Virus record (IMG/VR): IMGVR_UViG_3300017748_000009
Coordinates: 1-57,294 of that record
Reading direction: 5' to 3' (one strand)
Origin: a virus
Length of the DNA stretch: 57,294 nucleotides
Shown: piece by piece, positions 1-57,294 of the stretch
Numbering within the stretch: position 1 is the stretch's first letter
How the letters are laid out: the number at the start of each line of letters is the position of its first letter
Made by a program: the position numbers and the translations under genes
Notes under the pieces: model-generated
Databases searched by the model: none
The model's input: the letters and a program-made list of their open reading frames with translations, nothing else
What the model was told of the DNA's origin: nothing

Positions 1-123
1 ATCAAGCAAGGTGGTATACTTCCCATGCTCAAGTTTGTAATGCTCAAACTCATCCTTGTCGACTTCTATTTCTACCTCAGCAAATTTGTGGTAGACACTT
101 CGGTTTTGAATTTTTACTTTCAT
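1..123. repeat. Terminal direct repeat, left copy
   Basis: These 123 bases are identical to 57172-57294. Exact identity at both ends of a contig is what a circular or circularly permuted genome gives when an assembler stops one overlap length past closure. The sequence is ordinary coding DNA, the first 41 codons of the gene at 57001-57294, and not a special end structure. A true packaged terminal repeat cannot be excluded, but it would more often lie between genes. Confidence 0.95.
1..123 (-). CDS. Hypothetical protein, N-terminal fragment cut by the window edge
   Basis: This is the first 41 codons, starting MKVKIQNRSVYHK, of a gene that runs off the left edge. The complete copy is at 57001-57294. 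On the circular genome the two are one gene. Its ATG overlaps the TGA of the small frame at 120-266 as ATGA, so it belongs to the same minus-strand transcription unit. No recognised function. Confidence 0.85.
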   Translation of the reverse strand, partial: MKVKIQNRSVYHKFAEVEIEVDKDEFEHYKLEHGKYTTLLD

Positions 124-266
124 ATATATATATATTTAAATTGTTTTGATTTCCATTTCTTGTGCCAATATGTATACTTAGAGTCCTGAGGTCGCAAAAC
201 TATAATGCGACCCCCATTCTCTTTCTGCACACACAACACATTTGTATTCAGCTTTTTAACTATCAT
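120..266 (-). CDS. Small hypothetical protein (48 aa)
   Basis: An ATG frame fills the gap between two minus-strand genes. It starts 6 bases after the stop of the 145-aa gene and ends in an ATGA overlap with the next start at 123. The leader before its ATG is A/T-rich, as for its neighbours. The product (MIVKKLNTNVLCVQKENGG...) is basic at the C-terminus, with two tryptophans and many lysines, and ends in a short YIYI tail encoded by the TATATA leader of the next gene. That tail may be incidental. Function unknown. Support is positional: coupling at both ends and no other use for the gap. Confidence 0.5.
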   Translation of the reverse strand: MIVKKLNTNVLCVQKENGGRIIVLRPQDSKYTYWHKKWKSKQFKYIYI

Positions 267-272
267 TAAATT

Positions 273-710
273 TTATTTAAAGATTTCCATTATTTGATTT
301 AACTTATCTTCAATCTCGTTATGCTTTCGATACAAATCTTGGACATTGAAGGCACTCATACGAGCATGGTTTATAAATTCTAATAATATATATGGGTTAT
401 GTTTACCTGTACCCCCAATACTCCAAGTATCTAATTTGTGTTTGGTATATTGTAAGTCATAGGTTTTCCAATCATATATTTCAAACCTACCTTTGTTACC
501 TTCGGTATCAGTTATCTCAATGACCCAAGTCATTTGAACTTTGTCATCACCTGTCTGAATTTCAGAGGGACTGCCAAAAATAAATTTCAAATCACTATAA
601 TATATATTAGTTAAGGCATCTATTTTATGCCCACCTTGAAACGATGCATTAGCTTCGTCTTCTGTGAGAACTTTAATGGTGTTCCCTTCCCATTCTGTAA
701 TTTTTCTCAT
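273..710 (-). CDS. Hypothetical protein (145 aa)
   Basis: Unrecognised early protein. It is mixed alpha/beta in character, with a central stretch (about residues 60-85, MTWVIEITDTEGNKGRFEIY) that looks like paired beta strands, and a C-terminal helix rich in Asn, Glu and Lys. There is no signal peptide or membrane segment. The ATG at 710 overlaps the TGA of the upstream gene (ATGA), so it is translationally coupled to the 121-aa protein. A 48-aa frame follows after 6 bases. It is the third gene after the promoter at 1533-1564 and should be expressed with that early group. No function can be assigned. Confidence 0.8.
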   Translation of the reverse strand: MRKITEWEGNTIKVLTEDEANASFQGGHKIDALTNIYYSDLKFIFGSPSEIQTGDDKVQMTWVIEITDTEGNKGRFEIYDWKTYDLQYTKHKLDTWSIGGTGKHNPYILLEFINHARMSAFNVQDLYRKHNEIEDKLNQIMEIFK

Positions 711-1072
711 AACTCTGCTTCAAAATTTAATTGGGTTTCCGTTGGGTTATTATCAAACCATTCTTTGATTTGTTTACCCATACGATAATCAGCAAATTCC
801 ATCAAGTCTTCCTGACTAACACCATATTTTTTACAGATGTCATCATTATACCCAACTTCATTGTCGAACATCTTTGTTACTCTTTTTATACATCCTGTTT
901 GCTCGATGTCATTTAACTCCTTACATATATCTTCATAGCTGTCTTCTTTGTGGACAACGTAATCAATATAGTTAGACTCTTGGCTTACGGCTCCAAACCT
1001 TTCACCTGCATCGCTGTTTTGAACGGCAAACATAAATTTTCCATCTATGTCACCTGTGTAATACCTACCCAT
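707..1072 (-). CDS. Hypothetical early protein (121 aa), start set by ribozyme cleavage site
   Basis: The frame is open upstream to 1315, but that part lies inside the 116-aa gene and through a hammerhead ribozyme. The best start is the ATG at 1072. It follows the ribozyme cut site (1100/1099) by 27 bases and is preceded by the AAAACACTAC leader motif also seen at 1508 and 54656. The protein begins MGRYYTGDIDGKFMFAVQNS. From memory, this opening occurs in a family of small phage and algal-virus proteins of unknown function that start with a similar G-D-I-x-G-K-F-x-F-x-V-Q sequence. The C-terminal half is acidic and helical. It is followed by an ATGA overlap with the 145-aa gene. Confidence 0.8.
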   Translation of the reverse strand: MGRYYTGDIDGKFMFAVQNSDAGERFGAVSQESNYIDYVVHKEDSYEDICKELNDIEQTGCIKRVTKMFDNEVGYNDDICKKYGVSQEDLMEFADYRMGKQIKEWFDNNPTETQLNFEAEL

Positions 1073-1094
1073 TTTTTGTAGTGTTTTTAAGTTT

Positions 1095-1157
1095 ATACTG
1101 ACTATGTAGAAGTTGTCTACATAGTTTCGCCATAATCTCAATGGCTCATCAGAGTAT
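1095..1157 (-). ncRNA. Hammerhead ribozyme, type I (HHR1)
   Basis: Read on the minus strand. Stem I is 1157-1153 (ATACT) paired with 1099-1095 (AGTAT). The CTGATGA box is 1152-1146. Stem II is GCCAT 1145-1141 with ATGGC 1133-1129. The GAAA box is 1128-1125. Stem III is nine perfect pairs, 1124-1116 with 1110-1102, closed by a 5-nt loop. The cleavage triplet GTC ends at 1100, so the cut falls between 1100 and 1099. All invariant core bases of the hammerhead consensus are present. It starts directly after the TAA of the 116-aa gene and the cut lies 27 nt before the ATG at 1072. After cleavage the ribozyme stays on the upstream message as a hairpin-rich 3' end. Confidence 0.93.
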
Positions 1158-1508
1158 TTATTTATCTCTTGACAATTCGTAATCTGTGTCGCTATTGTCA
1201 TTGCATTCAGGACAAGGAGAGGTGTTGGCAAACTCACTTTCGTAAGATGATTGCCAAACGACCCCTTCTCCATCACACACATCACACAAATCTCTTTCCT
1301 GTTCCCACTCTTCAATCAATTCATCATCAAAGAAATAGTTAGTATAGTTGGACTCGCCATCCATTACAATATCTTTAGCGTACTCTTCCATATCGTATTT
1401 ATCCATAAATAAGTTTTCAGGGTCAATATGTTCTTCGGTGTCAAGATGTAGCCACCCTAATTCGTGACCATTTGTAATCATTATTTTATCAAAAATGTAG
1501 TGTTTCAT
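1158..1508 (-). CDS. Zinc-finger-like early protein (116 aa)
   Basis: Acidic protein with a DnaJ-type zinc-binding pattern near the C-terminus: CDVCDGEGV (about residues 76-84) and CPECN (about 98-102). These are two CxxC pairs about 20 residues apart, enough to bind one zinc ion. The N-terminal 70 residues are Asp/Glu-rich with no known motif. The ATG at 1508 is 25 nt from the -7 box of the promoter at 1533-1564 and has the AAAACACTAC leader motif, so it is first in its unit. Its TAA touches the stem I strand of ribozyme HHR1. It could bind a host protein or nucleic acid; function unknown. Confidence 0.82.
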   Translation of the reverse strand: MKHYIFDKIMITNGHELGWLHLDTEEHIDPENLFMDKYDMEEYAKDIVMDGESNYTNYFFDDELIEEWEQERDLCDVCDGEGVVWQSSYESEFANTSPCPECNDNSDTDYELSRDK

Positions 1509-1532
1509 GTCTGTAGTGTTTTAAATGTTCGA

Positions 1533-1564
1533 CAAATGTACGACAAAATTTCGACATTTCCAAA
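1533..1564 (-). promoter_or_regulatory. Early promoter of the 1158-1508 gene
   Basis: On the minus strand TTTG (1564-1561) is followed by exactly 20 bases and then TACATTTG (1540-1533). This matches the Bacteroidota pattern TTTG-N19/20-TAnnTTTG. The same -7 sequence and the same 20-base spacer occur at 4773-4804. The predicted transcript starts near 1527 and has a leader of about 20 nt with the AAAACACTAC motif. Confidence 0.72.
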
Positions 1565-1592
1565 CATTGTAGTGTTTTTTCTTATATATATA

Positions 1593-2744
1593 TTATACTT
1601 TTTCTTTTTGATTATTAAATCTATCTGCCCAACCTTCCCAATTTTCATAGCTTAACTTCTGTTGGTCGGTAACCTTCTCAAGACTAAATAAACTATCTCC
1701 AAAGTCATATACATTAAATTCAAGGCTACTTCCTGATTTGAATATTAAATCTATCTTTCTGAAGGTGTGGTTATATCTTCCATAACCTTTCTTAACAGTT
1801 GCTTTTGGATACTTCTCTTGCAACAACTCCTTAGCCTTATTAAATGCTTGTCTTTGTTTAACATAAGAGTCAAAACTCCATTGACTTTCTTTGTTGGTTT
1901 CAGCAACCTTTTTAAGCAGTCCTTTAGCTGAGTATTGTCTTTCAGTACCTACGATTGCATAGCTACAGTATTTGCCGTTTTTATAGCTTCTCCAACCATT
2001 ACTGTATGCATCTTTTGGCTCTGTCCATTCCCATTTTAAATATGGTGTTTCAACATTATAACTATTCACATATTTAAGGTATTTAACTTTAACATAAAGG
2101 TCTATGCTATGAACAGTAATAATATATTTACTATCACCTATTATAAAACTATACTCTGTTTCTCTGTCCTCTTTATCAACCTTTAGATTATCACCTTCAA
2201 CCCAACCTGCATCAATAAATGCTTGATGTTTAATTTTCTGTTCTTGGTTAATCTTTTCACCTGACTCAGCTATTTCTTTTATAGTTTTAAGATGGTTATT
2301 GGTATCCAATGGCTCTATATCCACCCAATGCTCTTTGAACTCATCAGTAACCTCTTTTTGGTCATATGGATTATTGAAGTCTATTTTGACAGTCTTCAAT
2401 GAGTCCTCAATACGTTTGATTAAATCATCTATTTGGCTCTTAGATTTCCAACCCAAAACACCTGAGCCGTTGTCATCAAAATCGCCATAGTAAAACTTGT
2501 CTGTAAACTCTTGGCTTTTTCCGTCATCAGTATCTTTAAATACTGCCACTTCAAATGAGATGTAGTACTCAGCCATATTGGGTTTGTAGTAGGACTCTTT
2601 ACCTGCCGTTGAGTACATACCCTCACCTGCTACAACCGATAGTTCATATTGACCTATTGTCAATGTACCTTGAACACCCTTCTCACCAAGAGCAGAATGG
2701 TTTTTCCAATTTATATCTTGGAAGTGGAAATTTGCTTTTTTCAT
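1593..2744 (-). CDS. Hypothetical protein (383 aa), early operon
   Basis: A large soluble protein of unknown function. The frame is open to a GTG at 2771, but those codons lie inside ribozyme HHR2. The ATG at 2744 (MKKANFHFQDINWKNH) lies 21 nt beyond the cut site and has the usual A/T-rich leader. The N-terminal 100 residues look beta-rich, with many Gly/Tyr (GTLTIGQYELSV, DKFYYGDFDDNGSG). The middle (about 130-290) is Lys/Trp/Tyr-rich, and the last 60 residues repeat an aromatic beta pattern (IDLIFKSGSSLEFNVYDFGD). No catalytic motif, membrane segment or Cys cluster is visible. It is last in the operon that starts at 4743. The promoter for the next gene group follows its stop. Confidence 0.8.
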   Translation of the reverse strand: MKKANFHFQDINWKNHSALGEKGVQGTLTIGQYELSVVAGEGMYSTAGKESYYKPNMAEYYISFEVAVFKDTDDGKSQEFTDKFYYGDFDDNGSGVLGWKSKSQIDDLIKRIEDSLKTVKIDFNNPYDQKEVTDEFKEHWVDIEPLDTNNHLKTIKEIAESGEKINQEQKIKHQAFIDAGWVEGDNLKVDKEDRETEYSFIIGDSKYIITVHSIDLYVKVKYLKYVNSYNVETPYLKWEWTEPKDAYSNGWRSYKNGKYCSYAIVGTERQYSAKGLLKKVAETNKESQWSFDSYVKQRQAFNKAKELLQEKYPKATVKKGYGRYNHTFRKIDLIFKSGSSLEFNVYDFGDSLFSLEKVTDQQKLSYENWEGWADRFNNQKEKV

Positions 2745-2758
2745 TTTATTTGATTTTA

Positions 2759-2814
2759 AGATTAAGACCACCTATGAAGGTGGTTTCGACCTATAAGGTC
2801 TCATCAGTTAATCT
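2759..2814 (-). ncRNA. Hammerhead ribozyme, type I (HHR2)
   Basis: Read on the minus strand. Stem I is 2814-2808 (AGATTAA) with 2765-2759 (TTAATCT), extendable by one G-U pair. The CTGATGA box is 2807-2801. Stem II is GACC 2800-2797 with GGTC 2791-2788, loop TTATA. The GAAA box is 2787-2784. Stem III is CCACC 2783-2779 with GGTGG 2772-2768, loop TTCATA. GTC ends at 2766, so the cut is between 2766 and 2765. The stop codon TAA of the 78-aa gene (2810-2808) is part of stem I, so coding and ribozyme share bases. The cut leaves a short unstructured leader before the ATG at 2744. Confidence 0.95.
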
Positions 2815-3044
2815 CTCGTTGGGTAAATATCTTCCCACCCATCTACTGAGTTGGGGTAAGCATATGTTCTTGGCTCTTTGTACGGCTCTTGTTCGTAAGG
2901 CTCTACCCAAAAATCTTGTTCTCCCCATCTTTCAATACATTCTGTTGCCTCTTGTTCTGCCTCTGCTGATGTTTTAAAGCCATCTTCCTGTATTACACTC
3001 AGACCAAATTCGTCTATTGTTACTACTTTGTACATTATTTTCAT
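2808..3044 (-). CDS. Hypothetical small acidic protein (78 aa)
   Basis: Unrecognised. The first 45 residues (KVVTIDEFGLSVIQEDGFKT...AEQEATECIERW) suggest a beta-beta-alpha arrangement. The C-terminus is rich in Glu, Pro and Tyr (EPYEQEPYKEPRTYAYP) and probably extended. The ATG at 3044 follows a TATATATATC leader that is repeated almost exactly before the next upstream gene. Only 17 bases separate it from that gene, and no ribozyme lies between them, so these two genes would remain on one message after processing. Its stop codon lies within ribozyme HHR2 stem I. Confidence 0.78.
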   Translation of the reverse strand: MKIMYKVVTIDEFGLSVIQEDGFKTSAEAEQEATECIERWGEQDFWVEPYEQEPYKEPRTYAYPNSVDGWEDIYPTRD

Positions 3045-3061
3045 GATATATATATATTAAA

Positions 3062-3415
3062 TTATAATTCTAATCTTCTCTCTTTGATGGCATCACAGAG
3101 TATCTCTCTATAGTCTTGGCTACCCCTTCTTATGGCTCCTACTACATCACCATCTAAGACGGCAGACATGAAGCCACCTTCACTTTTTTTCATGTGAAAT
3201 TTCATGTCCAACTCTTCGTTGTCCATCAGGTAATATGCACAACGACTGCCAATGTGAGAGTCTGTGCCTTGGTATAAAGCTACAAGCATTTGATACCCCT
3301 TAAATGAGGTAAGATATTCGTATTGGTGGTCTTTGTCCTTACGGCTCAAATAATGTGGAGTATAGCAATCGTTTAACTCTATTTTCATTTCGTCTTTAAA
3401 TGTTACTTTTTGCAT
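3062..3415 (-). CDS. Hypothetical protein (117 aa)
   Basis: Unrecognised soluble early protein with charged ends. The middle (about 35-60) contains SFKGYQMLVALYQGTDSHIG, a probable beta hairpin. A glycine-rich segment (GGFMSAVLDGDVVGAIRRGS, about 80-100) and a basic-acidic helix at the C-terminus follow. No zinc or nucleotide-binding motif. The ATG at 3415 sits 68 nt after the cut site of HHR3. Because HHR3 is type III, this message would begin with the ribozyme stems I and II as a structured 5' leader, then a run of TATATATATC just before the start codon. Confidence 0.78.
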   Translation of the reverse strand: MQKVTFKDEMKIELNDCYTPHYLSRKDKDHQYEYLTSFKGYQMLVALYQGTDSHIGSRCAYYLMDNEELDMKFHMKKSEGGFMSAVLDGDVVGAIRRGSQDYREILCDAIKERRLEL

Positions 3416-3439
3416 GATATATATATTAAATTAATATTA

Positions 3440-3488
3440 CTGTTTCGACCTTTTGGTCTCATCAGGACAGATACACATCTGCCGACAG
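3440..3488 (-). ncRNA. Hammerhead ribozyme, type III (HHR3)
   Basis: Read on the minus strand. Stem III is CTG 3488-3486 with CAG 3442-3440, plus the conserved A-U closing pair. The GTC triplet ends at 3484, so the cut lies between 3484 and 3483. Stem I is a closed hairpin, GGCAGAT 3483-3477 with ATCTGTC 3472-3466 (one G-U pair, loop GTGT). The CTGATGA box is 3465-3459. Stem II is GACC 3458-3455 with GGTC 3450-3447, loop AAAA. GAAA is 3446-3443. Stem III is short, so folding depends on stems I and II. It lies between ardC and the 117-aa gene. Cleavage leaves the ribozyme on the downstream message. Confidence 0.88.
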
Positions 3489-3489
3489 A

Positions 3490-3505
3490 GGGGTCTTTCG
3501 ACCCC
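3490..3505 (-). other. GAAA-tetraloop hairpin just 5' of ribozyme HHR3
   Basis: On the minus strand GGGGTC, GAAA loop, GACCCC form six perfect pairs. It ends about 5 nt before the HHR3 cleavage site and about 10 nt after the ardC stop codon. No run of T follows, so it is not a typical intrinsic terminator. After ribozyme cleavage it would sit at the new 3' end of the ardC message, where a stable hairpin could block exonucleases. This role is inferred. Confidence 0.75.
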
Positions 3506-3514
3506 CATTTGGAC

Positions 3515-4462
3515 TTACTCTCCAAGGATATAATCTACTGCCTTAGCTGACTTTGTCAGGGCTGATACTACTGCTTTCGCATCCTCTTTTTCAACTGCTT
3601 TCACCCATCCGTTGATATAGGCTTGACTGTTGCTTTCGTCATCTCCACAGTCTGTGCAGATACCTGCTACACCTGATAACACCATCGCACCACTCTCAGC
3701 AATTAACTCCTCAAATGCGTAATCTGCTCTGCTCTTGGTTAACATCTTTGCTGTTGTTACACCATCTCTGTTGAGCCTACTTTCGTGACCTGTGCTGTGT
3801 ACCATCTCATGAAATAATGTTTTATAGAAGTTATCAGAGTTGACAAATTGGCTCATTAACGGCATTACTATTATGTCTTTTAATGGTGAGTAACAGGCTC
3901 TGTCTCCTTCGACTTCTCTAATATCTAACTTAGGGTTGTCCTTCTTATAAACAGATACTATATTTTCTGCTGACTCGATAGGTTGAACATCTTTGTTTGT
4001 CTCTTCGTGTGGTCTCTTAGGAGTTAAACCTGTGCATTGTGCTATGTTCCATACTCTGTAGAAACGAAGATTAAAGTTAGTAAAGATGTCACTTTCGCTA
4101 CAATTTTCTGCTTTCATACATTCTCTTTTAGTCTTGTACCATTTCCCTGAGCCACCCATCGCTGTATAACTGATTAGCCAAAAATATACATCTGTTCCAC
4201 TTTCGCCCTTCTTAACTTTGCCACCTGAGGCTCCAACACTCTTGAAGGTTGACCACTCGTTGTACTCATATCCTTTGTCTGTCATCTCAGCATTTAAGAT
4301 AAAATTGTTAAACCCTTTGTAGGCTCTTCCTGAGGCATTGTTGATAGGAAAATTTAACCCTGCTTTCCATGGTTTAAACCATTGTAAGCCGTCTTTCTTT
4401 AGTCCATCGAGAAGAGTCTGCTTTACTTTCTCGGTTACATCCATTTTGATTTTCTGTGTCAT
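3515..4462 (-). CDS. ardC: ArdC-like antirestriction protein / zincin
   Basis: 315 aa with the two-domain layout of the ArdC family: an N-terminal ssDNA-binding region (about 1-140, including NASGRAYKGFNN and a WSTFKSVGASGGKVKKGE stretch) and a C-terminal zinc metallopeptidase. The zinc site HEMVH is at 218-222, followed by H226 (HSTGHESRL) and a later FEELIAESGA helix that should supply the third ligand. ArdC proteins protect incoming DNA from restriction and may be delivered or made early. The gene lies between ribozymes HHR4 and HHR3, so it would be released as a single-cistron message. The ATG at 4462 follows a leader with AAAACACACACA, similar to the motif at other early genes. Confidence 0.88.
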   Translation of the reverse strand: MTQKIKMDVTEKVKQTLLDGLKKDGLQWFKPWKAGLNFPINNASGRAYKGFNNFILNAEMTDKGYEYNEWSTFKSVGASGGKVKKGESGTDVYFWLISYTAMGGSGKWYKTKRECMKAENCSESDIFTNFNLRFYRVWNIAQCTGLTPKRPHEETNKDVQPIESAENIVSVYKKDNPKLDIREVEGDRACYSPLKDIIVMPLMSQFVNSDNFYKTLFHEMVHSTGHESRLNRDGVTTAKMLTKSRADYAFEELIAESGAMVLSGVAGICTDCGDDESNSQAYINGWVKAVEKEDAKAVVSALTKSAKAVDYILGE

Positions 4463-4492
4463 TGTGTGTGTTTTAAATTAATATTTATTATT

Positions 4493-4544
4493 CCTGTTTC
4501 GCCTTCTTTGGCTCATCAGCACAGGGTTATCACCTGTGGACAGG
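4493..4544 (-). ncRNA. Hammerhead ribozyme, type III (HHR4)
   Basis: Read on the minus strand. Stem III is CCTG 4544-4541 with CAGG 4496-4493 plus the A-U pair. GTC ends at 4539, so the cut lies between 4539 and 4538. Stem I is a closed hairpin, CACAGG 4538-4533 with CCTGTG 4525-4520 (7-nt loop). The CTGATGA box is 4519-4513. Stem II is GCC 4512-4510 with GGC 4503-4501. GAAA is 4500-4497. It lies between the 58-aa gene and ardC, closest of the four to the operon promoter. The downstream ardC message would start with the ribozyme hairpins. Confidence 0.9.
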
Positions 4545-4560
4545 GGGACATTTCTGCCCC
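4544..4560 (-). other. GAAA-tetraloop hairpin just 5' of ribozyme HHR4
   Basis: On the minus strand GGGGCA, GAAA loop, TG(T)CCCC form six pairs with one bulged T. It lies between the stop codon of the 58-aa gene and the HHR4 cut site and shares one base with stem III of the ribozyme. Position and loop match the hairpin before HHR3. It would cap the 3' end of the first cistron after cleavage. Confidence 0.65.
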
Positions 4561-4566
4561 TATCTG

Positions 4567-4743
4567 CTACCCCTCGAAGCCGTATAAATCGCCAAGGGTT
4601 TGGAAGATTTCATCTCTTCCGTTGTCGTATTCGATAGCTGATATAAAGCCTGATGCATAATCTCTCTCGAGTCTGTCCTCAAGAAAAAATACCTGTTGTG
4701 CCATCTCTGTTGTGTTACCTGTTGTACTGATTGAATGTGTCAT
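4567..4743 (-). CDS. Small hypothetical protein (58 aa), first gene of the early operon
   Basis: ATG at 4743, TAG at 4567. The product starts MTHSISTTGNTTEMAQQVFF. The first dozen residues are Thr/Ser-rich, followed by an amphipathic helix with many Glu/Asp/Arg (LEDRLERDYASGFISAIE) and an acidic end. No known family. It is the first cistron after the promoter at 4773-4804 and is followed at once by a hairpin and ribozyme HHR4. Its position suggests a very early product or a small regulator. The coding call rests on the promoter, the start and the clean fit to the next element. Confidence 0.68.
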   Translation of the reverse strand: MTHSISTTGNTTEMAQQVFFLEDRLERDYASGFISAIEYDNGRDEIFQTLGDLYGFEG

Positions 4744-4772
4744 GTTTGTTGATTTAATTATTAATATTTGTT

Positions 4773-4804
4773 CAAATGTAGTTTAAATATATATACACTC
4801 CAAA
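4773..4804 (-). promoter_or_regulatory. Main early promoter, minus strand
   Basis: TTTG (4804-4801), exactly 20 bases, then TACATTTG (4780-4773) on the minus strand, 30 nt before the first ATG at 4743. This is the Bacteroidota promoter pattern. The -7 box and spacer are the same as at 1533-1564. It should drive the ribozyme-containing operon. Confidence 0.75.
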
Positions 4805-5206
4805 CTTTTTTGCAACTAATTAATTATATTGTCTGTAACTTATTGTATGTCAGCTACTTACAGATGTTAAAAATACTGTCTTTTGTTTACTTAAATTTAG
4901 GTCTACTCTGATGGTATCGAGGGAAGGCTGTTCTCTATTCCCTTTGTTGGTATCACGTCCCACCAAGGAAGGGACACCCTGAAGAGGGGCAACACCTTAA
5001 AAAAGTTTACATGATATATATATCTAAGGGGTCAAGGCTTACAGGTTGACAAGGTCATTAGTCAATAGATAAAACGCCAAAAAATTAGGAATGCAAATTT
5101 TAAAAACAGACCCCCCCCTACGAAAAAAAAGTTGATTTCCCTGACACAGATTTTGCGTGTAGCCATAATATAACCCAATTGCTCTAAGTGTCTAAATAAA
5201 AAATCT
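4805..5206. other. Divergent intergenic control region with candidate structured RNA
   Basis: No convincing gene in about 400 bases between the early minus operon and the first plus-strand gene. The centre is GC-richer than its surroundings. On the plus strand 4946-4949 (GTTG) pairs with 4990-4993 (CAAC) and encloses two hairpins: GTCCC 4957-4961 with GGGAC 4971-4975, and CCCT 4977-4980 with AGGG 4985-4988. A further hairpin, GGGAA 4921-4925 with TTCCC 4938-4942, lies just before. A run of eight C is near 5110-5118. These could be a non-coding RNA, an operator or a replication origin; I cannot decide. Confidence 0.5.
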
Positions 5207-5214
5207 TATCTTTG
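5207..5214 (+). promoter_or_regulatory. Promoter -7 box of the 66-aa gene
   Basis: TATCTTTG fits TAnnTTTG and lies 21 bases before the ATG at 5236. A TTG at 5179-5181 is a possible upstream box, but the 25-base spacer is longer than usual. The same TATCTTTGT sequence recurs before the plus-strand genes at 13436, 25480, 26098 and 35202. Confidence 0.6.
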
Positions 5215-5235
5215 TAAAAGACAAAAAAAATTATT

Positions 5236-5436
5236 ATGCATTTTAAAATAAAACCCTCAATGATGGGATACGATGTAAAGGATGGTAGGTTAATAAATAA
5301 CGCACCGCCTTTAACTACAGGTATTGACAGAGCAGTAATGTTAAAGAACTCTTTAAAGAGAGCAAAGAAAGTTCAGATGATAGCTGAAGGAAATGAATTA
5401 GCAAATGCTAACATAAACTTATTTAAGAAACTATAA
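5236..5436 (+). CDS. Small hypothetical protein (66 aa), monocistronic
   Basis: Basic protein (MHFKIKPSMMGYDVKDG...) with a helical, Lys/Asn-rich C-terminal half (LKNSLKRAKKVQMIAEGNEL). No known motif or membrane segment. It has its own promoter box at 5207-5214 and its own intrinsic terminator at 5500-5530, so it is expressed alone, next to the divergent control region. Such isolated small genes beside a control region often encode regulators or host-takeover proteins, but nothing in the sequence identifies one here. Confidence 0.7.
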   Translation: MHFKIKPSMMGYDVKDGRLINNAPPLTTGIDRAVMLKNSLKRAKKVQMIAEGNELANANINLFKKL

Positions 5437-5499
5437 TTATAGTAGTTTGTTTGTAATGGAGTAAGTTGTTTTTAGTAGTGTTTTAACAACTTAATAATT

Positions 5500-5531
5500 A
5501 AGGGACCCTCCTCATAAGGTCCCTTTTCCTT
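5500..5531 (+). terminator. Intrinsic terminator after the 66-aa gene
   Basis: AAGGGACC (5500-5507) pairs with GGTCCCTT (5518-5525) around a 10-base loop, followed by the pyrimidine run TTCCTTTT. It ends the transcript of 5236-5436. Between the gene and the hairpin lies an imperfect inverted repeat, GTTGTT...AACAAC (5465-5490), that holds GTAGTGTTTT. On the other strand this is the leader motif found before several minus-strand genes. Confidence 0.8.
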
Positions 5532-5729
5532 TTATATAATGTTAAGTTTTATATAGTCTGTGTTGACTTTATGTTGACTTTGTGTTAACTTTAAAATACC
5601 TAACTAACTGATAATCAATTTAATAACTATAATTATGTTGAGTTGACGACTTAAGAGGGGTCATAGACGGAAAAAAAATAATTACGATAAAGAAAAGAGA
5701 GAGAGAGTATAGCGAAAGAAATTTAACAC

Positions 5730-5758
5730 TTGACACTTAATATAATTTAGTATATTTG
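5730..5758 (+). promoter_or_regulatory. Promoter of the groEL unit
   Basis: TTG (5730-5732), 18 bases, TATATTTG (5751-5758), 22 bases before the ATG of groEL. It fits the Bacteroidota promoter pattern. The stretch from 5532 to 5729 holds no gene that I can support. Confidence 0.68.
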
Positions 5759-5780
5759 CTTTAAATTAAATCTAATACAT

Positions 5781-7400
5781 ATGAATCCAAAAGAACTGCA
5801 CTTTGATAGTGTCGGGCGAAAGAAGCTACTTAGTGGAATAACCCAAATAGCTAAAGCTGTTAAATCTACATTAGGACCCCAAGGGAACACAGTCTTAATA
5901 GAATCACAAGAACACATAGGAGGAATTACTGTGACGAAAGATGGAGTTACAGTAGCTAAATCAATTAATCTATTAGACCCTGTAGAAAACCTAGCGGTTA
6001 GAATAATGAAGGAAGCAGCAGATAAGACTGCAACCTCAGCCGGTGATGGAACAACTACAGCCATTGTATTAACTGAAAGTTTAGTATCTAAAGGTTTAGA
6101 GCTTATAGATGAAAAAGTTAATAGAACAGAAGTATTAAAGTTATTACAAGCTGAGTCTAATACTATTGTTGGTAAATTAAAAAAGAAATCAAAAAAAATA
6201 TCCGGTAAAAAACTAAAAGACGTTGCTGTTATTTCAGCAAACAATGATGAGTTTATTGGAGACTTAATATCTAAAGTATATAATAGCGTTGGTAAAGATG
6301 GTATTGTTACAGTTGAAAAGTCAAATAATCATGAGACATATTTTGAAACGACTAAAGGTATTAAAATTGACAGGGGATATAGTTCTCCACTATTTATTAA
6401 TGACCATAAACACGATGAGTGTATATATGAAAATATAAAAGTTTTAGTAGCTGATGCCGAGATAAGTAATATACTTCAAATAGAAAATGTATTAAAACAA
6501 GTAATTAATAATAAAGACAAGTTACTTATTATTGCTCCTTGCTCTGCAGGATTTACAAACACCATGGCAGCAAATGTAATGAAGAACGGATTAAAGTTAG
6601 TTAGTATACAACCACCCGACTTTGGATACAGACAACACGAGCTTATGAATGACATAGCTCTTGCTGTTGGCGCAACATACTTTAGCGAAAAGACAGGTGA
6701 CGATTTAAGTCTCATCGGTTATGACGATTTGGGTCATTGTTCCAAGGTGATAGTTGGGCGTGATTCAACAGTCGTCATAAAAGATGAGCAAGAAAACAGC
6801 GACTTAATAAAAGAAAGAGTTAAGGAATTATGGGGTGCCCATGATATAAGTAAAAGAAAACAAGACAAATCTTTTATTGAGAAACGTATTGCATCACTTA
6901 CAGGTGGTATTGGTGTTATGTATGTTGGTGGAAACACAGACTTAGAGCAAAAAGAATTATACGATAGGGTTGATGATGCTGTATGTGCAGTAAAGTCTGC
7001 GCTAGAAGAAGGAATACTACCCGGTGGTGGAGTGAGCTTATATAGAGAAGGACTATATTATGAAAACATAAATCCCTTTATTGGTGTTGATGAGCCTAAA
7101 GAATCACACGATTATCACACAAAAAAAATTGCTTACGCAATTTTAAGCTATGCCCTTAAGTCTCCGCTACTACAAATACTTTCTAATGCAGGTATGGATA
7201 ATGATATGTATTCAATTACAGACAATCCTGACGATGGGTATGATGTAAAGAATGAGAAGTGGGGTAATATGATGTCAATGGGAATTATAGACCCAATGAA
7301 AGTTACAAGGTCTGCTTTACAAAATGCAATAAGTGTAGCGATTACATTACTATCTACAAATGCAATAGTAACCATGATAAGAAAAAAGAATGAATCATGA
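5781..7400 (+). CDS. groEL: Chaperonin GroEL (phage-encoded)
   Basis: 539 aa, full chaperonin length. The equatorial ATP-binding motif GDGTTT is at 88-93, preceded by TKDGVTVAK (52-60). The ATPase aspartate in the DDAV...EEGILPGGG segment near 398-416 is present. The N-terminus (GRKKLLSGITQIAKAVKSTLGP) is typical. The apical domain is divergent and the Gly/Met-rich C-terminal tail of bacterial GroEL is absent; the protein ends MIRKKNES. GroEL folds proteins in an ATP-driven double ring with GroES, and phage copies are thought to fold virion proteins. It has its own promoter and is followed by an ATGA-overlapping membrane protein and a GroES gene, so the pair is probably co-expressed. Confidence 0.97.
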   Translation: MNPKELHFDSVGRKKLLSGITQIAKAVKSTLGPQGNTVLIESQEHIGGITVTKDGVTVAKSINLLDPVENLAVRIMKEAADKTATSAGDGTTTAIVLTESLVSKGLELIDEKVNRTEVLKLLQAESNTIVGKLKKKSKKISGKKLKDVAVISANNDEFIGDLISKVYNSVGKDGIVTVEKSNNHETYFETTKGIKIDRGYSSPLFINDHKHDECIYENIKVLVADAEISNILQIENVLKQVINNKDKLLIIAPCSAGFTNTMAANVMKNGLKLVSIQPPDFGYRQHELMNDIALAVGATYFSEKTGDDLSLIGYDDLGHCSKVIVGRDSTVVIKDEQENSDLIKERVKELWGAHDISKRKQDKSFIEKRIASLTGGIGVMYVGGNTDLEQKELYDRVDDAVCAVKSALEEGILPGGGVSLYREGLYYENINPFIGVDEPKESHDYHTKKIAYAILSYALKSPLLQILSNAGMDNDMYSITDNPDDGYDVKNEKWGNMMSMGIIDPMKVTRSALQNAISVAITLLSTNAIVTMIRKKNES

Positions 7401-7558
7401 GAAAATTAGCTTTAATAGGAGGACTTAGTTTAATGACTGCCGGAAGTAGTTACATGATTTGGCATCCTCATGCACCTCAATTTGATTTAAACCCAAATAC
7501 TTTAGCGATAGCCACAGGAGGATTTTTTGTAGCAGTAGGAATTACTTATAAATTTTAA
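7397..7558 (+). CDS. Small membrane protein between groEL and groES (53 aa)
   Basis: The ATG overlaps the groEL stop (ATGA) and its TAA is followed directly by the next ATG, so it is tightly coupled on both sides. Two hydrophobic segments, about 4-20 (LALIGGLSLMTAGSSYM) and 36-51 (TLAIATGGFFVAVGITY), are separated by a polar loop with HPHAPQFDLNPN. It looks like a two-helix membrane protein. Function unknown. Location between chaperonin subunits is unusual and may only reflect operon packing. Confidence 0.72.
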   Translation: MRKLALIGGLSLMTAGSSYMIWHPHAPQFDLNPNTLAIATGGFFVAVGITYKF

Positions 7559-7870
7559 ATGATAAAAAAAGAATGGCAATGGATGTCAGACTTTATAATT
7601 AAAAAAAAAATAATGAAGCCAATAGCTAGATATATTTTAATTGAGCCAATAGAAGAAGAGATAAAAACTGAATCAGGTATTTTATTAAGTGGTGATGAAG
7701 CTCATAAAAGAAGATACCAAAAAGGTAAGGTACACTCTATAGGTCATCATGTTGAATCAATTAATGCTGATGATATAATTTATTATGACCACCGAAGTGC
7801 TCACACCTTACTGATGGAAGGAAGTAAAATTACAGTCATTCAAGAGAAGGACGTAGTAATTGTTTTATAA
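7559..7870 (+). CDS. groES: Co-chaperonin GroES-like
   Basis: The core begins at residue 19 (MKPIARYILIEPIEEE), the usual first strand of GroES. Then come a mobile-loop sequence (KTESGILLSGDEAHKRRYQKGKV) with the hydrophobic GILL tripeptide that contacts GroEL, and the second half of the barrel (SINADDIIYYDHRSA...). The frame starts at 7559, directly after the previous stop. An internal ATG at 7613 would give a standard-length 85-aa GroES, and I think either start is possible. It forms a seven-fold lid on GroEL. The 3' end overlaps the convergent gene at 7836 by 35 bases. Confidence 0.88.
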   Translation: MIKKEWQWMSDFIIKKKIMKPIARYILIEPIEEEIKTESGILLSGDEAHKRRYQKGKVHSIGHHVESINADDIIYYDHRSAHTLLMEGSKITVIQEKDVVIVL

Positions 7871-8228
7871 AGTTCCTGTATAATTTATCTGTATATTTTT
7901 TATCTGAAAAAATAGTAGTGGGAATATCTTCTCCATTTAGTTTTTTATAAACAGAACTAATAACCCTTTTAGATTTAAATGAGAGTTGGTATATAGCCCT
8001 GTGCTTTCCTACTCTTTTTCTATAGACCTCTATCCAACCATTTCTTTTTAGATTTTCAAATCTGTCTTTATCCCAACTTAAGAGTTCATTAAATTCTTTA
8101 AAGTTTTCTTTAGAAAACCTACCTTCAGATTTTAAAAATAAAATCATTTCTAAATCTGAGGTTGTAAGATTATATTTTGTTTTTATAAAGTAACGAACTA
8201 CTCTCCAATATTTTAGATAGTCTTCCAT
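7836..8228 (-). CDS. Winged-helix (MarR-like) transcriptional regulator
   Basis: 130 aa, the only minus-strand gene inside the plus-strand block. The fold reads as helices, then TTSDLEMILFLKSEGRFS (about 22-40), a recognition-helix region (LSWDKDRFENLKRNGWIE), and a wing (RKRVGKHRAIYQLS). This is the MarR-like order. It has no ligand or metal motif. The frame is open to a TTG at 8261, but that TTG is part of its promoter -7 box; the ATG at 8228 (MEDYLKYWRVVRYF) is chosen. The promoter faces that of the plus-strand small-gene train across a palindrome, so self-control and control of the train are plausible. Confidence 0.82.
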   Translation of the reverse strand: MEDYLKYWRVVRYFIKTKYNLTTSDLEMILFLKSEGRFSKENFKEFNELLSWDKDRFENLKRNGWIEVYRKRVGKHRAIYQLSFKSKRVISSVYKKLNGEDIPTTIFSDKKYTDKLYRNFIKQLLRPSLE

Positions 8229-8248
8229 ATGCTTAAAATAAATTTTAT

Positions 8249-8288
8249 TAAATTTGTACAAAGATAAGTTATTATGCCTGACGACAAA
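8249..8288. promoter_or_regulatory. Face-to-face promoters around a TTTGTACAAA palindrome
   Basis: Plus strand: TAAATTTG (8249-8256). Minus strand: TATCTTTG (8266-8259), with TTTG (8288-8285) 18 bases further out. The two -7 boxes share the perfect palindrome TTTGTACAAA (8253-8262), an evident site for a dimeric regulator such as the winged-helix protein encoded next to it. The minus-strand promoter is the better supported. Confidence 0.62.
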
Positions 8289-8510
8289 AAGACTGAAGAA
8301 AGTAAACCAACTAATTTACAAAAACAATTAAATACGATTGATGAGCTAAAAGATTTGGCGATTAAAAACCTGACCGCAAAAACTTTATTATCAGGCGACT
8401 CAAATAATTCTTATAAAAGACCACCTAGCAAATTAAGAAAGGTAATAGGTCTTAAAGGTCTTAAAGGTTTTAAAGGATTTAAAAGTTCTAAAAAAAGACA
8501 AGAAGCGTAA
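8274..8510 (+). CDS. Small basic protein with LKG/FKG repeats (78 aa)
   Basis: The first half is acidic and helical (PDDKKTEESKPTNLQKQL). The C-terminus is strongly basic, with tandem triplets LKGLKGFKGFK followed by SSKKRQEA. The tail could bind nucleic acid or membranes. No known family. Its TAA overlaps the next ATG as TAATG. It is first in a train of tiny genes that continues to 11338 with almost no gaps. Confidence 0.72.
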   Translation: MPDDKKTEESKPTNLQKQLNTIDELKDLAIKNLTAKTLLSGDSNNSYKRPPSKLRKVIGLKGLKGFKGFKSSKKRQEA

Positions 8511-8671
8511 TGGCAAAAGGAAGAGCAAAAAAAAAAGGTAATAAAATTTGTCCGGCAGGAATATCTTGGGCTAAAAGAACATTTGACAGATACCCATCTG
8601 CTTATGCTAATATGGCAGCAAGTAAATATTGTAAAGACCCTAATTACGCTAAAGGTTCTAAAAAGAAATAA
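8510..8671 (+). CDS. Small conserved-type basic protein (53 aa)
   Basis: MAKGRAKKKGNKICPAGISW... with a basic N-terminus, one Cys at 14 and one at 41, and a compact aromatic core (AKRTFDRYPSAYANMAASKYC). From memory, short proteins with this C-P-A-G-I-x-W-A-x-R-T-F-x-x-Y-P-S-A-Y-A pattern are common in marine tailed-phage genomes, without a known function. The two cysteines could bind metal or form a bridge. It is coupled to the previous gene by TAATG. Confidence 0.75.
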   Translation: MAKGRAKKKGNKICPAGISWAKRTFDRYPSAYANMAASKYCKDPNYAKGSKKK

Positions 8672-8677
8672 ATAACT

Positions 8678-8797
8678 ATGGATGCAAAAAAATTAAAAGT
8701 AATAGCTAGTGAACTCAGGAAAGCATCTGCTATGCACAAAGGTCAAGCTGCTAAGATTGATAGAATGATAAAGTCTATGAGTAAGAAAAAGAAATGA
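8678..8797 (+). CDS. Tiny basic helical protein (39 aa)
   Basis: MDAKKLKVIASELRKASAMH... ends IKSMSKKKK. The whole chain can form one amphipathic helix with a Lys-rich tail. From memory, very short proteins of this type accompany the neighbouring gene families in marine phages. It starts 7 bases after the previous stop, and its stop overlaps the next ATG (ATGA). No function known. Confidence 0.62.
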   Translation: MDAKKLKVIASELRKASAMHKGQAAKIDRMIKSMSKKKK

Positions 8798-8931
8798 TAG
8801 GAGTTCAAGGTGGAGATTATTATTCTCCAATGAAATATGAAGATAGAAGAATTTTAGAATTAAAACTTAAAAGTGTTTTATCGCCTATTGAAAAATTAGA
8901 ATTGCAAAAATTACAACAGAGTTATGAGTAA
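8794..8931 (+). CDS. Tiny hypothetical protein (45 aa)
   Basis: MIGVQGGDYYSPMKYEDRR... followed by a Leu/Lys-rich helix (LELKLKSVLSPIEKLELQKL). Its ATG overlaps the upstream stop (ATGA). Its last codons contain the 25-base repeat (8907-8931) that also precedes the gene at 9323, and the next gene's ATG at 8924 is inside it. Function unknown. Confidence 0.58.
   Translation: MIGVQGGDYYSPMKYEDRRILELKLKSVLSPIEKLELQKLQQSYE
8907..8931 (+). repeat. 25-bp direct repeat, copy 1
   Basis: The same 25 bases, ending in TTATGAGTAA, recur at 9306-9330. Both copies carry the leader and the first codons (ATG AGT AA.) of a small MSKL-type gene, which points to a local duplication of start region plus gene. 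Confidence 0.85.
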
Positions 8932-9307
8932 ATTAAGTGCGGGAAGTAAGCATAGAAAATCAAAACCAAAAGCTGTAGCTACTAATGTTAATATATCTAA
9001 TGTTGCTAAGCTCGAGCTTAGTAATAAAAATGAAAAGAGTAAAAGTAAGTTCAAACAAACAACTTATGTCACTTCTGATAATTCAGCAGCAAAGCTAAAG
9101 TTGAAGAACAAAAGTGGAGTTGGTCTTACAGGTAAAAGAGAAGTAAGTAAAAATGTTTACAAGGGTGCCATTAAAGATGATGATGGCTCTTACAAGTTGC
9201 TTAAAAACAGAAGCGTCAAAGGTAGAAATAAAAGCAAAAATAAAAATATCTCCAAGAAGCGTTACGAAAGAATCAAAAAGAGAATAAATAGAAAAGTGAA
9301 TAAGTAA
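8924..9307 (+). CDS. Lys-rich protein (127 aa), paralogue of the gene at 9323
   Basis: MSKLSAGSKHRKSKPKAVA... is very rich in Lys, Ser and Asn with a strongly basic C-terminus (SKKRYERIKKRINRKVNK). It probably binds nucleic acid or fills a structural role. The first ten residues match MSKLKKGSKH of the 43-aa protein encoded after it, and both genes start in copies of the same 25-bp repeat. The middle has tandem-like KLKLKNKSG and KLELSNKNEKSK motifs. It overlaps the preceding gene by 8 bases. No known family. Confidence 0.75.
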   Translation: MSKLSAGSKHRKSKPKAVATNVNISNVAKLELSNKNEKSKSKFKQTTYVTSDNSAAKLKLKNKSGVGLTGKREVSKNVYKGAIKDDDGSYKLLKNRSVKGRNKSKNKNISKKRYERIKKRINRKVNK

Positions 9308-9330
9308 AATTACAACAGAGTTATGAGTAA
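9306..9330 (+). repeat. 25-bp direct repeat, copy 2
   Basis: Identical to 8907-8931. It begins in the stop codon of the 127-aa gene and contains the ATG (9323) of the 43-aa gene. Confidence 0.85.
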
Positions 9331-9454
9331 GCTAAAAAAAGGTAGTAAGCACAGAATGAAAAAAAAATTAACCAAAGGACAAAAGTATATTGCAAACCAA
9401 GCTGCTCCCTTTGATGAGATAGATAAAAATGATTTTAAAAAGTTAAACCAATAA
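9323..9454 (+). CDS. Tiny basic protein (43 aa), shortened paralogue
   Basis: MSKLKKGSKHRMKKKLTKGQ... shares its first residues and its start-region DNA with the 127-aa gene upstream. The C-terminal half is acidic and different (AAPFDEIDKNDFKKLNQ). It is probably the product of local duplication followed by divergence or fusion. No known function. Confidence 0.65.
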   Translation: MSKLKKGSKHRMKKKLTKGQKYIANQAAPFDEIDKNDFKKLNQ

Positions 9455-9465
9455 ATTATAAAATT

Positions 9466-9627
9466 ATGCCAACAGTTAAATATAAGTGCGAAGATTCAGG
9501 AACAATGAAAACTAGAGTATTTCCTTATAATGCGGTGGGGAAAGCTCAAGCTACTGAATTTGCTAAAGTAATGGATGGCTCTATTAAGTACAACCCTAAT
9601 ATGTATTCTCCTAAAAAGGGATACTAA
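9466..9627 (+). CDS. Small hypothetical protein (53 aa)
   Basis: MPTVKYKCEDSGTMKTRVFP... opens with two short beta strands, followed by a helix (AVGKAQATEFAKVMDG) and a tyrosine-rich end (YNPNMYSPKKGY). Single Cys at 8. From memory, short proteins beginning M-P-x-V-K-Y-K-C occur in marine phage genomes. The TAA overlaps the next ATG (TAATG). Function unknown. Confidence 0.68.
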   Translation: MPTVKYKCEDSGTMKTRVFPYNAVGKAQATEFAKVMDGSIKYNPNMYSPKKGY

Positions 9628-9866
9628 TGGGTGAGTTAAAAAAATGGAGAGACCAAAAATGGGTTCGTATTGGAACTGATGGTTCTATTCTTGGTGCCTG
9701 TGGCACAAGTAAGGATAAAAAGAACCCTGATAGATGTTTGCCTATTTCCAAAGCTAAATCAATGTCTAAGGCAGAAAGAGCAGCAACAGCTAAAAAGAAA
9801 AAAAAGTACGGAAGAAAAAAACAATTTGTTAGCAATACCAAGGCTGCTAGGGTTACAAATACTTAA
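9627..9866 (+). CDS. Conserved viral small protein with CGTS..NPDRCLP motif (79 aa)
   Basis: MGELKKWRDQKWVRIGTDGS... contains ILGACGTSK (about 21-29) and NPDRCLP (35-41), then an alanine/lysine-rich helix (KAERAATAKKKKKYGRKK) and FVSNTKAARV. From memory, this layout (W..W.RI...G.I.G.CG...NP.RCLP...KAERAA.AKKK) defines a domain of unknown function found in phages and large eukaryotic viruses. The two Cys may bind metal. It is coupled by TAATG at both ends. Confidence 0.82.
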   Translation: MGELKKWRDQKWVRIGTDGSILGACGTSKDKKNPDRCLPISKAKSMSKAERAATAKKKKKYGRKKQFVSNTKAARVTNT

Positions 9867-10147
9867 TGGAGGATGGATTTTTAATAGCATTATTATCGGC
9901 TTTTGGTATAAAAGAAATATGGTCAATCATTAAAAAAAAAATGGACCAAAGTGAAAGAGAGTCTGATAAACTAGATAATCTTTCATTAAAAATAATTGAA
10001 GAGCTAAAAGATAAAATAGATAGCTTAGAAATAAAAATAGAAGAGTTGATTAAAGAGAACACCGACTTAAAAATTAAAGTAGCTAAGATGGAGGAAAGAT
10101 TAATCAAAAGTGCAGCTCATAGTAAGAAAAGAAAATTTGACAGATAA
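9866..10147 (+). CDS. Membrane-anchored coiled-coil protein (93 aa)
   Basis: A short hydrophobic N-terminus (GFLIALLSAFGIKEIWSII, about 4-22), then a long charged coiled coil (residues 25-83, heptads of Leu/Ile with Lys/Glu) and a basic end (SKKRKFDR). This is the shape of small phage proteins that sit at the inner membrane, such as spanin- or holin-associated proteins, but no family is recognisable. Its stop is overlapped by the next small frame. Confidence 0.75.
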   Translation: MEDGFLIALLSAFGIKEIWSIIKKKMDQSERESDKLDNLSLKIIEELKDKIDSLEIKIEELIKENTDLKIKVAKMEERLIKSAAHSKKRKFDR

Positions 10148-10277
10148 AAAACATATAGAAGATTGGAAAGTAGACCAATACAATAGAAACAGGAATCACA
10201 AAGATTGGGTAACTGACTATAATGAGTTTTTATATGTTATGGATATTATAAGTAAAAGATATGGCAGAGAAATCTAA
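10110..10277 (+). CDS. Small hypothetical protein with non-ATG start (46-55 aa)
   Basis: A frame without ATG bridges the gap between 10147 and 10261. It could start at GTG 10110 or TTG 10137 and stops at 10277. The product (LTDKKHIEDWKVDQYNRNRN...) has three Trp/Tyr-rich patches and a sensible mix of residues (DWVTDYNEFLYVMDIISKRY), unlike random out-of-frame translation. It overlaps both neighbours, as is common in this gene train. Function unknown. Confidence 0.5.
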   Translation: MQLIVRKENLTDKKHIEDWKVDQYNRNRNHKDWVTDYNEFLYVMDIISKRYGREI

Positions 10278-10551
10278 AATGAAATGCAATGTTGTGGTTA
10301 AAAGCGATAGAGCAGGGAAAAAAAAGATGGTTAAAGCTTGTGAGGGTGGGAAAGAAAAACTCATCCATTTTGGAGCTACAGGATATGGACATAATTATTC
10401 AAGAGCTGCTAGGTCTTCATTTAGAGCAAGACACAAATGTAACACAGCAAAATCAAAGTTAACTGCAAGGTATTGGTCATGTAAAAAGTTATGGGCAGGT
10501 AAAGGTGGAAGTACAAAATCATCGCCAAAAAATAGACAAGGAAAATATTAG
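10261..10551 (+). CDS. Conserved phage protein, Cys/Lys-rich (96 aa)
   Basis: MAEKSKMKCNVVVKSDRAGK... then KKKMVKACEGGKEKLIHFGA, GYGHNYSRAARSSFRARHKC and KLTARYWSCKKLWAGKGG. It has four cysteines (9, 27, 60, 74), His and many basic residues, so a small zinc-bound nucleic-acid-binding fold is possible. From memory, proteins with the string I-H-F-G-A-x-G-Y-G-H-N-Y-S are frequent in aquatic viruses and have no assigned role. The stop is directly followed by a promoter-like TATATTTG. Confidence 0.82.
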   Translation: MAEKSKMKCNVVVKSDRAGKKKMVKACEGGKEKLIHFGATGYGHNYSRAARSSFRARHKCNTAKSKLTARYWSCKKLWAGKGGSTKSSPKNRQGKY

Positions 10552-10559
10552 TATATTTG
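10552..10559 (+). promoter_or_regulatory. Promoter -7 box
   Basis: TATATTTG followed by TAAAATAAAG, 29 bases before the ATG at 10588. It is the same box as at groEL. No clear upstream TTG, so weaker support. Confidence 0.5.
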
Positions 10560-10587
10560 TAAAATAAAGTAATTTAAAATTTTAGTT

Positions 10588-10797
10588 ATGAAACAAGGAT
10601 ATAACGCAAGACTTGATGAATCTTTAGGTTCTAAGAACGGAAAAAAGTCACAGTCTTTAAAAGCCCGAAGAGATGAATCTAAGGCAATGTCAAAAAAAGA
10701 TTATGGACACGCTTATGGTGGTGACCATTCTATGGGTTATGAAGTACATTACCCAAAAGGTGTTAAAGCTCATTTGACAAGTATTATAAAAAAATAA
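10588..10797 (+). CDS. Small conserved-type phage protein (69 aa)
   Basis: MKQGYNARLDESLGSKNGKK... followed by SLKARRDESKAMSKKDYGHA and a Gly/His/Tyr segment (YGGDHSMGYEVHYPKG). Strongly charged, helical N-terminal half. From memory, proteins starting M-K-x-G-Y-x-x-R-L-D-E-S-L-G occur widely in marine phage contigs, often beside the other tiny genes found here. No function is known. Confidence 0.76.
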   Translation: MKQGYNARLDESLGSKNGKKSQSLKARRDESKAMSKKDYGHAYGGDHSMGYEVHYPKGVKAHLTSIIKK

Positions 10798-10799
10798 CA

Positions 10800-10994
10800 A
10801 TGGCTGATAAAAAGGCACTTGGTGAAATGATTAGTAAAGGTAATCAAGGTAAGTTTACAGCTTGGGCTAAAAAAAATATGCCCGGGAAATCTGTATGCTC
10901 TGCTGCATCTACCGTTATGAAAAATAAAAGCAAGTACAAAACACCTATTGTTAAGATGGCTAACTTTGCCAAAAACTTTGGTTGTAGTAAATAA
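10800..10994 (+). CDS. Small basic protein (64 aa)
   Basis: MADKKALGEMISKGNQGKFT... then AWAKKNMPGKSVCSAASTVM and KMANFAKNFGCSK. Two Cys (33, 62), mostly helical, net positive. It begins 2 bases after the previous stop. Unknown function, clearly part of the same tiny-gene unit. Confidence 0.7.
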   Translation: MADKKALGEMISKGNQGKFTAWAKKNMPGKSVCSAASTVMKNKSKYKTPIVKMANFAKNFGCSK

Positions 10995-10999
10995 AGGTT

Positions 11000-11140
11000 A
11001 TGGGAAAATTATTAATATGGTTAGGAACTAAAATTTCACTTTTGTGGAATAAAATATTATGTACTTGGAACTCAATATTAGTTAAGGCTACAGTTAAAGT
11101 AAATGATTGCCCTAACAAACTTTGTCAATGCAAAGATTAA
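11000..11140 (+). CDS. Tiny hydrophobic protein with C-terminal CxC (46 aa)
   Basis: MGKLLIWLGTKISLLWNKIL... with an amphipathic or membrane-associated Trp/Leu-rich first 30 residues, then VNDCPNKLCQCKD at the end. The Cys-rich tail could be lipid- or metal-bound. It may sit on the membrane. Function unknown. Confidence 0.65.
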   Translation: MGKLLIWLGTKISLLWNKILCTWNSILVKATVKVNDCPNKLCQCKD

Positions 11141-11143
11141 TTT

Positions 11144-11338
11144 ATGCTTTTAAACGCTAAATATAGAAAACCATCTTCATCTCCTTCAATTGGACTTGGG
11201 GATTCTGTAGAAAAATTTACAAAGGCTACAGGAATAAAAAAAATAGTAAATAAAATAAGTGAATCTACAGGAAAACCATGTGGATGTGGAGAAAGAAAGG
11301 ATACATTAAACAGGATTTTTCCTTACAAAAAAAAATAA
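11144..11338 (+). CDS. Small hypothetical protein with CGCGE motif (64 aa)
   Basis: MLLNAKYRKPSSSPSIGLGD..., helix (SVEKFTKATGIKKIVNKISE), then GKPCGCGERKDTLNRIFPYK. From memory, the CGC(G/R)ER element with a preceding T/S-G-x-K-P resembles short proteins of uncertain role seen in many Bacteroidota phages. It starts 3 bases after the previous stop. Confidence 0.7.
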   Translation: MLLNAKYRKPSSSPSIGLGDSVEKFTKATGIKKIVNKISESTGKPCGCGERKDTLNRIFPYKKK

Positions 11339-11344
11339 AAAATT

Positions 11345-11872
11345 ATGGGCTATCTTAAAAATACAATTAATGCTCAGAGAGCTAGTTTAATACCATTGAA
11401 TGGAGGAAAAGCAGGAGCTTCAATTCCTGATATATCCACAAAATTAAACTTTTTATTATCTGTGGCTAGTGTTTCCGGTAATGTTCTAACTATTAAGACA
11501 CCTATTACCGGTGATGGTGCCGAATATGCCACACTTTTTGAAGCAGGTTTACAGCTAGGTATGATAGTTGTTGATACTACAACTAATGAAAGTTCTATAG
11601 TAGTTGATATAACCGATTCTACTCTAACGCTAAAAAATGGTGGTGGTAATTTTACCGGAAGTGAAGTACAAGTTTATGGTGGGTTCCAAAATGGAGCTTT
11701 AGTATATATTGGAAATGCAGGTTCTGCAGCTTCTCCTAACATTAATGTTATTACTTCAGGTGGAGATGATGTTACCTTTAAAGGGGTAAGCGCAGGTGAT
11801 GTACTACCGGTTCAGGTTACTCAAGTAATCAATGTAAGCGAGGAAATGTCTGACCTTATAGCTCTTTGGTAA
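11345..11872 (+). CDS. Probable virion protein (175 aa)
   Basis: Gly/Thr/Val-rich beta protein. The N-terminal 25 residues (MGYLKNTINAQRASLIPLNG) contain a short helix. The rest alternates strands such as VSGNVLTIKT, SSIVVDITDSTLTLKNGGG and INVITSGGDDVTFKGVSAGD, and the end is VINVSEEMSDLIALW. Composition and the closing Trp resemble capsid decoration or head proteins, but I do not recognise a family. Followed directly by small lysis-region genes. Confidence 0.7.
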   Translation: MGYLKNTINAQRASLIPLNGGKAGASIPDISTKLNFLLSVASVSGNVLTIKTPITGDGAEYATLFEAGLQLGMIVVDTTTNESSIVVDITDSTLTLKNGGGNFTGSEVQVYGGFQNGALVYIGNAGSAASPNINVITSGGDDVTFKGVSAGDVLPVQVTQVINVSEEMSDLIALW

Positions 11873-11959
11873 ATGGAAAATTATACTACAGACAACACTT
11901 TGGGTCTAGAAGATTTAGAGGTAACATATGAAATAAGAGAATGTCTTTCGAAGATTTAA
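11873..11959 (+). CDS. Very small acidic protein (28 aa)
   Basis: ATG directly after the preceding stop, MENYTTDNTLGLEDLEVTYE... It ends 19 bases inside the next gene. Acidic, with no hydrophobic segment. It is short enough that chance cannot be ruled out; support is the tight spacing. Confidence 0.4.
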   Translation: MENYTTDNTLGLEDLEVTYEIRECLSKI

Positions 11960-12096
11960 AAATATACGGAATTAACACAAGCGTAATGGCTATTACGTTT
12001 ACCCAAATAGAAATGGCATTGAAAATCATTTTGTTAGTTGCCACTATAATATATACAGTCCAAAGAATATATAACGATTCCAAAAAAAATAAGTAG
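11941..12096 (+). CDS. Small single-pass membrane protein, holin-like (51 aa)
   Basis: A polar N-terminus is followed by a hydrophobic helix (about 24-41, MALKIILLVATIIYTVQR) and a basic C-terminus (SKKNK). Just upstream of the lysis genes. Many phages carry a small membrane protein here as holin, pinholin or antiholin, but a second, better holin candidate is encoded at 13004. The TAG overlaps the GTG of the next gene. Confidence 0.65.
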   Translation: MSFEDLKIYGINTSVMAITFTQIEMALKIILLVATIIYTVQRIYNDSKKNK

Positions 12097-12221
12097 TGGC
12101 GCAGACAATTGGTTCAGCATATCAAAAGTCACCCACAAAAAAAAGACCCGGAGTGCATTCTAAAAATGCAAGTAAAGGGCAGACCGGCTATAAATCTAAA
12201 TATAGGGGTCAAGGAAGATGA
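12096..12221 (+). CDS. Tiny basic conserved-type protein, GTG start (41 aa)
   Basis: GTG at 12096 overlaps the upstream TAG and its TGA overlaps the next ATG. (M)AQTIGSAYQKSPTKKRPGVH... then SKNASKGQTGYKSKYRGQGR. From memory, the string K-R-P-G-V-H-S-K followed by a basic Y-R-G-Q-G-R tail is very common among marine phage micro-proteins, which supports the unusual start codon. Function unknown; high positive charge suggests nucleic-acid contact. Confidence 0.72.
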   Translation: MAQTIGSAYQKSPTKKRPGVHSKNASKGQTGYKSKYRGQGR

Positions 12222-12610
12222 ATCAAAAGCATACAGGATACACAAATATGTTATCTGACCTGAATTGTAGTGAAGAGAAAATGCAAGAGGTCACAAATAT
12301 GTTAGAGGTAGTAAGCCTCTACAATCCTTATGTAGAAAGAAAAAACTCTAACATTCATGGTTATGGAATGTTTGCCAATAAATTAATTAAAAAAAATACT
12401 ATAATAGGATTAGGAACAATTAATGGTATATTTAAAACATATATTGGTAGATACACCAATCACTCTTCTAATCCAAATATAGAGTTTAAGTTTTTAAATA
12501 ATGAAGACGCAATAGCGTTAGCATTAAAAGATATACAAAAAAATAAAGAAATTTTGGTTGATTATAAAAACCATATATTAAATCGTAGATACTATGAGAG
12601 AAATAAATAA
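12218..12610 (+). CDS. SET-domain protein, putative protein lysine methyltransferase
   Basis: 130 aa. SET landmarks are in order: NIHGYGMFA (45-53, the S/N-x-I-x-G-x-G-x-F/V-A entry strand), RYTNHSSNPN (78-87, the N-H-S core that binds S-adenosylmethionine) and EILVDY (111-116, the G/N-x-E-I-x-x-D-Y catalytic tyrosine). The domain is minimal, without pre- or post-SET zinc sites. SET proteins methylate lysines. In phages their targets are unknown and could be host or virion proteins. It is encoded between a tiny basic protein and the endolysin, overlapping the latter by 17 bases. Confidence 0.85.
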   Translation: MNQKHTGYTNMLSDLNCSEEKMQEVTNMLEVVSLYNPYVERKNSNIHGYGMFANKLIKKNTIIGLGTINGIFKTYIGRYTNHSSNPNIEFKFLNNEDAIALALKDIQKNKEILVDYKNHILNRRYYERNK

Positions 12611-13007
12611 AATAATATTGCATTGCTCTGCAACAAGAGAGGGCGATGATTCAATAGATACAGAAGTTATTGATAAGTGGCACAAGGCTAGAGGATGGTC
12701 AGGATGTGGTTATCATTTTGTAGTTCTTATAGATGGAACTATAGAGTTTGGTAGAATGGTTGATAAAATTGGGGCTCACACTAAGAATTTCAATAAAAGT
12801 TCAATCGGGATTTGTTATGTGGGAGGAGTAGAAAAGGATGGTAAAACACCAAAGGACACAAGAACACCGGAACAAGTTGTCTCTCTTTTAGTTATTTTAA
12901 GGTTTTTGAAAAAATCTTTCCCTGATGCTTCTATACACGGTCATAATGAGTTTTCAAACAAAGCCTGTCCGAGTTTCGATGTAAATCTAGAATATGGAAA
13001 CTTATGA
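12594..13007 (+). CDS. N-acetylmuramoyl-L-alanine amidase (endolysin, Amidase_2 type)
   Basis: 137 aa, length and motifs like T7 lysozyme. Zinc ligands H10 (IILHCSATRE), H117 and C125 (HGHNEFSNKACPSFD), with catalytic Y40 (GWSGCGYHF) and K123. The spacing H-x5-K-x-C matches T7 lysozyme exactly. It cuts the bond between muramic acid and the peptide stem to release virions. It has no signal peptide, so it needs a holin. It overlaps the SET gene upstream and the holin gene downstream (ATGA-type overlap), forming the lysis cassette. Confidence 0.94.
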   Translation: MREINKIILHCSATREGDDSIDTEVIDKWHKARGWSGCGYHFVVLIDGTIEFGRMVDKIGAHTKNFNKSSIGICYVGGVEKDGKTPKDTRTPEQVVSLLVILRFLKKSFPDASIHGHNEFSNKACPSFDVNLEYGNL

Positions 13008-13405
13008 AAGAATTTTTAGCTAAAATATTTGGCGGTGCTGCAACCAATGTGGCTGAAGGACTATCAGGAATAGTAGATAAATTTGTGCAAACAAAAGAAG
13101 AGAAGGATGCTTTTGAAAAAGAGATGACTCAACTCTTTATGAAGCATGAAGCTGATATGGAAAAAAACATTACTGACCGTTGGGTTTCAGATAACTCAGC
13201 ATCTCAATTAACTAAAAATATTCGTCCTTTAGTTTTATTGTTTCTTGTAGTCTCTACTGTGGTTATGATATTCATTGACGCAGGTACGATTACATTTGAA
13301 GTAGAAGATAAATGGACAGACCTTTTGCAGCTTACTTTAATAACCGTGATTTCTGCATATTTTGGAGGTAGGTCATTTGAAAAGATTAATAAAAATAAAA
13401 AATAG
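13004..13405 (+). CDS. Holin of the 3-TM / gene-transfer-agent type
   Basis: 133 aa. A soluble helical N-terminal half (GLSGIVDKFVQTKEEKDAFE) precedes a membrane part: IRPLVLLFLVVSTVVMIFID (about 75-94) and LLQLTLITVISAYFGGRSFE (about 107-126). The RPLVL...W..LL......AYFGGR arrangement is characteristic of the 3-TM holin family. It makes the membrane hole through which the amidase reaches the wall. It overlaps the endolysin gene by 4 bases and is the last gene before a promoter box. Confidence 0.87.
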   Translation: MKEFLAKIFGGAATNVAEGLSGIVDKFVQTKEEKDAFEKEMTQLFMKHEADMEKNITDRWVSDNSASQLTKNIRPLVLLFLVVSTVVMIFIDAGTITFEVEDKWTDLLQLTLITVISAYFGGRSFEKINKNKK

Positions 13406-13413
13406 TATCTTTG
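13406..13413 (+). promoter_or_regulatory. Promoter -7 box before the fibre genes
   Basis: TATCTTTG followed by TATATAATTTAAATTTAAT, 23 bases before the ATG at 13436. It starts the main virion gene unit after the lysis cassette. No obvious upstream TTG. Confidence 0.55.
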
Positions 13414-13435
13414 TATATAATTTAAATTTAATAAA

Positions 13436-13669
13436 ATGAGTGAGCAAGTAAAATTAAACGAAGAAGAATTAAAAAACCTAAGAGAAGCAACTGATTCTCT
13501 AAATAGATTAAAACTAGAATTAGGAAATCTAGAGGTTCAAAAGTTAGAGTATTATGGTAAAATAAACCATCTAACACAAACATTTAATAAGCTCGAAGAA
13601 GAGCTTATAGAAAAATACGGCAAAGAGTCTGTTATAAACATACAGACAGGCGAAGTAAAAAAGAAATAA
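13436..13669 (+). CDS. Coiled-coil protein (77 aa)
   Basis: Almost entirely one long helix with Leu heptads (EELKNLREATDSLNRLKLEL, GNLEVQKLEYYGKINHLTQT), ending in a short basic beta tail (GKESVINIQTGEVKKK). From memory, such proteins occur next to tail or fibre genes in many Bacteroidota phages. It may be a chaperone or trimeric stalk element; the role is not known. The next gene starts after one base. Confidence 0.76.
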   Translation: MSEQVKLNEEELKNLREATDSLNRLKLELGNLEVQKLEYYGKINHLTQTFNKLEEELIEKYGKESVINIQTGEVKKK

Positions 13670-13670
13670 T

Positions 13671-15983
13671 ATGGCAAAAATATCAACCTATGCAATTGAC
13701 TCTACCCCCTCTTTATCAGATAAAGTTATTGGGACAGACGTTGGAGATTCTAATATCACAAAGAATTATACGCTAGGTGATATTCATGGATTAATAACAA
13801 GTAATCTAACTAATTTATCAATCCCTATTTGGGATGATGCCAACACAGAGTTTGTTGACTCTGCTTTTGCGCAAGATAAATTCAGTTCACCAAAATATAT
13901 AACTTTTTCAACACTCCTATATCAACAAAACTTAGGTGGTTCTACTTACCTAGGAGATAACGCAGGAGCTGAAGATAATTTTGATGGAGAAGGTTCGGGT
14001 AACTTTAATGTAGGAATTGGATTCGAAACATTAGGTAAATTTACAACCGGTGCAAATCCTGTAAGTGGCGCAGCCTCAGCAGGGGAAAACGTAGCTTTAG
14101 GATACAGAGCATTAAAAAGCACAACTAAAGGGACAAACAATATTGCTATAGGGGCAGATTCATTAAATGCTAATACATTAGGATATAACAATGTTGCTAT
14201 CTCTAAAAACGCATTAGGCTCAGTAGTTAATTCTCAGCAGTCTTTAGCTACAAACGAATTTTCTATAGGTATAGGGTTTGCAGCAGGAAACCCATCTTCA
14301 AATCAAGTAAATACTTTAAGTGGTCATAGTGGGTCTACAATGGTTGGTCATCAAGCTATGGCTGATATTGTTTACGATACTGACGCCCCAAAACCTTCTA
14401 ACAATGTAGCTATAGGGTTAAGAACCTTTAGACAAACAGGAACAGCAACCCTTCCAAGTTATCTCTTTGATAATACAGCAATAGGTGCTTTTGCAGGATT
14501 TAGAGCTAGATTAGATACTAATGGTGGAGCAGCAACTCCTGAAAATTTTATTCTTAATGAAAATATTTTTATTGGAAAAAACGCAGGTTATGATATAAAG
14601 GCTGCTGCATTAGGTACGGCACCATCAGGTATGACTTTAGGAAAAATTTCTAATAACACTTTTATTGGAGGTACTTCAATTCCAAAGTATGTGGCTAGTG
14701 GTAATGTTATAATTGAAACAGGAGGAATAGGAAATACTCTAGGTGCTCAATCAGACATCACAGAGAATAACGCTGCAGCAACAAACCTTTTAATTACAGG
14801 AAATACTCAAGTAATTGGTAGTAGTAATATTATATTAAACCCTATTGTTGCAGAAGGGTCCGAATCCGGTATAAAAAATACTATTGGACAACAAGGAACA
14901 GGTAATGAGAACAATTTTTCTGCTCACAATATAATTTTATCTAACAGGTATCCCGGAGAATATGGAGGTGCTGATAGTAACAAACTTGGTCAAAATAACA
15001 AGATTACCATTACTAACGGTGGAGTTTTAGATAAGGCTAAACTAAGAAACAATCTTCTTATTGGTACTACAGGGGCTACTTTAAACGCAGATACAACTAA
15101 TAATTCTGACGGTGTACGAGATAATACTATTATTAATGGAGAAGATATAGATATACTTACTACTGATTCCGGATTGGGTCATGCTAATACAATTGTTAAT
15201 AGTAAGTTCTTGCAATTGTCAGGTTCTCGTAGCAATTTCATAGTTAACACTAGGGGTGCAAGTGCAACAGCTAAATTTAATCTTCTTACAGAAACTTCTA
15301 TAGGACAAAACTCAAGTGGTAATGTTTTATTTAATGCCTCAAATTATTTAGGTACCGTCAGGTCTGACGTTAGAGGTTCCTCGAACTTTGTAATGAATTC
15401 CGATACTGCTATAATGGTTGGTAATTTTAATACGGTATTAGGTGCAAAAGGAACAATTGCCGGAAACAATAATTTAATGCACGGTTCAAGTGGACAAAAA
15501 ATAACCGGGAATAACCATTTTATATTTGGTCAAAACAATGAAATTCTTGATACTGATGCAGGTACTTCAACTAGAGTAGGTGTAATTGGTTTTGACAACG
15601 TAGTAACAACAGGTACTAACGGAGTTAATAGTAATAACGCTTTTGTTGGTGGAGCAGGTAATGCTGTTTCCGCAGGTATAAATAGTTTTGTATTTGGTCA
15701 GGGTCTTGTAAGCACTAAAAGGAATTCAACTATTGTAGGTAAGTTCAACAAAGATGATGGTGAGACAGGTACGACATCATTATTTGAAGTAGGGTGTGGT
15801 GTTAACACCACCAACCGAAACAATGCATTAGCAGTAAAAGGCTCCTCAGCCGATACGGTTATATATATGGACCAATTGGTGGCTCAAAATTATATAAATG
15901 ATACAGCAGCAGGAGCAGCAGGTATTTTGTTAGGAGGATTATATCACACGGACGGAGTAGTAAAAATAAACACTACAGCGTAA
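13671..15983 (+). CDS. Large repeat-rich fibre-like protein (770 aa)
   Basis: After an N-terminal adaptor-like segment (MAKISTYAIDSTPSLSDKVI) the chain is made of short, imperfect 12-20 residue repeats with the theme N-x-A/I-I/L-G-x-x (for example GENVALGYRALKS, TNNIAIGADSLN, DNTAIGAFAG, NIFIGKNAG). Such repeats form beta-helix or beta-prism stalks in tail fibres and YadA-type adhesins. The middle is Asn/Gly/Thr-rich (right-handed beta-helix style). The last 60 residues (STIVGKFNKDDGETGTTSLF, then FEVGCGVNTTNRNNALAVK) have the N-N-A-L-x-V form found at fibre tips. It is probably a receptor-binding or baseplate fibre. No peptidase or lyase motif was recognised. Confidence 0.75.
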   Translation: MAKISTYAIDSTPSLSDKVIGTDVGDSNITKNYTLGDIHGLITSNLTNLSIPIWDDANTEFVDSAFAQDKFSSPKYITFSTLLYQQNLGGSTYLGDNAGAEDNFDGEGSGNFNVGIGFETLGKFTTGANPVSGAASAGENVALGYRALKSTTKGTNNIAIGADSLNANTLGYNNVAISKNALGSVVNSQQSLATNEFSIGIGFAAGNPSSNQVNTLSGHSGSTMVGHQAMADIVYDTDAPKPSNNVAIGLRTFRQTGTATLPSYLFDNTAIGAFAGFRARLDTNGGAATPENFILNENIFIGKNAGYDIKAAALGTAPSGMTLGKISNNTFIGGTSIPKYVASGNVIIETGGIGNTLGAQSDITENNAAATNLLITGNTQVIGSSNIILNPIVAEGSESGIKNTIGQQGTGNENNFSAHNIILSNRYPGEYGGADSNKLGQNNKITITNGGVLDKAKLRNNLLIGTTGATLNADTTNNSDGVRDNTIINGEDIDILTTDSGLGHANTIVNSKFLQLSGSRSNFIVNTRGASATAKFNLLTETSIGQNSSGNVLFNASNYLGTVRSDVRGSSNFVMNSDTAIMVGNFNTVLGAKGTIAGNNNLMHGSSGQKITGNNHFIFGQNNEILDTDAGTSTRVGVIGFDNVVTTGTNGVNSNNAFVGGAGNAVSAGINSFVFGQGLVSTKRNSTIVGKFNKDDGETGTTSLFEVGCGVNTTNRNNALAVKGSSADTVIYMDQLVAQNYINDTAAGAAGILLGGLYHTDGVVKINTTA

Positions 15984-15998
15984 TTTAATTTAAATTAA

Positions 15999-16229
15999 AT
16001 GGACATACGAAAAATTTCAGTAGGTCCTGATTATAAGTCAGGGGGAATGCACTACCTAGTAGGGCAGGGAGTCCTAAATGGAGGCTATATAATTCATTTA
16101 ATTAAATACAGCTCCGAACAAGAAGCATATCAAATTTTTATATTAGACCAAAGTGAAGGTGAAGTTTTATTGTGGAAACAATTTAATTCTACCATGCCCA
16201 TTACGTTAGAGTTTAATATAAATTTTTAA
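15999..16229 (+). CDS. Small hypothetical protein after the fibre (76 aa)
   Basis: Beta-rich (KISVGPDYKSGGMHYLVGQG, VLNGGYIIHLIKYSSEQEAY) with a final strand TMPITLEFNINF. From memory, the opening D-I-R-K-I-S-x-G-P-D-Y-K is seen in a family of small proteins near fibre and terminase genes of Bacteroidota phages. Function unknown. It is preceded by TTTAAATTAA, the usual leader. Confidence 0.75.
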   Translation: MDIRKISVGPDYKSGGMHYLVGQGVLNGGYIIHLIKYSSEQEAYQIFILDQSEGEVLLWKQFNSTMPITLEFNINF

Positions 16230-16231
16230 TA

Positions 16232-16414
16232 ATGTCAGAGGAAGAAAAAAAAGAGCTCATTAACAAAGCGCAAGTTTTGAAAATGAAAAAGGAAAAGATA
16301 GACGATTGGATGGAACAAATGTCTATTGCTGACGAGATTCACAATATTGAAATGAAATTAAATGGAGTCAAGCCGACTGATTCATATATTGATTGTATTG
16401 GTTGTGGCTCATAA
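16232..16414 (+). CDS. Small helical protein with CIGCG end (60 aa)
   Basis: A charged helix (EEEKKELINKAQVLKMKKEK) followed by EQMSIADEIHNIEMKLNG and a C-terminal DCIGCGS with two Cys. It starts 2 bases after the previous stop. Unknown; the CxxC end could bind metal or form a thioether or disulfide. Confidence 0.7.
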   Translation: MSEEEKKELINKAQVLKMKKEKIDDWMEQMSIADEIHNIEMKLNGVKPTDSYIDCIGCGS

Positions 16415-16422
16415 ATTAAATT

Positions 16423-17004
16423 ATGAAATCACCAACTCAGTTTATAGTTAAACCCTTTGAGGGTAGGCGTTATAGTAACGTAAAAAAATTATCTGATTTA
16501 AATATAATACTAGATACTTCCGAAGAGTCCGCAGCTTTCTCTAATAGACAAGCTTTGGTTTTAGAAACACCCATAATGTATAATGGTCCTATTGAAAAGG
16601 GAGACCTTCTTTTAGTTCACCACAACGTATTTAAATTTTATAATGATATGTATGGTAGAAGGCAGAGTGGTAAAAGTTTTTTTAAGGACAACAAATTTTT
16701 TATTGACCAAGACCAATACTATATGTATAAAAAAAACAATTCTTGGAATACTGTAGAACCATACTGCTTTGTATCACCTATGCCTTCTACGGAAACATAT
16801 ATATATAAACCCTTTTCTTTTGAACCATTGATGGGTATTATGGAGTACCCTTCAGACTCTAATAAAAAAAATGGAATAAAAAAAGGAGATATTGTTACCT
16901 TTATGCCTGACTCAGAGTATGAGTTTAGATTTGAAAAAAAAGTTTTATATAGAATTAAATCAAAAAATATAGTAGCATATGAACCTCAAGGAAACAAAGC
17001 TTAA
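16423..17004 (+). CDS. Possible double GroES-like beta-barrel protein (193 aa)
   Basis: The first half (FIVKPFEGRRYSNVKKL... IEKGDLLLVHHNVFKFY) and the second half (EPLMGIMEYPSDSNKKNGIK, KGDIVTFMPDSEYEF, KVLYRIKSKNIVAYEP) both follow the order strand - loop - GxxKGDxVxF - barrel strand - I-x-x-x-x-I-x-A/x typical of GroES-like barrels. I infer a tandem GroES-fold protein. With a real GroES at 7559, this one could be a second co-chaperonin or a structural protein. It overlaps the next gene by 26 bases. Confidence 0.6.
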   Translation: MKSPTQFIVKPFEGRRYSNVKKLSDLNIILDTSEESAAFSNRQALVLETPIMYNGPIEKGDLLLVHHNVFKFYNDMYGRRQSGKSFFKDNKFFIDQDQYYMYKKNNSWNTVEPYCFVSPMPSTETYIYKPFSFEPLMGIMEYPSDSNKKNGIKKGDIVTFMPDSEYEFRFEKKVLYRIKSKNIVAYEPQGNKA

Positions 17005-17251
17005 GATAATCCAAGCCGGTTACAGGGCTGTCGAGCAACTAATAAAAGTAGCAAAAGAAGATATAATAAAATACAACGAAGAGGATGATTTAGCTGCAGA
17101 TAGATTAAAGAATGCAGCAGCTACCAAAAAACTTTGTATAATGGATGCTTTTGAAATACTTAACAAAATAGAGTCAGAAAAAGAAGCTATAGAAATGATA
17201 GGGCTAAAGCCAAGCACAAAACAAGGGTTTGCAGAAAGAAATTCAAAATGA
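16979..17251 (+). CDS. Putative terminase small subunit (90 aa)
   Basis: All-helical, charged protein (KIIQAGYRAVEQLIKVAKED, DLAADRLKNAAATKKLCIMD) lying directly before the large terminase, overlapping it by 4 bases. The helical content, size and position fit a small terminase subunit that recognises phage DNA, but no clear helix-turn-helix is seen, so the call is mainly by context. Confidence 0.55.
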   Translation: MNLKETKLKIIQAGYRAVEQLIKVAKEDIIKYNEEDDLAADRLKNAAATKKLCIMDAFEILNKIESEKEAIEMIGLKPSTKQGFAERNSK

Positions 17252-19470
17252 TAAAAGAAATTAAAGATTATATATCACCATCTGTTATTGCAAACAAAAA
17301 TAGAGCAAGGACTTGGTTATATGGATATAATCGAAAATATGATTTAGTTATAATTTCAAAGTCAGGACAAATTGGAAGTATAATAGAAATATCAAATATA
17401 AAAATAGCCCTTCCTAAAGCCTCTAAGGAAATTATAAAAAGACACGATAAAAAGCTAGAGCAATATTGGGAAAGAAAACAAACCCCCAAACAACTTCAAA
17501 ACATACGGTCTATATTTCAATGGAATGAAATGCCAAGAGAGTTTAAGTCTAGGTGGGTAGACTATATAGAAAAAGAATTTGAATATAGGGATGAAGGACA
17601 TTGGTTTTTTAATAATGGAAATCCAACATATATTACAGGTGCTCATTATATGTATTTACAATGGACTAAAATAGATGTAGGTTATCCTGATTACAGAGAA
17701 GCCAATAGAGCTTTTTTTATTTTTTGGGAGGCTTGTAAGGCAGACACAAGGTCTTATGGGATGTGTTATTTAAAAATAAGAAGGTCCGGATTTTCTTTTA
17801 TGGGCTCCTCAGAATGCGTTAACACAGGAACAATATCTAAAGATTCAAGAGTAGGTATATTGTCTAAGACAGGGGGTGATGCCAAAAAAATGTTTACTGA
17901 TAAAGTAGTTCCTATATCTAATAACTATCCGTTCTTTTTTAAACCTGTTCAAGACGGTATGGATAAACCTAAAACAGAACTAGCCTATAGAGTACCTGCA
18001 TCAAAAATCACAAAAAAAAATATGCATGAAATATTTGGTGATGACATGGAGGGATTAGACACCACTATTGATTGGAAGAATACGGATGATAACTCTTATG
18101 ATGGAGAAAAACTAATGTTATTAGTACACGATGAAAGTGGAAAATGGATTAAACCCAACAATATTTTAAACAATTGGGGAGTAACTAAAACCTGCCTACG
18201 ATTAGGTAGTAAGATTATAGGTAAATGTATGATGGGTTCTACATCTAACTCACTTGAAAAAGGGGGTAATAACTTTAAAAAACTTTACGAAAGTTCCGAT
18301 GTTACTAATAGAAACTCAAATGGTCAAACTAAAAGTGGGTTATATTCTCTTTTCATACCTATGGAGTGGAACATGGAGGGTTTTATTGACATATATGGAA
18401 TGCCTGTTTTGCATACACCAAAAGTAGAGTTAATGGGTGTAGATAGGGAATCTATTTATCAAAGCTCAATTGATTATTGGAATGGAGAAGTTGAATCACT
18501 TACTGATGATGCTGATACTTTAAATGAGTTCTATAGGCAATTCCCAAGGACAGAGGCTCATGCTTTCAGAGATGAAAGCAAATCATCAATATTTAACTTG
18601 AGTAAGATTTATCAACAAATTGATTTTAATGACGCAGTAATAAAAGAACATAATATAACTCAAGGAAAATTTATTTGGGAAAACGGAGTTAAGGATAGTA
18701 AGGTTATTTGGGTTCCTAGTAAAAAGGGAAGGTTTCATATATCTTGGCTACCTGCGTCACATATTCAAAACAATGTACATAAAAAAAATAACATAACTTA
18801 TCCGGGAAATGAACACTTAGGGGTATTCGGATGTGACTCTTATGATATTAGTGGTGTAGTTGGAGGTGGAGGTTCTAATGGTGCATTACATGGATTAACA
18901 AAGTTTTCAATGGACGATGCTCCGTCTAATGAGTTTTTTTTAGAATATATAGCACGACCACAAACTGCAGAAATATTTTTTGAAGATGTGTTAATGGCTT
19001 GTGTGTTTTATGGTATGCCCATACTAGTGGAGAATAATAAACCTCGTTTATTATATCACTTTAAAAATAGGGGTTATAGAAAGTTTTGTTTAAACCGTCC
19101 TGACAAGCACAGTTCAAAATTATCCAAGACGGAAAAAGAATTAGGTGGTATACCCAATTCAAGTGAGCAAGTTAAACAAGCTCATGCTGCAGCCATAGAA
19201 TCTTATATTGAAAAAAACATTGGATTTGATTTAGAAGAAGTATTTAGACCAAACGATGTTATAGGAACCATGCCGTTCAACAGAACACTATTGGATTGGG
19301 CTAAATTTGATATTAACAACAGAACCCGACATGATGCCTCTATTAGCTCAGGTTTAGCTATAATGGCTAATCAAAGGCACTTATACATACCTGAAAGAAA
19401 AGAGTCAAAAATAAATATTAACTTTGCAAGGTATAGTAACACGGGAACTAAAAGCGAAATAATTAGATGA
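17248..19470 (+). CDS. terL: Terminase large subunit
   Basis: 740 aa. The ATPase domain follows an N-terminal helical region. A deviant Walker A-like stretch KIRRSGFSF is at 176-184, after FFIFWEACKADTRSYGMCYL, the adenine-side element. The C-terminal RNase H-like nuclease shows FGCDSYD (about 528-534), the acidic ILVENNKPRLL (about 590-600) and RHDASISSGLAIM (about 692-704), which supply the metal-binding acids. The motor packages DNA into the procapsid and cuts it. The degenerate Walker A is a feature shared by many terminases of Bacteroidota phages. It overlaps the neighbours on both sides by 4 bases. Confidence 0.9.
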   Translation: MIKEIKDYISPSVIANKNRARTWLYGYNRKYDLVIISKSGQIGSIIEISNIKIALPKASKEIIKRHDKKLEQYWERKQTPKQLQNIRSIFQWNEMPREFKSRWVDYIEKEFEYRDEGHWFFNNGNPTYITGAHYMYLQWTKIDVGYPDYREANRAFFIFWEACKADTRSYGMCYLKIRRSGFSFMGSSECVNTGTISKDSRVGILSKTGGDAKKMFTDKVVPISNNYPFFFKPVQDGMDKPKTELAYRVPASKITKKNMHEIFGDDMEGLDTTIDWKNTDDNSYDGEKLMLLVHDESGKWIKPNNILNNWGVTKTCLRLGSKIIGKCMMGSTSNSLEKGGNNFKKLYESSDVTNRNSNGQTKSGLYSLFIPMEWNMEGFIDIYGMPVLHTPKVELMGVDRESIYQSSIDYWNGEVESLTDDADTLNEFYRQFPRTEAHAFRDESKSSIFNLSKIYQQIDFNDAVIKEHNITQGKFIWENGVKDSKVIWVPSKKGRFHISWLPASHIQNNVHKKNNITYPGNEHLGVFGCDSYDISGVVGGGGSNGALHGLTKFSMDDAPSNEFFLEYIARPQTAEIFFEDVLMACVFYGMPILVENNKPRLLYHFKNRGYRKFCLNRPDKHSSKLSKTEKELGGIPNSSEQVKQAHAAAIESYIEKNIGFDLEEVFRPNDVIGTMPFNRTLLDWAKFDINNRTRHDASISSGLAIMANQRHLYIPERKESKININFARYSNTGTKSEIIR

Positions 19471-21902
19471 AAAATGTAACAGTAGACATTAAATCTGCAT
19501 CTTTCCCCGACCAATTTGTATCTGATGCGGAAAAGGCAACTACAGAGTATGGATTAAAAGTTGGACAAGCAATACAATATGAATGGTTTAGAAGAGATGG
19601 AATGAGTTGTAGATTCTACAATCAGTTTCGTAATTTTCATAAACTTAAATTGTATGCAAGGGGTGAGCAGTCAATTAAGAAATACAAAAACGAGTTAGCT
19701 GTAGATGGTGACTTGTCATACCTAAACCTTGATTGGACTCCGGTTCCTATAATACCTAAGTTTGTGGATATTGTAGTGAACGGAATGTCTGATAGACTTT
19801 TTAAGGTGAATGCATATGCTCAAGATGCAATGTCTCAAGCTAAAAGAAGTAAATATCAGGATATGATAGAAGCCCAAATGGTTTCTAAAGAATTTCTAGG
19901 AAAAATAAAAGAACAAACTAGTGTAGACCCTTTTACTGTTTCTCCCGAAGAGCTTCCAAATACCGATGAGGAGCTATCTTTATATATGCAATTAAACTAT
20001 AAGCCATCTATTGAGATAGCAGAAGAAGAAGCTATTAACACAATGTTTGAAGAAAATCATTACATTGATTTAAGAAAAAGATTTGATTACGATTTAACAG
20101 TATTAGGGATAGGAGTAGCAAAGCACGAGTTCCTGCCCGGGTCAGGAGTTCAGGTAAGTTATGTTGACCCTGCTAATATAGTTTATAGCTATACGGAAGA
20201 CCCTCACTTTAAAGATTGTTTCTATTGGGGTGAAGTAAAAACTCTTCCAATGACTGAGTTAATAAAGATTGACCCTACATTAACTAAAGAGGATTTAGAA
20301 AAAATTAGTAAATACAGTCAAAATTGGTATGACTATTATAATGTAGCTCAGTTTTATGAGAATGATATGTTCTATAGAGATACTTGTACATTACTATACT
20401 TTAATTATAAGTCTACAAACAAAATAGTTTACAAGAAAAAAATAATGGAAACCGGTGGAAGTAAGGTTGTTGAAAAAGATGACCAATTTAACCCACCGCA
20501 GGAAGCTATGGATGAAGGACGTTTTGAGAAAATAGAGAAAACTATTGACGTTTGGTATGATGGAGTAATGGTTATGGGTACCAATATAATATTAAAGTGG
20601 GAAATGGCACAAAATATGGTACGACCTAAATCTGCTAGTCAACACGCACTACCCAACTATGTAGCTGTAGCCCCAAGAATGTATAAGGGAGTTATTGAGT
20701 CTTTAGTTAGGCGAATGATACCTTTTGCTGATTTGATTCAAATAACCCACCTGAAACTTCAACAAGTTATTTCTAGAGTTGTTCCTGATGGGGTGTTTAT
20801 AGATGCCGATGGATTAAACGAAGTGGATTTAGGAACAGGTAATGCGTATAATCCTGAAGATGCTTTGAGATTATACTTTCAGACCGGTTCTGTTATTGGT
20901 AGAAGCTATACTCAAGACGGTGACTTTAATCAAGCAAGAGTACCTATTAAAGAAATATCTACAGGTTCAGGGGCAAGTAAAACACAAATGTTAATTTCTA
21001 ATTATAATTATTATTTAAATATGATTAGAACTGTAACCGGATTAAATGAAGCTCGTGACGGAAGTTTACCTGACCCTAATTCTTTAGTTGGTCTTCAAAA
21101 ACTTGCATCCTTAAACTCAAATGTAGCTACACGACATATATTGGATGGTAGTTTATTTATATATAGAAGTCTTGCAGAAGCGTTAACTTATAGAGTTGCG
21201 GATGTATTGGAGTATGCTGACTTTAAAGATGATTTTGTAAATAAAATAGGAAAATATAATGTAAGTATACTAAATGATATATCAGATTTATATATATATG
21301 ACTTCGGTATATTTATTGAAGTTGCTCCTGATGAAGAACAAAAAGCACAACTTGAACAAAACATTCAAATGGCTTTATCAAAAGGAGATATTAACTTAGA
21401 AGATGCAATAGACATAAGGGAAATCAAAAACCTAAAACTTGCTAATCAGCTTTTAAAATTAAAGAGAAAACAAAAGCAAGAAAGAGAAGATACTATGGCT
21501 ATGCAAAAACAAGCTATGACTGCACAGCAGCAATTAAAGTCTCAAGAAATGGCTTCTCAAATGGCTATGCAAAAAATGCAATTAGAAGGGCAGCAAAAAA
21601 TGCAAATTAAACAAGCGGAGATAGCTTTTGAAATAGAGAAAATGAATAATGAAGCTCTATTGAAATCTAGATTAATGGCAGAAGAGTTTAATTACAATCA
21701 ACAACTGCGAGGTGTTTCAGAACAAGCTTTAGCGTTTAGAGAGGGAGAAAGAGATACGGCTAAAAAAGATAGAATATCTCAGCAAAACACTCAGCAGTCA
21801 AAATTAATAAACCAAAGAAAGAATAATCTTCCCCCTCAAAATTTTGAGTCTAATGAAGATAGTCTAGATGGTTTTGACTTAGCAGAATTTGACCCAAGAT
21901 AG
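19467..21902 (+). CDS. Portal protein
   Basis: 811 aa, encoded directly after terL. The long N-terminal clip/stem region includes PVPIIPKFVDIVVNGMSDRL (about 90-110) and a wing domain. GTGNAYNPEDALRLYFQTGS and the segment TQMLISNYNYYLNMIRTVTG, then GLNEARDGSLPDPNSLVGLQ (about 530), are typical of large portals from podovirus-like Bacteroidota phages. The C-terminal 140 residues are a Gln/Met/Lys-rich coiled coil (AMQKQAMTAQQQLKSQEMAS), as in portals with a barrel extension. It forms the dodecameric DNA channel and packaging motor dock. Confidence 0.88.
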   Translation: MKNVTVDIKSASFPDQFVSDAEKATTEYGLKVGQAIQYEWFRRDGMSCRFYNQFRNFHKLKLYARGEQSIKKYKNELAVDGDLSYLNLDWTPVPIIPKFVDIVVNGMSDRLFKVNAYAQDAMSQAKRSKYQDMIEAQMVSKEFLGKIKEQTSVDPFTVSPEELPNTDEELSLYMQLNYKPSIEIAEEEAINTMFEENHYIDLRKRFDYDLTVLGIGVAKHEFLPGSGVQVSYVDPANIVYSYTEDPHFKDCFYWGEVKTLPMTELIKIDPTLTKEDLEKISKYSQNWYDYYNVAQFYENDMFYRDTCTLLYFNYKSTNKIVYKKKIMETGGSKVVEKDDQFNPPQEAMDEGRFEKIEKTIDVWYDGVMVMGTNIILKWEMAQNMVRPKSASQHALPNYVAVAPRMYKGVIESLVRRMIPFADLIQITHLKLQQVISRVVPDGVFIDADGLNEVDLGTGNAYNPEDALRLYFQTGSVIGRSYTQDGDFNQARVPIKEISTGSGASKTQMLISNYNYYLNMIRTVTGLNEARDGSLPDPNSLVGLQKLASLNSNVATRHILDGSLFIYRSLAEALTYRVADVLEYADFKDDFVNKIGKYNVSILNDISDLYIYDFGIFIEVAPDEEQKAQLEQNIQMALSKGDINLEDAIDIREIKNLKLANQLLKLKRKQKQEREDTMAMQKQAMTAQQQLKSQEMASQMAMQKMQLEGQQKMQIKQAEIAFEIEKMNNEALLKSRLMAEEFNYNQQLRGVSEQALAFREGERDTAKKDRISQQNTQQSKLINQRKNNLPPQNFESNEDSLDGFDLAEFDPR

Positions 21903-21928
21903 TTGAAAAAACGCATAGAATAATTTAT

Positions 21929-21936
21929 TAACTTTG
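21929..21936 (+). promoter_or_regulatory. Promoter -7 box before scaffold and capsid genes
   Basis: TAACTTTG with a TTG at 21903-21905 (23-base spacer), 17 bases before the ATG at 21953. It lies in a 50-base gap after the portal gene, so capsid and scaffold can be made in excess. Confidence 0.55.
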
Positions 21937-21952
21937 TATAAAATTAAATTAA

Positions 21953-23101
21953 ATGGATATAATAGTAAAAGACCTTGGGTCTGTTGAAGAAAAATCAGCA
22001 GCTCAAAAAGAAGAAGAGGTTCTAAATAAAGTTTCTGAAGTTAATGAAGCAGATGAAACGAAAGAACCCACCGTGGATAGTGTAGTTGATTCTACTCCAA
22101 CGGAACAAAGTAGTGAAGAGGCTCCGGTTGATACACTAAAAGAAAATATTAAAACTCCTGTTCCTGAGTTAAACGAGGAACAAGTTCTTGATTTTATCAA
22201 GAATAGATATGACAAAGATGTGTCATCGGTTGAAGACTTATTAGCAAAGAAAGAAGCTAATATGGAAATGCCGGAAGATGTAAGTGCATATCTAGAGTAT
22301 AGAAAAAAGACAGGTCGAGGATTTGAGGATTATGTTAAATTAAACAGAAACTTCAAAGAAATGGACGAAACGCAGCTTCTGCGAGAATATTATTCAGCAA
22401 CTGAAGAAGATTTAGATGCAGAAGATATTCAATACATGATGGAGGATTTTTCGTATGATAACGAACTAGACGAAGAGAATGTAGTAAAGAAAAAGAAGTT
22501 AGCGTTTAAAAAAGAGATTGGTAAAGCTCGAAAGTTTTTTGAGCAACAAAAAGAGATGTATAAGGAACCCCTTGAGTCAAGCACGGTTTCTGTCTCTAAT
22601 GAGCAAAAAGAACAGCTCGAAGCTTATGACCAATATGTTAAGGATGCTCAAACCTATGAAGAAGAAGCTAAAAGAAAACGAGAGTGGTTCTTGAAAAAGA
22701 CTGACGAGGTTTTCAACACAGAGTTCAAAGGTTTTGACTTTAAAGTTGGTGAAGACAAAGTATTAACTTTTCTACCTTCTAAGGATGTGGCAGAAATTAA
22801 GAATGGTAATTTAGACGTAAACTTTTTATATAAAGATTTTATGGATGAAAAAACAGGATTAATAAAAAACACATCAGGATACCATAGGGCAATATCCGTA
22901 GCACGAAATCCGGAAAGGTTTGCTAAGTTCTTTTATGAGCAAGGTAAATCGGATGCAACAGAAGACGTGGCAAAAAAAATAAAAAATGTCAATATGTCAT
23001 CGAGGAATACTCCTCAAGTTGTACAGAAAGATGGAATGCAAATTAAGGCTCTCAACCCAAGTGAAGGAAGAGGACTTAAAATTAGAAGTAATAAAAAGTA
23101 A
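21953..23101 (+). CDS. Probable scaffolding protein
   Basis: 382 aa, very acidic. The first 85 residues are low-complexity Glu/Ser/Val (AAQKEEEVLNKVSEVNEADE), followed by long charged helices (about 90-250, with LLREYYSATEEDLDAEDIQY) and a basic C-terminal end (LKIRSNKK). The order portal - acidic coiled coil - major capsid is the classic place and composition of a capsid scaffold. The basic C-terminus would bind the capsid protein. No protease motif seen. Confidence 0.8.
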   Translation: MDIIVKDLGSVEEKSAAQKEEEVLNKVSEVNEADETKEPTVDSVVDSTPTEQSSEEAPVDTLKENIKTPVPELNEEQVLDFIKNRYDKDVSSVEDLLAKKEANMEMPEDVSAYLEYRKKTGRGFEDYVKLNRNFKEMDETQLLREYYSATEEDLDAEDIQYMMEDFSYDNELDEENVVKKKKLAFKKEIGKARKFFEQQKEMYKEPLESSTVSVSNEQKEQLEAYDQYVKDAQTYEEEAKRKREWFLKKTDEVFNTEFKGFDFKVGEDKVLTFLPSKDVAEIKNGNLDVNFLYKDFMDEKTGLIKNTSGYHRAISVARNPERFAKFFYEQGKSDATEDVAKKIKNVNMSSRNTPQVVQKDGMQIKALNPSEGRGLKIRSNKK

Positions 23102-23131
23102 AAAACAATTAAAAATTAAAAATTAGAAATT

Positions 23132-24616
23132 ATGGCAGGAAGTTTAGCAGCAACTCCCGGTTTCTCGTTGCAGCCAAGTGCACAACAAGTACCGTTGGAG
23201 TCAAACTATATTACCAACTTTGACTTTTTGAATCAGTATCTACCCGATACATATGAGAAAGAATTTGAAAGATATGGTAATAGAACTCTTTCATCATTTA
23301 TAAAAATGGTGGGGGCAGAAATGCCTTCTAACTCTGACCTTATCAAATGGGCAGAACAAGGAAGGTTACATATCAAATATACAAGCGTAACATCAGCAGG
23401 AGCAGCAGGTGCAACAACAGCTACGTTAACCGTTACTGATTCCCCAATTGGGACTAACCCGGCAGGTACAGTTACTACAGGTGCAAATCCTTACTCTGTT
23501 GATGCAGCAATTGCAATCAGAGTAGGACAAACAGTTGTAATATCTGACAATGCAGGTGGTGGCGAAAACAAAGCAGTTGTTACAAGCGTATCTACAGCAG
23601 CAGGTGGTAACGGTGTAGATTTTGATGTAGCATACTACGAATCAGCAGGACAAGTAACAGCAGGTCCATTCACCGTATTTATTTACGGTTCTGAATTCCA
23701 AAAAGGAACAGCAGGAATGCAAGGTTCTTTGGAATCTGATGACTATATCTTTGAAAACAACCCAATCATCCTAAAGGACACTTACTTGGTAAATGGTTCT
23801 GACATGGCTCAAATTGGTTGGATTGAAATTTCAACAGAAGATGGTGGTTCAGGTTACCTATGGTATTTAAAATCAGAGCATGAAACAAGGTTAAGATTTG
23901 ATGATTACCTAGAAACATCTATGATTGAAGCAGTACCGGCAGAAAACCCTGTAGGTGGTGTACAGTCAGGAGCTTCAGCAGCAGGACTAATTGGTTCTGA
24001 AGGTGTATTCCACGCAGTCGGAACACGAGGAAACTTGTGGGGCGGTGGAAACCCTGATGCATTAGAAGACTTTGATGCAGTTATTGATAGATTAGACAAG
24101 CAAGGTGCAATTGAAGAAAACGTAATATTTGTCAACAGACAATTCGGTTTCGATATTGACGATATGTTAGCAGCTCAGAACTCTTATGGAGCAGGTGGTA
24201 CATCTTACGGATTGTTTGACAATGACGAAGAGATGGCACTTAACTTAGGTTTCACAGGATTCCGTAGAGGTTATGACTTCTACAAGTCTGATTGGAAATA
24301 CCTAAATGACCCAACTATGAGAGGTGGTTTAACTACCAACCCTATTGTTGTAGGTTCAGGTGCTATTACAGGTTTATTAGTACCGGCAGGTTCTACTAGT
24401 GTTTATGACCAAGTTATGGGTAAAAATGCTAAGAGACCATTCTTGCACGTTAGATATAGAGCTTCAGAAACTGAAGACAGACGTTACAAGACTTGGATTA
24501 CAGGTTCTGCAGGTGGTGCAGCCACTACAGACATTGATGAGATGAGAGTTAATTTCTTATCTGAAAGATGTGTTTGTGTAATGGGTGCAAACAACTTTGT
24601 ACTATTCGAAGAGTAG
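23132..24616 (+). CDS. Major capsid protein
   Basis: 494 aa, between scaffold and head-completion genes. The N-arm is Gln/Pro-rich (SLQPSAQQVPLESNYITNFD), followed by FEKYG-type helix EFERYGNRTLSSFIKMVGAE, a Gly/Ala/Thr-rich insertion domain (about 85-180) and a strand-helix body with SEHETRLRFDDYLETSMIEA. It ends in CVCVMGANNFVLFEE. The codon use is noticeably more GC-balanced and repeat-free than its neighbours, as expected for the most highly translated gene. It has its own terminator (24630-24665) and a promoter upstream of the scaffold. Confidence 0.88.
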   Translation: MAGSLAATPGFSLQPSAQQVPLESNYITNFDFLNQYLPDTYEKEFERYGNRTLSSFIKMVGAEMPSNSDLIKWAEQGRLHIKYTSVTSAGAAGATTATLTVTDSPIGTNPAGTVTTGANPYSVDAAIAIRVGQTVVISDNAGGGENKAVVTSVSTAAGGNGVDFDVAYYESAGQVTAGPFTVFIYGSEFQKGTAGMQGSLESDDYIFENNPIILKDTYLVNGSDMAQIGWIEISTEDGGSGYLWYLKSEHETRLRFDDYLETSMIEAVPAENPVGGVQSGASAAGLIGSEGVFHAVGTRGNLWGGGNPDALEDFDAVIDRLDKQGAIEENVIFVNRQFGFDIDDMLAAQNSYGAGGTSYGLFDNDEEMALNLGFTGFRRGYDFYKSDWKYLNDPTMRGGLTTNPIVVGSGAITGLLVPAGSTSVYDQVMGKNAKRPFLHVRYRASETEDRRYKTWITGSAGGAATTDIDEMRVNFLSERCVCVMGANNFVLFEE

Positions 24617-24629
24617 TATAAACAATAAT

Positions 24630-24665
24630 GATAAGGGTACCTTCGGGTACCCCTATCTTTTTTTT
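24630..24665 (+). terminator. Strong intrinsic terminator after the capsid gene
   Basis: GATAAGGGTACC (24630-24641), TTCG tetraloop (24642-24645), GGTACCCCTATC (24646-24657), eleven pairs with one A-C mismatch, followed by a run of eight T. The UUCG loop makes it very stable. It bounds a scaffold-capsid transcript. Confidence 0.92.
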
Positions 24666-24689
24666 ATAATATAATTAAATTTTAATCTA

Positions 24690-25436
24690 ATGAAAAACAA
24701 AAAAGAAATTAAAGACAGAGCCTATAGGCTCACACGAGGTAAAGCTCCACTAAGTTTTATGCTTCCCTCAAAAAGTACAAAACGTAAACCACTCCTTTGG
24801 TTTGACGAAGAAAACGGTTTAAACCGTGAATTAAGATACGCAACTAATCAACAAAGTCCTTTTAAAGAAGAGCAAGATGGCAATGCTATTGTTACTCCTA
24901 TTGTGTTTGAAATGGGCTTATTAAATGTTCCTAAAAGAAATCAGGCACTACAAAGTTTCTTGTCTTATCACCCATTAAATGGTAATAAGTTTGAAGAAGT
25001 AGATTTAGCTAAAGATGCTGCAAAAGTTGTAGAAGACTTAAATGTAGAAGTTGATGCTTTAATCGCAGCTAAAGAATTATCTATTGAGCAAATGGAAATG
25101 ATAGGTAAAGTAATACTACATGGTGATGTATCTAAAATGTCTACTGCAGAATTAAAAAGGGATATGTTAATGTTCGCTAAGAATTATCCACAAGATTTTT
25201 TGAATTCGATTAGCGACCCATCAATTCAACTACACTCAACTATTCAAACCTTTTTTGACGAAAAGTTTTTAATATTTAAAAATCAAAAAAAGGATGTATA
25301 CTTTAATCTACCTTCAAATAAGAAAAGATTGATAACCATTCCGTTTGGTGAAGACCCAATATATGTTTTGTCATCATACTTTAAAACTGATGAAGGTATT
25401 GACAGGTTAGAATACTTGGAAAAAAAGCTTGTCTAG
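24690..25436 (+). CDS. Head-associated protein of unknown function (248 aa)
   Basis: Basic N-terminus (MKNKKEIKDRAYRLTRGKAP), LSFMLPSKSTKRKPLLWFDE (about 21-40), then a helix-rich middle (AAKDVVEDLNVEVDALI-like, about 110-180) and a C-terminal segment ending DEGIDRLEYLEKKLV. It follows the major capsid gene, as a similarly sized protein does in crAss-like phages. Likely a head-completion or head-fibre protein, role not certain. It starts after the terminator, so it depends on read-through or a weak promoter. Confidence 0.7.
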   Translation: MKNKKEIKDRAYRLTRGKAPLSFMLPSKSTKRKPLLWFDEENGLNRELRYATNQQSPFKEEQDGNAIVTPIVFEMGLLNVPKRNQALQSFLSYHPLNGNKFEEVDLAKDAAKVVEDLNVEVDALIAAKELSIEQMEMIGKVILHGDVSKMSTAELKRDMLMFAKNYPQDFLNSISDPSIQLHSTIQTFFDEKFLIFKNQKKDVYFNLPSNKKRLITIPFGEDPIYVLSSYFKTDEGIDRLEYLEKKLV

Positions 25437-25442
25437 ATTTAT

Positions 25443-25450
25443 TATCTTTG
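25443..25450 (+). promoter_or_regulatory. Promoter -7 box
   Basis: TATCTTTG followed by TACTTATTAACTC, 30 bases before the ATG at 25480. Possible upstream TTG at 25416-25418 with a 24-base spacer. Confidence 0.5.
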
Positions 25451-25479
25451 TACTTATTAACTCATAAATTTTTTTTATT

Positions 25480-25755
25480 ATGAACAAGTATGCAAAAATA
25501 ATCAAAGAAGAAGGTTCGGACTTTATATCTCTAAATAATGTTGCCTCTTGCTATATTAATGATGTTGACGAAATAATCGTTGCTTATGAAAATGGTTCGA
25601 CAATCAACATTGCATCAGCGTCTTTTTTAATACAACAGGACTTATCAACTGTATTTGACGTAATTAAAAGTGCTCAAGAAGATAAATGGAGTAAAGTACT
25701 ATATGAAGTACCTCCATTAACTCAGCCTGTAGACGCAGTAACATTTACCTTTTAA
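25480..25755 (+). CDS. Small virion-region protein (91 aa)
   Basis: Beta-rich N-terminus (FISLNNVASCYINDVDEIIV) and a helix (IKSAQEDKWSKVLYEV), ending TQPVDAVTFTF. It resembles the next gene in size and general arrangement (strands, then a helix of about 15, then a strand), so the two may be distant paralogues. Located between capsid and connector genes, it is perhaps a head decoration or joining protein. Confidence 0.7.
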   Translation: MNKYAKIIKEEGSDFISLNNVASCYINDVDEIIVAYENGSTINIASASFLIQQDLSTVFDVIKSAQEDKWSKVLYEVPPLTQPVDAVTFTF

Positions 25756-25767
25756 AACTTAGAAACT

Positions 25768-26013
25768 ATGATGAATAAATTTTTAGAAATTGGAGATTAC
25801 GTTTTTGGTGGAAGTATAATGTATGTTGGTCTAAGTGCAGGAGTTTTAACCCTAAACTATGCGGACAAGAAATTTTCCCTTTCCGGGGGCGGTCAATTTG
25901 TAGCTACCGATAAAGATGCTATTGAAAAAGCTCTTGTAACCGTTTGGGAACAATCGTACACTCGGTCAACCACTAAAGTAAACTTAAGTCAAGCAATAAC
26001 ACTAGTTGAATAA
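25768..26013 (+). CDS. Small virion-region protein (81 aa)
   Basis: MMNKFLEIGDYVFGGSIMYV... strands, then a helix (KDAIEKALVTVWEQSYTRST) and a final strand KVNLSQAITLVE. Glycine-rich centre (SLSGGGQFV). Probably related in fold to its neighbour at 25480. It is followed by an intrinsic terminator, so this pair forms a short unit. Confidence 0.7.
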   Translation: MMNKFLEIGDYVFGGSIMYVGLSAGVLTLNYADKKFSLSGGGQFVATDKDAIEKALVTVWEQSYTRSTTKVNLSQAITLVE

Positions 26014-26037
26014 CAATCGTTTTGCTAAAAAACTATA

Positions 26038-26070
26038 AGAGGGCTAAAAAATTAGTCCTCTTTTTTTTTT
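26038..26070 (+). terminator. Intrinsic terminator
   Basis: AGAGGGCTAA (26038-26047), loop AAAA, TTAGTCCTCT (26052-26061), ten pairs including one G-T, then a run of ten T. It closes the 25480-26013 unit. Confidence 0.92.
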
Positions 26071-26073
26071 GTT

Positions 26074-26081
26074 TATCTTTG
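26074..26081 (+). promoter_or_regulatory. Promoter -7 box after the terminator
   Basis: TATCTTTG 17 bases before the ATG at 26098, directly behind the terminator. It restarts transcription of the connector and tail genes. Confidence 0.6.
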
Positions 26082-26097
26082 TATAAAAGATTTATAG

Positions 26098-26835
26098 ATG
26101 ATAAATTCAGTTAGGAATACAGTCTTGTCTATTCTGAATAAAAATAATTATGGTTATGTTTCCCCAACAGATTTTAACTTGTTTGCTAAACAGGCACAAT
26201 TAGATATATTTGAGGATTACTTTTACCAATATAATTATCAGATAAACAAAGAAAACTCAAGACAATCAGGTACAGGTTATGCCGATATTAAAAAAGGTTA
26301 TGAAGAAGTAATAGATACATTTTCTATAACTTCAGATTTAATTCAAGTGACTCCCGGAACACCGGGGGGAAATGCTTTTTTTATGCCTACTGTAGCTACT
26401 ACAGGTTTTGATTATTACCTTATTAACAAAGTATTATGTGGAACTAATTTTAGAGAGGCTGAAAGAGTTCATCAAAACAAAATAACATTATTGTCTCAGT
26501 CATTATTGACTGCGCCTAGTACAATGTACCCGGCTTATTCTCAGCAAGGCGGTGTGATTACTATCTTACCCACAACTTATCAAAATGTAGGAGATATATC
26601 TTGTCAATACATTAGGTATCCTAAAGACCCTGTTTGGACTTATATTACCTTATCGGCAGGAGAGCCTGTGTTTAACCAAACTGCTGCAGACTACCAAGAT
26701 TTTGAGCTACCTCTTGATGATGAGCCTTCTTTAATTATGAAAATATTACAGTATGCAGGGATGTCAATCAGGGAAATAGAAGCTGTTCAATTTGCAACAG
26801 GTCAAGAAAATATGGAAACCCAAAAAGAAAAGTAA
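26098..26835 (+). CDS. Head-tail connector / ring protein (245 aa)
   Basis: MINSVRNTVLSILNKNNYGY... an N-terminal helical bundle (DFNLFAKQAQLDIFEDYFYQ) typical of adaptor proteins, then a beta domain (GGVITILPTTYQNVGDISCQ, YIRYPKDPVWTYI) and a helical C-terminus (LIMKILQYAGMSIREIEAVQ). Order and size match the first ring (adaptor) protein of crAss-like and related phages, which binds below the portal. No catalytic motif. The next gene starts after 3 bases. Confidence 0.75.
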   Translation: MINSVRNTVLSILNKNNYGYVSPTDFNLFAKQAQLDIFEDYFYQYNYQINKENSRQSGTGYADIKKGYEEVIDTFSITSDLIQVTPGTPGGNAFFMPTVATTGFDYYLINKVLCGTNFREAERVHQNKITLLSQSLLTAPSTMYPAYSQQGGVITILPTTYQNVGDISCQYIRYPKDPVWTYITLSAGEPVFNQTAADYQDFELPLDDEPSLIMKILQYAGMSIREIEAVQFATGQENMETQKEK

Positions 26836-26838
26836 AAC

Positions 26839-27762
26839 ATGGCTTATATAACACAATATAAATATTACGAAAATGAAGGCAACTTTCCTGAAGATGCTAA
26901 TTGGGGTTCATACCAATATGTAAGCTTACAGGATGTTGTAACTAATTTTGAGTTAATGTATTCCGGAAATCATTCTCTTGTAAACAACGAAGAAAGATAT
27001 AAAATATTGTTTCACGCAAAAAGAGCAATACAAGAATTAAACTATGATGCTTTTAAAGAAATTAAAGTTTTAGAGTTAGATGTTTGTAAAACATTAAGAT
27101 TTGTATTACCATCCGACTATGTAAATTGGGTCAGAATATCCGTATTTAAAAATGGAATATTATATCCTTTAACAGAAAACATACAAATAAACTATGCTAA
27201 AGCATATTTACAAGATGATAAGTGCAGGATATTATTTGACCAAGATGGAAATATATTAAAACCTGAAAACTCAAATTTAGATTTAGCAAGAATAACAGGA
27301 GGTTTAAAAAGCTTATACCTAAACGATAATAGTATATTCGATGGTGAGCTAGGGTATAACTGCGATGGGTGTTGGTATTTTGATTATGAAATTGGTGCAA
27401 GATTTGGATTAAATACAGAAACTGCAAATGCAAATCCTACTTTTAGAATAGATAAGCAATCCGGGGTAATTAATTTTAGCTCAGGAATGTCCGGACAAAC
27501 CTGTGTTTTAGAGTATGTTTCGGATGGTATGGAAGAAGGAGACAATACTAAAATAACCGTTAACAAATTATTTGAAGAATACATTTATTCATACATTGAA
27601 TTTGCTATATTAAATTCTAAAGTAGGTGTACAAGAATATATTATTAATAGAGCACGAAAAAGAAAAAGTGCCCTGCTAAGAAATTCCAAAATAAGAATAA
27701 GCAATATACATCCGGGTAGACTACTTATGAGTCTTAGAGGAAGAGATAAATGGATAAAATAA
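26839..27762 (+). CDS. Second connector / ring protein (307 aa)
   Basis: An N-terminal helical domain (EERYKILFHAKRAIQELNYD, about 52-71) leads into strands (FKEIKVLELDVCKTLRFVLP, DYVNWVRISVFKNGILYPLT) and a C-terminal region ending RARKRKSALLRNSKIRISNI. This arrangement is the tail-tube-like (gp4/gp11-type) connector or second ring protein found after the adaptor in podovirus-like phages. Coupled to the following gene, which begins 2 bases later. Confidence 0.75.
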   Translation: MAYITQYKYYENEGNFPEDANWGSYQYVSLQDVVTNFELMYSGNHSLVNNEERYKILFHAKRAIQELNYDAFKEIKVLELDVCKTLRFVLPSDYVNWVRISVFKNGILYPLTENIQINYAKAYLQDDKCRILFDQDGNILKPENSNLDLARITGGLKSLYLNDNSIFDGELGYNCDGCWYFDYEIGARFGLNTETANANPTFRIDKQSGVINFSSGMSGQTCVLEYVSDGMEEGDNTKITVNKLFEEYIYSYIEFAILNSKVGVQEYIINRARKRKSALLRNSKIRISNIHPGRLLMSLRGRDKWIK

Positions 27763-27763
27763 T

Positions 27764-30700
27764 ATGGCGAATTTAAAAAGAAATTTTGTTGCCGGTAAAA
27801 TGAATAAGAGTCTCGATGAAAGACTTTTACCTAATGGTCAGTACATAGATGCCGTTAATGTGCGTTTGGGGTCTACTGAAGCTTCAGAAATAGGAGCTGT
27901 GGAGTTGTCTAAAGGAAATACTAGACTAACTACTCTTTCTTTTAACAACACAAATATATCTTCTTCAGCTAAGTGTATAGGAGCTTTCGAAAACGGAGAA
28001 AAAGAAACACTATATTGGTTTGTACACGACCCTGCTTTTCCTGTCGGAGCTACAGGTAAATGTGATATGATTGTTTCTTTAGAAACAAGTTCAGACGTAT
28101 TAACTTATCATGTTGTTAGTATTGATGATGGTGGTGGAGTAAATACAACATTAAACTTTGATGATAAACAATTAATAGTAGGAATTAATATTGTTGAGAA
28201 TCTTTTATTTTTTACAGATAATTTTAATCCTCCAAGATTTATAAATGTTTCTCCCGTAGATAGTAATCCATATCCTAACCCTGTATTAAATATAGACCAA
28301 TTTTCAGAAAAAGTTTTTTTAGTAATTAAAGAGCCACCTGCAAATGCTCCAAATATTTCTCCCCTTACATCTAGCAATGCTAATAATTATTTAGAGGACA
28401 GGTTTGTTTGTTTTGCTTATAGATATAGATATGCTGATAATGCATTTTCAGCAACATCTCCATTCTCAAATGCAGCTTTTATTCCGGGACCTTTTGATTT
28501 TAGGTTTGATACATTTTTAAACGGAGGAATGTTAAACACGGCTAATATAGTTCGAATTAATTATAACACCGGAGGTCCTTTAGTTTTAGGTATTGATTTA
28601 CTATTTAAAGATAATAGCACTAATGTTATAAAATTAATAGAGTCTTTTAATAAAGCTGATTTAGGGTTACCTAACAATAGCACACAAACTTACACTTTTA
28701 GTAATAGCAAAGTTTTTCAAGTATTGCCGGACACAGAAATATTTAGAACATTCGACAATGTTCCGTTACAAGCTAAAGCTCAAACTTTAATGGGCAATAG
28801 ATTAATGTACGGTAATTACTTTGATGGAAATGATTTAATTGATAAAAATGGGAGTCCTTTAAAATTAGAATATTTTACAAACAGTATTTCTACACCTGTT
28901 GATAGTGGTGAATTACCTATCACATTAGAAACCGGAACATATAATATAGACCCATCGTTTCAAAACACTCAAATTCCAAACTCTAGAATGAGTTTAGATT
29001 TTACAAATTTAGACTTGGTTCAAGGAGCTTCTTTTACGATAGATGCTGACTTAAACCATTCGACTTTTACAAGTGGTACTTTGTCTGATACTAATGTTAA
29101 TATTTCCATTGATTTTTCCTTTTTGCTCCCGGCAAGTTATCCCGATGCATATACTATGGCGAACTCACAAGAGTTTATAGATGCTATATCAGCAGTAGAA
29201 GCAAACTTTGCTGACTCTTGTAACGGAACTTCAATGACTGACCAATTTAATTGTGATGCACTTCAAACTTTAGATGGCACATACAATAAAACATCAAGCG
29301 GTACGGTAGCCTTGAATCAAGGGTTTTTAATTATAACATCTCAAGCCACTCCTAATATTGTAAAAATACAAATTAATGCTCTACAGTATACTGAAACAGG
29401 ACCACCGGTAGATGAGGTATATGAATACCAAACTATTTCCATAGTTACAGGAGATTATACTAAAATAGCAAATGCAACTAGTTTACATAGTAATAGAGGT
29501 TACGAGGTGGGTATGATATATTTAGATGAGTTTTCTAGAGCATCAACTGCTTTAGTAAGTGAAAACAACACCGAACACTTTTCTTGTGGTAGTGCAACAA
29601 ATCAAAATAAAATACAAGTACAAATACCTCCATCACAAACCCCACCTGCTTGGGCAAGATATTATAAGTTTTGCATAAAACCTGATAAAGAAAACTATGA
29701 TATTATTTATACTAATTTATTTTTTGAAGATACAACTTTAGGGTCAACTTGGTTTTTATTAGAAGGAGAAAACAGTAGAAAAATAGAAGAAGGAGATGAG
29801 CTTATAGTAAAGGCTGACACAAATGGACCAATGAATTCCTGTACTAGAGTAACGGTTTTAGCAAAAGAAGCTAAAGGCAGAAACTTTATTCAACCTCCCC
29901 CGGTAGACGAAGCAGGGGAGCCTATAGGGGGTACTGATAGTGATGGAAATGAATTACCGGGAGTACCTGCAGGAACATATATGAGGTTAAGGACTAATCA
30001 GTTTACAACCGCTGCAGGAGATAACCCAATTAGTCAAGCCGAAGGTGCAGGGGATGCAAAGGGGAGAGGAGCAAATGATTGTAGAGCAATAAGGATGGAG
30101 GTCGGAAGTGTATCGAATCCTGCTACTCCTACAACACCATACGACCCCTTAGACCCTGCAACGTATGATAAAGTAGATTTAGATATACCGGCAGGTTCAA
30201 CATTAAGTGTAAAAATTAATAACTTAAGAAGAGGGGGAAGCGGTAATTCTTGTGAATTAAGGGAATTAATAACAGAAGCGAGTGTAACAGCATCGGAAGA
30301 TTACGCCAATATTTATGATTTCTTTATTGCACAAAACATATATGGTGCATTGGTTTCTGCCACAATAAATAGAACTGATAGTGGAGATTCACCTCCGGAG
30401 TTAGATTTTCCTAACCAATCTTTACAAACGAGTAACGCAAGTATTCCTTGTAATGGTAATGTATCTATTGCATGGGAAAGAGAAGGACAGACTACAGGTA
30501 AAAAGGGGCAACTTGTATTTTTTGCGAAATCAAGTTATTCCTGTGGAAGTAATAATAATAGAAAAACTAGAATTGTTGCATCAATTACATTAATTCGTAG
30601 AAATACTTTAATAGTATTTGAATCGGTCCCCCAAGATGCTTCACCGGACTTATGGTATCAAAGCGCAGAAACCTTTAATATTATTACAAATGATAACACC

Positions 30701-33370
30701 TGTAATTTTACAGTAAGTGTAGCTTCTGCTGAACCAAGTTCTATTGACTTTGATTACCTTGACCAAAACAATCAAAGTGCAACCATTACGGTGTCACCGG
30801 GTCAAACACAAACAAATGTTGTAGGTGTATGTGGAAGTATGGTAACAAGCTCCCAAACTCCTCCGGTTTCCTCCTCAAACATAACTATAAGCAGCCTAAC
30901 TTTAACAGCAGGAACTCATAGTGGTAATGTTCAAAATCAAACCGCAACTGAAGATGCAATTATTAATACTGATTTTTTTAATTGCTATACGTTTGGAAAC
31001 GGAGTTGAAAGTAGCAAGATAAGAGACTCAATAGTTGGAAAACCTTTAGAGCTAGGAAATAGAACAACTAGTACAAGTGAAAAAGAATTTGAAAAAGCAC
31101 ACAGGTTTTCTGATATAACATATAGTGGGGTATACAATGGGGAAAATAATGTTAATAAACTAAATGAATTTAATTTAGGTCTACTTAATTTTAAAACTCT
31201 TGAAGATGAATATGGTCCAATAACCTTAATGGATGGAAGGGCTACAGATATTCTTGTTTTACAAGAAGATAAAATTTCATATGTCCTTACAGGTAAAAAT
31301 TTATTAAGCGATTCTACAGGAGGTGGTGCAGTAACTTCTGTCCCACAGGTACTTGGTACTCAAATAGCAAGAATTGAAAATTATGGAAATAGTAATAATC
31401 CTGAAAGCTTTGCTAAATGGGGACCTGACAAATTTTTTACAGATGCTAAAAGAGGGGCTGTACTTCAATTAAAAGGAAGTTCCGCACAGAACGAATCTCT
31501 TCAGGTAATATCAAATTCAGGTATGCGTTCTTATTTTAGAGATTTATTTATTAGTGGATTTAATACTTTTAAGTTTGGGGGATATGACCCCTACATGGAT
31601 GAGTATGTATTATCTAATACACCTATTGAAGTACCGGTTCCTGAGACACAAATACCCTGTGGTCTTACAAGAAGTTTTAATTTTTGCAAAGGGACAGATG
31701 AAGATTTTTTGTATGATTTAGGTGCAGACGTAGGGAATGTGGAGGTAAACTTTACAGTAGAGGGGATGGTTCCACTACAAACATTTGAAATTACTGCTAC
31801 ATACCCTGACCCTAATGGAGCTGTAGTATTCTATCAAGTTATTTCAGCAAATGGCTCTTATGCAATTACTTTTGATAAAAATCTTGTAAATGAAAGCTTA
31901 GTAAGGGTTCTTTTTCAAAATCTCACTTCCGATGGAAATACTCTTTGTATAAACATTAACCTTACAGTTTTTTGCCCTAATGCGGTTCAAATGAATATTA
32001 TACAAGTGGCATTAACCTCTAACAATGAATCAGGGAAGTTTATACATGATGAATACAGATGGAATGATACCACGTTTTTAAGTTCCTTACAATCAGAGCA
32101 AATAGAATTTCAATCCGGACAAGGGCTCATTGTGTCTCAATTTACTCAAATAAGTGGAGCACAGGGTGGAAATATAGCACCTGCTGATGGAGCAATTGTA
32201 AGTATTATTTCTAATAAAATTACATCATCCGGTGATGATTTTGATTTTAGTATAAATAACAATGAGTTTAGATTTTTAAGAACTAGCACTACATATCTTA
32301 ATACTCCAACAAGCATTGCAAGTTTATTATCAGCTTCAACTCAAACCGCCAATGTAACAGGACAAGGGAATCAGTTTTCGGGAACATTTACTATGCCGAC
32401 TAGTTCTGACTCTAATTTGTATTTAATATATGATTATAGAAAATCAACACAAGCAGAGCTGTGTTTTTCTAGTACCGATGAAATCGACGCCTGTTGTGGA
32501 TGTTCTTCAGGAACTACACCTTCAAATAGAAATGCAACTTTATGTAGGTCATATGAATCAGGTGTTATAACAAATACTTCAGGTAGTCCGGACAATGTAG
32601 TTATAGCTGTTGCTGCAGGAGTTACAAACGGAACATTCGTTACATTAAATGGAGTTGACTCTGATTGTGAATACTTAGTGGGTGGAGAAACTTCTGCGTC
32701 CCCTACTCATACAGTAAATAATATTATTGTAAGTCAAACATCATGTAGTGAAAGCTCAGGTTCATATTTAATAACGGCAGGACAAGTTGGCGGTAGTATT
32801 ACTTTTACCACAGCTCTTGGAGTAACTCAAACCCAATTTCTTGAATCAAATTTTCCACCTTTTACATTATGTGTTACCGATATAGTAACAGATGGAAATC
32901 CAAATTCAACTATTTCTATAGAATTTACCGATTGCGGTTGTGCGAGTAATAATCTTGAACTAAAAAGGTGTGATTTATTAGAGTCTGCAGGAGACCCCCC
33001 ACAAATTGAAGTAATGGCAAATGACGGAACTATAATACCCGGAGAATTTGTAGACGGAACAGGTACTGAATCAGGGTGCTTGTATAGAGTTATTGCATTC
33101 ACCACAAATGCTATAACAATGACAGGGACTAAAAGCACACAAAGTTCTTGCACAAATCAATGTAATACATATATTCTAATTAATAGTGGCGGTAATAAAG
33201 CTGTAAATCAATCATATATAGATTGTAATGGTAATTCAGATTTTGTAAGTTTAGCCCCCGGTGCAAGTGCTACTAGGTGTATAAAAAATGTAGGTTTTAA
33301 TTTAGCAAGTGGAATCTCTTTAAACTTTTTAAACTGTGGATGTGCAGCACCACAAATTATAATTAAATAA
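27764..33370 (+). CDS. Giant tail stabilisation / muzzle-type protein (1868 aa)
   Basis: The start (NFVAGKMNKSLDERLLPNGQ, then YIDAVNVRLGSTEASEIGAV) is characteristic of the phage stabilisation proteins of Bacteroidota podovirus-like phages. They form the tail knob or muzzle beneath the ring proteins. The middle (about 60-560) is beta-propeller-like, with many Asn/Thr/Ser strands. From about 560 to 1060 there is a large Thr/Ser/Pro-rich insert. ENNVNKLNEFNLGLLNFKTL near 1130 returns to the conserved core (FRDLFISGFNTFKFGGYDPY, near 1265). The last 280 residues hold Cys-rich repeats ending in the D/N-C-G-C tetrad (three copies: near 1580, 1722 and 1860). Length is far above P22 gp10. Confidence 0.8.
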   Translation: MANLKRNFVAGKMNKSLDERLLPNGQYIDAVNVRLGSTEASEIGAVELSKGNTRLTTLSFNNTNISSSAKCIGAFENGEKETLYWFVHDPAFPVGATGKCDMIVSLETSSDVLTYHVVSIDDGGGVNTTLNFDDKQLIVGINIVENLLFFTDNFNPPRFINVSPVDSNPYPNPVLNIDQFSEKVFLVIKEPPANAPNISPLTSSNANNYLEDRFVCFAYRYRYADNAFSATSPFSNAAFIPGPFDFRFDTFLNGGMLNTANIVRINYNTGGPLVLGIDLLFKDNSTNVIKLIESFNKADLGLPNNSTQTYTFSNSKVFQVLPDTEIFRTFDNVPLQAKAQTLMGNRLMYGNYFDGNDLIDKNGSPLKLEYFTNSISTPVDSGELPITLETGTYNIDPSFQNTQIPNSRMSLDFTNLDLVQGASFTIDADLNHSTFTSGTLSDTNVNISIDFSFLLPASYPDAYTMANSQEFIDAISAVEANFADSCNGTSMTDQFNCDALQTLDGTYNKTSSGTVALNQGFLIITSQATPNIVKIQINALQYTETGPPVDEVYEYQTISIVTGDYTKIANATSLHSNRGYEVGMIYLDEFSRASTALVSENNTEHFSCGSATNQNKIQVQIPPSQTPPAWARYYKFCIKPDKENYDIIYTNLFFEDTTLGSTWFLLEGENSRKIEEGDELIVKADTNGPMNSCTRVTVLAKEAKGRNFIQPPPVDEAGEPIGGTDSDGNELPGVPAGTYMRLRTNQFTTAAGDNPISQAEGAGDAKGRGANDCRAIRMEVGSVSNPATPTTPYDPLDPATYDKVDLDIPAGSTLSVKINNLRRGGSGNSCELRELITEASVTASEDYANIYDFFIAQNIYGALVSATINRTDSGDSPPELDFPNQSLQTSNASIPCNGNVSIAWEREGQTTGKKGQLVFFAKSSYSCGSNNNRKTRIVASITLIRRNTLIVFESVPQDASPDLWYQSAETFNIITNDNTCNFTVSVASAEPSSIDFDYLDQNNQSATITVSPGQTQTNVVGVCGSMVTSSQTPPVSSSNITISSLTLTAGTHSGNVQNQTATEDAIINTDFFNCYTFGNGVESSKIRDSIVGKPLELGNRTTSTSEKEFEKAHRFSDITYSGVYNGENNVNKLNEFNLGLLNFKTLEDEYGPITLMDGRATDILVLQEDKISYVLTGKNLLSDSTGGGAVTSVPQVLGTQIARIENYGNSNNPESFAKWGPDKFFTDAKRGAVLQLKGSSAQNESLQVISNSGMRSYFRDLFISGFNTFKFGGYDPYMDEYVLSNTPIEVPVPETQIPCGLTRSFNFCKGTDEDFLYDLGADVGNVEVNFTVEGMVPLQTFEITATYPDPNGAVVFYQVISANGSYAITFDKNLVNESLVRVLFQNLTSDGNTLCININLTVFCPNAVQMNIIQVALTSNNESGKFIHDEYRWNDTTFLSSLQSEQIEFQSGQGLIVSQFTQISGAQGGNIAPADGAIVSIISNKITSSGDDFDFSINNNEFRFLRTSTTYLNTPTSIASLLSASTQTANVTGQGNQFSGTFTMPTSSDSNLYLIYDYRKSTQAELCFSSTDEIDACCGCSSGTTPSNRNATLCRSYESGVITNTSGSPDNVVIAVAAGVTNGTFVTLNGVDSDCEYLVGGETSASPTHTVNNIIVSQTSCSESSGSYLITAGQVGGSITFTTALGVTQTQFLESNFPPFTLCVTDIVTDGNPNSTISIEFTDCGCASNNLELKRCDLLESAGDPPQIEVMANDGTIIPGEFVDGTGTESGCLYRVIAFTTNAITMTGTKSTQSSCTNQCNTYILINSGGNKAVNQSYIDCNGNSDFVSLAPGASATRCIKNVGFNLASGISLNFLNCGCAAPQIIIK

Positions 33371-33375
33371 AAATT

Positions 33376-34311
33376 ATGGCACAATTAAATCAATATTATT
33401 TAGACGGAACAACATTGCTTACTAGCACATCAGTTTTTGATGACGCTGCTTTGACTGTTGTGGCTACAGATGGGTGGTATTCAGACTCTACCAATTTTAG
33501 ACAACTTATAAATGGTATTCTTGGTCCTGTAGTAGATTGTCCGTCCTGTCAAACCAACTGTGGAACTGTGCTTTCCTTAAGTGGGAGCAATGGTTTGTAT
33601 CAATTAGACTATAATCTAGGAACAGATTTAGGTGCTATAATTGTGTATTTTAATCCACAAAGTGTAGTTGATGGAATACAAGCTAAGTTAGGCAGTAAAA
33701 TAGTCAACAAAGCCACAAGCCCACAATTTGGTTTTGTTGGTAGCGGTAGTAGGTATAATTTCCTTGGAGACCAAAGTTCTACAGGAGCAGCAGATATAGG
33801 TCCAACATTAGATTTAGGGGGGTACTCTAATCAAGATTTTTACTTAGCAAATTCTTCAGGTAATTTTCCTGCCACCCCCACAAACCAAAACGGAACTGTT
33901 AATGGTACAAGTGCCGATGTAAATACAACTGCAGGACCACCTAACTATTGTACTTTAGTAATTCCTCGTACCGATTATACTGACTCAAGTATAACTTTAT
34001 TAATATTTGGTCCTCCCGGAACAACTACAGGTTGGAATTTAGAGGTGGAATGCCCTGTTCTTTTAACATCAACTCCTTCCGGTAATAAGGATGTAAACTG
34101 CGAACAAACCACTACATTTCCTAATTTAATATATGTTGCGCCTAACTATAATGGAACGGCAGGGGAACCTGCTTTACATGAGTTTGCTTTTAGAGATGCG
34201 AGTGGTGTTACCCAACAAGGAGCAGGTAATTATGTAATAAATCCACCATCGGGGAAGAAACAGATAGCAGTATCTGTTAACGGAGTAATAACTAGTGTAA
34301 CACCTTGCTAA
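33376..34311 (+). CDS. Virion protein with Cys clusters (311 aa)
   Basis: MAQLNQYYLDGTTLLTSTSV... Beta-rich, Thr/Asn/Gly/Ser-rich, with CPSCQTNCG (about 56-64) and single Cys in the second half (YCTLVIPR, CPVLL, NCEQ, final C). The composition matches the Cys-rich C-terminal part of the preceding giant protein, so it probably binds to or extends it at the tail tip. Unknown family. Confidence 0.7.
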   Translation: MAQLNQYYLDGTTLLTSTSVFDDAALTVVATDGWYSDSTNFRQLINGILGPVVDCPSCQTNCGTVLSLSGSNGLYQLDYNLGTDLGAIIVYFNPQSVVDGIQAKLGSKIVNKATSPQFGFVGSGSRYNFLGDQSSTGAADIGPTLDLGGYSNQDFYLANSSGNFPATPTNQNGTVNGTSADVNTTAGPPNYCTLVIPRTDYTDSSITLLIFGPPGTTTGWNLEVECPVLLTSTPSGNKDVNCEQTTTFPNLIYVAPNYNGTAGEPALHEFAFRDASGVTQQGAGNYVINPPSGKKQIAVSVNGVITSVTPC

Positions 34312-34312
34312 T

Positions 34313-35179
34313 ATGATACCAATAACTGAACAATATAAAAGAACTTTAACTTATAGCGAATCATCTAAAGGATTCCCTTCTTTTTATTCTTTTAATCCTG
34401 AATGGATAATAGGAATGAATCAGTTTTTATATACGTTTCAAGGCGGTAATGTCTTTAGACATAATACAAATGACACGAGAAACAACTACTATGGTCAACA
34501 ATTCCCTGCAAGAATTACTAGTGTGTTTAATGAACAACCTTTAGAGAATAAGATATTTAAAACTTTAAACTTAGAGAGTGATGAAGCTTGGTCTGCTACT
34601 TTTACTTCAGATATTCAATTGTTTGGTGAAATAGCCTCTACTTATTTTGAACAGAAAGAAGGAGCATGGTTTGCATTCTTAAGAAGTAATAGTCCTACAG
34701 GTGGTGTTGGAAATACCGTGGCAGAAATACCAAGTGGGGCTAACTTAAACATGAGAAGTGTTAATGGTATAGGCACTTGTACTTCGTTTAACTTTTCTAC
34801 ACCTACTGCAGTTTTAATAGGTTTTGATATAAATGTACATATAGGTAGCTTATATAATTTAGGAGATTTTGTTTATTATGTAAACCCACAGACAGGAAGT
34901 GAGCCTCAATTTGTAGGAACTCTTGTTGATAAGAATATAGATTTTACAGCTCAAACAAATACAATAACAATAAATTCTACAAATACAGGTACATATCCTG
35001 CGCCTCAACCAACTTTTATTAATATACCGGTAGAAGGTTATTTCTTTACTTTAAAAAACCCTATAGCTGAATCTCATGGGATATTAGGTCACTATGGAAT
35101 ATTCGAGCTTACTTTAGAATCTACTCAGGCTTCTGAATTATTTGTGGTAGAAAGTGAAACAATGAAATCTTTTCCGTAA
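34313..35179 (+). CDS. Virion protein of unknown function (288 aa)
   Basis: Starts after one base. An aromatic-rich N-terminus (YKRTLTYSESSKGFPSFYSF, NPEWIIGMNQFLYTFQGGNV) leads to strands (LGDFVYYVNPQTGSEPQFVG) and a C-terminal EGYFFTLKNPIAESHGILGH segment. From memory, proteins of this type follow the stabilisation gene in several Bacteroidota phages, probably as tail or fibre-base components. No enzymatic motif. Confidence 0.72.
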   Translation: MIPITEQYKRTLTYSESSKGFPSFYSFNPEWIIGMNQFLYTFQGGNVFRHNTNDTRNNYYGQQFPARITSVFNEQPLENKIFKTLNLESDEAWSATFTSDIQLFGEIASTYFEQKEGAWFAFLRSNSPTGGVGNTVAEIPSGANLNMRSVNGIGTCTSFNFSTPTAVLIGFDINVHIGSLYNLGDFVYYVNPQTGSEPQFVGTLVDKNIDFTAQTNTITINSTNTGTYPAPQPTFINIPVEGYFFTLKNPIAESHGILGHYGIFELTLESTQASELFVVESETMKSFP

Positions 35180-35185
35180 TTTTAG

Positions 35186-35193
35186 TATCTTTG
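35186..35193 (+). promoter_or_regulatory. Promoter -7 box before the internal protein genes
   Basis: TATCTTTG followed by TAAATAATATG, 8 bases before the ATG at 35202, so the leader would be very short. The position inside a 22-base gap suggests an internal start for the ejection-protein block. Confidence 0.5.
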
Positions 35194-35201
35194 TAAATAA
35201 T

Positions 35202-35744
35202 ATGGGTATATTTTCGCTATTAAAGCCAAGAAAAAAGTATAGACCTGAAGAAGTTCTTAATGCGGTACATTATAATCGTGGATTATTGTGGGAAAAAATA
35301 GAACAGTTTAAACTTCAGCTAAGTGCATTAGAAGGAGCTGCTACTCATGAACGTGGTAAGCCACAGGAAAAGGATATGCGAGAAAACTATCCGTTAAAAC
35401 ATCATTTTGAAGGCGGTTTATATACAAGAGAAGTATTTATGCCTAAAGGGCACGTAATAGTTTCTTTTATACATAAAAAACAACATCCTTCTTTTTTATT
35501 AAAAGGTAAAGTTTCGTACTTAAATGATGATGGTGTTGTCGAAACTATAAAAGCTCCTCATACGGTTTTTACACAAATTGGCACCCAAAGAATATTTTAT
35601 ATTCATGAAGATTCTATTTGGACTTGCGTACACAAAACAAACGCAACGACAGTAGAAAAAGCAGAAAAAGAATTATTAGCAGAATCTTATAAAGAGCTGC
35701 CAAAAAAAATTATAAATAAAAACTTAGAATTATGTCAGCAATAG
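35202..35744 (+). CDS. Cupin-like protein in the virion block (180 aa)
   Basis: The N-terminus is helical and basic (LLKPRKKYRPEEVLNAVHYN). Residues about 60-150 read as a cupin-type barrel: GGLYTREVFMPKGHVIVSFI, HKKQHPSFLLKGKVSYLNDD, then APHTVFTQIGTQRIFYIHED and TCVHKTNATTVEKAEKELLA. The H-x-H/P pattern could hold a metal, though not all cupin ligands are evident. From memory, such proteins recur in the structural block of marine phages. It may be a head-closure or ejection-associated protein. It overlaps the next gene by 13 bases. Confidence 0.7.
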   Translation: MGIFSLLKPRKKYRPEEVLNAVHYNRGLLWEKIEQFKLQLSALEGAATHERGKPQEKDMRENYPLKHHFEGGLYTREVFMPKGHVIVSFIHKKQHPSFLLKGKVSYLNDDGVVETIKAPHTVFTQIGTQRIFYIHEDSIWTCVHKTNATTVEKAEKELLAESYKELPKKIINKNLELCQQ

Positions 35745-36712
35745 CATTAGGTATAGCAGGATTAGTAATTGGAGCAACAGGTACAGCTATGTCATTTGGA
35801 CAAATGGGAAAGGCAAAGAGATTACAAAGAGATGCAGAATCCAAAGCTGACCAAGCTATGGCAGAAGCTAGGAAAAGATTAGAGGTTAATTATCTAGATG
35901 AATTGGCTATACAAAAAGAACCTTATGAATTAGCAAGAGAAGCATCTTTACAACAAGGTGCGACTGCACTTGCTGCAGCACAGCAAGGAGACCAAAGAGG
36001 TATTGCAGCTACAGCCGGAAGGTTAGAAGTAGCGCAAGACGCAGCTCAAGGTCAAGTTAGAAGTCAAATGGGTGCAGAACTGAATAAATTAGATAAGTTA
36101 GTTGCAGAAGAAGATAGTAGGCTAAGAGATTTAAATGTTCAACTAGACTTAGGAGAAGTATCCGGTTTTCAAGCTCAGGCTGCTAATCAAGAGCAATTAA
36201 AAAACCAAGCTATGGCTCAAGGTATTCAAGGTGCAGTTGGAACCTTACAAAGCGGTTTGAGTTTAGTTCCATTGTACCAACAAAACCAAGGTGCTCAACA
36301 ACAAGCTATTGGAGATACACAATACACACAGAATCAAGTTGATAATTTTGATAATGTAAGTTTTAGTAAAAGAGAAGGTGGTTTTTTGGGTATAGGAGGA
36401 GATAAAGTACAATATGATTTAGGTATTGGTGATACTCAGGCAATACGTGATTTAAATCCCGGAGCATATAGAAAATTTAAAAGACAATTAGAGCCTGACC
36501 AATCAAATGTTGTTTTCGGTTCTCAATTCCAAGACATATATAACACACAACAAAATTTAGGAGTAGCCGACCCTAATAATCCTGCAGCCTCTACAGATGA
36601 TATAAGAGTAAAACAAGCTAAAGCATCCGGTAGGTTTATGAAAGATGATGGTACAGGTAAAATGATTCCGATGACTGACGATGAGATAAAAATAAAGTTG
36701 GGTATTAAATAA
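35732..36712 (+). CDS. Internal virion protein, T7 gp14-like type (326 aa)
   Basis: An N-terminal hydrophobic Gly/Ala segment (AIALGIAGLVIGATGTAMSF, about 3-22) precedes a long Ala/Gln/Glu coiled coil (about 30-165) and another Ala/Gln-rich helix. This is the layout of the small ejected internal virion protein that anchors the DNA-translocation tube in the outer membrane of podoviruses. The C-terminus (RQLEPDQSNVVFGSQFQDIY) is polar. It is followed by two much larger candidate ejection proteins, which supports the role. Confidence 0.75.
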   Translation: MSAIALGIAGLVIGATGTAMSFGQMGKAKRLQRDAESKADQAMAEARKRLEVNYLDELAIQKEPYELAREASLQQGATALAAAQQGDQRGIAATAGRLEVAQDAAQGQVRSQMGAELNKLDKLVAEEDSRLRDLNVQLDLGEVSGFQAQAANQEQLKNQAMAQGIQGAVGTLQSGLSLVPLYQQNQGAQQQAIGDTQYTQNQVDNFDNVSFSKREGGFLGIGGDKVQYDLGIGDTQAIRDLNPGAYRKFKRQLEPDQSNVVFGSQFQDIYNTQQNLGVADPNNPAASTDDIRVKQAKASGRFMKDDGTGKMIPMTDDEIKIKLGIK

Positions 36713-36724
36713 AAAAGAAAATAA

Positions 36725-38722
36725 ATGGCAGCCAATACAGGATATGGATATGTTGAAAGACGAGCTGAAGACCAAATAAATTGGTCTGCGGTAGCAACAC
36801 AATTTAATGAAACATTAAAGGGAGAATTTGCAGCAAGAGAAGCAAAGAAAGCAGCTCTAGATGAGTCAGCACGTCAGATGCAACTAAACCTGCAAAACGC
36901 ACCTTCAGGTGATTACATAGAAGCTAATGAGTTTGCAACACAATTTGCTGCTGATGGTTCAGCTACTATGTTAGCTGCTAACCGTGCATTAAAAGCAGGT
37001 ATCCTACAGCCAAGACAATATTCTTTAATCAACGCAAATCTACAAGACTCTACAAATAAAGTGTTTGGAATGGCTAAACAATATCAAGCAGCCTACACCG
37101 AAAAAAAAGAAAGATTAGGAGCTATGGACCCATCAAAAAGGTCTCAAGCATTGGAAGCTTGGAAGATGGAACAAGCCGAAGGTTTATTTAATATAAAAAA
37201 CACTAAAGCTCTCGTCAACCAAAACAATGGTATGGTAAGTCTAGGTCATTGGGAGAATGGAAAAATGGATGGAGACCCTAGTTCGTTTATGACAGTTAAC
37301 CAACTTACAGGAGCACTTAATGAAAAATTTGATTACTTCGATATTGATGCCCAAGTAAAAAGTGATGTAGATGGATTAGGAATGATAGACGACTTAGCAT
37401 TTAATTATTCAGGGCAAGGCGGTCTAGAAACTATTATAAAAACTAGTTCTCAAGGTGGTAAGTTTGCAGGAGATAAAGAACTCCTAAAAGATTATCAAGA
37501 ATGGTTAGATTTAACCTCAGACGAAATGATGGTTAATCCTCTCCATGTATCTTCTATACTTACAGAACAATCTGTTAAAGCTCCAAACGGAAAAGACTAT
37601 ACCTTTACATACGATGAAACTGAGTTTAAGGCACAAAAAGCTGATGGTAATTTAATTTATGTTGATAGAACTAATAGCCAAAACGGAGAACTTGTATTTA
37701 AAGATGAGCAAGAAGGAGTAGTTAAGGGAGTTATAAAGGAAAAATTAAATTCTGCTATTGACAAAAAAATAAATGTTCAAGCTAGTAGAAAAGGGTTTAA
37801 ACCCAAATCTGTGGTAGATGGCGAAAAAGAAACGAAAAAAGACGAAAGCACTTTAAATATGTTATCTTCTATTTATTATGGAAACTCAACAGATATTGAT
37901 GCAGCCGAAACTTACTTTAGAGATAATATTCAAAATGCATCTAAGGTTAATAAAATAGGAGACCAAATAGTAGTAACATTTACAAATGGGGATACCAAGA
38001 CGGTTGACTTAGTAGATGCTCAAGGAAATCCATTAGGTTTTGAGCAATTTGCTAAATCAGCAACACTATTAACAGGCGTATCAAATATAGATGATTCAGT
38101 AGATATAGGTGGAGGAAAAAAATCAGGTGTTGTCGATTCTGTTGCTTCAGGTGAGGAAGGGACAGTAGTTGTAACTTTCGCTGACGGAAGAAAAGAAACA
38201 AGAAAAGGAAAGATAACAGATGAGTTCTATGTAAACTTAGATAATGAATTAAATAAAACTAATCCTGATAAATCTAAACTTACTTTAGAGTATACTTCAA
38301 TTTCTCAAGGAACAGGTAAAGGAGCTGAAACATTTACAAGTGAAACTTCTAGTGAACAAGTAAATAGATATTATGACGAAAAAATAACTTCTGATTTATT
38401 TGACGAAAAAACGGATGATGCAACGGCAAATAAACTAAAAACTTTATTAGGTCCTTTAGGATTTAAAGTAACAATACCTTACAATACTGCAAATAAAATA
38501 TATCTTAATAAAGAAGGTATGGAACAAGTAACATTGTATACTAACAATACAGAAAGTGCAGAAATTAAATCTAATTTAGAAGCACTTCTTAATGCAGTAA
38601 AAGGAAATACATCTGAAGCTGAAGCTAAGGCACAGGAGAGCTTCTTAACTGACCAAGTGGGAACAATTACAGGTGAAAGTAAAGCAGGTGCAACAACAAG
38701 TGGAGATAATATATTTAAATAA
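36725..38722 (+). CDS. Internal virion / ejection protein (665 aa)
   Basis: MAANTGYGYVERRAEDQINW... Long alpha-helical protein with Ala/Gln/Lys/Asp-rich stretches (TQFNETLKGEFAAREAKKAA, about 25-45) and a helical start similar to T7 gp15-type proteins, then mixed domains (TLNMLSSIYYGNSTDIDAAE) and Ser/Thr-rich end (GAETFTSETSSEQVNRYYDE). No catalytic motif. Position between the gp14-like protein and the giant protein implies it is ejected with DNA. Confidence 0.7.
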   Translation: MAANTGYGYVERRAEDQINWSAVATQFNETLKGEFAAREAKKAALDESARQMQLNLQNAPSGDYIEANEFATQFAADGSATMLAANRALKAGILQPRQYSLINANLQDSTNKVFGMAKQYQAAYTEKKERLGAMDPSKRSQALEAWKMEQAEGLFNIKNTKALVNQNNGMVSLGHWENGKMDGDPSSFMTVNQLTGALNEKFDYFDIDAQVKSDVDGLGMIDDLAFNYSGQGGLETIIKTSSQGGKFAGDKELLKDYQEWLDLTSDEMMVNPLHVSSILTEQSVKAPNGKDYTFTYDETEFKAQKADGNLIYVDRTNSQNGELVFKDEQEGVVKGVIKEKLNSAIDKKINVQASRKGFKPKSVVDGEKETKKDESTLNMLSSIYYGNSTDIDAAETYFRDNIQNASKVNKIGDQIVVTFTNGDTKTVDLVDAQGNPLGFEQFAKSATLLTGVSNIDDSVDIGGGKKSGVVDSVASGEEGTVVVTFADGRKETRKGKITDEFYVNLDNELNKTNPDKSKLTLEYTSISQGTGKGAETFTSETSSEQVNRYYDEKITSDLFDEKTDDATANKLKTLLGPLGFKVTIPYNTANKIYLNKEGMEQVTLYTNNTESAEIKSNLEALLNAVKGNTSEAEAKAQESFLTDQVGTITGESKAGATTSGDNIFK

Positions 38723-38728
38723 TAAGCG

Positions 38729-41700
38729 ATGAACGATAAGTTACAGCAGTTATACGATTTATATTTAAACGAAGGTCTTCTTACTGAAGCTACTCCCTTT
38801 GAGGTTTTCTCTCAGGCAGATGAGAATCAAATTAATTCACTATACGAACTCGGAAAAAATCAAGGTTTATTTGAAACAACTACAGTAGATGTTTTTTCAG
38901 CAGCTTGGGGACCTGTTGCAGAAACTGTAACAGTCGAAGAGGGTGAAAAAAAAAATCTAAACTTCAGCAATCCCGACAACCAACTACCCGAAGGTACACC
39001 CTCTTCAACTTCAATTTCAGAGGAGTTCAATATCAATTCTCCTTCGTATTTACAAAAACCTGAAACAAGTACAAATCCATTTACAGGGACTATTCTTTCA
39101 GACCAAGAGGTTGATGAGTTTCAAGTAAGTAAAAATAATATTACTTCAGATTTAACTTCTGACAGACAAGAAGAAGATGTAGTGGCTGAAATGAACTATA
39201 AGTTTGGAGACTATGGTTTTCAGTTTGAACAGACAAACATTGGTGATGCCATGAATGTCAAGGCTGCTAATGGAGAAGAAATTAAAATCGTACTAGATGC
39301 CTTTGGTATTCCATTTGTTAATGAAGACATTGGTTTATTTGCTAATAAAAGAGCCAAAAAATTAAGAGATTTTTTAGAGAAAAACAGGGTTGAGTCTGAA
39401 AGAATATTTTCAGAAAGAACTAAATCTCAAGAAAGAAAACTTAAGAAAATTCAAAACATGGATGAACTTAAGTCTTTAAATACTTTATTTAATTCACAGG
39501 TAGATAATTTTTCTACAGATGTAAGAAACTTTAGCAAGGAACAACTTCGTTTAGATAAAATTTATCAAGATAATTTTGTGGGTTTAACTCCAACTGAGTT
39601 AGCTAACAGCCAAGATTATGCTAAGTATACCCAATTAAAAAATAATTTAAATACAGAAAAACAAAGACTTGCTAACCAACAAAAAAGTTTTCAAGTTAGA
39701 GGCAGGGAGCTTAATGGGATAGCTGCTGATTATTATTTAATGTTAAAAAAATCTAAAGGAGATTACTTTGATGTGGCAGAAGGTATTGAAAGGTTAGGCT
39801 CAACTTTAGCAGAGGGGATAGGAGGAATAGTTTCAGGTACTGCAGGGGACTTAGCTGCTTTTACTGTAGATAAAATAGAAAGAATAAGAGGGACATTTGA
39901 TGCAGGTAAAAGTAGAAGGGCTGCAGATGAACACATAGATTATGCAACGGAAATATTAATAGATAATACCGATGGGTACGCATTAAATTCAAATTTAATA
40001 TCAAGTCTAATGGGGGATGGAGATACGTCTGCTGATAAAGAGGCTATTTCTAACATAGATAAATATTTAAAAAAAGGTAAGTTAAATGTTATAGACCAAG
40101 ATAAATTAAAGTCAGAGCTTGATAAACTTTCTCCTGAAATGTTACAAGTGGTCTTAGAAAATACCGTAAGTAAAGATGGGGATGACCTTCACTCAGCAAC
40201 TGAATCTATTTTTAGAAACACTTCAATGAAGGCTGTACAAGAATATGAAGGTACAGAAATAACTAGGGAGATGCCGGGGAGACCTAATATTTTACAGACA
40301 GAAACTATAACTAGTTATGACAAAGCTAAAAGCGCAGCTTTGGGTGATGCTAATAATTTTAATCGGTACACGGGTATGTTAAATAATATGGATTTAGAGT
40401 CCGGATTAAGAGACAATATTCGTACAGCATTAACTGTTATTTCGGGTGAGACAGATGAACAAGCAATGACTCGTAAAATAGTAAAAAATGAAGGGTCGTT
40501 TATGCAAAAAGCCTTACACGGTGTTGCGTATTCTATCCCTGCATTCATTGGTATTTACAAAACAGTAGCACAAAAAGCTATAGCTAAAGGTGGACCCTTG
40601 GTGGTTAGGGAATTAAAAAAATATGCTTCAGATAAAAACAATGTATCCCGAACTGTAAGATTACTAGGTCAATCCATGGATGCCCAAATGGGTAAGATGG
40701 CAAACAACCCAAATTTTGATAACATTTCATTAGACGAACAACGAACTGTCGCTGTACCTGTAGGTATTGCAACAGCCGTACTAGAAAACATAGGATTTAG
40801 AAATATAACTAGTAGTAGTCCGTTTGTTCAGAATATGTTGGTAAGAGGTTTGAATAAATTAGGTGTAGTCAAAAAGGGAACTGAAGGAAAGCTGTTAGCA
40901 AAACTTATTCGTGAGGACGTAAACAATTTAGTTGGAAGAGGCTTACTTGTAATTGGGGCAGGTGGTGCAGCAGAATTTGAAACAGGTGCTTTACAGTTTG
41001 TTGCTGAAGATTTATCAGAAAGAATATACAATTTCAATAAAGAAAAACAATATTTTCAAACTCCTGATTCATTTACAGGATATATGGGAGAGCTTTTATA
41101 TCAAGGAGCTCTTGAAGCTGTAGGAGGAAAAATAATGGCTGTACCAACGGCTATATCTGCTATGGCAACAAACCCTAAAAATTTAGACTTAGTGACTGAT
41201 GAAGCCTTTGAGATGTTCAAAGGAATGTTAGGAGATACGCAATATAAAAAGTTTTTTACTACGGACTTAAAGCAAAGGGTAGCCGACCCTAATGATGAGT
41301 TGACTCAAAAAGATGCTGACACAATGCTAGAAACCTTTAATATAATTGAAGGATTAATGCCACAGGTGCCGGGGGATTTGAATTTACAGCAACAACGATT
41401 AGCATTAAGCTTGGTAATGGAAAGACAAGCATTAAAAACTGAGATAGAACCTTTAGCTCCGGAGTTAGCACTAAAGCAAAACGCTAGAATCGAAGAAATT
41501 ACTGAACAACTTAAAGACATTACACTCCTTGCTAATGCGGAACAAGATGCAGCTCAAAAAGCTGAGTCAGCAATCCCTGAATTTGGAGAAACAAAAAGTG
41601 AAACTCAAGAGCTTCAAGAAGGAGATGAAGTAACAACTCAAGAAGCAGAGGATTTTGCATCAGCTATTGGAGATGAAACTGAAAGTAGTTCGACTACTAA

Positions 41701-44700
41701 TAATTTATTTTTTAATAGAAAAGGGAAACCTAAGCGTAAATTAAATTCTATAAAGCAAGGTGTTAGAAATCAAGTTCTTAATGCAGCAACAAAAATTAGT
41801 AAGTCTATAACAAAAGTTTTACCTGACACTAAAATAATATTACACGAATCAAGCAAAGAGTTTAATAAAGCTACCGGAACTGACGGAAGAGGTTTCTTTT
41901 CGTTTGATGATAATATTATTCATATAGATATGAATAAAGCAAATACCTCTACAGTATTTCATGAGGTCGGTCACGCATTTATATTTAATACTCTTGGAGA
42001 AACCAACACCGCTAATGCATTAAAAACATTATTAACTTCGGCTGAAAAAGGTCTTGATAGTAATAGTTTATTGGCTAGGCAAATAAAAAGATTTGGACAG
42101 GCTTATGAATCACAAGGACCTACAGTTCAAAACGAAGAAAGATTAGCCGAACTTTTTGGGCAACTAGCTGCAAACTACGACACATTAAATACTCCTACCA
42201 AAAATGCTGTAGTTAATTTTATTAAAAAAATTGGTAACTCTATAGGATTTAATTTTGATATTATAACAGAGCAAGACTCTAAGATAATTGAAATGTTAAA
42301 CTCATTATCAGGTAAGGTAAGAGAAGGTAGAGAAGTTTTGGCAGAAGATTTATCTGTCCTAAAAGATTTAAGAGAAACAGGTACAGAAAATATAGGAACC
42401 CCTACAGAAATTACTAAACCAAAAGGGGGGAGAGAACAGAGGAATATAAACTTTAAAGACTCCTATCCCAATTCATTAATATCTTCAAAGAATAAAATTG
42501 ACATCAATAAACTTATAGATGATATTGTAGATAAAAAACAAAAAGTTTGGTTTTGGAAAGCTGACCAATTAGGTATAAATCCAAACACCGGTATAGATGG
42601 TGGACCAAGTTTTGCTCTGCAAACACCCGGAGATATTTGGGCAAGTAGTGTAAACCCTACAACAATTCAGAAGAATATAAATAATTCTGACTATATTTTT
42701 ATTATTAGTGGGTCTCCAAATGTCATGCATCTCTTTAATAAAGTTGTATTTGATAATATTACAGATGGATTACCTTCATTTGAAACTTTTAAAACTGAAG
42801 CACTAGAAACTAATCCTGTTAAAGCTATAAGAGAAACATTAGAAAAATACAACAGTTTTGAGGAAATAAGAGATAATACAGACGGTACGGTTAGGAAGAG
42901 ATTCTTAATAGGACACCAAGAGCAATCAAAGAAAAACACTAAATATGCTCAATATGTTAGGGATAACGGTGGGTTTATAGAAACAGAAAGCTTTATTGAT
43001 GGATTCTTTAGAGAGAATGAGTTTCAAATAAATGATATTATGTTGGTATTAAAACCAACAGGTGTCAGAACAGATTCTAATCACTCTACATATTCTAATA
43101 CAATTGAGGGGGATGTTATTGGTGTACCAAACAAAGTAGTTGATGCCTTTACTATAATGCCAATTCCTATACAACAACGTGCTAAAGATTTAGGAAGGGT
43201 ACAGCAGGGGGAGGTTATATCTCCATTGGGTTCCGGAGTTAAAAGTATATCAAAGCCTATAAGAACTAGAGGTAGAGAACAAAAGTCTATAGAACAAATA
43301 GGAAGATTTTTTAATATGAATGATTCCGGCTTTATGCCATCTGTTATTAATACTTCTCAAATTAAAAGAATGTTACCGCCATCTGTAAGTTTAAAACGTG
43401 CTAGAAGTGGGTCTTATTACTTATCAGGTCCAAGAGGTAAAATAAATCCTTTTTCTCCTAGAGGTAGACAACAAAAAGAAATAGTAGACATAATTACTGA
43501 AGGAAGGGATGGAAACTTTAGAGATGAAGTGATTAAAGACTTTTTAATTAGAGTTAAAAAATTCCCGGCAAAAGTGGTTAATGATTTAATGGAAGTATCA
43601 GTAGATATTTTTGGTACCCTTCCTAATAGTTTCAGGAATTTACAAGACGGATTTAAGTCAGGTGTAAAACTATATCAAAGAGCAAAAGCTTACGAGCAAA
43701 AATTAATTAAAGCAAACTCAAAGAAAAAAGTAAAACTTACTGAGCAACAAATTGCAGACCAAACAATAGAATTTTTAGAGAAGCAACCTGAGTTTAAAAA
43801 AGAGGGTGATGGCAGTAAGTCATTGACCACTAGACAAGCAGCTATGCTTTATGAGTTTCAAAAAAGTGTCGGAACAAGACCAAGTGAAAATGTACAAGAG
43901 AAACTTACAGAAGCAAGGAAACTTTTATTTGCTAGAAAAAGAGGTGCAAGAGATTTACAAAAAATAAAATCTGCACTAAGAAACTTTATAAGAAAGTCAT
44001 TACCAAAAGATATATATACTAGGTCTGAAGTTATGAAGCTTGTTAGAGCAGTTACAAATGCACAAGAAAATAATATTGAAAATATATTTGATGAGGTAAT
44101 TGAGTTTGTAACAAAGAAAAATAACACTCGTTTAGAAAAGACTATAGATAATATTCTTAATGGTAAATATATAACTCGTATTGGTGGTAGAATAAAAGCT
44201 GCGAAGGTTAGTTTAAATATTAAGGAGAGAATAGAAAAAATTAAAAAAGACAGACTTAATAAATCTGCTACTGCTGAAGATATAGATAAAGAAAACGAGG
44301 CATTAACTAAAGAGTTTAATTCTATTAACCAAAAGTCTGTAAAAACAGAAGGAGATTATTCTAGAATGGAGGATATAACTCTTCTTTTAAATATAAATAA
44401 CTCTTTACAGATGGAGGACACCGATGTAAATAAAACAGGTGCTTTAGATATGTCAGCAAAAATTCTTGAAGACATGATTGTTTTAGGTAGGTCGGAGTTA
44501 AAACAAGAGTTAGAAGAGTCGAATAAAAAATATAATGAACAATCTTCTACAGCAATAGAAGAAATAACAGGGCAAAAGGTTGATATGGGAGACCCTGATG
44601 CTAAGTCACAGCTTGATTTAGATAATGTTAAAAGACTAAACGCAAGACAAAATAAAACTAAAAATGTAATTAAAAAGTTTATAAACCAATTCACTAGCAA

Positions 44701-46882
44701 ACTCACGCAATTCTTTAATGAAGCTGAAGCTTTAGATGGTTTAATGGATTTAGTTTCTAAATTACCGGGAGAAATGTTTGGAGGTAAACTTCAAGAATTA
44801 GTATCCAATCGTGTTGATACATCAAGTAGAAAATATAAGCAAAGGATGATGCAGCAAGAGGAAATACTAGACCAAAAACTTAAGGAAATATATGGTAAGA
44901 AATGGAGAAATGAAGTTAGGTCACATAATAAATTAACTAATGACCCTACTTATATATTAGACCCTGCTGCTTTAGAAAAAGCTCAAAAAGATTTTGATGA
45001 TAAAAAAATATCTGCCTATGAATTAAGGCAGGTTATGAAAGAGAATGAAGTTTATTTAAGTCAAAATGAAATGGCATACTACTATAATCTTTACAAAGAC
45101 CCTGCAAATAGAGCATCATTTGAAGCTACATTTGGTAAGGATTATTCTAGAATTATGGAGGAGATGGAATCTAAAATGAAAGACGGTGTAAAAGAGTTTG
45201 CTGATTGGCAGGTAAATGAATATTATCCTTCATTGTACCCTTACTATAATGAGGTATATAAAAGCTTGTATAGAACTAATATGCCATGGAATCAATATTA
45301 TTCCGGTATGATATACAGACAAGGAGTTGAGCAGGAGTCTATAGATTTATTGTCTGATAAATCAGTTTATAACACATCAGTAGGAGCTTCATCAACAAAG
45401 TTTAGGGTAAATAATAATTTACCTATTAGAAAAATGAATTCCATGAATGTAATGTTTACTTACTTAAGGGACATGGAATACTTCGCTGCATACGGTGAGA
45501 CTATGAGAGATATAAATAAAATATTCTCTAACAAACTAGTAAAAGAAGCAATTAGTTCTATTCACGGTAATTATGTAAATCGTTTGATAGACAATATGAT
45601 TACTAAAATAGCAAACAAAGGTGTGAGAAATAGCCCTGCTGATAGGGTTGTAAACGCACTTAACAATATGTTTATCATTTCTAGGATTGGATTGAACCCA
45701 ACTGTTATGATAAAGCAGTTAACATCTATGATTACATACGCTAATGATATTGGCTACGCTAATTGGTTGAAGTATTCATTAAAGAATCTACCTCAAATAA
45801 AGAAAACTTTTAAAGAAATTTCTAAAAATTCTGTTTATATGCAGGATAGAAACAGACAATCCATAACAAGAGTTATTGAGTCTTACTCCGAAGCTAATAT
45901 GGCTGAGTTTGTCCCTAATCAGTATTGGGATTACTATGTTAACTTCGTAATGTTCACTACTAAGTTTGGTGACAAGGCTGCAATTTATTTGGGAGGTATG
46001 CCTAACTATTTATATTATAAAGACCAAGGTTTAAAACGTGGATTAAGTGAAGAACAAGCACAGAAAGAAGCCGTGCTTAAGTTTGAAAAAGACACAAAGA
46101 GAACACAGCAGTCTATGGACTTACAAGATAGGGACTACTATCAAACTGCCGGTGCATTACAGAGAGGTTTAAATATGTTTATGACTACTCCTAAACAATA
46201 CCTTAGAAAAGAAATACAAGCCACGAGAAATTTATATCGAAAGGTAAAGGCATGGGATTCTAAAGCAGGTAAGGGAACATTAGGTGAGAACCTTAGAACA
46301 TTTGCTACTTATCATGTTTTTGCTCCGGTATTATTTCAGTATGTTACATTAGGATTACCCGGAATATTAAGAGGAGTAAGAGATGAAGATGAGGAAGATT
46401 TATTAAGGGCTGCAGTCGTTGGAAACTTAAACGCATTATTTATTGTAGGAGACATCGTTAAAATGTTGGCTGATGAAATACAAAATAAAGGTTTCCCTGT
46501 ACAAGCTAAAAGTATTGCCCCTTTGATGGTAATGCAAAGGTTAATTACACTTTATCAAAGATTCGATAAAACTAAAGACCCTGTTAAAAAACAACAACAC
46601 TTTGAAAAGTTTGTTGCAGAGCTAACGAGTGTTCCCGGAATTCCTGCTACACAAATCAAAAAGTTTATTGACAACATGGATGATATGGGTAAAAATGGGG
46701 ACATTGGTACAGACATATTGAGATTACTTAACTATTCTAAATATCAGATTGAGGGTCCTGCTAATAAAAAATCTACAACACCCAAGACAACAATCGAAAA
46801 AAATATTGAGTATCAAAAAGAGCAGAAAAGAAAAAACAAACAAACTAAAAAGCTTGGTGGCTATCAGGCACCAAAAAGATAA
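38729..46882 (+). CDS. Giant polyvalent virion protein with zincin protease domain (2717 aa)
   Basis: The largest gene in the window. The N-terminal 120 residues (LQQLYDLYLNEGLLTEATPF, then EVFSQADENQINSLYELGKN) begin with two short repeats with an F-x-V/T-F-S-x-A pattern. Residues 200-1000 are mostly helical with a Gly/Ala membrane-like patch near 350-370 and 735-760. A metallopeptidase signature HEVGH lies at 1078-1082 (STVFHEVGHAFIF), with E in the following ERLAELFGQLA helix. Long coiled coils fill 1600-2100. The C-terminal 600 residues (SADRVVNALNNMFIISRIGL-like segment, GLNPTVMIKQLTSM) match the conserved C-terminal domain of phage polyvalent proteins. Probably packaged and ejected at infection. 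Confidence 0.82.
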   Translation: MNDKLQQLYDLYLNEGLLTEATPFEVFSQADENQINSLYELGKNQGLFETTTVDVFSAAWGPVAETVTVEEGEKKNLNFSNPDNQLPEGTPSSTSISEEFNINSPSYLQKPETSTNPFTGTILSDQEVDEFQVSKNNITSDLTSDRQEEDVVAEMNYKFGDYGFQFEQTNIGDAMNVKAANGEEIKIVLDAFGIPFVNEDIGLFANKRAKKLRDFLEKNRVESERIFSERTKSQERKLKKIQNMDELKSLNTLFNSQVDNFSTDVRNFSKEQLRLDKIYQDNFVGLTPTELANSQDYAKYTQLKNNLNTEKQRLANQQKSFQVRGRELNGIAADYYLMLKKSKGDYFDVAEGIERLGSTLAEGIGGIVSGTAGDLAAFTVDKIERIRGTFDAGKSRRAADEHIDYATEILIDNTDGYALNSNLISSLMGDGDTSADKEAISNIDKYLKKGKLNVIDQDKLKSELDKLSPEMLQVVLENTVSKDGDDLHSATESIFRNTSMKAVQEYEGTEITREMPGRPNILQTETITSYDKAKSAALGDANNFNRYTGMLNNMDLESGLRDNIRTALTVISGETDEQAMTRKIVKNEGSFMQKALHGVAYSIPAFIGIYKTVAQKAIAKGGPLVVRELKKYASDKNNVSRTVRLLGQSMDAQMGKMANNPNFDNISLDEQRTVAVPVGIATAVLENIGFRNITSSSPFVQNMLVRGLNKLGVVKKGTEGKLLAKLIREDVNNLVGRGLLVIGAGGAAEFETGALQFVAEDLSERIYNFNKEKQYFQTPDSFTGYMGELLYQGALEAVGGKIMAVPTAISAMATNPKNLDLVTDEAFEMFKGMLGDTQYKKFFTTDLKQRVADPNDELTQKDADTMLETFNIIEGLMPQVPGDLNLQQQRLALSLVMERQALKTEIEPLAPELALKQNARIEEITEQLKDITLLANAEQDAAQKAESAIPEFGETKSETQELQEGDEVTTQEAEDFASAIGDETESSSTTNNLFFNRKGKPKRKLNSIKQGVRNQVLNAATKISKSITKVLPDTKIILHESSKEFNKATGTDGRGFFSFDDNIIHIDMNKANTSTVFHEVGHAFIFNTLGETNTANALKTLLTSAEKGLDSNSLLARQIKRFGQAYESQGPTVQNEERLAELFGQLAANYDTLNTPTKNAVVNFIKKIGNSIGFNFDIITEQDSKIIEMLNSLSGKVREGREVLAEDLSVLKDLRETGTENIGTPTEITKPKGGREQRNINFKDSYPNSLISSKNKIDINKLIDDIVDKKQKVWFWKADQLGINPNTGIDGGPSFALQTPGDIWASSVNPTTIQKNINNSDYIFIISGSPNVMHLFNKVVFDNITDGLPSFETFKTEALETNPVKAIRETLEKYNSFEEIRDNTDGTVRKRFLIGHQEQSKKNTKYAQYVRDNGGFIETESFIDGFFRENEFQINDIMLVLKPTGVRTDSNHSTYSNTIEGDVIGVPNKVVDAFTIMPIPIQQRAKDLGRVQQGEVISPLGSGVKSISKPIRTRGREQKSIEQIGRFFNMNDSGFMPSVINTSQIKRMLPPSVSLKRARSGSYYLSGPRGKINPFSPRGRQQKEIVDIITEGRDGNFRDEVIKDFLIRVKKFPAKVVNDLMEVSVDIFGTLPNSFRNLQDGFKSGVKLYQRAKAYEQKLIKANSKKKVKLTEQQIADQTIEFLEKQPEFKKEGDGSKSLTTRQAAMLYEFQKSVGTRPSENVQEKLTEARKLLFARKRGARDLQKIKSALRNFIRKSLPKDIYTRSEVMKLVRAVTNAQENNIENIFDEVIEFVTKKNNTRLEKTIDNILNGKYITRIGGRIKAAKVSLNIKERIEKIKKDRLNKSATAEDIDKENEALTKEFNSINQKSVKTEGDYSRMEDITLLLNINNSLQMEDTDVNKTGALDMSAKILEDMIVLGRSELKQELEESNKKYNEQSSTAIEEITGQKVDMGDPDAKSQLDLDNVKRLNARQNKTKNVIKKFINQFTSKLTQFFNEAEALDGLMDLVSKLPGEMFGGKLQELVSNRVDTSSRKYKQRMMQQEEILDQKLKEIYGKKWRNEVRSHNKLTNDPTYILDPAALEKAQKDFDDKKISAYELRQVMKENEVYLSQNEMAYYYNLYKDPANRASFEATFGKDYSRIMEEMESKMKDGVKEFADWQVNEYYPSLYPYYNEVYKSLYRTNMPWNQYYSGMIYRQGVEQESIDLLSDKSVYNTSVGASSTKFRVNNNLPIRKMNSMNVMFTYLRDMEYFAAYGETMRDINKIFSNKLVKEAISSIHGNYVNRLIDNMITKIANKGVRNSPADRVVNALNNMFIISRIGLNPTVMIKQLTSMITYANDIGYANWLKYSLKNLPQIKKTFKEISKNSVYMQDRNRQSITRVIESYSEANMAEFVPNQYWDYYVNFVMFTTKFGDKAAIYLGGMPNYLYYKDQGLKRGLSEEQAQKEAVLKFEKDTKRTQQSMDLQDRDYYQTAGALQRGLNMFMTTPKQYLRKEIQATRNLYRKVKAWDSKAGKGTLGENLRTFATYHVFAPVLFQYVTLGLPGILRGVRDEDEEDLLRAAVVGNLNALFIVGDIVKMLADEIQNKGFPVQAKSIAPLMVMQRLITLYQRFDKTKDPVKKQQHFEKFVAELTSVPGIPATQIKKFIDNMDDMGKNGDIGTDILRLLNYSKYQIEGPANKKSTTPKTTIEKNIEYQKEQKRKNKQTKKLGGYQAPKR

Positions 46883-47037
46883 TGCCATTTAAAAAAATAG
46901 GAAAGAATAAAAACGAGAGTCCGAGTGGTAAGATATTTTCCGATGCACAAGTCAGGTTGTATTATGCTACAGATGGATTTAAAAAATCTCCTAAGAAACC
47001 TAAGGGATTAAGACCATCTAAGAGATACGGAGGTTAG
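46882..47037 (+). CDS. Small basic phage protein (51 aa), last plus-strand gene
   Basis: MPFKKIGKNKNESPSGKIFS... then DAQVRLYYATDGFKKSPKKP and a basic end (KGLRPSKRYGG). From memory, proteins with the pattern K-K-I-G-K-N-x-x-x-S-P-S-G-x-x-x-T/S-x-x-Q-V-x-L-Y-Y-A-T are common micro-proteins in marine phages. It is coupled to the giant gene by TAATG and overlaps the convergent gene at 47034 by four bases. No terminator is visible between the convergent units. Confidence 0.78.
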   Translation: MPFKKIGKNKNESPSGKIFSDAQVRLYYATDGFKKSPKKPKGLRPSKRYGG

Positions 47038-47447
47038 TAAAATTTGAAGTAACGAAAAGTCTTTTGCTTTGGATAATAAATCATCAGCTCTTGGTCGTTG
47101 ACCGCACCCTCACGAGGCTTCCTTCCTCCCCACCTTACTTCACCTTTAATATCAGTTGGTTTTCCATATATAATACCATCATCACACGCCCATATAATAA
47201 CAGGATTTAATCTTTTATCACAAAGCTTTACTACTTTTCGTGCTGCCACAGGCAACGGATATGCCTCTTCTAAAGTCCTGTGTCTACCCTTTACCTCTGC
47301 ATAAGCAATTAATTTTCCGACTTTATTATAAACTCGGTAGTCCACATCGTTAGGGTCTAGCTTTTTATAAGAACCTTCAAACCTGTTTACAAAAAATTCA
47401 ATAGCTTTTTTTTCTCTAGATAAATCCTTATCGTTTTCAAACCTCAT
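47034..47447 (-). CDS. PD-(D/E)XK-type nuclease (137 aa)
   Basis: Restriction-endonuclease-like core: a helix with KKAIEFFVNRFEGSY (about 13-27), then D36 (VDYRVYN) and the E51-V-K53 motif (LIAYAEVKGRHRT), the metal-binding D...ExK pattern, followed by VVKLCDKRLNPVIIWACDDG with further strands. It has no DNA-recognition domain, so it could be a resolvase-like or single-strand nuclease. The ATG at 47447 overlaps the stop of the HNH gene (ATGA); the open frame upstream of that ATG belongs to the HNH gene. Confidence 0.78.
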   Translation of the reverse strand: MRFENDKDLSREKKAIEFFVNRFEGSYKKLDPNDVDYRVYNKVGKLIAYAEVKGRHRTLEEAYPLPVAARKVVKLCDKRLNPVIIWACDDGIIYGKPTDIKGEVRWGGRKPREGAVNDQELMIYYPKQKTFRYFKFY

Positions 47448-47833
47448 TTTGAATGTATTTCTGCATGACACCTACTGCATAAGCACATACATTTATTTAT
47501 TTCTTTTAAAATATTTTCTTTAGAATACCCTTTTGAACTACCATCCGCTACACAAAAATCTTTATTGTCTTGAGTATGGTGAAATTGTAAAGCATTTATT
47601 GAAAAGTTAGGATGGGTAGCTTTTGAGTAACCACACATACTACATTTTAATTTATTTTTTATTTTACTTAACCAATCTCTTCGCCTTTTCCTTCTTTTAA
47701 TTTTATAAATTCTTTTGCAATTCTTACATAAGTTATCCATTATGTCTACACCTGCTTTAGTTTTACGCCCACCCTTATAAAAGTTGTCGATTGTTTTTAC
47801 TTCACTACAGCTCCTGCATTTCTTAGATTTCAT
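47444..47833 (-). CDS. HNH endonuclease (129 aa)
   Basis: An N-terminal zinc finger (C6, C9, C36, C39) is followed by a basic linker (IKRRKRRRDWLSKIKNKLKC) and an HNH core: C64-x2-C67, HH at 85-86 (ALQFHHTQD), N113, and C119-x2-CH at 122-123 (CLCSRCHAEIH). All conserved HNH residues are present. Such proteins are homing endonucleases or packaging and restriction nucleases. Here it is a free-standing gene at the end of the replication block, overlapping the PD-(D/E)XK gene by 4 bases. Confidence 0.9.
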   Translation of the reverse strand: MKSKKCRSCSEVKTIDNFYKGGRKTKAGVDIMDNLCKNCKRIYKIKRRKRRRDWLSKIKNKLKCSMCGYSKATHPNFSINALQFHHTQDNKDFCVADGSSKGYSKENILKEINKCMCLCSRCHAEIHSK

Positions 47834-48005
47834 CTTGCATAGAATCTGAAAGGGCTTTAAGTTTTTTTTGAAATATATTTATGGTATGCTTTGTAACTTT
47901 ATATTCTTTGTCGCAGAGACTTTCATATATCTCACAATTAAACCCATTTAATTCATCCATCAATAGATTAATGTGCTGAATTCTTTCTTGTTCTAGGGCT
48001 GTCAT
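47823..48005 (-). CDS. Small helical protein (60 aa)
   Basis: MTALEQERIQHINLLMDELN... with two helices, Cys 24 and 31, and an acidic end (LKALSDSMQDEI). It overlaps the HNH gene by 11 bases. Function unknown. Confidence 0.68.
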   Translation of the reverse strand: MTALEQERIQHINLLMDELNGFNCEIYESLCDKEYKVTKHTINIFQKKLKALSDSMQDEI

Positions 48006-48013
48006 TTATTTTT

Positions 48014-48262
48014 TTATTTATCCATAGCATCTAATAACCTTGACCCAAGTTCTGAATCAACAGTTTTAATAGCTTTATATATTTTTCTTGAGTTTTTTCT
48101 AACCTCTAATCTTTCAGATTTCAGAGAGTCACTTCCTAAGTTAGTGTACTGTGAGCAATCTATTCGTAAAAGTTCATCTGTAATTTTTCTTACTGACCAA
48201 CTTTTAAATTCAATTATTTTATCTATATCTGAAAAAGTATAGCTCATTTGATTAAGTTTCAT
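48014..48262 (-). CDS. Small helical protein (82 aa)
   Basis: MKLNQMSYTFSDIDKIIEFK..., three or four charged helices with Trp at 22 and Cys at 35 (SVRKITDELLRIDCSQYTNL). It has a typical TTTAATTT-like leader. It lies 8 bases upstream of the 60-aa gene. No known domain; a small DNA- or host-protein-binding role is possible. Confidence 0.68.
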   Translation of the reverse strand: MKLNQMSYTFSDIDKIIEFKSWSVRKITDELLRIDCSQYTNLGSDSLKSERLEVRKNSRKIYKAIKTVDSELGSRLLDAMDK

Positions 48263-48281
48263 ACAATTTATAATTTATTTT

Positions 48282-48677
48282 TTAGTCATGCAACTGCTTC
48301 GTGCTTTTTTTTAATTCATCATATGCAGACTCAAGCTCTAAATAAGCCATTCTTAAATCTGTAAGAGAGTAATCTAATACAGGGTGGTTTGTGGATTCAA
48401 ATAAGTTTTTACACCTTAAATAAGACAACTCTAAATCTTTTTCTTGAGCAAGAAGCCAAGGTGCTTTTTTTATAACATGAATTACAGTTGCGTGATTTTT
48501 ACCTAGGAACTCACCTATTTTACTGTAACTTCCACCATATTTTCGTGCTATAAAATAAAACACTAATCTAGCATTAGTATATATTATTTTTCTACTCGGA
48601 CTTGCTATATCAATTCCAAACTCTGTATCTACTATCTTTTTAAGATAATTCAGATGTGTTGTTGTACGTTTCTTCAT
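48282..48677 (-). CDS. DnaA domain IV-like DNA-binding protein (131 aa)
   Basis: Residues 28-75 match DnaA C-terminal domain: RKIIYTNARLVFYFIARKYG then SYSKIGEFLGKNHATVIHVI. The HATVIH signature corresponds to the DnaA DHSTVIHA recognition helix that contacts DnaA boxes. The AAA+ domain is absent. A helical tail (LTDLRMAYLELESAYDELKK) follows. From memory, many Bacteroidota phages carry such stand-alone proteins next to nucleases. It probably binds phage origin or host oriC-type boxes. It overlaps the upstream gene by 38 bases. Confidence 0.82.
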   Translation of the reverse strand: MKKRTTTHLNYLKKIVDTEFGIDIASPSRKIIYTNARLVFYFIARKYGGSYSKIGEFLGKNHATVIHVIKKAPWLLAQEKDLELSYLRCKNLFESTNHPVLDYSLTDLRMAYLELESAYDELKKSTKQLHD

Positions 48678-48993
48678 TTAATTTAATTGTTTTTTTTTCA
48701 TTATAATAATCTAAATACTCATCAACATCTATAGGCTGTATGTCTAAAAATATAGGAGGCTCACCATGTTCCCTAATATATTCTACTTTAAAAAAATATG
48801 GAGATGAAAGTGCATTTGAAACACCTGCTATTTCTTGAGTCCAATGTTCTTGAGATGGTAACTGCTCGACAACTCTATCTACTTGGGTAGCAATTTGTAT
48901 TCCCAACTTTGGGTCCAACTCTCTAATTTTATCGACAAACCAATCATCAACTTCGTAATGTTTAATCTCCCCTATATACTTCTGTCTTTGCAT
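48640..48993 (-). CDS. Hypothetical protein (117 aa)
   Basis: MQRQKYIGEIKHYEVDDWFV... mixed alpha/beta, including VEYIREHGEPPIFLDIQPID (strand-turn-strand) and VDEYLDYYNEKKTIKLNEET. No known motif. It overlaps the VRR-NUC gene by 32 bases at its start and the DnaA-like gene by 38 bases at its end. Confidence 0.65.
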   Translation of the reverse strand: MQRQKYIGEIKHYEVDDWFVDKIRELDPKLGIQIATQVDRVVEQLPSQEHWTQEIAGVSNALSSPYFFKVEYIREHGEPPIFLDIQPIDVDEYLDYYNEKKTIKLNEETYNNTSELS

Positions 48994-49201
48994 ATTCTTT
49001 CAGTTCTTCTAACCTAAACTTTTGCAATTCTGAAACTACTCCATTTGGTCTTTTACATTCTACAAACAATACTTCTGAGTCTTTTGGTATCGCTATTAAA
49101 TCAGGGATACCGTTCTTGTTAGTTACTGTAAGTTTTATTACATAGTAACCTTCTTTTTCTAGTTGTTTAATTCTTTTTCTCTGTATTACCTGCTCTGTCA
49201 T
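48962..49201 (-). CDS. VRR-NUC domain nuclease (79 aa)
   Basis: Complete minimal VRR-NUC: an N-terminal helix (IKQLEKEGYYVIKL), G31-IPD34 (NGIPDLIAIP), E48-CK50 (VLFVECKRP) and Q60 (ELQKFRLEEL). D34, E48 and K50 form the PD-(D/E)XK metal site. Such phage proteins cut branched DNA structures and may resolve replication or recombination junctions. It overlaps the membrane protein upstream by 35 bases. Confidence 0.9.
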   Translation of the reverse strand: MTEQVIQRKRIKQLEKEGYYVIKLTVTNKNGIPDLIAIPKDSEVLFVECKRPNGVVSELQKFRLEELKEYAKTEVYRGD

Positions 49202-49373
49202 TTTTATAATCTATTAAAAATCCTATAGCTACTATTAAGTTCATGCCTAAGGAACAGAATAACTCATAGAGGTCATTAAAACTATGTATAGAAAGATGTA
49301 TATGACCAACCACCCAAAAAGGTACAGCTAAATTTTGGCTTATCCACACAAGTAAAAACCTAATAAACCTCAT
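49167..49373 (-). CDS. Small membrane protein (68 aa)
   Basis: Hydrophobic N-terminus (about 1-24, RFIRFLLVWISQNLAVPFWV) and a second segment (LFCSLGMNLIVAIGFLI, about 40-55), ending with a charged tail (YKNDRAGNTEKKN). It is two-pass or peripheral. The ATG is 2 bases after the helicase stop. A promoter-like TATCTTTG (49385-49378) lies just upstream but only 4 bases from this ATG. Function unknown. Confidence 0.68.
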   Translation of the reverse strand: MRFIRFLLVWISQNLAVPFWVVGHIHLSIHSFNDLYELFCSLGMNLIVAIGFLIDYKNDRAGNTEKKN

Positions 49374-49374
49374 A

Positions 49375-50610
49375 TTACAAAGATAATAAATCCTTTTTGA
49401 AATGATTTACCGTGTAATCTTTCTTGTTAATTACAGTTTTATATATGTCATTTTCTATTCCATCTTTTGCAAAGACCCAATAAACTTTATTTCTTAATCT
49501 TTCTTTGGTAGTCATTCGGTCTTTAGATTGCCAATAGGAGGTAGCTGAAAAGTCTATATTGTAATACACTAAACACTCGGCTTTAGATAAACTTATACCT
49601 TCCCTCCCACTAACAATCTGCAAAGCAATGTTTTTATTAGTAGAATTAAACTCGTCAAGCTCTGTTGTAAGAAAACTACCATATACATCTTTCATAGCTT
49701 CAAGTTCTTCCTTAAACTTATAAAAAATTGCAATCTTTTGGTTAAAAAAATGTTCCTTAATAAAACTTGCTTTGCTCCAATCTACAACCATAGATTTGCC
49801 TGATTCAAACTTTACAGTTCCCGAATACAACTGATGTAGTTTACTCATAAGCTTAACAGGTGTGTCACCTAAAACTACGTCCTTACTTCCTGAAAGAACT
49901 TTTTGTTGTTTAAATCTTTTAATCATTGAGTAGGTTGATTCTAATAACTCCACTTGTAATACTTCTTCTGTAGTTTCAACTTTAAAACCTGCTTGTTTTT
50001 GTGTGTAACTTATAGTATAAGGTTGCATGGTTCTTAAAATACTTGGCTTACCATTACTATAGTCATTGATATATAAAGAATTAATTTTTTTACGAGTTAC
50101 CTTTACATAATCCTTAGAAAAAGCGTAAAAGTTTTTAAAGTGATTAAAAGGATTGGCAGGAATACCATAGACCTGATGGTAGATTTGACTGTATGATTCA
50201 GGAGAAGGAGTACCTGATAACAAACAAACAGCAGGGTCGTACTTATGTATAAAATCTTTAACAGCTTTGGCTCTTTTGCTAGGCTTTGGAAATGCCCCTA
50301 ACCCATGGGATTCATCTAATATTAAAAAGTCACATCGTTTTACCATAAGCTTGTGCATGGACTCATAATTAATTACATGAAAGTTAAAATTAGGATTTAA
50401 TAATTTATAGTCTTTTGTTATAGAAGAAATTGCTTTCTTTTTTGTAATAAAAACTATGTCTTTAAAACCGCAGGAACTAGCAATCCCTAAAGAGGTTAAA
50501 GTTTTACCTGTTCTAACCTCCATAGCTAAATATACAAACCTATATTTATTTACAAGTTCAAGCCCTTTGGTTATTATTTTTTTCTGATACGGTCTCCAAT
50601 TTATTTTCAT
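49375..50610 (-). CDS. SNF2/DEAD-like helicase (411 aa)
   Basis: Superfamily 2 motor. Motif I is MEVRTGKTLTS (30-40), motif Ia is near DIVFITKKKA (51-60), motif II is DESH (99-102) and motif III is LSGTP (131-135). The second RecA domain has NIALQIVSGREGISLSKAEC with motif V, and motif VI SYWQSKDRMT near 360-370. This is a compact SNF2-type (DEXH) protein without accessory domains, common in phage replication modules for remodelling or fork support. The ATG follows two AAACACTAT boxes and overlaps the upstream gene by 206 bases less than full, that is by 53 bases. Confidence 0.9.
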   Translation of the reverse strand: MKINWRPYQKKIITKGLELVNKYRFVYLAMEVRTGKTLTSLGIASSCGFKDIVFITKKKAISSITKDYKLLNPNFNFHVINYESMHKLMVKRCDFLILDESHGLGAFPKPSKRAKAVKDFIHKYDPAVCLLSGTPSPESYSQIYHQVYGIPANPFNHFKNFYAFSKDYVKVTRKKINSLYINDYSNGKPSILRTMQPYTISYTQKQAGFKVETTEEVLQVELLESTYSMIKRFKQQKVLSGSKDVVLGDTPVKLMSKLHQLYSGTVKFESGKSMVVDWSKASFIKEHFFNQKIAIFYKFKEELEAMKDVYGSFLTTELDEFNSTNKNIALQIVSGREGISLSKAECLVYYNIDFSATSYWQSKDRMTTKERLRNKVYWVFAKDGIENDIYKTVINKKDYTVNHFKKDLLSL

Positions 50611-50815
50611 AGTGTTTTATAGTGTTTGTTATTCTTGTTCTTATTTCTTGGTCTTCAATTTCATTATAGACAAACTGCATCTTAACTGTAGCTTTTTTTC
50701 CTCGTCCTTGTCTTACTTCATGTTTTTTAAACATTACTTTTTGCAGCAGTCTTGCTTGTCGTAAAGATTCATGGTTATTATATCCTGTCGCTGCGTAATC
50801 AATTATGTCTTTCAT
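50558..50815 (-). CDS. Hypothetical basic protein (85 aa)
   Basis: MKDIIDYAATGYNNHESLRQ... helical, with a basic segment (LLQKVMFKKHEVRQGRGKKA) and an acidic-basic helix at the end. A TTG 3 bases upstream is also possible, but ATG at 50815 is preferred. It lies between the helicase and the 79-aa gene, overlapping both. It may be a helicase partner; unproven. Confidence 0.65.
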   Translation of the reverse strand: MKDIIDYAATGYNNHESLRQARLLQKVMFKKHEVRQGRGKKATVKMQFVYNEIEDQEIRTRITNTIKHYENKLETVSEKNNNQRA

Positions 50816-51038
50816 CAATGAATTTTTTTATTATCACACATTTTTCAAACTCTTCTTCCGCAGAAAAAAAATCTGTCATATCTAAAAGTAACTCAATAGA
50901 AATAGGCTTAGATGGGTGATGTAAAAAATAACTACGACCCTTTTCCATGATTGATTCATATTGAACATCATTAAATAAAACATCATAAGAATTTCTATAT
51001 GCTTCTTCAATATTTTTTAAGTCGGAAAAATCCATCAT
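50799..51038 (-). CDS. Hypothetical protein (79 aa)
   Basis: MMDFSDLKNIEEAYRNSYDV... helical, acidic, with ISIELLLDMTDFFSAEEEFE. It starts in an ATGA-type overlap with the primase-helicase stop, so it is translated with it. No domain known; possibly a small replication accessory protein. Confidence 0.65.
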   Translation of the reverse strand: MMDFSDLKNIEEAYRNSYDVLFNDVQYESIMEKGRSYFLHHPSKPISIELLLDMTDFFSAEEEFEKCVIIKKFIDERHN

Positions 51039-53452
51039 ATCAATTTGGTTTGAATGTTATTCTCTTCTTTTCTTTTTATTCTTATCCATCTACCTGTACC
51101 ATCTCTCCCCTCTTCAGGAGATAACCCTGTTTTGTAAACTGCAAAAGAGTATATCCATTTGTTAAATTTTATTCTTGATATAGTCAATTTAGCTTTGGGT
51201 CCATAGTCAGGGTATTGTTCTATAAAATCAAAGTAACAATCTTGTAATGAAATTCTTCTATCTATTTCAAGTTTTTCATTTTCTGTTGTTCCGTTTATTA
51301 TTCCACACCATTCAATAAAATCGTGTGATGTTTCAGCAGATAGTTGTCTAATTTTTAAATTTACAAATTTACTTTTAACCAATCCTTTTGATAAATATAA
51401 TTGTAGACAGCTAATCATATAGTTATCAAACATACACCATTCACTATCATCCCAATCTCCAAACATTAATTTTCCAAAATCATCTAAAGGTGAAAAGTTT
51501 TTGTTGTAGAATTGGTGCAATTCCAATTCCCACTTTCTTCTTACGAAAGAATTACCTGCCCCTTTTATAGCGTAGTTTGTCGTAATAGCTATCTTCGGAG
51601 ACTTACTAAATGGTATCTTAATAGCATCTTTGTTTTTCTTTTCTAGCGTTAAACCTTCTGTTACTACACTAAACAATCTTTCAAAATCAAATGCTTTCTT
51701 AACATCATCAAACACTAATATTTGTGTGTCGGCAGAAACTAATTGATAAGCAAAACTTCTTTCAAAATAAAATGATTTGCCATCTATAGTAACAACCTTT
51801 TTCATTTGTGACAAAGCGTTCATAAAAATACCCTTGCCTGTTCCACCTTCAGGGTTATCAGAAATAACCTCATCATTAAGTATAACGGCAGGACAATAAC
51901 TTAAATTCTTGTAACCATGCATAAGAAATCCTATCGTACTTTCCATTGATGCCATCCTATCTCCCTCGTTCTTACAAATGTTTGACACAAATTTTTTGTA
52001 ATCGCTTTGTAAAAATTCACACTCATTAAAGTTTCTATTAATAACATGGTCTTTCCATACATACCCACCTAAATCAATATAGTCTAAAACATCTAAAGAA
52101 TTTTTAGTTATTTTAATAGCACAATTTTTGTAATATAAATAAGATGTAGATTTTGTGTCTTCAATAAAATATATATCAATGGTCGACAATAAAGAAAGAA
52201 ACTCTTCACGAAAAAATCTTGTGTTGTCAGCAAAGTAATTATATATAGTTGGGTCATCTAATTCGATTAAGTGATTTAAAACAAAATCTTTTATTTGCTT
52301 TTCATCCGTATGGTCTATTAAATTATTTGTAACCTTAACAAATACATAGTTCTTACTTCCTTCAGGACAAAACTTATAAAAGCCATTGTCTTCTAAAAAC
52401 TGTTTGAATAAAATATGTACAACTTTAATTACACCTTTATCACTTTTAGTCCAAAACTTTTGTTCTTTGTTTTCCTCATCAACTCTTTGAAGGACAGCTT
52501 CGATAACTTGCCCATCTATACTTGTTTCAGATAACTGAGATTTTATTTCTTTTTTTGATACCCCACGCCTGAGTTTTACTTTAATGTTATTTATTCTTTC
52601 ATCATCTTCGTAATACTTGGTGCCAAAATTTTGTGTCTGTGCATAAGCACTATCTATAGTTCTATTAATTTCACTCAGTCCAAAATCTTTTGTTTGGTAG
52701 TTGCTTAATACATAATTGGCTAAAGATTTATTTATGCCATAATCATTAAATGCTGAAGCTAATACAAAGACATTATTATTTCTTTGCCCTTCCACCATCG
52801 GGTATTTTTTTAACCACCATTTGGTAAGTATCTCAACAATTTTATTTTCATCAGTTATAGGTATCGTTGGAAGGTCTCGTAATGTATGTCTTTCTTGGTA
52901 TTCCTTTTCTTCTATAGTATCCCAAACACTTGAGTTTTCATTTACATATATTAATGGGTCATAGCTTTCGTAACATACTCGTGATACATTTTTGCAAGTA
53001 ATGTCAAAGTGGGGATTATCAAAATGTTTTTGAAGTGAATTAAAATAATTAACATGATTGTCAGCATCATTAGGTATTTTAACCAACACCTTTAATCCTT
53101 GACCTGATGGACTTATGAAAGTAGAATAAACATAATTATTTTTCGTCAGGTTTTCTTTATCCTGTAATAATTCTTTGTTCTTTTCATAGCCATCAAAATC
53201 TAAACATATTATTCCTGTGTGTTCTTGAATAGAACTATCGTTTCTCTTATTAAAGATACCTGAAAAACATATTGCAGGTAACATCTTTTTTAATTCGTTT
53301 CGTTCTGTTTTTCTTTTTTCAGAACGGATTTGTTTTACTAATTCTTTTGTTGCACCGTTTTTAATTCTTTTAAGTATATGTCCAATAGGTCTATGAAAAG
53401 GCGTATCGGTTTCCTTAATATTTTTAAATATAGTTATGTGTTGTTCTTGCAT
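51035..53452 (-). CDS. Primase - SF3 helicase fusion (805 aa)
   Basis: The N-terminal region (about 1-190) matches the primase-like domain typical of Bacteroides mobile elements: GIICLDFDGYEKN (first acid cluster) and FISPSGQGLKVLVKIP (second half of the active site). A primase C-terminal helical domain follows (VEGQRNNNVFVLASAFNDYG, near 220-240). The helicase is SF3/D5-like: Walker A NPEGGTGKGIFMNA near 533-546, Walker B QILVFDDVKKA near 575-585, and a sensor-like ITTNYAIKGAGNSFVRRKWE near 620-640. This one protein can prime and unwind DNA. No DNA polymerase accompanies it, so host polymerase III is presumably used. Confidence 0.9.
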   Translation of the reverse strand: MQEQHITIFKNIKETDTPFHRPIGHILKRIKNGATKELVKQIRSEKRKTERNELKKMLPAICFSGIFNKRNDSSIQEHTGIICLDFDGYEKNKELLQDKENLTKNNYVYSTFISPSGQGLKVLVKIPNDADNHVNYFNSLQKHFDNPHFDITCKNVSRVCYESYDPLIYVNENSSVWDTIEEKEYQERHTLRDLPTIPITDENKIVEILTKWWLKKYPMVEGQRNNNVFVLASAFNDYGINKSLANYVLSNYQTKDFGLSEINRTIDSAYAQTQNFGTKYYEDDERINNIKVKLRRGVSKKEIKSQLSETSIDGQVIEAVLQRVDEENKEQKFWTKSDKGVIKVVHILFKQFLEDNGFYKFCPEGSKNYVFVKVTNNLIDHTDEKQIKDFVLNHLIELDDPTIYNYFADNTRFFREEFLSLLSTIDIYFIEDTKSTSYLYYKNCAIKITKNSLDVLDYIDLGGYVWKDHVINRNFNECEFLQSDYKKFVSNICKNEGDRMASMESTIGFLMHGYKNLSYCPAVILNDEVISDNPEGGTGKGIFMNALSQMKKVVTIDGKSFYFERSFAYQLVSADTQILVFDDVKKAFDFERLFSVVTEGLTLEKKNKDAIKIPFSKSPKIAITTNYAIKGAGNSFVRRKWELELHQFYNKNFSPLDDFGKLMFGDWDDSEWCMFDNYMISCLQLYLSKGLVKSKFVNLKIRQLSAETSHDFIEWCGIINGTTENEKLEIDRRISLQDCYFDFIEQYPDYGPKAKLTISRIKFNKWIYSFAVYKTGLSPEEGRDGTGRWIRIKRKEENNIQTKLI

Positions 53453-53468
53453 TTAATTATAGTGGTTT

Positions 53469-53494
53469 AAAAAAGGGGTAGCCGAAACTACCCC
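53469..53494 (-). terminator. Intrinsic terminator between SSB and primase genes
   Basis: On the minus strand GGGGTAG (53494-53488), loop TTTCGG, CTACCCC (53481-53475), then six T (53474-53469). It lies 9 bases after the SSB-like stop and 17 bases before the primase ATG. It would reduce primase-helicase expression relative to SSB. Confidence 0.85.
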
Positions 53495-53502
53495 CTGATT
53501 AT

Positions 53503-53763
53503 TTAAAATGGTAAATCAGCCCCTTCTTTTTCAGGAGACTTTTCTGTAGCTGTTTTAGGCACAAATGTATCTAGTTCAATGTAAAAGCTTCCACTTTTAG
53601 CCTTGTTACAATTCAGGTTTACCCAACCCCCTTTATGATGTTTCTTCATAAACGCAATCGCATCGTCAACTTTAACACTTATCCTTCCAACAACAAAGTC
53701 AGGAGCATTATCTCTTCTTTTGAAAGAGAAACCATCTGCAAATATTTTTTCATCATTCGCCAT
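53503..53763 (-). CDS. Single-stranded DNA-binding-like protein (86 aa)
   Basis: A short beta-rich protein with FSFKRRDNAPDFVVGRISVK, GGWVNLNCNKAKSGSFYIEL (strands of an OB-like fold) and a C-terminal tip EGADLPF. An acidic end closing with L/I-P-F is the docking peptide of SSB proteins for replication partners. It lies between exonuclease/annealing genes and the primase-helicase, the right place for an SSB. Half the size of bacterial SSB, but similar to several phage SSBs. Followed by an intrinsic terminator, so it may be made in excess. Confidence 0.8.
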   Translation of the reverse strand: MANDEKIFADGFSFKRRDNAPDFVVGRISVKVDDAIAFMKKHHKGGWVNLNCNKAKSGSFYIELDTFVPKTATEKSPEKEGADLPF

Positions 53764-53932
53764 AGTTTTTAATTTTAATTTTTTGTTCCATTAGTTTAAT
53801 AGTTGAGGCAACTAATTCATAGTAGCCATGGATATTGTCTTGCTCCAACGGAACTTCAATAACAAAACTCGTCCTTTTTCTTTTAACTTTTATCTTACTA
53901 TATAACTTGTTTAAGATAGTGAAGGTCAACAT
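53753..53932 (-). CDS. Small hypothetical protein (59 aa)
   Basis: The frame is open further upstream, but that part lies inside the exonuclease gene. The ATG at 53932 (MLTFTILNKLYSKIKVKRKR) is chosen. It overlaps the exonuclease end by 35 bases and the SSB start by 11. Basic centre and a helical end (YYELVASTIKLMEQKI). Unknown function. Confidence 0.6.
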   Translation of the reverse strand: MLTFTILNKLYSKIKVKRKRTSFVIEVPLEQDNIHGYYELVASTIKLMEQKIKIKNYGE

Positions 53933-54656
53933 CTTTAGTTTTATTTTCTCCAAAGAATTCTTTGTAAACCTTAAGAGCTTGTTCCACTTTGTAAGCACCC
54001 CTTTCGTAACTCTCGTCAGATAATTCATACATTCCCAACACTTGTGTAGACTTATCAATAACAAGAAACAAAATAGGCTTACCAAAAAGCTCACGATAAA
54101 TATAACCTTGTGAATCATAATTGTAATTATAAATACTGTTTTTAAATTTCATAATGTCACCACTTGTCTTTAAGTCAATAACATAATCTTTATGAACTAT
54201 ATCAGCCTTCCCTTTCCACAATGCACCACCATCGAACTCTCCTATGTTTTTGACACTTGGAACTTCAAATTGGTTTTCTGCATCCTGTATAAGTTCGTAG
54301 AAATCTAGATGACTGAGCATAGTATCGCACCATTTATCTACCTGTATCTTTTCAGACTCAAGCATTGCATAAGGCACTAAATTATCAGCACAAAATTCCT
54401 TATATGCTTTGGAATTTCTGCTATTAACATTCGCTATAAGAAAATCTTTTACTTTTTCAGGCTCAAGTATTTTACAATGAAAGTATCTTCCTAATATAAA
54501 TTCTTTTCTATCAGGCTGAGGAACACCAAACATTTTTGGGTTTTTCAGTAAGGTACTAATATCGGAATTACTTATAAATTGCTTACCAATTCCTGAGTAA
54601 TATTCTGTATCAGATTTAAGAAGATTAATTACTTTTTTAGTTACTTTTTTCTCCAT
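53898..54656 (-). CDS. PD-(D/E)XK exonuclease, RecE/YqaJ-like (252 aa)
   Basis: Motifs in order: SNSDISTLLKNP near 29-40, GRYFH (56-60, conserved helix with H), D152 in WKGKADIVH, D161-LK163 (VIDLKTSG) and Q183 (DSQGYIY). This is the D...(D/E)XK...Q layout of phage 5'-3' exonucleases of the RecE/lambda type. With the annealing protein encoded upstream (20-base overlap) it forms a two-component recombination pair. The ATG at 54656 follows an AAAACACTAC motif. Confidence 0.9.
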   Translation of the reverse strand: MEKKVTKKVINLLKSDTEYYSGIGKQFISNSDISTLLKNPKMFGVPQPDRKEFILGRYFHCKILEPEKVKDFLIANVNSRNSKAYKEFCADNLVPYAMLESEKIQVDKWCDTMLSHLDFYELIQDAENQFEVPSVKNIGEFDGGALWKGKADIVHKDYVIDLKTSGDIMKFKNSIYNYNYDSQGYIYRELFGKPILFLVIDKSTQVLGMYELSDESYERGAYKVEQALKVYKEFFGENKTKDVDLHYLKQVI

Positions 54657-55182
54657 CCTGTAGTGTTTTCTTTATTTGGTTTTTAACTTTTGTAGTTACG
54701 TTATATTTTTTAGATATATTGTTTATTATCCATTCAAGCCCCTGAGATTTATTAGATGCTACATATCTTAATACGTCTGTCATCTTTTCATCATTTAGTT
54801 CCATCAAAACCTGTTTAGAAGTAGTCGTGTCACTATGTGTTTGGTTTGCAATAGCATTTTTAACCTCATCTGCTGTTGCTACGGAACTTTCAATACCTAT
54901 TCCAAAATTACCCAATGCTCTACCCCAAGCTGATGTCTCGCAGTTCTCTACATAGGATGTTTTGTTTATGAAGGTACTACCTTTTTCTTCTTCGGCTAAT
55001 CCTGTTGCTAAGACAACTCCATCATTTATTATTTTTGCTTGAATCAAAATAGATGTATCTGTTTTTTCTATAACTTCAGATACTAATGAAAAATTTGGAT
55101 AATTTTTACGAAAATATATTAATCTTTCGTTTACTTCGACATACTGTCTGCCTTTAATGTTTACTGTTTTTAATTTAGTCAT
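54637..55182 (-). CDS. Putative single-strand annealing / recombination protein (181 aa)
   Basis: The N-terminal 110 residues (KGRQYVEVNERLIYFRKNYP, VLATGLAEEEKGSTFINKTS, YVENCETSAWGRALGNFGIG) match a phage family with the string S-x-x-N-K-T-S-Y-x-E-N-C-E-T-S-A-x-G-R-A-L. This family is encoded next to exonuclease genes and is thought to anneal ssDNA (Rad52/ERF-like). The C-terminal part is helical and basic (KKYNVTTKVKNQIKKTLQDG). Coupled to the exonuclease. Confidence 0.72.
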   Translation of the reverse strand: MTKLKTVNIKGRQYVEVNERLIYFRKNYPNFSLVSEVIEKTDTSILIQAKIINDGVVLATGLAEEEKGSTFINKTSYVENCETSAWGRALGNFGIGIESSVATADEVKNAIANQTHSDTTTSKQVLMELNDEKMTDVLRYVASNKSQGLEWIINNISKKYNVTTKVKNQIKKTLQDGEKSN

Positions 55183-55579
55183 TTTTTATTTTATTTAATT
55201 TATTACTAATATAATTGTATTTACTTAACACTCTAATTCGTGCTGTTTTTAACGATTGAATTTGTTTGGGATTTCTTTTGGTGTTTACTTCGTTTCTCAT
55301 AGACACTTCTATTTTATTTAATCTGTGCTTACAATTTTCCAAAGCTATTTTATATACACCATATCTCCATCCACCTTCAAAAAAATAATTTAATTCGTTA
55401 GTTAATTCTTCATAATAATCACCACCTCGTGTAGTATTATATATGATAATATCATTTGATTTAGTGTCGTGGACTATTTTAATTCCAAACAATGTACGTG
55501 CAGAATAATTTTTCCCATCTAATGCACAGGCATAATTATCATTCTTAGCCTCAAACCAAATATGCTCTAACCCTATCAA
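55175..55579 (-). CDS. Hypothetical protein (134 aa)
   Basis: First half beta-rich (MIGLEHIWFEAKNDNYACAL, then TKSNDIIIYNTTRGGDYYEE), second half a long basic helix (SLKTARIRVLSKYNYISNKL). No known domain. It overlaps the DnaA-like gene by 4 and the annealing gene by 8 bases. Possibly a replication accessory protein. Confidence 0.68.
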   Translation of the reverse strand: MIGLEHIWFEAKNDNYACALDGKNYSARTLFGIKIVHDTKSNDIIIYNTTRGGDYYEELTNELNYFFEGGWRYGVYKIALENCKHRLNKIEVSMRNEVNTKRNPKQIQSLKTARIRVLSKYNYISNKLNKIKND

Positions 55580-55878
55580 ACTACTTCATTAACATTTAAG
55601 TTTTGAAGAACCTGTTTATAATCTTGGTCGGTTTCTGATAACTCTTTAACCATTTGTATGCCATGGATAATACTTGAATGTCCTATCTCGTAACCTCTAC
55701 CATGCATAAAGTTTTGAATATACTTTAGCTTCATAGGTCTGTGATAGCACAGATAATATATTAAATGCCTTGCATCCACGACCTCTCTTTTCTTTGACTT
55801 CTCAAAGATTTCATGTTCGTGTAAATTAAACAGGACGGCTACCTGTTCAACATATGCATCAAAGATTTTTACTTTCAT
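55576..55878 (-). CDS. Second DnaA domain IV-like DNA-binding protein (100 aa)
   Basis: Residues 27-78 match DnaA domain IV: KSKKREVVDARHLIYYLCYH (the conserved R..V..AR...YYL segment), MKLKYIQNFMHGRGYEIGHS and SSIIHGIQMV, where GHSSIIHG takes the place of the DHSTVIHA box-recognition signature. It is a stand-alone domain, shorter than the 131-aa paralogue at 48282. The two differ in sequence and could recognise different boxes. First recognisable gene of the replication block after the small early genes. Confidence 0.84.
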   Translation of the reverse strand: MKVKIFDAYVEQVAVLFNLHEHEIFEKSKKREVVDARHLIYYLCYHRPMKLKYIQNFMHGRGYEIGHSSIIHGIQMVKELSETDQDYKQVLQNLNVNEVV

Positions 55879-55891
55879 GATTTTATTTTAT

Positions 55892-55981
55892 TTATAACAT
55901 TATTACTACCATGCCAAACAATATAGCCATACTAATGACGACTATAAATATAGCTTGTTCTAACTCTTGATTATTATTCAA
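55892..55981 (-). CDS. Tiny putative membrane protein, TTG start (29 aa)
   Basis: A short frame in the gap between genes: (M)NNNQELEQAIFIVVISMAIL..., one clear membrane helix (about 10-29). The TTG overlaps the last codons of the upstream gene. Weak start codon and small size make the call uncertain; the hydrophobic pattern is the only support. Confidence 0.4.
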   Translation of the reverse strand: MNNNQELEQAIFIVVISMAILFGMVVIML

Positions 55982-56189
55982 TTTTATTTATTAATTTAGT
56001 TGGCTCACCAATAGGAGTAGTACCTAACTCTTCGCAATCACAATCATCTTCAATATTCTCTTCCCTCTCTAAATCATCAAGCCATGGGTCTACATTTTTT
56101 GCTATATAGTCAGGGATGTGGTCAACGTAGTTATCGGTACCATCGTTCCATTTAATTTGAATTGTCCAATGGGTTATTATTTTTTTCAT
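55974..56189 (-). CDS. Small acidic protein (71 aa)
   Basis: MKKIITHWTIQIKWNDGTDN... with two strands (HWTIQIKW, NYVDHIPDYIAKNV), an acidic helix (DDLEREENIEDDCDCEELG) and two adjacent Cys. No known domain. It begins right after the 96-aa gene stop. Confidence 0.7.
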   Translation of the reverse strand: MKKIITHWTIQIKWNDGTDNYVDHIPDYIAKNVDPWLDDLEREENIEDDCDCEELGTTPIGEPTKLINKIE

Positions 56190-56480
56190 CTAAATATATT
56201 TTACTATGTCAGAAACCTTAACATACCAATGCCCATCTTTTAGCAATCTCTTGCACTCATTCCAAAATGTAGGTTTCTTTCTTAGGAAACCTAATTCCAT
56301 TCCTATATTAAGTTTTAAATTGATGGCTTCAAAGAGTTCGTCTTTACTCTCAATTAGAGACTCGGTATCATCGTCATATAAAACATATAATTCAACGGCT
56401 CCTGAGTCGTATAAAGCCTCGGCTTTGTCGGTGACAATCCACCAACTAAAACCATCGGATAAGGTGTGTAATCTATTCAT
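56190..56480 (-). CDS. Hypothetical early protein (96 aa)
   Basis: MNRLHTLSDGFSWWIVTDKA... strand-helix-strand arrangement (AEALYDSGAVELYVLYDDDT, ESLIESKDELFEAI) resembling small regulatory domains, then aromatic end (DGHWYVKVSDIVKYI). First gene after the promoter at 56503-56534. The start codon is part of an AAAACACTATG box. Confidence 0.74.
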   Translation of the reverse strand: MNRLHTLSDGFSWWIVTDKAEALYDSGAVELYVLYDDDTESLIESKDELFEAINLKLNIGMELGFLRKKPTFWNECKRLLKDGHWYVKVSDIVKYI

Positions 56481-56502
56481 AGTGTTTTAATATTAAGTTA
56501 GA

Positions 56503-56534
56503 CAAACTTACAAAATTATTTAGACAAATCCAAA
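56503..56534 (-). promoter_or_regulatory. Early promoter of the replication block
   Basis: TTTG (56534-56531), exactly 20 bases, TAAGTTTG (56510-56503) on the minus strand, 23 bases before the ATG at 56480. Same spacer as the other two early promoters. It overlaps the end of the upstream gene and starts the replication genes. Confidence 0.72.
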
Positions 56535-56830
56535 TTGTTATATTGGTTTATAAATTCTACTACTGCATTGTATGTTGCATCTAATTTGCTATCTCCAATC
56601 ATCTCAATAATATCATCCATTGATTCTGCATCAAATATGTTAACAAAATGTTGTTCTATTCTGAAATTATATAGATGTCCTCTCATTAAATCTCCATCCT
56701 CTCCGCCTTCAAAACTCTCTATCTTCTCCACTACAGGCATTAGCCAATCCCAAGATTTGTGGTATTGCATTTGATTGATAGGCATTGTTTCTTCAAACAT
56801 AAAATTTGCTATAAGTTTATTTTCTTTCAT
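56516..56830 (-). CDS. Hypothetical protein (104 aa)
   Basis: MKENKLIANFMFEETMPINQ... then YHKSWDWLMPVVEKIESFEG, a pattern I have seen in small proteins from Bacteroidota phages, and a helical end (DATYNAVVEFINQYNNL). Unknown function. Its ATG overlaps the TGA of the 51-aa gene (ATGA). Confidence 0.74.
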   Translation of the reverse strand: MKENKLIANFMFEETMPINQMQYHKSWDWLMPVVEKIESFEGGEDGDLMRGHLYNFRIEQHFVNIFDAESMDDIIEMIGDSKLDATYNAVVEFINQYNNLDLSK

Positions 56831-56982
56831 AATCCTAAGTTTAATTTATAATCATTAGCTACTTTCTTGAGTAGTATTTCTGTGTAGTGCTTTTTATCTG
56901 TTGACATTTCTTCAACAAAACCTTGTACGTGCAGGTATTCTATGGCTTCCATACAATCCTCTTTTGTTACTTTATTTATCAT
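56827..56982 (-). CDS. Small helical protein (51 aa)
   Basis: MINKVTKEDCMEAIEYLHVQ... helix-turn-helix-like arrangement of three short helices with a basic middle (DKKHYTEILLKKVANDY). It starts 18 bases after the 97-aa gene and its stop overlaps the next ATG. No function assigned. Confidence 0.68.
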   Translation of the reverse strand: MINKVTKEDCMEAIEYLHVQGFVEEMSTDKKHYTEILLKKVANDYKLNLGL

Positions 56983-57000
56983 AATATTTAATTTAAACTG

Positions 57001-57294
57001 TTATAAATGTCCCCCTGTTTTTAATTGTGGACAATCATATCTCCATTCGCTATCTGACTCTGCTTCATCCATTCCTTTAAAATCATACAGACCTGTGCCA
57101 TGCACATACTCTGCTTTACTCATAGCTTCATCAATCTTGGTATCATAAAGGAAACATCTATCTTGTAGAAAATCAAGCAAGGTGGTATACTTCCCATGCT
57201 CAAGTTTGTAATGCTCAAACTCATCCTTGTCGACTTCTATTTCTACCTCAGCAAATTTGTGGTAGACACTTCGGTTTTGAATTTTTACTTTCAT
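57001..57294 (-). CDS. Hypothetical protein (97 aa), complete copy across the circle junction
   Basis: MKVKIQNRSVYHKFAEVEIE... an N-terminal strand pair with alternating charges (AEVEIEVDKDEFEHYKLEHG), Cys 47, and an acidic Gly/Tyr region (GTGLYDFKGMDEAESDSEWR). The ATG is the last codon of the window on the minus strand and is the same as the ATG at 123, so on the circle this gene follows the 48-aa and 145-aa genes. Unknown function. Confidence 0.76.
   Translation of the reverse strand: MKVKIQNRSVYHKFAEVEIEVDKDEFEHYKLEHGKYTTLLDFLQDRCFLYDTKIDEAMSKAEYVHGTGLYDFKGMDEAESDSEWRYDCPQLKTGGHL
57172..57294. repeat. Terminal direct repeat, right copy
   Basis: Exact copy of bases 1-123. It shows that the contig closes on itself. 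Confidence 0.95.

What the first reader, a model, noticed from the sequence alone, without database searches (positions are those of the whole stretch)
1095..4544. Four complete hammerhead ribozymes placed between genes of one early phage operon
Seen directly: on the minus strand, four intergenic sites each carry CTGATGA, stem II, GAAA, a GTC cleavage triplet and base-paired stems I and III in hammerhead order (1095-1157, 2759-2814, 3440-3488, 4493-4544). The stems differ in sequence yet keep pairing, which argues for selection on structure. Known: single hammerheads occur in phages and many other genomes. Inference: here they form a set that cuts one polycistronic early RNA into separate messages, an RNA-processing role usually done by RNase III or RNase E. 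I do not know of a described phage operon with four such cutters in about 3.4 kb.
Basis: partly seen in the sequence, partly recalled or inferred. Interest (0 to 1): 0.97.

Follow-up and report, generated by a model that had tools for sequence, protein, structure and literature searches.

The report
Self-cutting RNA array in phage operon
A phage gene cluster carries four small self-cutting RNAs (hammerhead ribozymes) between its genes; such arrays were already known in prophages, but a survey done here suggests a shared purpose, which is to give each upstream message a protective hairpin at its cut end.

Summary
Four complete hammerhead ribozymes lie on the minus strand between genes, two type III (4493-4544, 3440-3488) and two type I (2758-2815, 1095-1157). 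Chance expectation is about 0.05 per window. Relatives keep them at the same junctions with many compensatory changes. The novelty claim does not hold: Perreault et al. 2011 described clustered prophage hammerheads, including a cleaving triple array around ardA, and proposed that they cut long transcripts into shorter mRNAs. My IMG/VR survey finds many arrays; the cultured Streptomyces phage Janus has 11. "One polycistronic RNA" is also doubtful, because a second promoter-like site lies inside the cluster. The survey did reveal a rule I did not find in the papers held. Type I and II ribozymes abut the upstream stop codon. Type III sits about 28 nt beyond it, usually with a flush hairpin (69% vs 17% in shuffles; weaker but significant in a second set). 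Type III is the only permutation leaving no hairpin of its own on the upstream product. Upstream 3' ends are therefore equally structured in all three types; downstream 5' ends are not. I propose these modules form protected mRNA 3' ends. Cleavage and stability were not tested.

The parts
4773..4804 (-). Promoter-like site P1 (TTTG-N20-TACATTTG), upstream of the first gene of the cluster
   Evidence: Consensus match only
4567..4743 (-). 58-aa gene, unknown function, first of the cluster
   Evidence: ORF; no family hit
4545..4560 (-). GC hairpin between the stop codon and site 4, flush with the ribozyme
   Evidence: Fold of the spacer
4493..4544 (-). Hammerhead site 4, type III, cut between 4539 and 4538
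   Evidence: Scan; 36.4 bits to RF00008; orthologues upstream of ArdC in L005, L006, L012, L030, L031
3515..4462 (-). ArdC-like antirestriction / zincin-metallopeptidase gene, 315 aa
   Evidence: phrog_7245 E 1e-58; ArdcN and MPTase-PolyVal
3489..3506 (-). GC hairpin between the ArdC stop codon and site 3, flush with the ribozyme
   Evidence: Fold of the spacer
3440..3488 (-). Hammerhead site 3, type III, cut between 3484 and 3483
   Evidence: Scan; 39.5 bits to RF00008; orthologues in L004, L005, L012; covariation
3062..3415 (-). 117-aa gene, unknown function
   Evidence: ORF
2808..3044 (-). 78-aa gene; its stop codon lies inside stem I of site 2
   Evidence: ORF
2758..2815 (-). Hammerhead site 2, type I, cut between 2766 and 2765
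   Evidence: Scan; 22.4 bits to RF00163; orthologue in L004 near 1514-1570 with stem I replaced in full
1593..2744 (-). 383-aa gene, unknown function
   Evidence: ORF
1533..1564 (-). Promoter-like site P2 (TTTG-N20-TACATTTG) inside the cluster
   Evidence: Consensus match only
1158..1508 (-). 116-aa gene; stop codon directly abuts site 1
   Evidence: ORF; weak DnaJ-type zinc finger
1095..1157 (-). Hammerhead site 1, type I, cut between 1100 and 1099
   Evidence: Scan; 29.4 bits to RF03152, below cut-off; orthologue in L004 3172-3234
707..1072 (-). 121-aa gene, phrog_33624, unknown function
273..710 (-). 145-aa gene, unknown function, overlaps the previous gene by 4 nt
   Evidence: ORF

Best explanation
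The four sites are genuine hammerhead ribozymes that cut nascent transcripts between genes. The selected outcome is most likely 3'-end formation for the upstream gene: each cut leaves the upstream mRNA ending in a stable hairpin plus a 2',3'-cyclic phosphate, and gives the next gene its own short leader with a 5'-OH. In types I and II the ribozyme's own hairpins stay on the upstream piece, so it can abut the stop codon. Type III leaves its hairpins on the downstream piece, so a separate hairpin is placed between stop codon and ribozyme. Shown: sequence, structure, covariation, junction placement, and the permutation-dependent hairpin rule. Inferred: cleavage in the cell, protection from 3' exonucleases, and independent gene dosage per message.
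For: Exactly four sites against about 0.05 expected. Same junctions occupied in relatives. In L004 site 2 all six stem I pairs and three stem III pairs differ from the window on both sides while the core stays the same (pair counts read by eye). Type III covariation. Non-redundant viral survey of 351 ribozymes: stop-to-ribozyme distance median 0 nt (I), 3 (II), 28 (III); flush hairpin in 69% of type III (17% shuffled), 11% of type I (17%), 15% of type II (15%); Fisher p = 9e-17. Second sample from genome contigs: 37/79 type III against 5/30 others, p = 0.004. Last 45 nt of the upstream product: mean MFE -15.7 (I), -15.3 (II), -16.0 (III) kcal/mol; first 45 nt of the downstream product: -4.4, -14.5, -15.5, so only the 3' end is equalised. 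No U-tract follows the type III hairpin (at least 5 T in 8 nt in 3 of 55), so it is not an ordinary terminator. 80 of 81 multi-ribozyme viral loci have all copies on one strand, median spacing 696 nt. In the window no intrinsic terminator was found on the minus strand other than stem III of site 2. Cleavage of a comparable array in vitro and in E. coli is published (PMC3088659).
Against: No RNA or biochemical data for this phage. About 30% of viral and half of genome contigs type III sites lack a strictly defined flush hairpin (some have bulged ones). The hairpin could instead help folding. The array is not essential: 71 of 79 distant ArdC loci have none, and 3 of 7 junctions here lack one.
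Confidence: 0.6

Rival explanations
1. Segmentation only: the ribozymes cut the transcript into single-gene messages to give the downstream genes clean 5' ends, and 3' hairpins are incidental.
For: Cut-to-start distances are short and regular: lower quartile to median 25-38 nt in type I, 21 and 27 nt at the window's type I sites.
Against: The downstream 5' end is not equalised across permutations, whereas the upstream 3' end is; the type III spacer hairpin has no role under this view.
Confidence: 0.18
2. The type III hairpin is a folding aid: it insulates or stacks on the short stem III.
For: It is exactly flush (offset 0 in 33 of 38 cases).
Against: Insulation should be equally useful for the outer stems of types I and II, which lack it.
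Confidence: 0.12
3. Translation-coupled switch: a ribosome ending at the stop codon blocks type I and II folding, so cutting reports on translation of the upstream gene.
For: Type I often overlaps the stop codon (lower quartile -6 nt); site 2 here contains it.
Against: Type III is spaced away from the stop; co-transcriptional cutting may precede the ribosome.
Confidence: 0.06
4. Selfish or neutral remnants without a function for the phage.
For: Patchy distribution.
Against: Covariation at fixed junctions, strand and junction placement.
Confidence: 0.04

Closest known systems
Clustered hammerhead ribozymes of prophages, including the triple array around ardA of Agrobacterium tumefaciens (Perreault et al. 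2011, PMC3088659)
   Same: Several hammerheads flank single genes on one strand; an antirestriction gene is among them; proposed to process long phage RNA; active in vitro and in E. coli.
   Different: ArdC rather than ArdA; four sites with mixed types I and III; no host genome known. In the passages read, that paper does not mention the stop-codon spacing or the type III spacer hairpin.
Hammerhead array of Streptomyces phage Janus (NC_054660.1), found here
   Same: Same-strand ribozymes at gene junctions right after stop codons.
   Different: Eleven, all type II, unannotated in the record; 8 pass the Rfam cut-off.
RNase III or RNase E processing of phage polycistronic mRNA (established knowledge, not tested here)
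   Same: Cuts one transcript into several messages with hairpin ends.
   Different: Here the RNA would cut itself, leaving a 2',3'-cyclic phosphate and a 5'-OH.

Membership tests
Hammerhead ribozyme (type I / type III) | Conserved core CUGANGA ... GAA with A15.1-U16.1 | tested here: met
   All four sites
Hammerhead ribozyme (type I / type III) | Three helices in hammerhead order, open end at stem I or III | tested here: met
   Stems I/II/III of 6/3/5, 7/4/4, 8/5/7, 5/5/10 pairs
Hammerhead ribozyme (type I / type III) | UH cleavage triplet (GUC) | tested here: met
   GUC at all four sites
Hammerhead ribozyme (type I / type III) | Stems conserved by compensatory change | tested here: met
   for type III; two-sequence comparison by eye for site 2
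Hammerhead ribozyme (type I / type III) | Reaches Rfam's gathering score (a library cut-off, not a defining property of the family) | tested here: not met
   39.5, 36.4, 25.7 bits against 48.5; 22.4 against 34
Hammerhead ribozyme (type I / type III) | Mg-dependent self-cleavage | not testable with these tools
   Needs a bench assay
Clustered prophage hammerheads (Perreault 2011) | Several hammerheads in close proximity flanking single genes on one strand | tested here: met
   Four in 3.4 kb, all at gene junctions
Clustered prophage hammerheads (Perreault 2011) | Transcribed together and cut in cells | not testable with these tools
   No RNA data; promoter-like site P2 suggests two transcripts

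The most novel reading that the evidence does not exclude
Hammerheads in phage (and candidate-phyla) operons are a general, protein-free mRNA 3'-end-forming device: whichever permutation is used, the upstream message is left with a hairpin end, and type III ribozymes carry a dedicated companion hairpin for this. This would answer the open question of what prokaryotic hammerheads are for.
Probability: 0.5. Interest if true: 0.82.

Novelty: new member of a known kind. Interest (0 to 1): 0.6.

Why it matters
The role of prokaryotic hammerheads is stated to be open (PMC6155905). The rule found here predicts which RNA end matters and can be tested directly, because a cultured phage (Janus) carries eleven of them. 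If true, phages use self-cutting RNA in place of terminators and RNases to make stable single-gene messages.

Tried and rejected
Rfam at gathering score: no hits in the window, uninformative because its cut-offs are strict. Relatives through the 383-aa protein: none. Relatives of the 121-aa protein: 11 loci, the only ribozymes being in the same contig as L004. Idea of a special link to antirestriction genes: not supported, only 2 of 120 downstream proteins are ArdC and no family dominates; the ArdC samples were chosen by ArdC, so they cannot show enrichment. Two-sequence MAFFT alignment of site 2 failed because the stems have no sequence in common. My first scan printed type I coordinates from the core rather than the outer stem; corrected later. 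Spacer hairpin as intrinsic terminator: rejected, no U-tract.

Full report
OBSERVATION. A scan for the hammerhead core with three stems and a U-H cut finds four sites in the window, all on the minus strand and at the stated places; shuffled windows give 0.05 per window. Sites 4 and 3 are type III, sites 2 and 1 type I. The predicted first bases after the cuts are 4538, 3483, 2765 and 1099. Rfam at gathering score is silent, but the E-value search hits all four places with hammerhead models, best 39.5 bits and E 4e-5.

SURROUNDINGS. In transcription order: 58-aa gene, site 4, ArdC-like antirestriction gene, site 3, 117-aa gene, 78-aa gene, site 2, 383-aa gene, promoter-like site, 116-aa gene, site 1, 121-aa gene, 145-aa gene. 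Four of seven junctions have a ribozyme; the others are an 18-nt gap, a 4-nt overlap, and an 84-nt gap that holds a TTTG-N20-TACATTTG match. The same motif with the same spacing precedes the first gene. This is the Bacteroidota promoter form from my own knowledge and suggests a Bacteroidota host and two transcripts. No intrinsic terminator appears on the minus strand except stem III of site 2. The rest of the window has terminase, portal, virion, primase/helicase and GroEL genes, so it is a tailed phage.

RELATIVES. ArdC relatives keep type III sites on both sides of ArdC (L005, L012) or on one side (L004, L006, L030, L031). In type III relatives 96.5% of cells pair and 6 of 16 pairs change on both sides. 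Site 2 of L004 keeps the core, though its stem II is imperfect and the scanner missed it; read by eye, all six stem I pairs and three stem III pairs differ on both sides, while the flanking DNA is 85-94% identical. Distant L015 and L018 carry type I ribozymes right after the ArdC stop codon, where the window has type III plus hairpin.

PRIOR ART. Perreault et al. 2011 describe multiple hammerheads flanking genes in prophages, suggest processing into single-gene mRNAs, and show cleavage of a triple array around ardA in vitro and in E. coli (PMC3088659). A later review calls the prokaryotic role an open question (PMC6155905), and a 2023 paper restates the clustering (PMC10085705). The window is therefore a new member of a known kind.

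SURVEY. Two pattern scans of IMG/VR gave 240 loci, 81 of them with two or more ribozymes; in 80 all copies share one strand, with a median spacing of 696 nt. One locus is Streptomyces phage Janus. My scanner finds 10 type II sites there between annotated genes; Rfam confirms 8 above cut-off, one of which my scanner missed, making 11.

HAIRPIN RULE. In 351 non-redundant ribozymes from the session's viral loci (which include the ArdC relatives), type I and II abut the stop codon (median 0 and 3 nt), type III lies 28 nt away. A perfect hairpin of at least 5 pairs ends within 3 nt of the ribozyme in 69% of type III against 17% in shuffles, and at or below shuffled level in types I and II. Non-ribozyme junctions of the same loci have structured 38-nt stretches in 33% of cases against 84% for type III. 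A second sample from prokaryote genomes, with many candidate-phyla bacteria, shows the same, more weakly (47% against 17.5% shuffled). The last 45 nt of the upstream product are equally structured in all types, the first 45 nt of the downstream product are not. Both window type III sites have the hairpin; both type I sites abut or overlap the stop codon.

MECHANISM. The simplest reading is that the selected product is the 3' end of the upstream message: hairpin plus cyclic phosphate, which should resist 3' exonucleases. Type III is the only permutation that would leave no hairpin of its own there, and it alone has an added one. An insulation or folding role would predict hairpins for all types. 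Cleavage and stability remain to be shown.

LIMITS. Simple ORF calls, permissive stems (G-U allowed), no phylogenetic correction beyond removal of similar loci, the literature held is open-access only (the 2014 and 2015 ribozyme-association papers cited in PMC10085705 could not be read), and no RNA data.

Noticed in passing
L349 (NC_054660.1) 41934-49150, minus strand: Cultured Streptomyces phage Janus carries 11 unannotated type II hammerheads between consecutive genes; 107 Streptomyces phage records match this region.
   Followed up: partly
L350-L466 (genome contigs): Many candidate-phyla (Patescibacteria) contigs carry type III hammerheads with an upstream flush hairpin; none of the papers listed by the search links the two.
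   Followed up: partly
L428 1-5798: A 5.8 kb contig binned as Aliivibrio holds about eight or nine type I hammerheads with near-identical stem I (GATTAA/TTAATC), as in window site 2 and L117.
   Followed up: no
window 5781-7400: Phage-encoded GroEL-like chaperonin, followed by a small GroES-like ORF at 7559-7870 (the GroES reading is from the sequence by eye).
   Followed up: no
window 1502-1580 and 1073-1090: Repeated AACACTACA leader motif before several start codons, possibly a translation or transcription signal.
   Followed up: no

What the first reader, a model, noticed from the sequence alone, without database searches (positions are those of the whole stretch)
3486..4560. Extra GAAA hairpins sit exactly where type III cleavage would leave a bare 3' end
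Type I ribozymes leave their own stem III hairpin at the new 3' end. Type III ones do not, and precisely at these two sites a separate strong hairpin with a GAAA loop lies within about 5 bases of the cut (3490-3505 and 4544-4560), with no T-run. So all four predicted 3' ends are adjacent to a stable hairpin. This suggests ribozyme plus hairpin work together as a transcript 3'-end formation unit replacing intrinsic terminators in this operon.
Basis: inference. Interest (0 to 1): 0.75.

Follow-up and report, generated by a model that had tools for sequence, protein, structure and literature searches.

The report
Hairpins cap ribozyme-cut phage mRNAs
In this phage and in many others, the one layout of the self-cutting hammerhead RNA that would leave a bare mRNA tail is almost always preceded by an extra RNA hairpin, so that ribozyme and hairpin together probably cut a long transcript into separate messages with protected ends.

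Summary
The window (a Flavobacteriia-type podovirus record) has four hammerhead ribozymes (HHRs) on the minus strand: two type III, each with a strong hairpin 5-6 nt before the cut, and two type I, whose own stem III hairpin ends at the cut. The hairpin is kept, with re-paired arms and changed loops, in relatives that keep the type III HHR. Across viral contigs, 83% of 95 non-redundant type III HHRs have such a hairpin (shuffles 31%), mostly ending 5-7 nt before the cut, just after a stop codon. Type I and type II HHRs sit in the same kind of gene junction but leave their own stem III at the 3' end, and they show none above chance. Type III HHRs in bacterial contigs, many from Patescibacteria MAGs, show it again (67% v 22%). 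GAAA is only one of many loops. Best reading: an intercistronic mRNA processing and 3'-end-capping module. It does not replace a terminator in the strict sense, since polymerase must read through it. More distant relatives carry the hairpin without the ribozyme, so the hairpin probably works on its own. Function is inferred; no RNA data exist.

The parts
4544..4560 (-). hairpin 1 (GGGGCA-GAAA-UGUCCCC), 6 nt after the stop codon of a 58-aa ORF (4743-4567) and 5-6 nt before the predicted cut 4539|4538
   Evidence: homologous junctions in L122, L123 and L129 have GGGGGAC-UUCG-GUUCCCCC
4493..4544 (-). type III hammerhead ribozyme 1 (stem III CCUGU/ACAGG, stem I CACAGG..CCUGUG, stem II GCC..GGC)
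3489..3506 (-). hairpin 2 (GGGGGUC-GAAA-GACCCCU), 8 nt after the ardC stop codon and 5 nt before the predicted cut 3484|3483
   Evidence: L121 (GGGGGGUC-GAAA-GACCUCCC) and L122 (GGGGGUC-GCAA-GACCCCC) keep it with re-paired arms
3440..3488 (-). type III hammerhead ribozyme 2 (stem III CUGU/ACAG, stem I GGCAGAU-GUGU-AUCUGUC, stem II GACC-AAAA-GGUC)
   Evidence: (39.5 bits)
2760..2813 (-). type I hammerhead ribozyme; its own stem III hairpin 2784-2767 ends one base before the predicted cut 2766|2765
   Evidence: L121 about 1517-1573 has a type I HHR at the same junction with a different but still paired stem III (read by eye)
1095..1157 (-). type I hammerhead ribozyme; its own stem III hairpin ends one base before the predicted cut 1100|1099
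   Evidence: L121 homologue
3515..4462 (-). ArdC-type antirestriction protein, with a hairpin + HHR-III unit on each side
   Evidence: (ArdcN 2.1e-20, MPTase-PolyVal 7.7e-27)

Best explanation
The minus-strand operon is transcribed as a long mRNA that is cut between genes by hammerhead ribozymes. Each cut makes an upstream message with a 2',3'-cyclic phosphate 3' end and a downstream message with a 5'-OH start. Type I and II HHRs leave their own stem III hairpin at the new 3' end. Type III HHRs leave only an open strand of about 5 nt, so a separate hairpin is placed between the stop codon and the ribozyme. After the cut this hairpin sits 5-7 nt from the 3' end and blocks 3'-5' exonucleases. 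The unit (stop codon, hairpin, cut, ribozyme body, next start codon) thus splits a polycistronic transcript into messages with capped 3' ends. Shown: sequence anatomy, conservation, statistical association, topological specificity and spacing. Inferred: cleavage in vivo and exonuclease protection.
For: Type III HHRs in viral contigs: 83% with an abutting hairpin of -6 or better, median -12.9 kcal/mol, v 31% and -3.9 in shuffles (n=95). Bacterial-contig HHRs: 67% v 22% (n=93). Type I HHRs in the same viral loci: 12% v 16% shuffled (n=24); type I scan 30% v 25% (n=167). Type II: 33% v 34% (n=126). The contrast holds within GC bins. Type I and II stem III hairpins are themselves stable (median -8.7 and -10.8). 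The downstream side of type III has few hairpins (11%). Spacing: stop to hairpin median 7 nt, hairpin to cut 5-7 nt in 74 of 88, ribozyme to ATG about 24 nt. Hairpin-to-cut length changes little with stem III length. Junction control in the same loci: 86% of type III junctions have a -8 or better hairpin after the stop v 30% of other junctions (Mann-Whitney p=4e-7). Relatives keep the hairpin with re-paired arms. RNase II stalls 5-7 nt before a duplex and RNase R needs an overhang of at least 5 nt (PMC10240344), which fits the observed tail.
Against: No RNA data; self-cleavage was not tested and both type III HHRs score below Rfam's gathering cut-off. About 17% of viral type III HHRs lack a clear hairpin. 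A smaller second sample (stem III CGGU, GC-rich) shows a weaker excess: 68% v 41% at -8, n=19. Relatives with the hairpin but no ribozyme show that the hairpin can be selected for something not requiring the cut. RNase R, and PNPase with helicase, can degrade through hairpins. Related phages share hairpin sequences, so counts are not fully independent.
Confidence: 0.7

Rival explanations
1. The hairpin helps the ribozyme itself: it insulates the short stem III from upstream mRNA or stacks coaxially on it, so that the type III fold forms efficiently.
For: Hairpins abut stem III by 0-2 nt. Forming the ribozyme stems costs 0.5-0.6 kcal/mol less with the natural upstream sequence than with shuffled or no upstream sequence (p=2e-4 and 0.005). 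Among viral type III HHRs a long stem III (7 or more bp) more often lacks the hairpin (6 of 16 v 12 of 90, p=0.03).
Against: The energy effect is small, and type III HHRs without hairpins show the same drop v shuffles. Type I and II HHRs lack an upstream hairpin although stop codon and ribosome are as close or closer (type I: stop about 5 nt from the core). In many cases the hairpin's last pair overlaps the outer stem III pair, so the two compete. The stem III effect is absent in the bacterial set.
Confidence: 0.13
2. The hairpins are ordinary intercistronic hairpins (partial terminators, pause sites or REP-like stabilisers) that predate the ribozymes, and type III HHRs merely inserted next to them.
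For: At the same ardC junction L124, L125, L127, L128 and L131 have a hairpin after the stop codon but no HHR. MW202828, with the closest portal match in the phage collection (76% identity), repeats GTGTCGTTAACGACAC after six or more stop codons with no ribozyme. 30% of non-HHR junctions in the same loci also have a -8 or better hairpin.
Against: No T-run follows, and termination there would prevent the downstream ribozyme from being made. Mere co-location does not explain the tight 5-7 nt spacing or why type I and II HHRs lack such hairpins.
Confidence: 0.12
3. The hairpin is a binding site for a phage or host protein that regulates translation, decay or cleavage.
For: A core GTGTC-TTCAAA-GACAC recurs before HHRs in many phages, and a related GTGTC-GTTAAC-GACAC recurs in hairpin-only junctions.
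Against: Across phages arms and loops vary freely while pairing and position are kept, which argues against one sequence-specific reader.
Confidence: 0.05

Closest known systems
Type III hammerhead ribozyme (Rfam RF00008; satellite tobacco ringspot virus type, likeness from memory)
   Same: All core nucleotides, stem topology, GUC cleavage triplet and similar stem I and II loops
   Different: In DNA phage operons between genes, with a separate upstream hairpin; below Rfam's gathering score
Clustered HHRs of prophages (Perreault et al. 2011, PMC3088659)
   Same: Several HHRs flank single phage genes, including an antirestriction gene (ardA); processing into single-gene mRNAs was proposed and cleavage shown for some
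   Different: A text search of that paper found no mention of terminators or of an upstream hairpin, and no rule tying hairpins to ribozyme type
Phage T7 early mRNA processing by RNase III (from memory)
   Same: Polycistronic phage mRNA cut between genes, leaving hairpin-ended messages
   Different: There a host protein cuts at the hairpin; here an RNA enzyme would cut just downstream of it
RiboJ and ribozyme-separated synthetic operons (from memory)
   Same: Ribozyme combined with a hairpin in an expression unit
   Different: In RiboJ the hairpin lies downstream and serves the 5' end; here it lies upstream and would serve the 3' end
Intrinsic (Rho-independent) terminator
   Same: Stable GC-rich hairpin just after a stop codon, near the mRNA 3' end
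   Different: No T-run; the 3' end would be made by cleavage and transcription continues

Membership tests
Hammerhead ribozyme, type III | Invariant core CUGANGA...GAAA, U16.1-A15.1 pair, H at position 17 | tested here: met
Hammerhead ribozyme, type III | Stems I and II closed by loops, stem III open | tested here: met
Hammerhead ribozyme, type III | Rfam RF00008 gathering score 48.5 bits (a library cut-off, not a structural feature) | tested here: not met
   39.5 and 24.7 bits; E is 3.8e-06 for the better one in the 5.3-kb search
Hammerhead ribozyme, type III | Self-cleavage at the predicted site | not testable with these tools
   needs in vitro transcription
Hammerhead ribozyme, type III | Conserved in relatives with stems that change but stay paired | tested here: met
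   L121, L122, L123 and L129 keep the HHR with changed stems I and II
Intrinsic terminator | GC-rich stem-loop | tested here: met
Intrinsic terminator | T-run directly after the stem | tested here: not met
   one search finds neither hairpin; in 1-6000 its only hit is the stem III of the type I HHR at 2784-2767
HHR-linked mRNA 3'-end cap (proposed here) | Hairpin upstream of type III but not of type I or II HHRs | tested here: met
HHR-linked mRNA 3'-end cap (proposed here) | Hairpin protects the upstream message from 3' exonucleases | not testable with these tools
   needs RNA half-life measurement

The most novel reading that the evidence does not exclude
A hairpin plus type III hammerhead is a widespread composite module of phages, and perhaps of Patescibacteria, that forms mRNA 3' ends by RNA catalysis. 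All HHR types in these genomes obey one topological rule: the new 3' end must carry a hairpin, supplied by the ribozyme's stem III in types I and II and added separately in type III.
Probability: 0.65. Interest if true: 0.8.

Novelty: new variant of a known kind. Interest (0 to 1): 0.7.

Why it matters
What hammerhead ribozymes do in phages and bacteria is an open question. A rule that separates the three ribozyme layouts by whether they leave a hairpin at the new 3' end points to one shared job, making stable message ends in long transcripts, and gives a simple test: remove the hairpin from a type III unit and measure the upstream message. It also offers a natural design for splitting synthetic operons.

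Tried and rejected
Rfam at gathering score: no hits; relaxed thresholds were needed. Terminator reading: rejected for lack of a T-run and because the ribozyme lies downstream. Folding aid: effect small and not specific to HHRs with hairpins. Coaxial stacking on stem III: gap to stem III varies more than distance to the cut, and the hairpin often overlaps the outer stem III pair; not excluded. Hairpin at 188-214(-) as a hairpin-only junction in the window: dropped because it lies inside a possible 48-aa ORF. Relatives via the 383-aa protein: none found. Cultured phages with the exact type III unit: two blastn searches of the phage collection found no copy; Cellulophaga phage phi18:3 has one type I HHR. 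L126 junction structure: no Rfam match. Literature search in the held library found no report of the hairpin-ribozyme pairing, but that library lacks most subscription papers. A paper on ribozyme-separated co-expression was not held.

Full report
WHAT IS THERE. The window is a whole IMG/VR virus record of 57,294 bases. Its portal protein is 76% identical to that of an uncultured podovirus (MW202828) and 46-49% to those of Flavobacterium and Maribacter phages, with further matches in Cellulophaga and Tenacibaculum phages, so the host is most likely a flavobacterium (inference). On the minus strand, bases 1-4743 hold an operon of small genes around an ArdC-type antirestriction gene. A core search finds four hammerhead ribozymes (HHRs), all on that strand and all between genes. 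Two are type III (3488-3440 and 4544-4493) and two are type I (2813-2760 and 1157-1095). Rfam supports them only below its gathering scores.

THE HAIRPINS. Directly upstream of each type III HHR, after the stop codon of the preceding gene, lies a strong hairpin: 3506-3489 and 4560-4544. Their 3' ends are 5 and 5-6 nt from the predicted cuts. Hairpins this strong that end at a given base are rare in the window (0.03-0.22% of minus-strand positions). No T-run follows. The type I HHRs need no such hairpin, since their stem III hairpin ends one base before the cut.

RELATIVES. At the two junctions around ardC, L121, L122/L129 and L123 (57-93% ArdC identity) keep both the type III HHR and the hairpin wherever the contig covers the junction. 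The arms change but stay paired, and the loop changes from GAAA to GCAA or UUCG. More distant relatives split three ways at the ardC junction: hairpin without HHR (L124, L125, L127, L128, L131), type I HHR without extra hairpin (L132, L135), or neither of these (L126, L130, L133, L134). MW202828 has a hairpin-only version repeated after six or more stop codons of the corresponding operon. So the hairpin is an element of its own, shared by ribozyme and non-ribozyme junctions, and absent where a type I HHR supplies a hairpin.

THE GENERAL RULE. A pattern search of 2.9 million viral contigs that says nothing about upstream hairpins brought in 120 loci. Of 95 non-redundant type III HHRs from it, 83% have an abutting hairpin of -6 kcal/mol or better, against 31% in dinucleotide shuffles. 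Type III HHRs from bacterial genome contigs, many of them Patescibacteria MAGs, give 67% against 22%. Type I HHRs give 12% (same loci as the type III set, shuffles 16%) and 30% (own scan, shuffles 25%). Type II HHRs give 33% against 34%. The contrast remains within GC bins. Only type III, the one layout that leaves no hairpin at the new 3' end, carries the extra hairpin. A smaller GC-rich sample with another stem III sequence points the same way but more weakly (68% v 41% at -8, n=19).

GEOMETRY. In viruses the order is stop codon, median 7 nt, hairpin, 5-7 nt, cut, ribozyme body, about 24 nt, ATG. In type I units the stop codon lies about 5 nt from the core and the ATG about 22 nt after stem I. 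The hairpin-to-cut distance changes little with stem III length. RNase II stalls 5-7 nt before a duplex and RNase R needs an overhang of at least 5 nt (PMC10240344); the tails left by cleavage are of just that length. In the same loci, junctions without an HHR have a -8 hairpin after the stop codon in 30%, against 86% at type III junctions.

MECHANISM. The best explanation is intercistronic processing: a long transcript is cut by the HHRs and every upstream product ends in a hairpin that resists 3' exonucleases. A folding-aid role is the main rival; a free-energy test finds only 0.5-0.6 kcal/mol of help, and HHRs without hairpins show as much. A pre-existing intercistronic hairpin next to which HHRs inserted is the second rival and may be part of the history, since hairpin-only junctions exist.

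KNOWN OR NEW. HHRs that flank prophage genes, with the proposal that they make single-gene mRNAs, were published in 2011 (PMC3088659). A search of that text for terminators and upstream hairpins returned nothing relevant, and searches of the held library found no report of the type III hairpin rule. That library is incomplete, so novelty is provisional.

LIMITS. Everything is comparative. Cleavage, 3' ends and stability are not measured. Redundancy was reduced by sequence similarity, not by a tree. The rule was found here and tested on further samples of the same session, not on data set aside beforehand; the type II scan was the one test whose outcome was predicted before it was run.

Noticed in passing
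L259-L338 (genome contigs), e.g. L320, L299, L323, L293: Many Patescibacteria (CPR) MAG contigs carry satellite-virus-like type III hammerheads between genes, up to four per contig, often with an upstream hairpin; whether these are prophages or chromosomal is unknown.
   Followed up: partly
L416 13898-19008 (MW202828): The hairpin GTGTCGTTAACGACAC is repeated directly after six or more stop codons in the operon that corresponds to the window's ribozyme operon; it is a perfect DNA palindrome as well.
   Followed up: partly
L126 4850-6100: Both junctions around ardC hold a similar structured stretch (CTGCC...GGTGGTAGAAACC and CCGCC...GGTGGTAAAAACC) with no Rfam match; possibly another intercistronic RNA.
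   Followed up: partly
window 1509-1592 (-), L121 2760-2810: Conserved motif ATGTCGAA..TTTTGTCGTACA..TTGTCGAACAT between the 383-aa and 116-aa genes, possibly a regulator site.
   Followed up: no
window 4900-5000: Strongly structured stretch upstream of the ribozyme operon (AAGGTGTTGCCCCTCTTCAGGGTGTCCC on the minus strand); no Rfam match.
   Followed up: no
L038, L067, L068, L113 upstream of type III HHRs: Recurrent motif CTGAGCATGA....AAACTGCTC in place of the usual hairpin.
   Followed up: no
KC821620 21929-21952 (-): Cultured Cellulophaga phage phi18:3 has an unannotated type I hammerhead between gp049 and gp050, in the same run of small genes as ardA.
   Followed up: partly
window 5781-7870 (+): The phage carries its own GroEL-like gene (DNA match to groEL of MW202828), probably followed by a GroES-like gene.
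   Followed up: no
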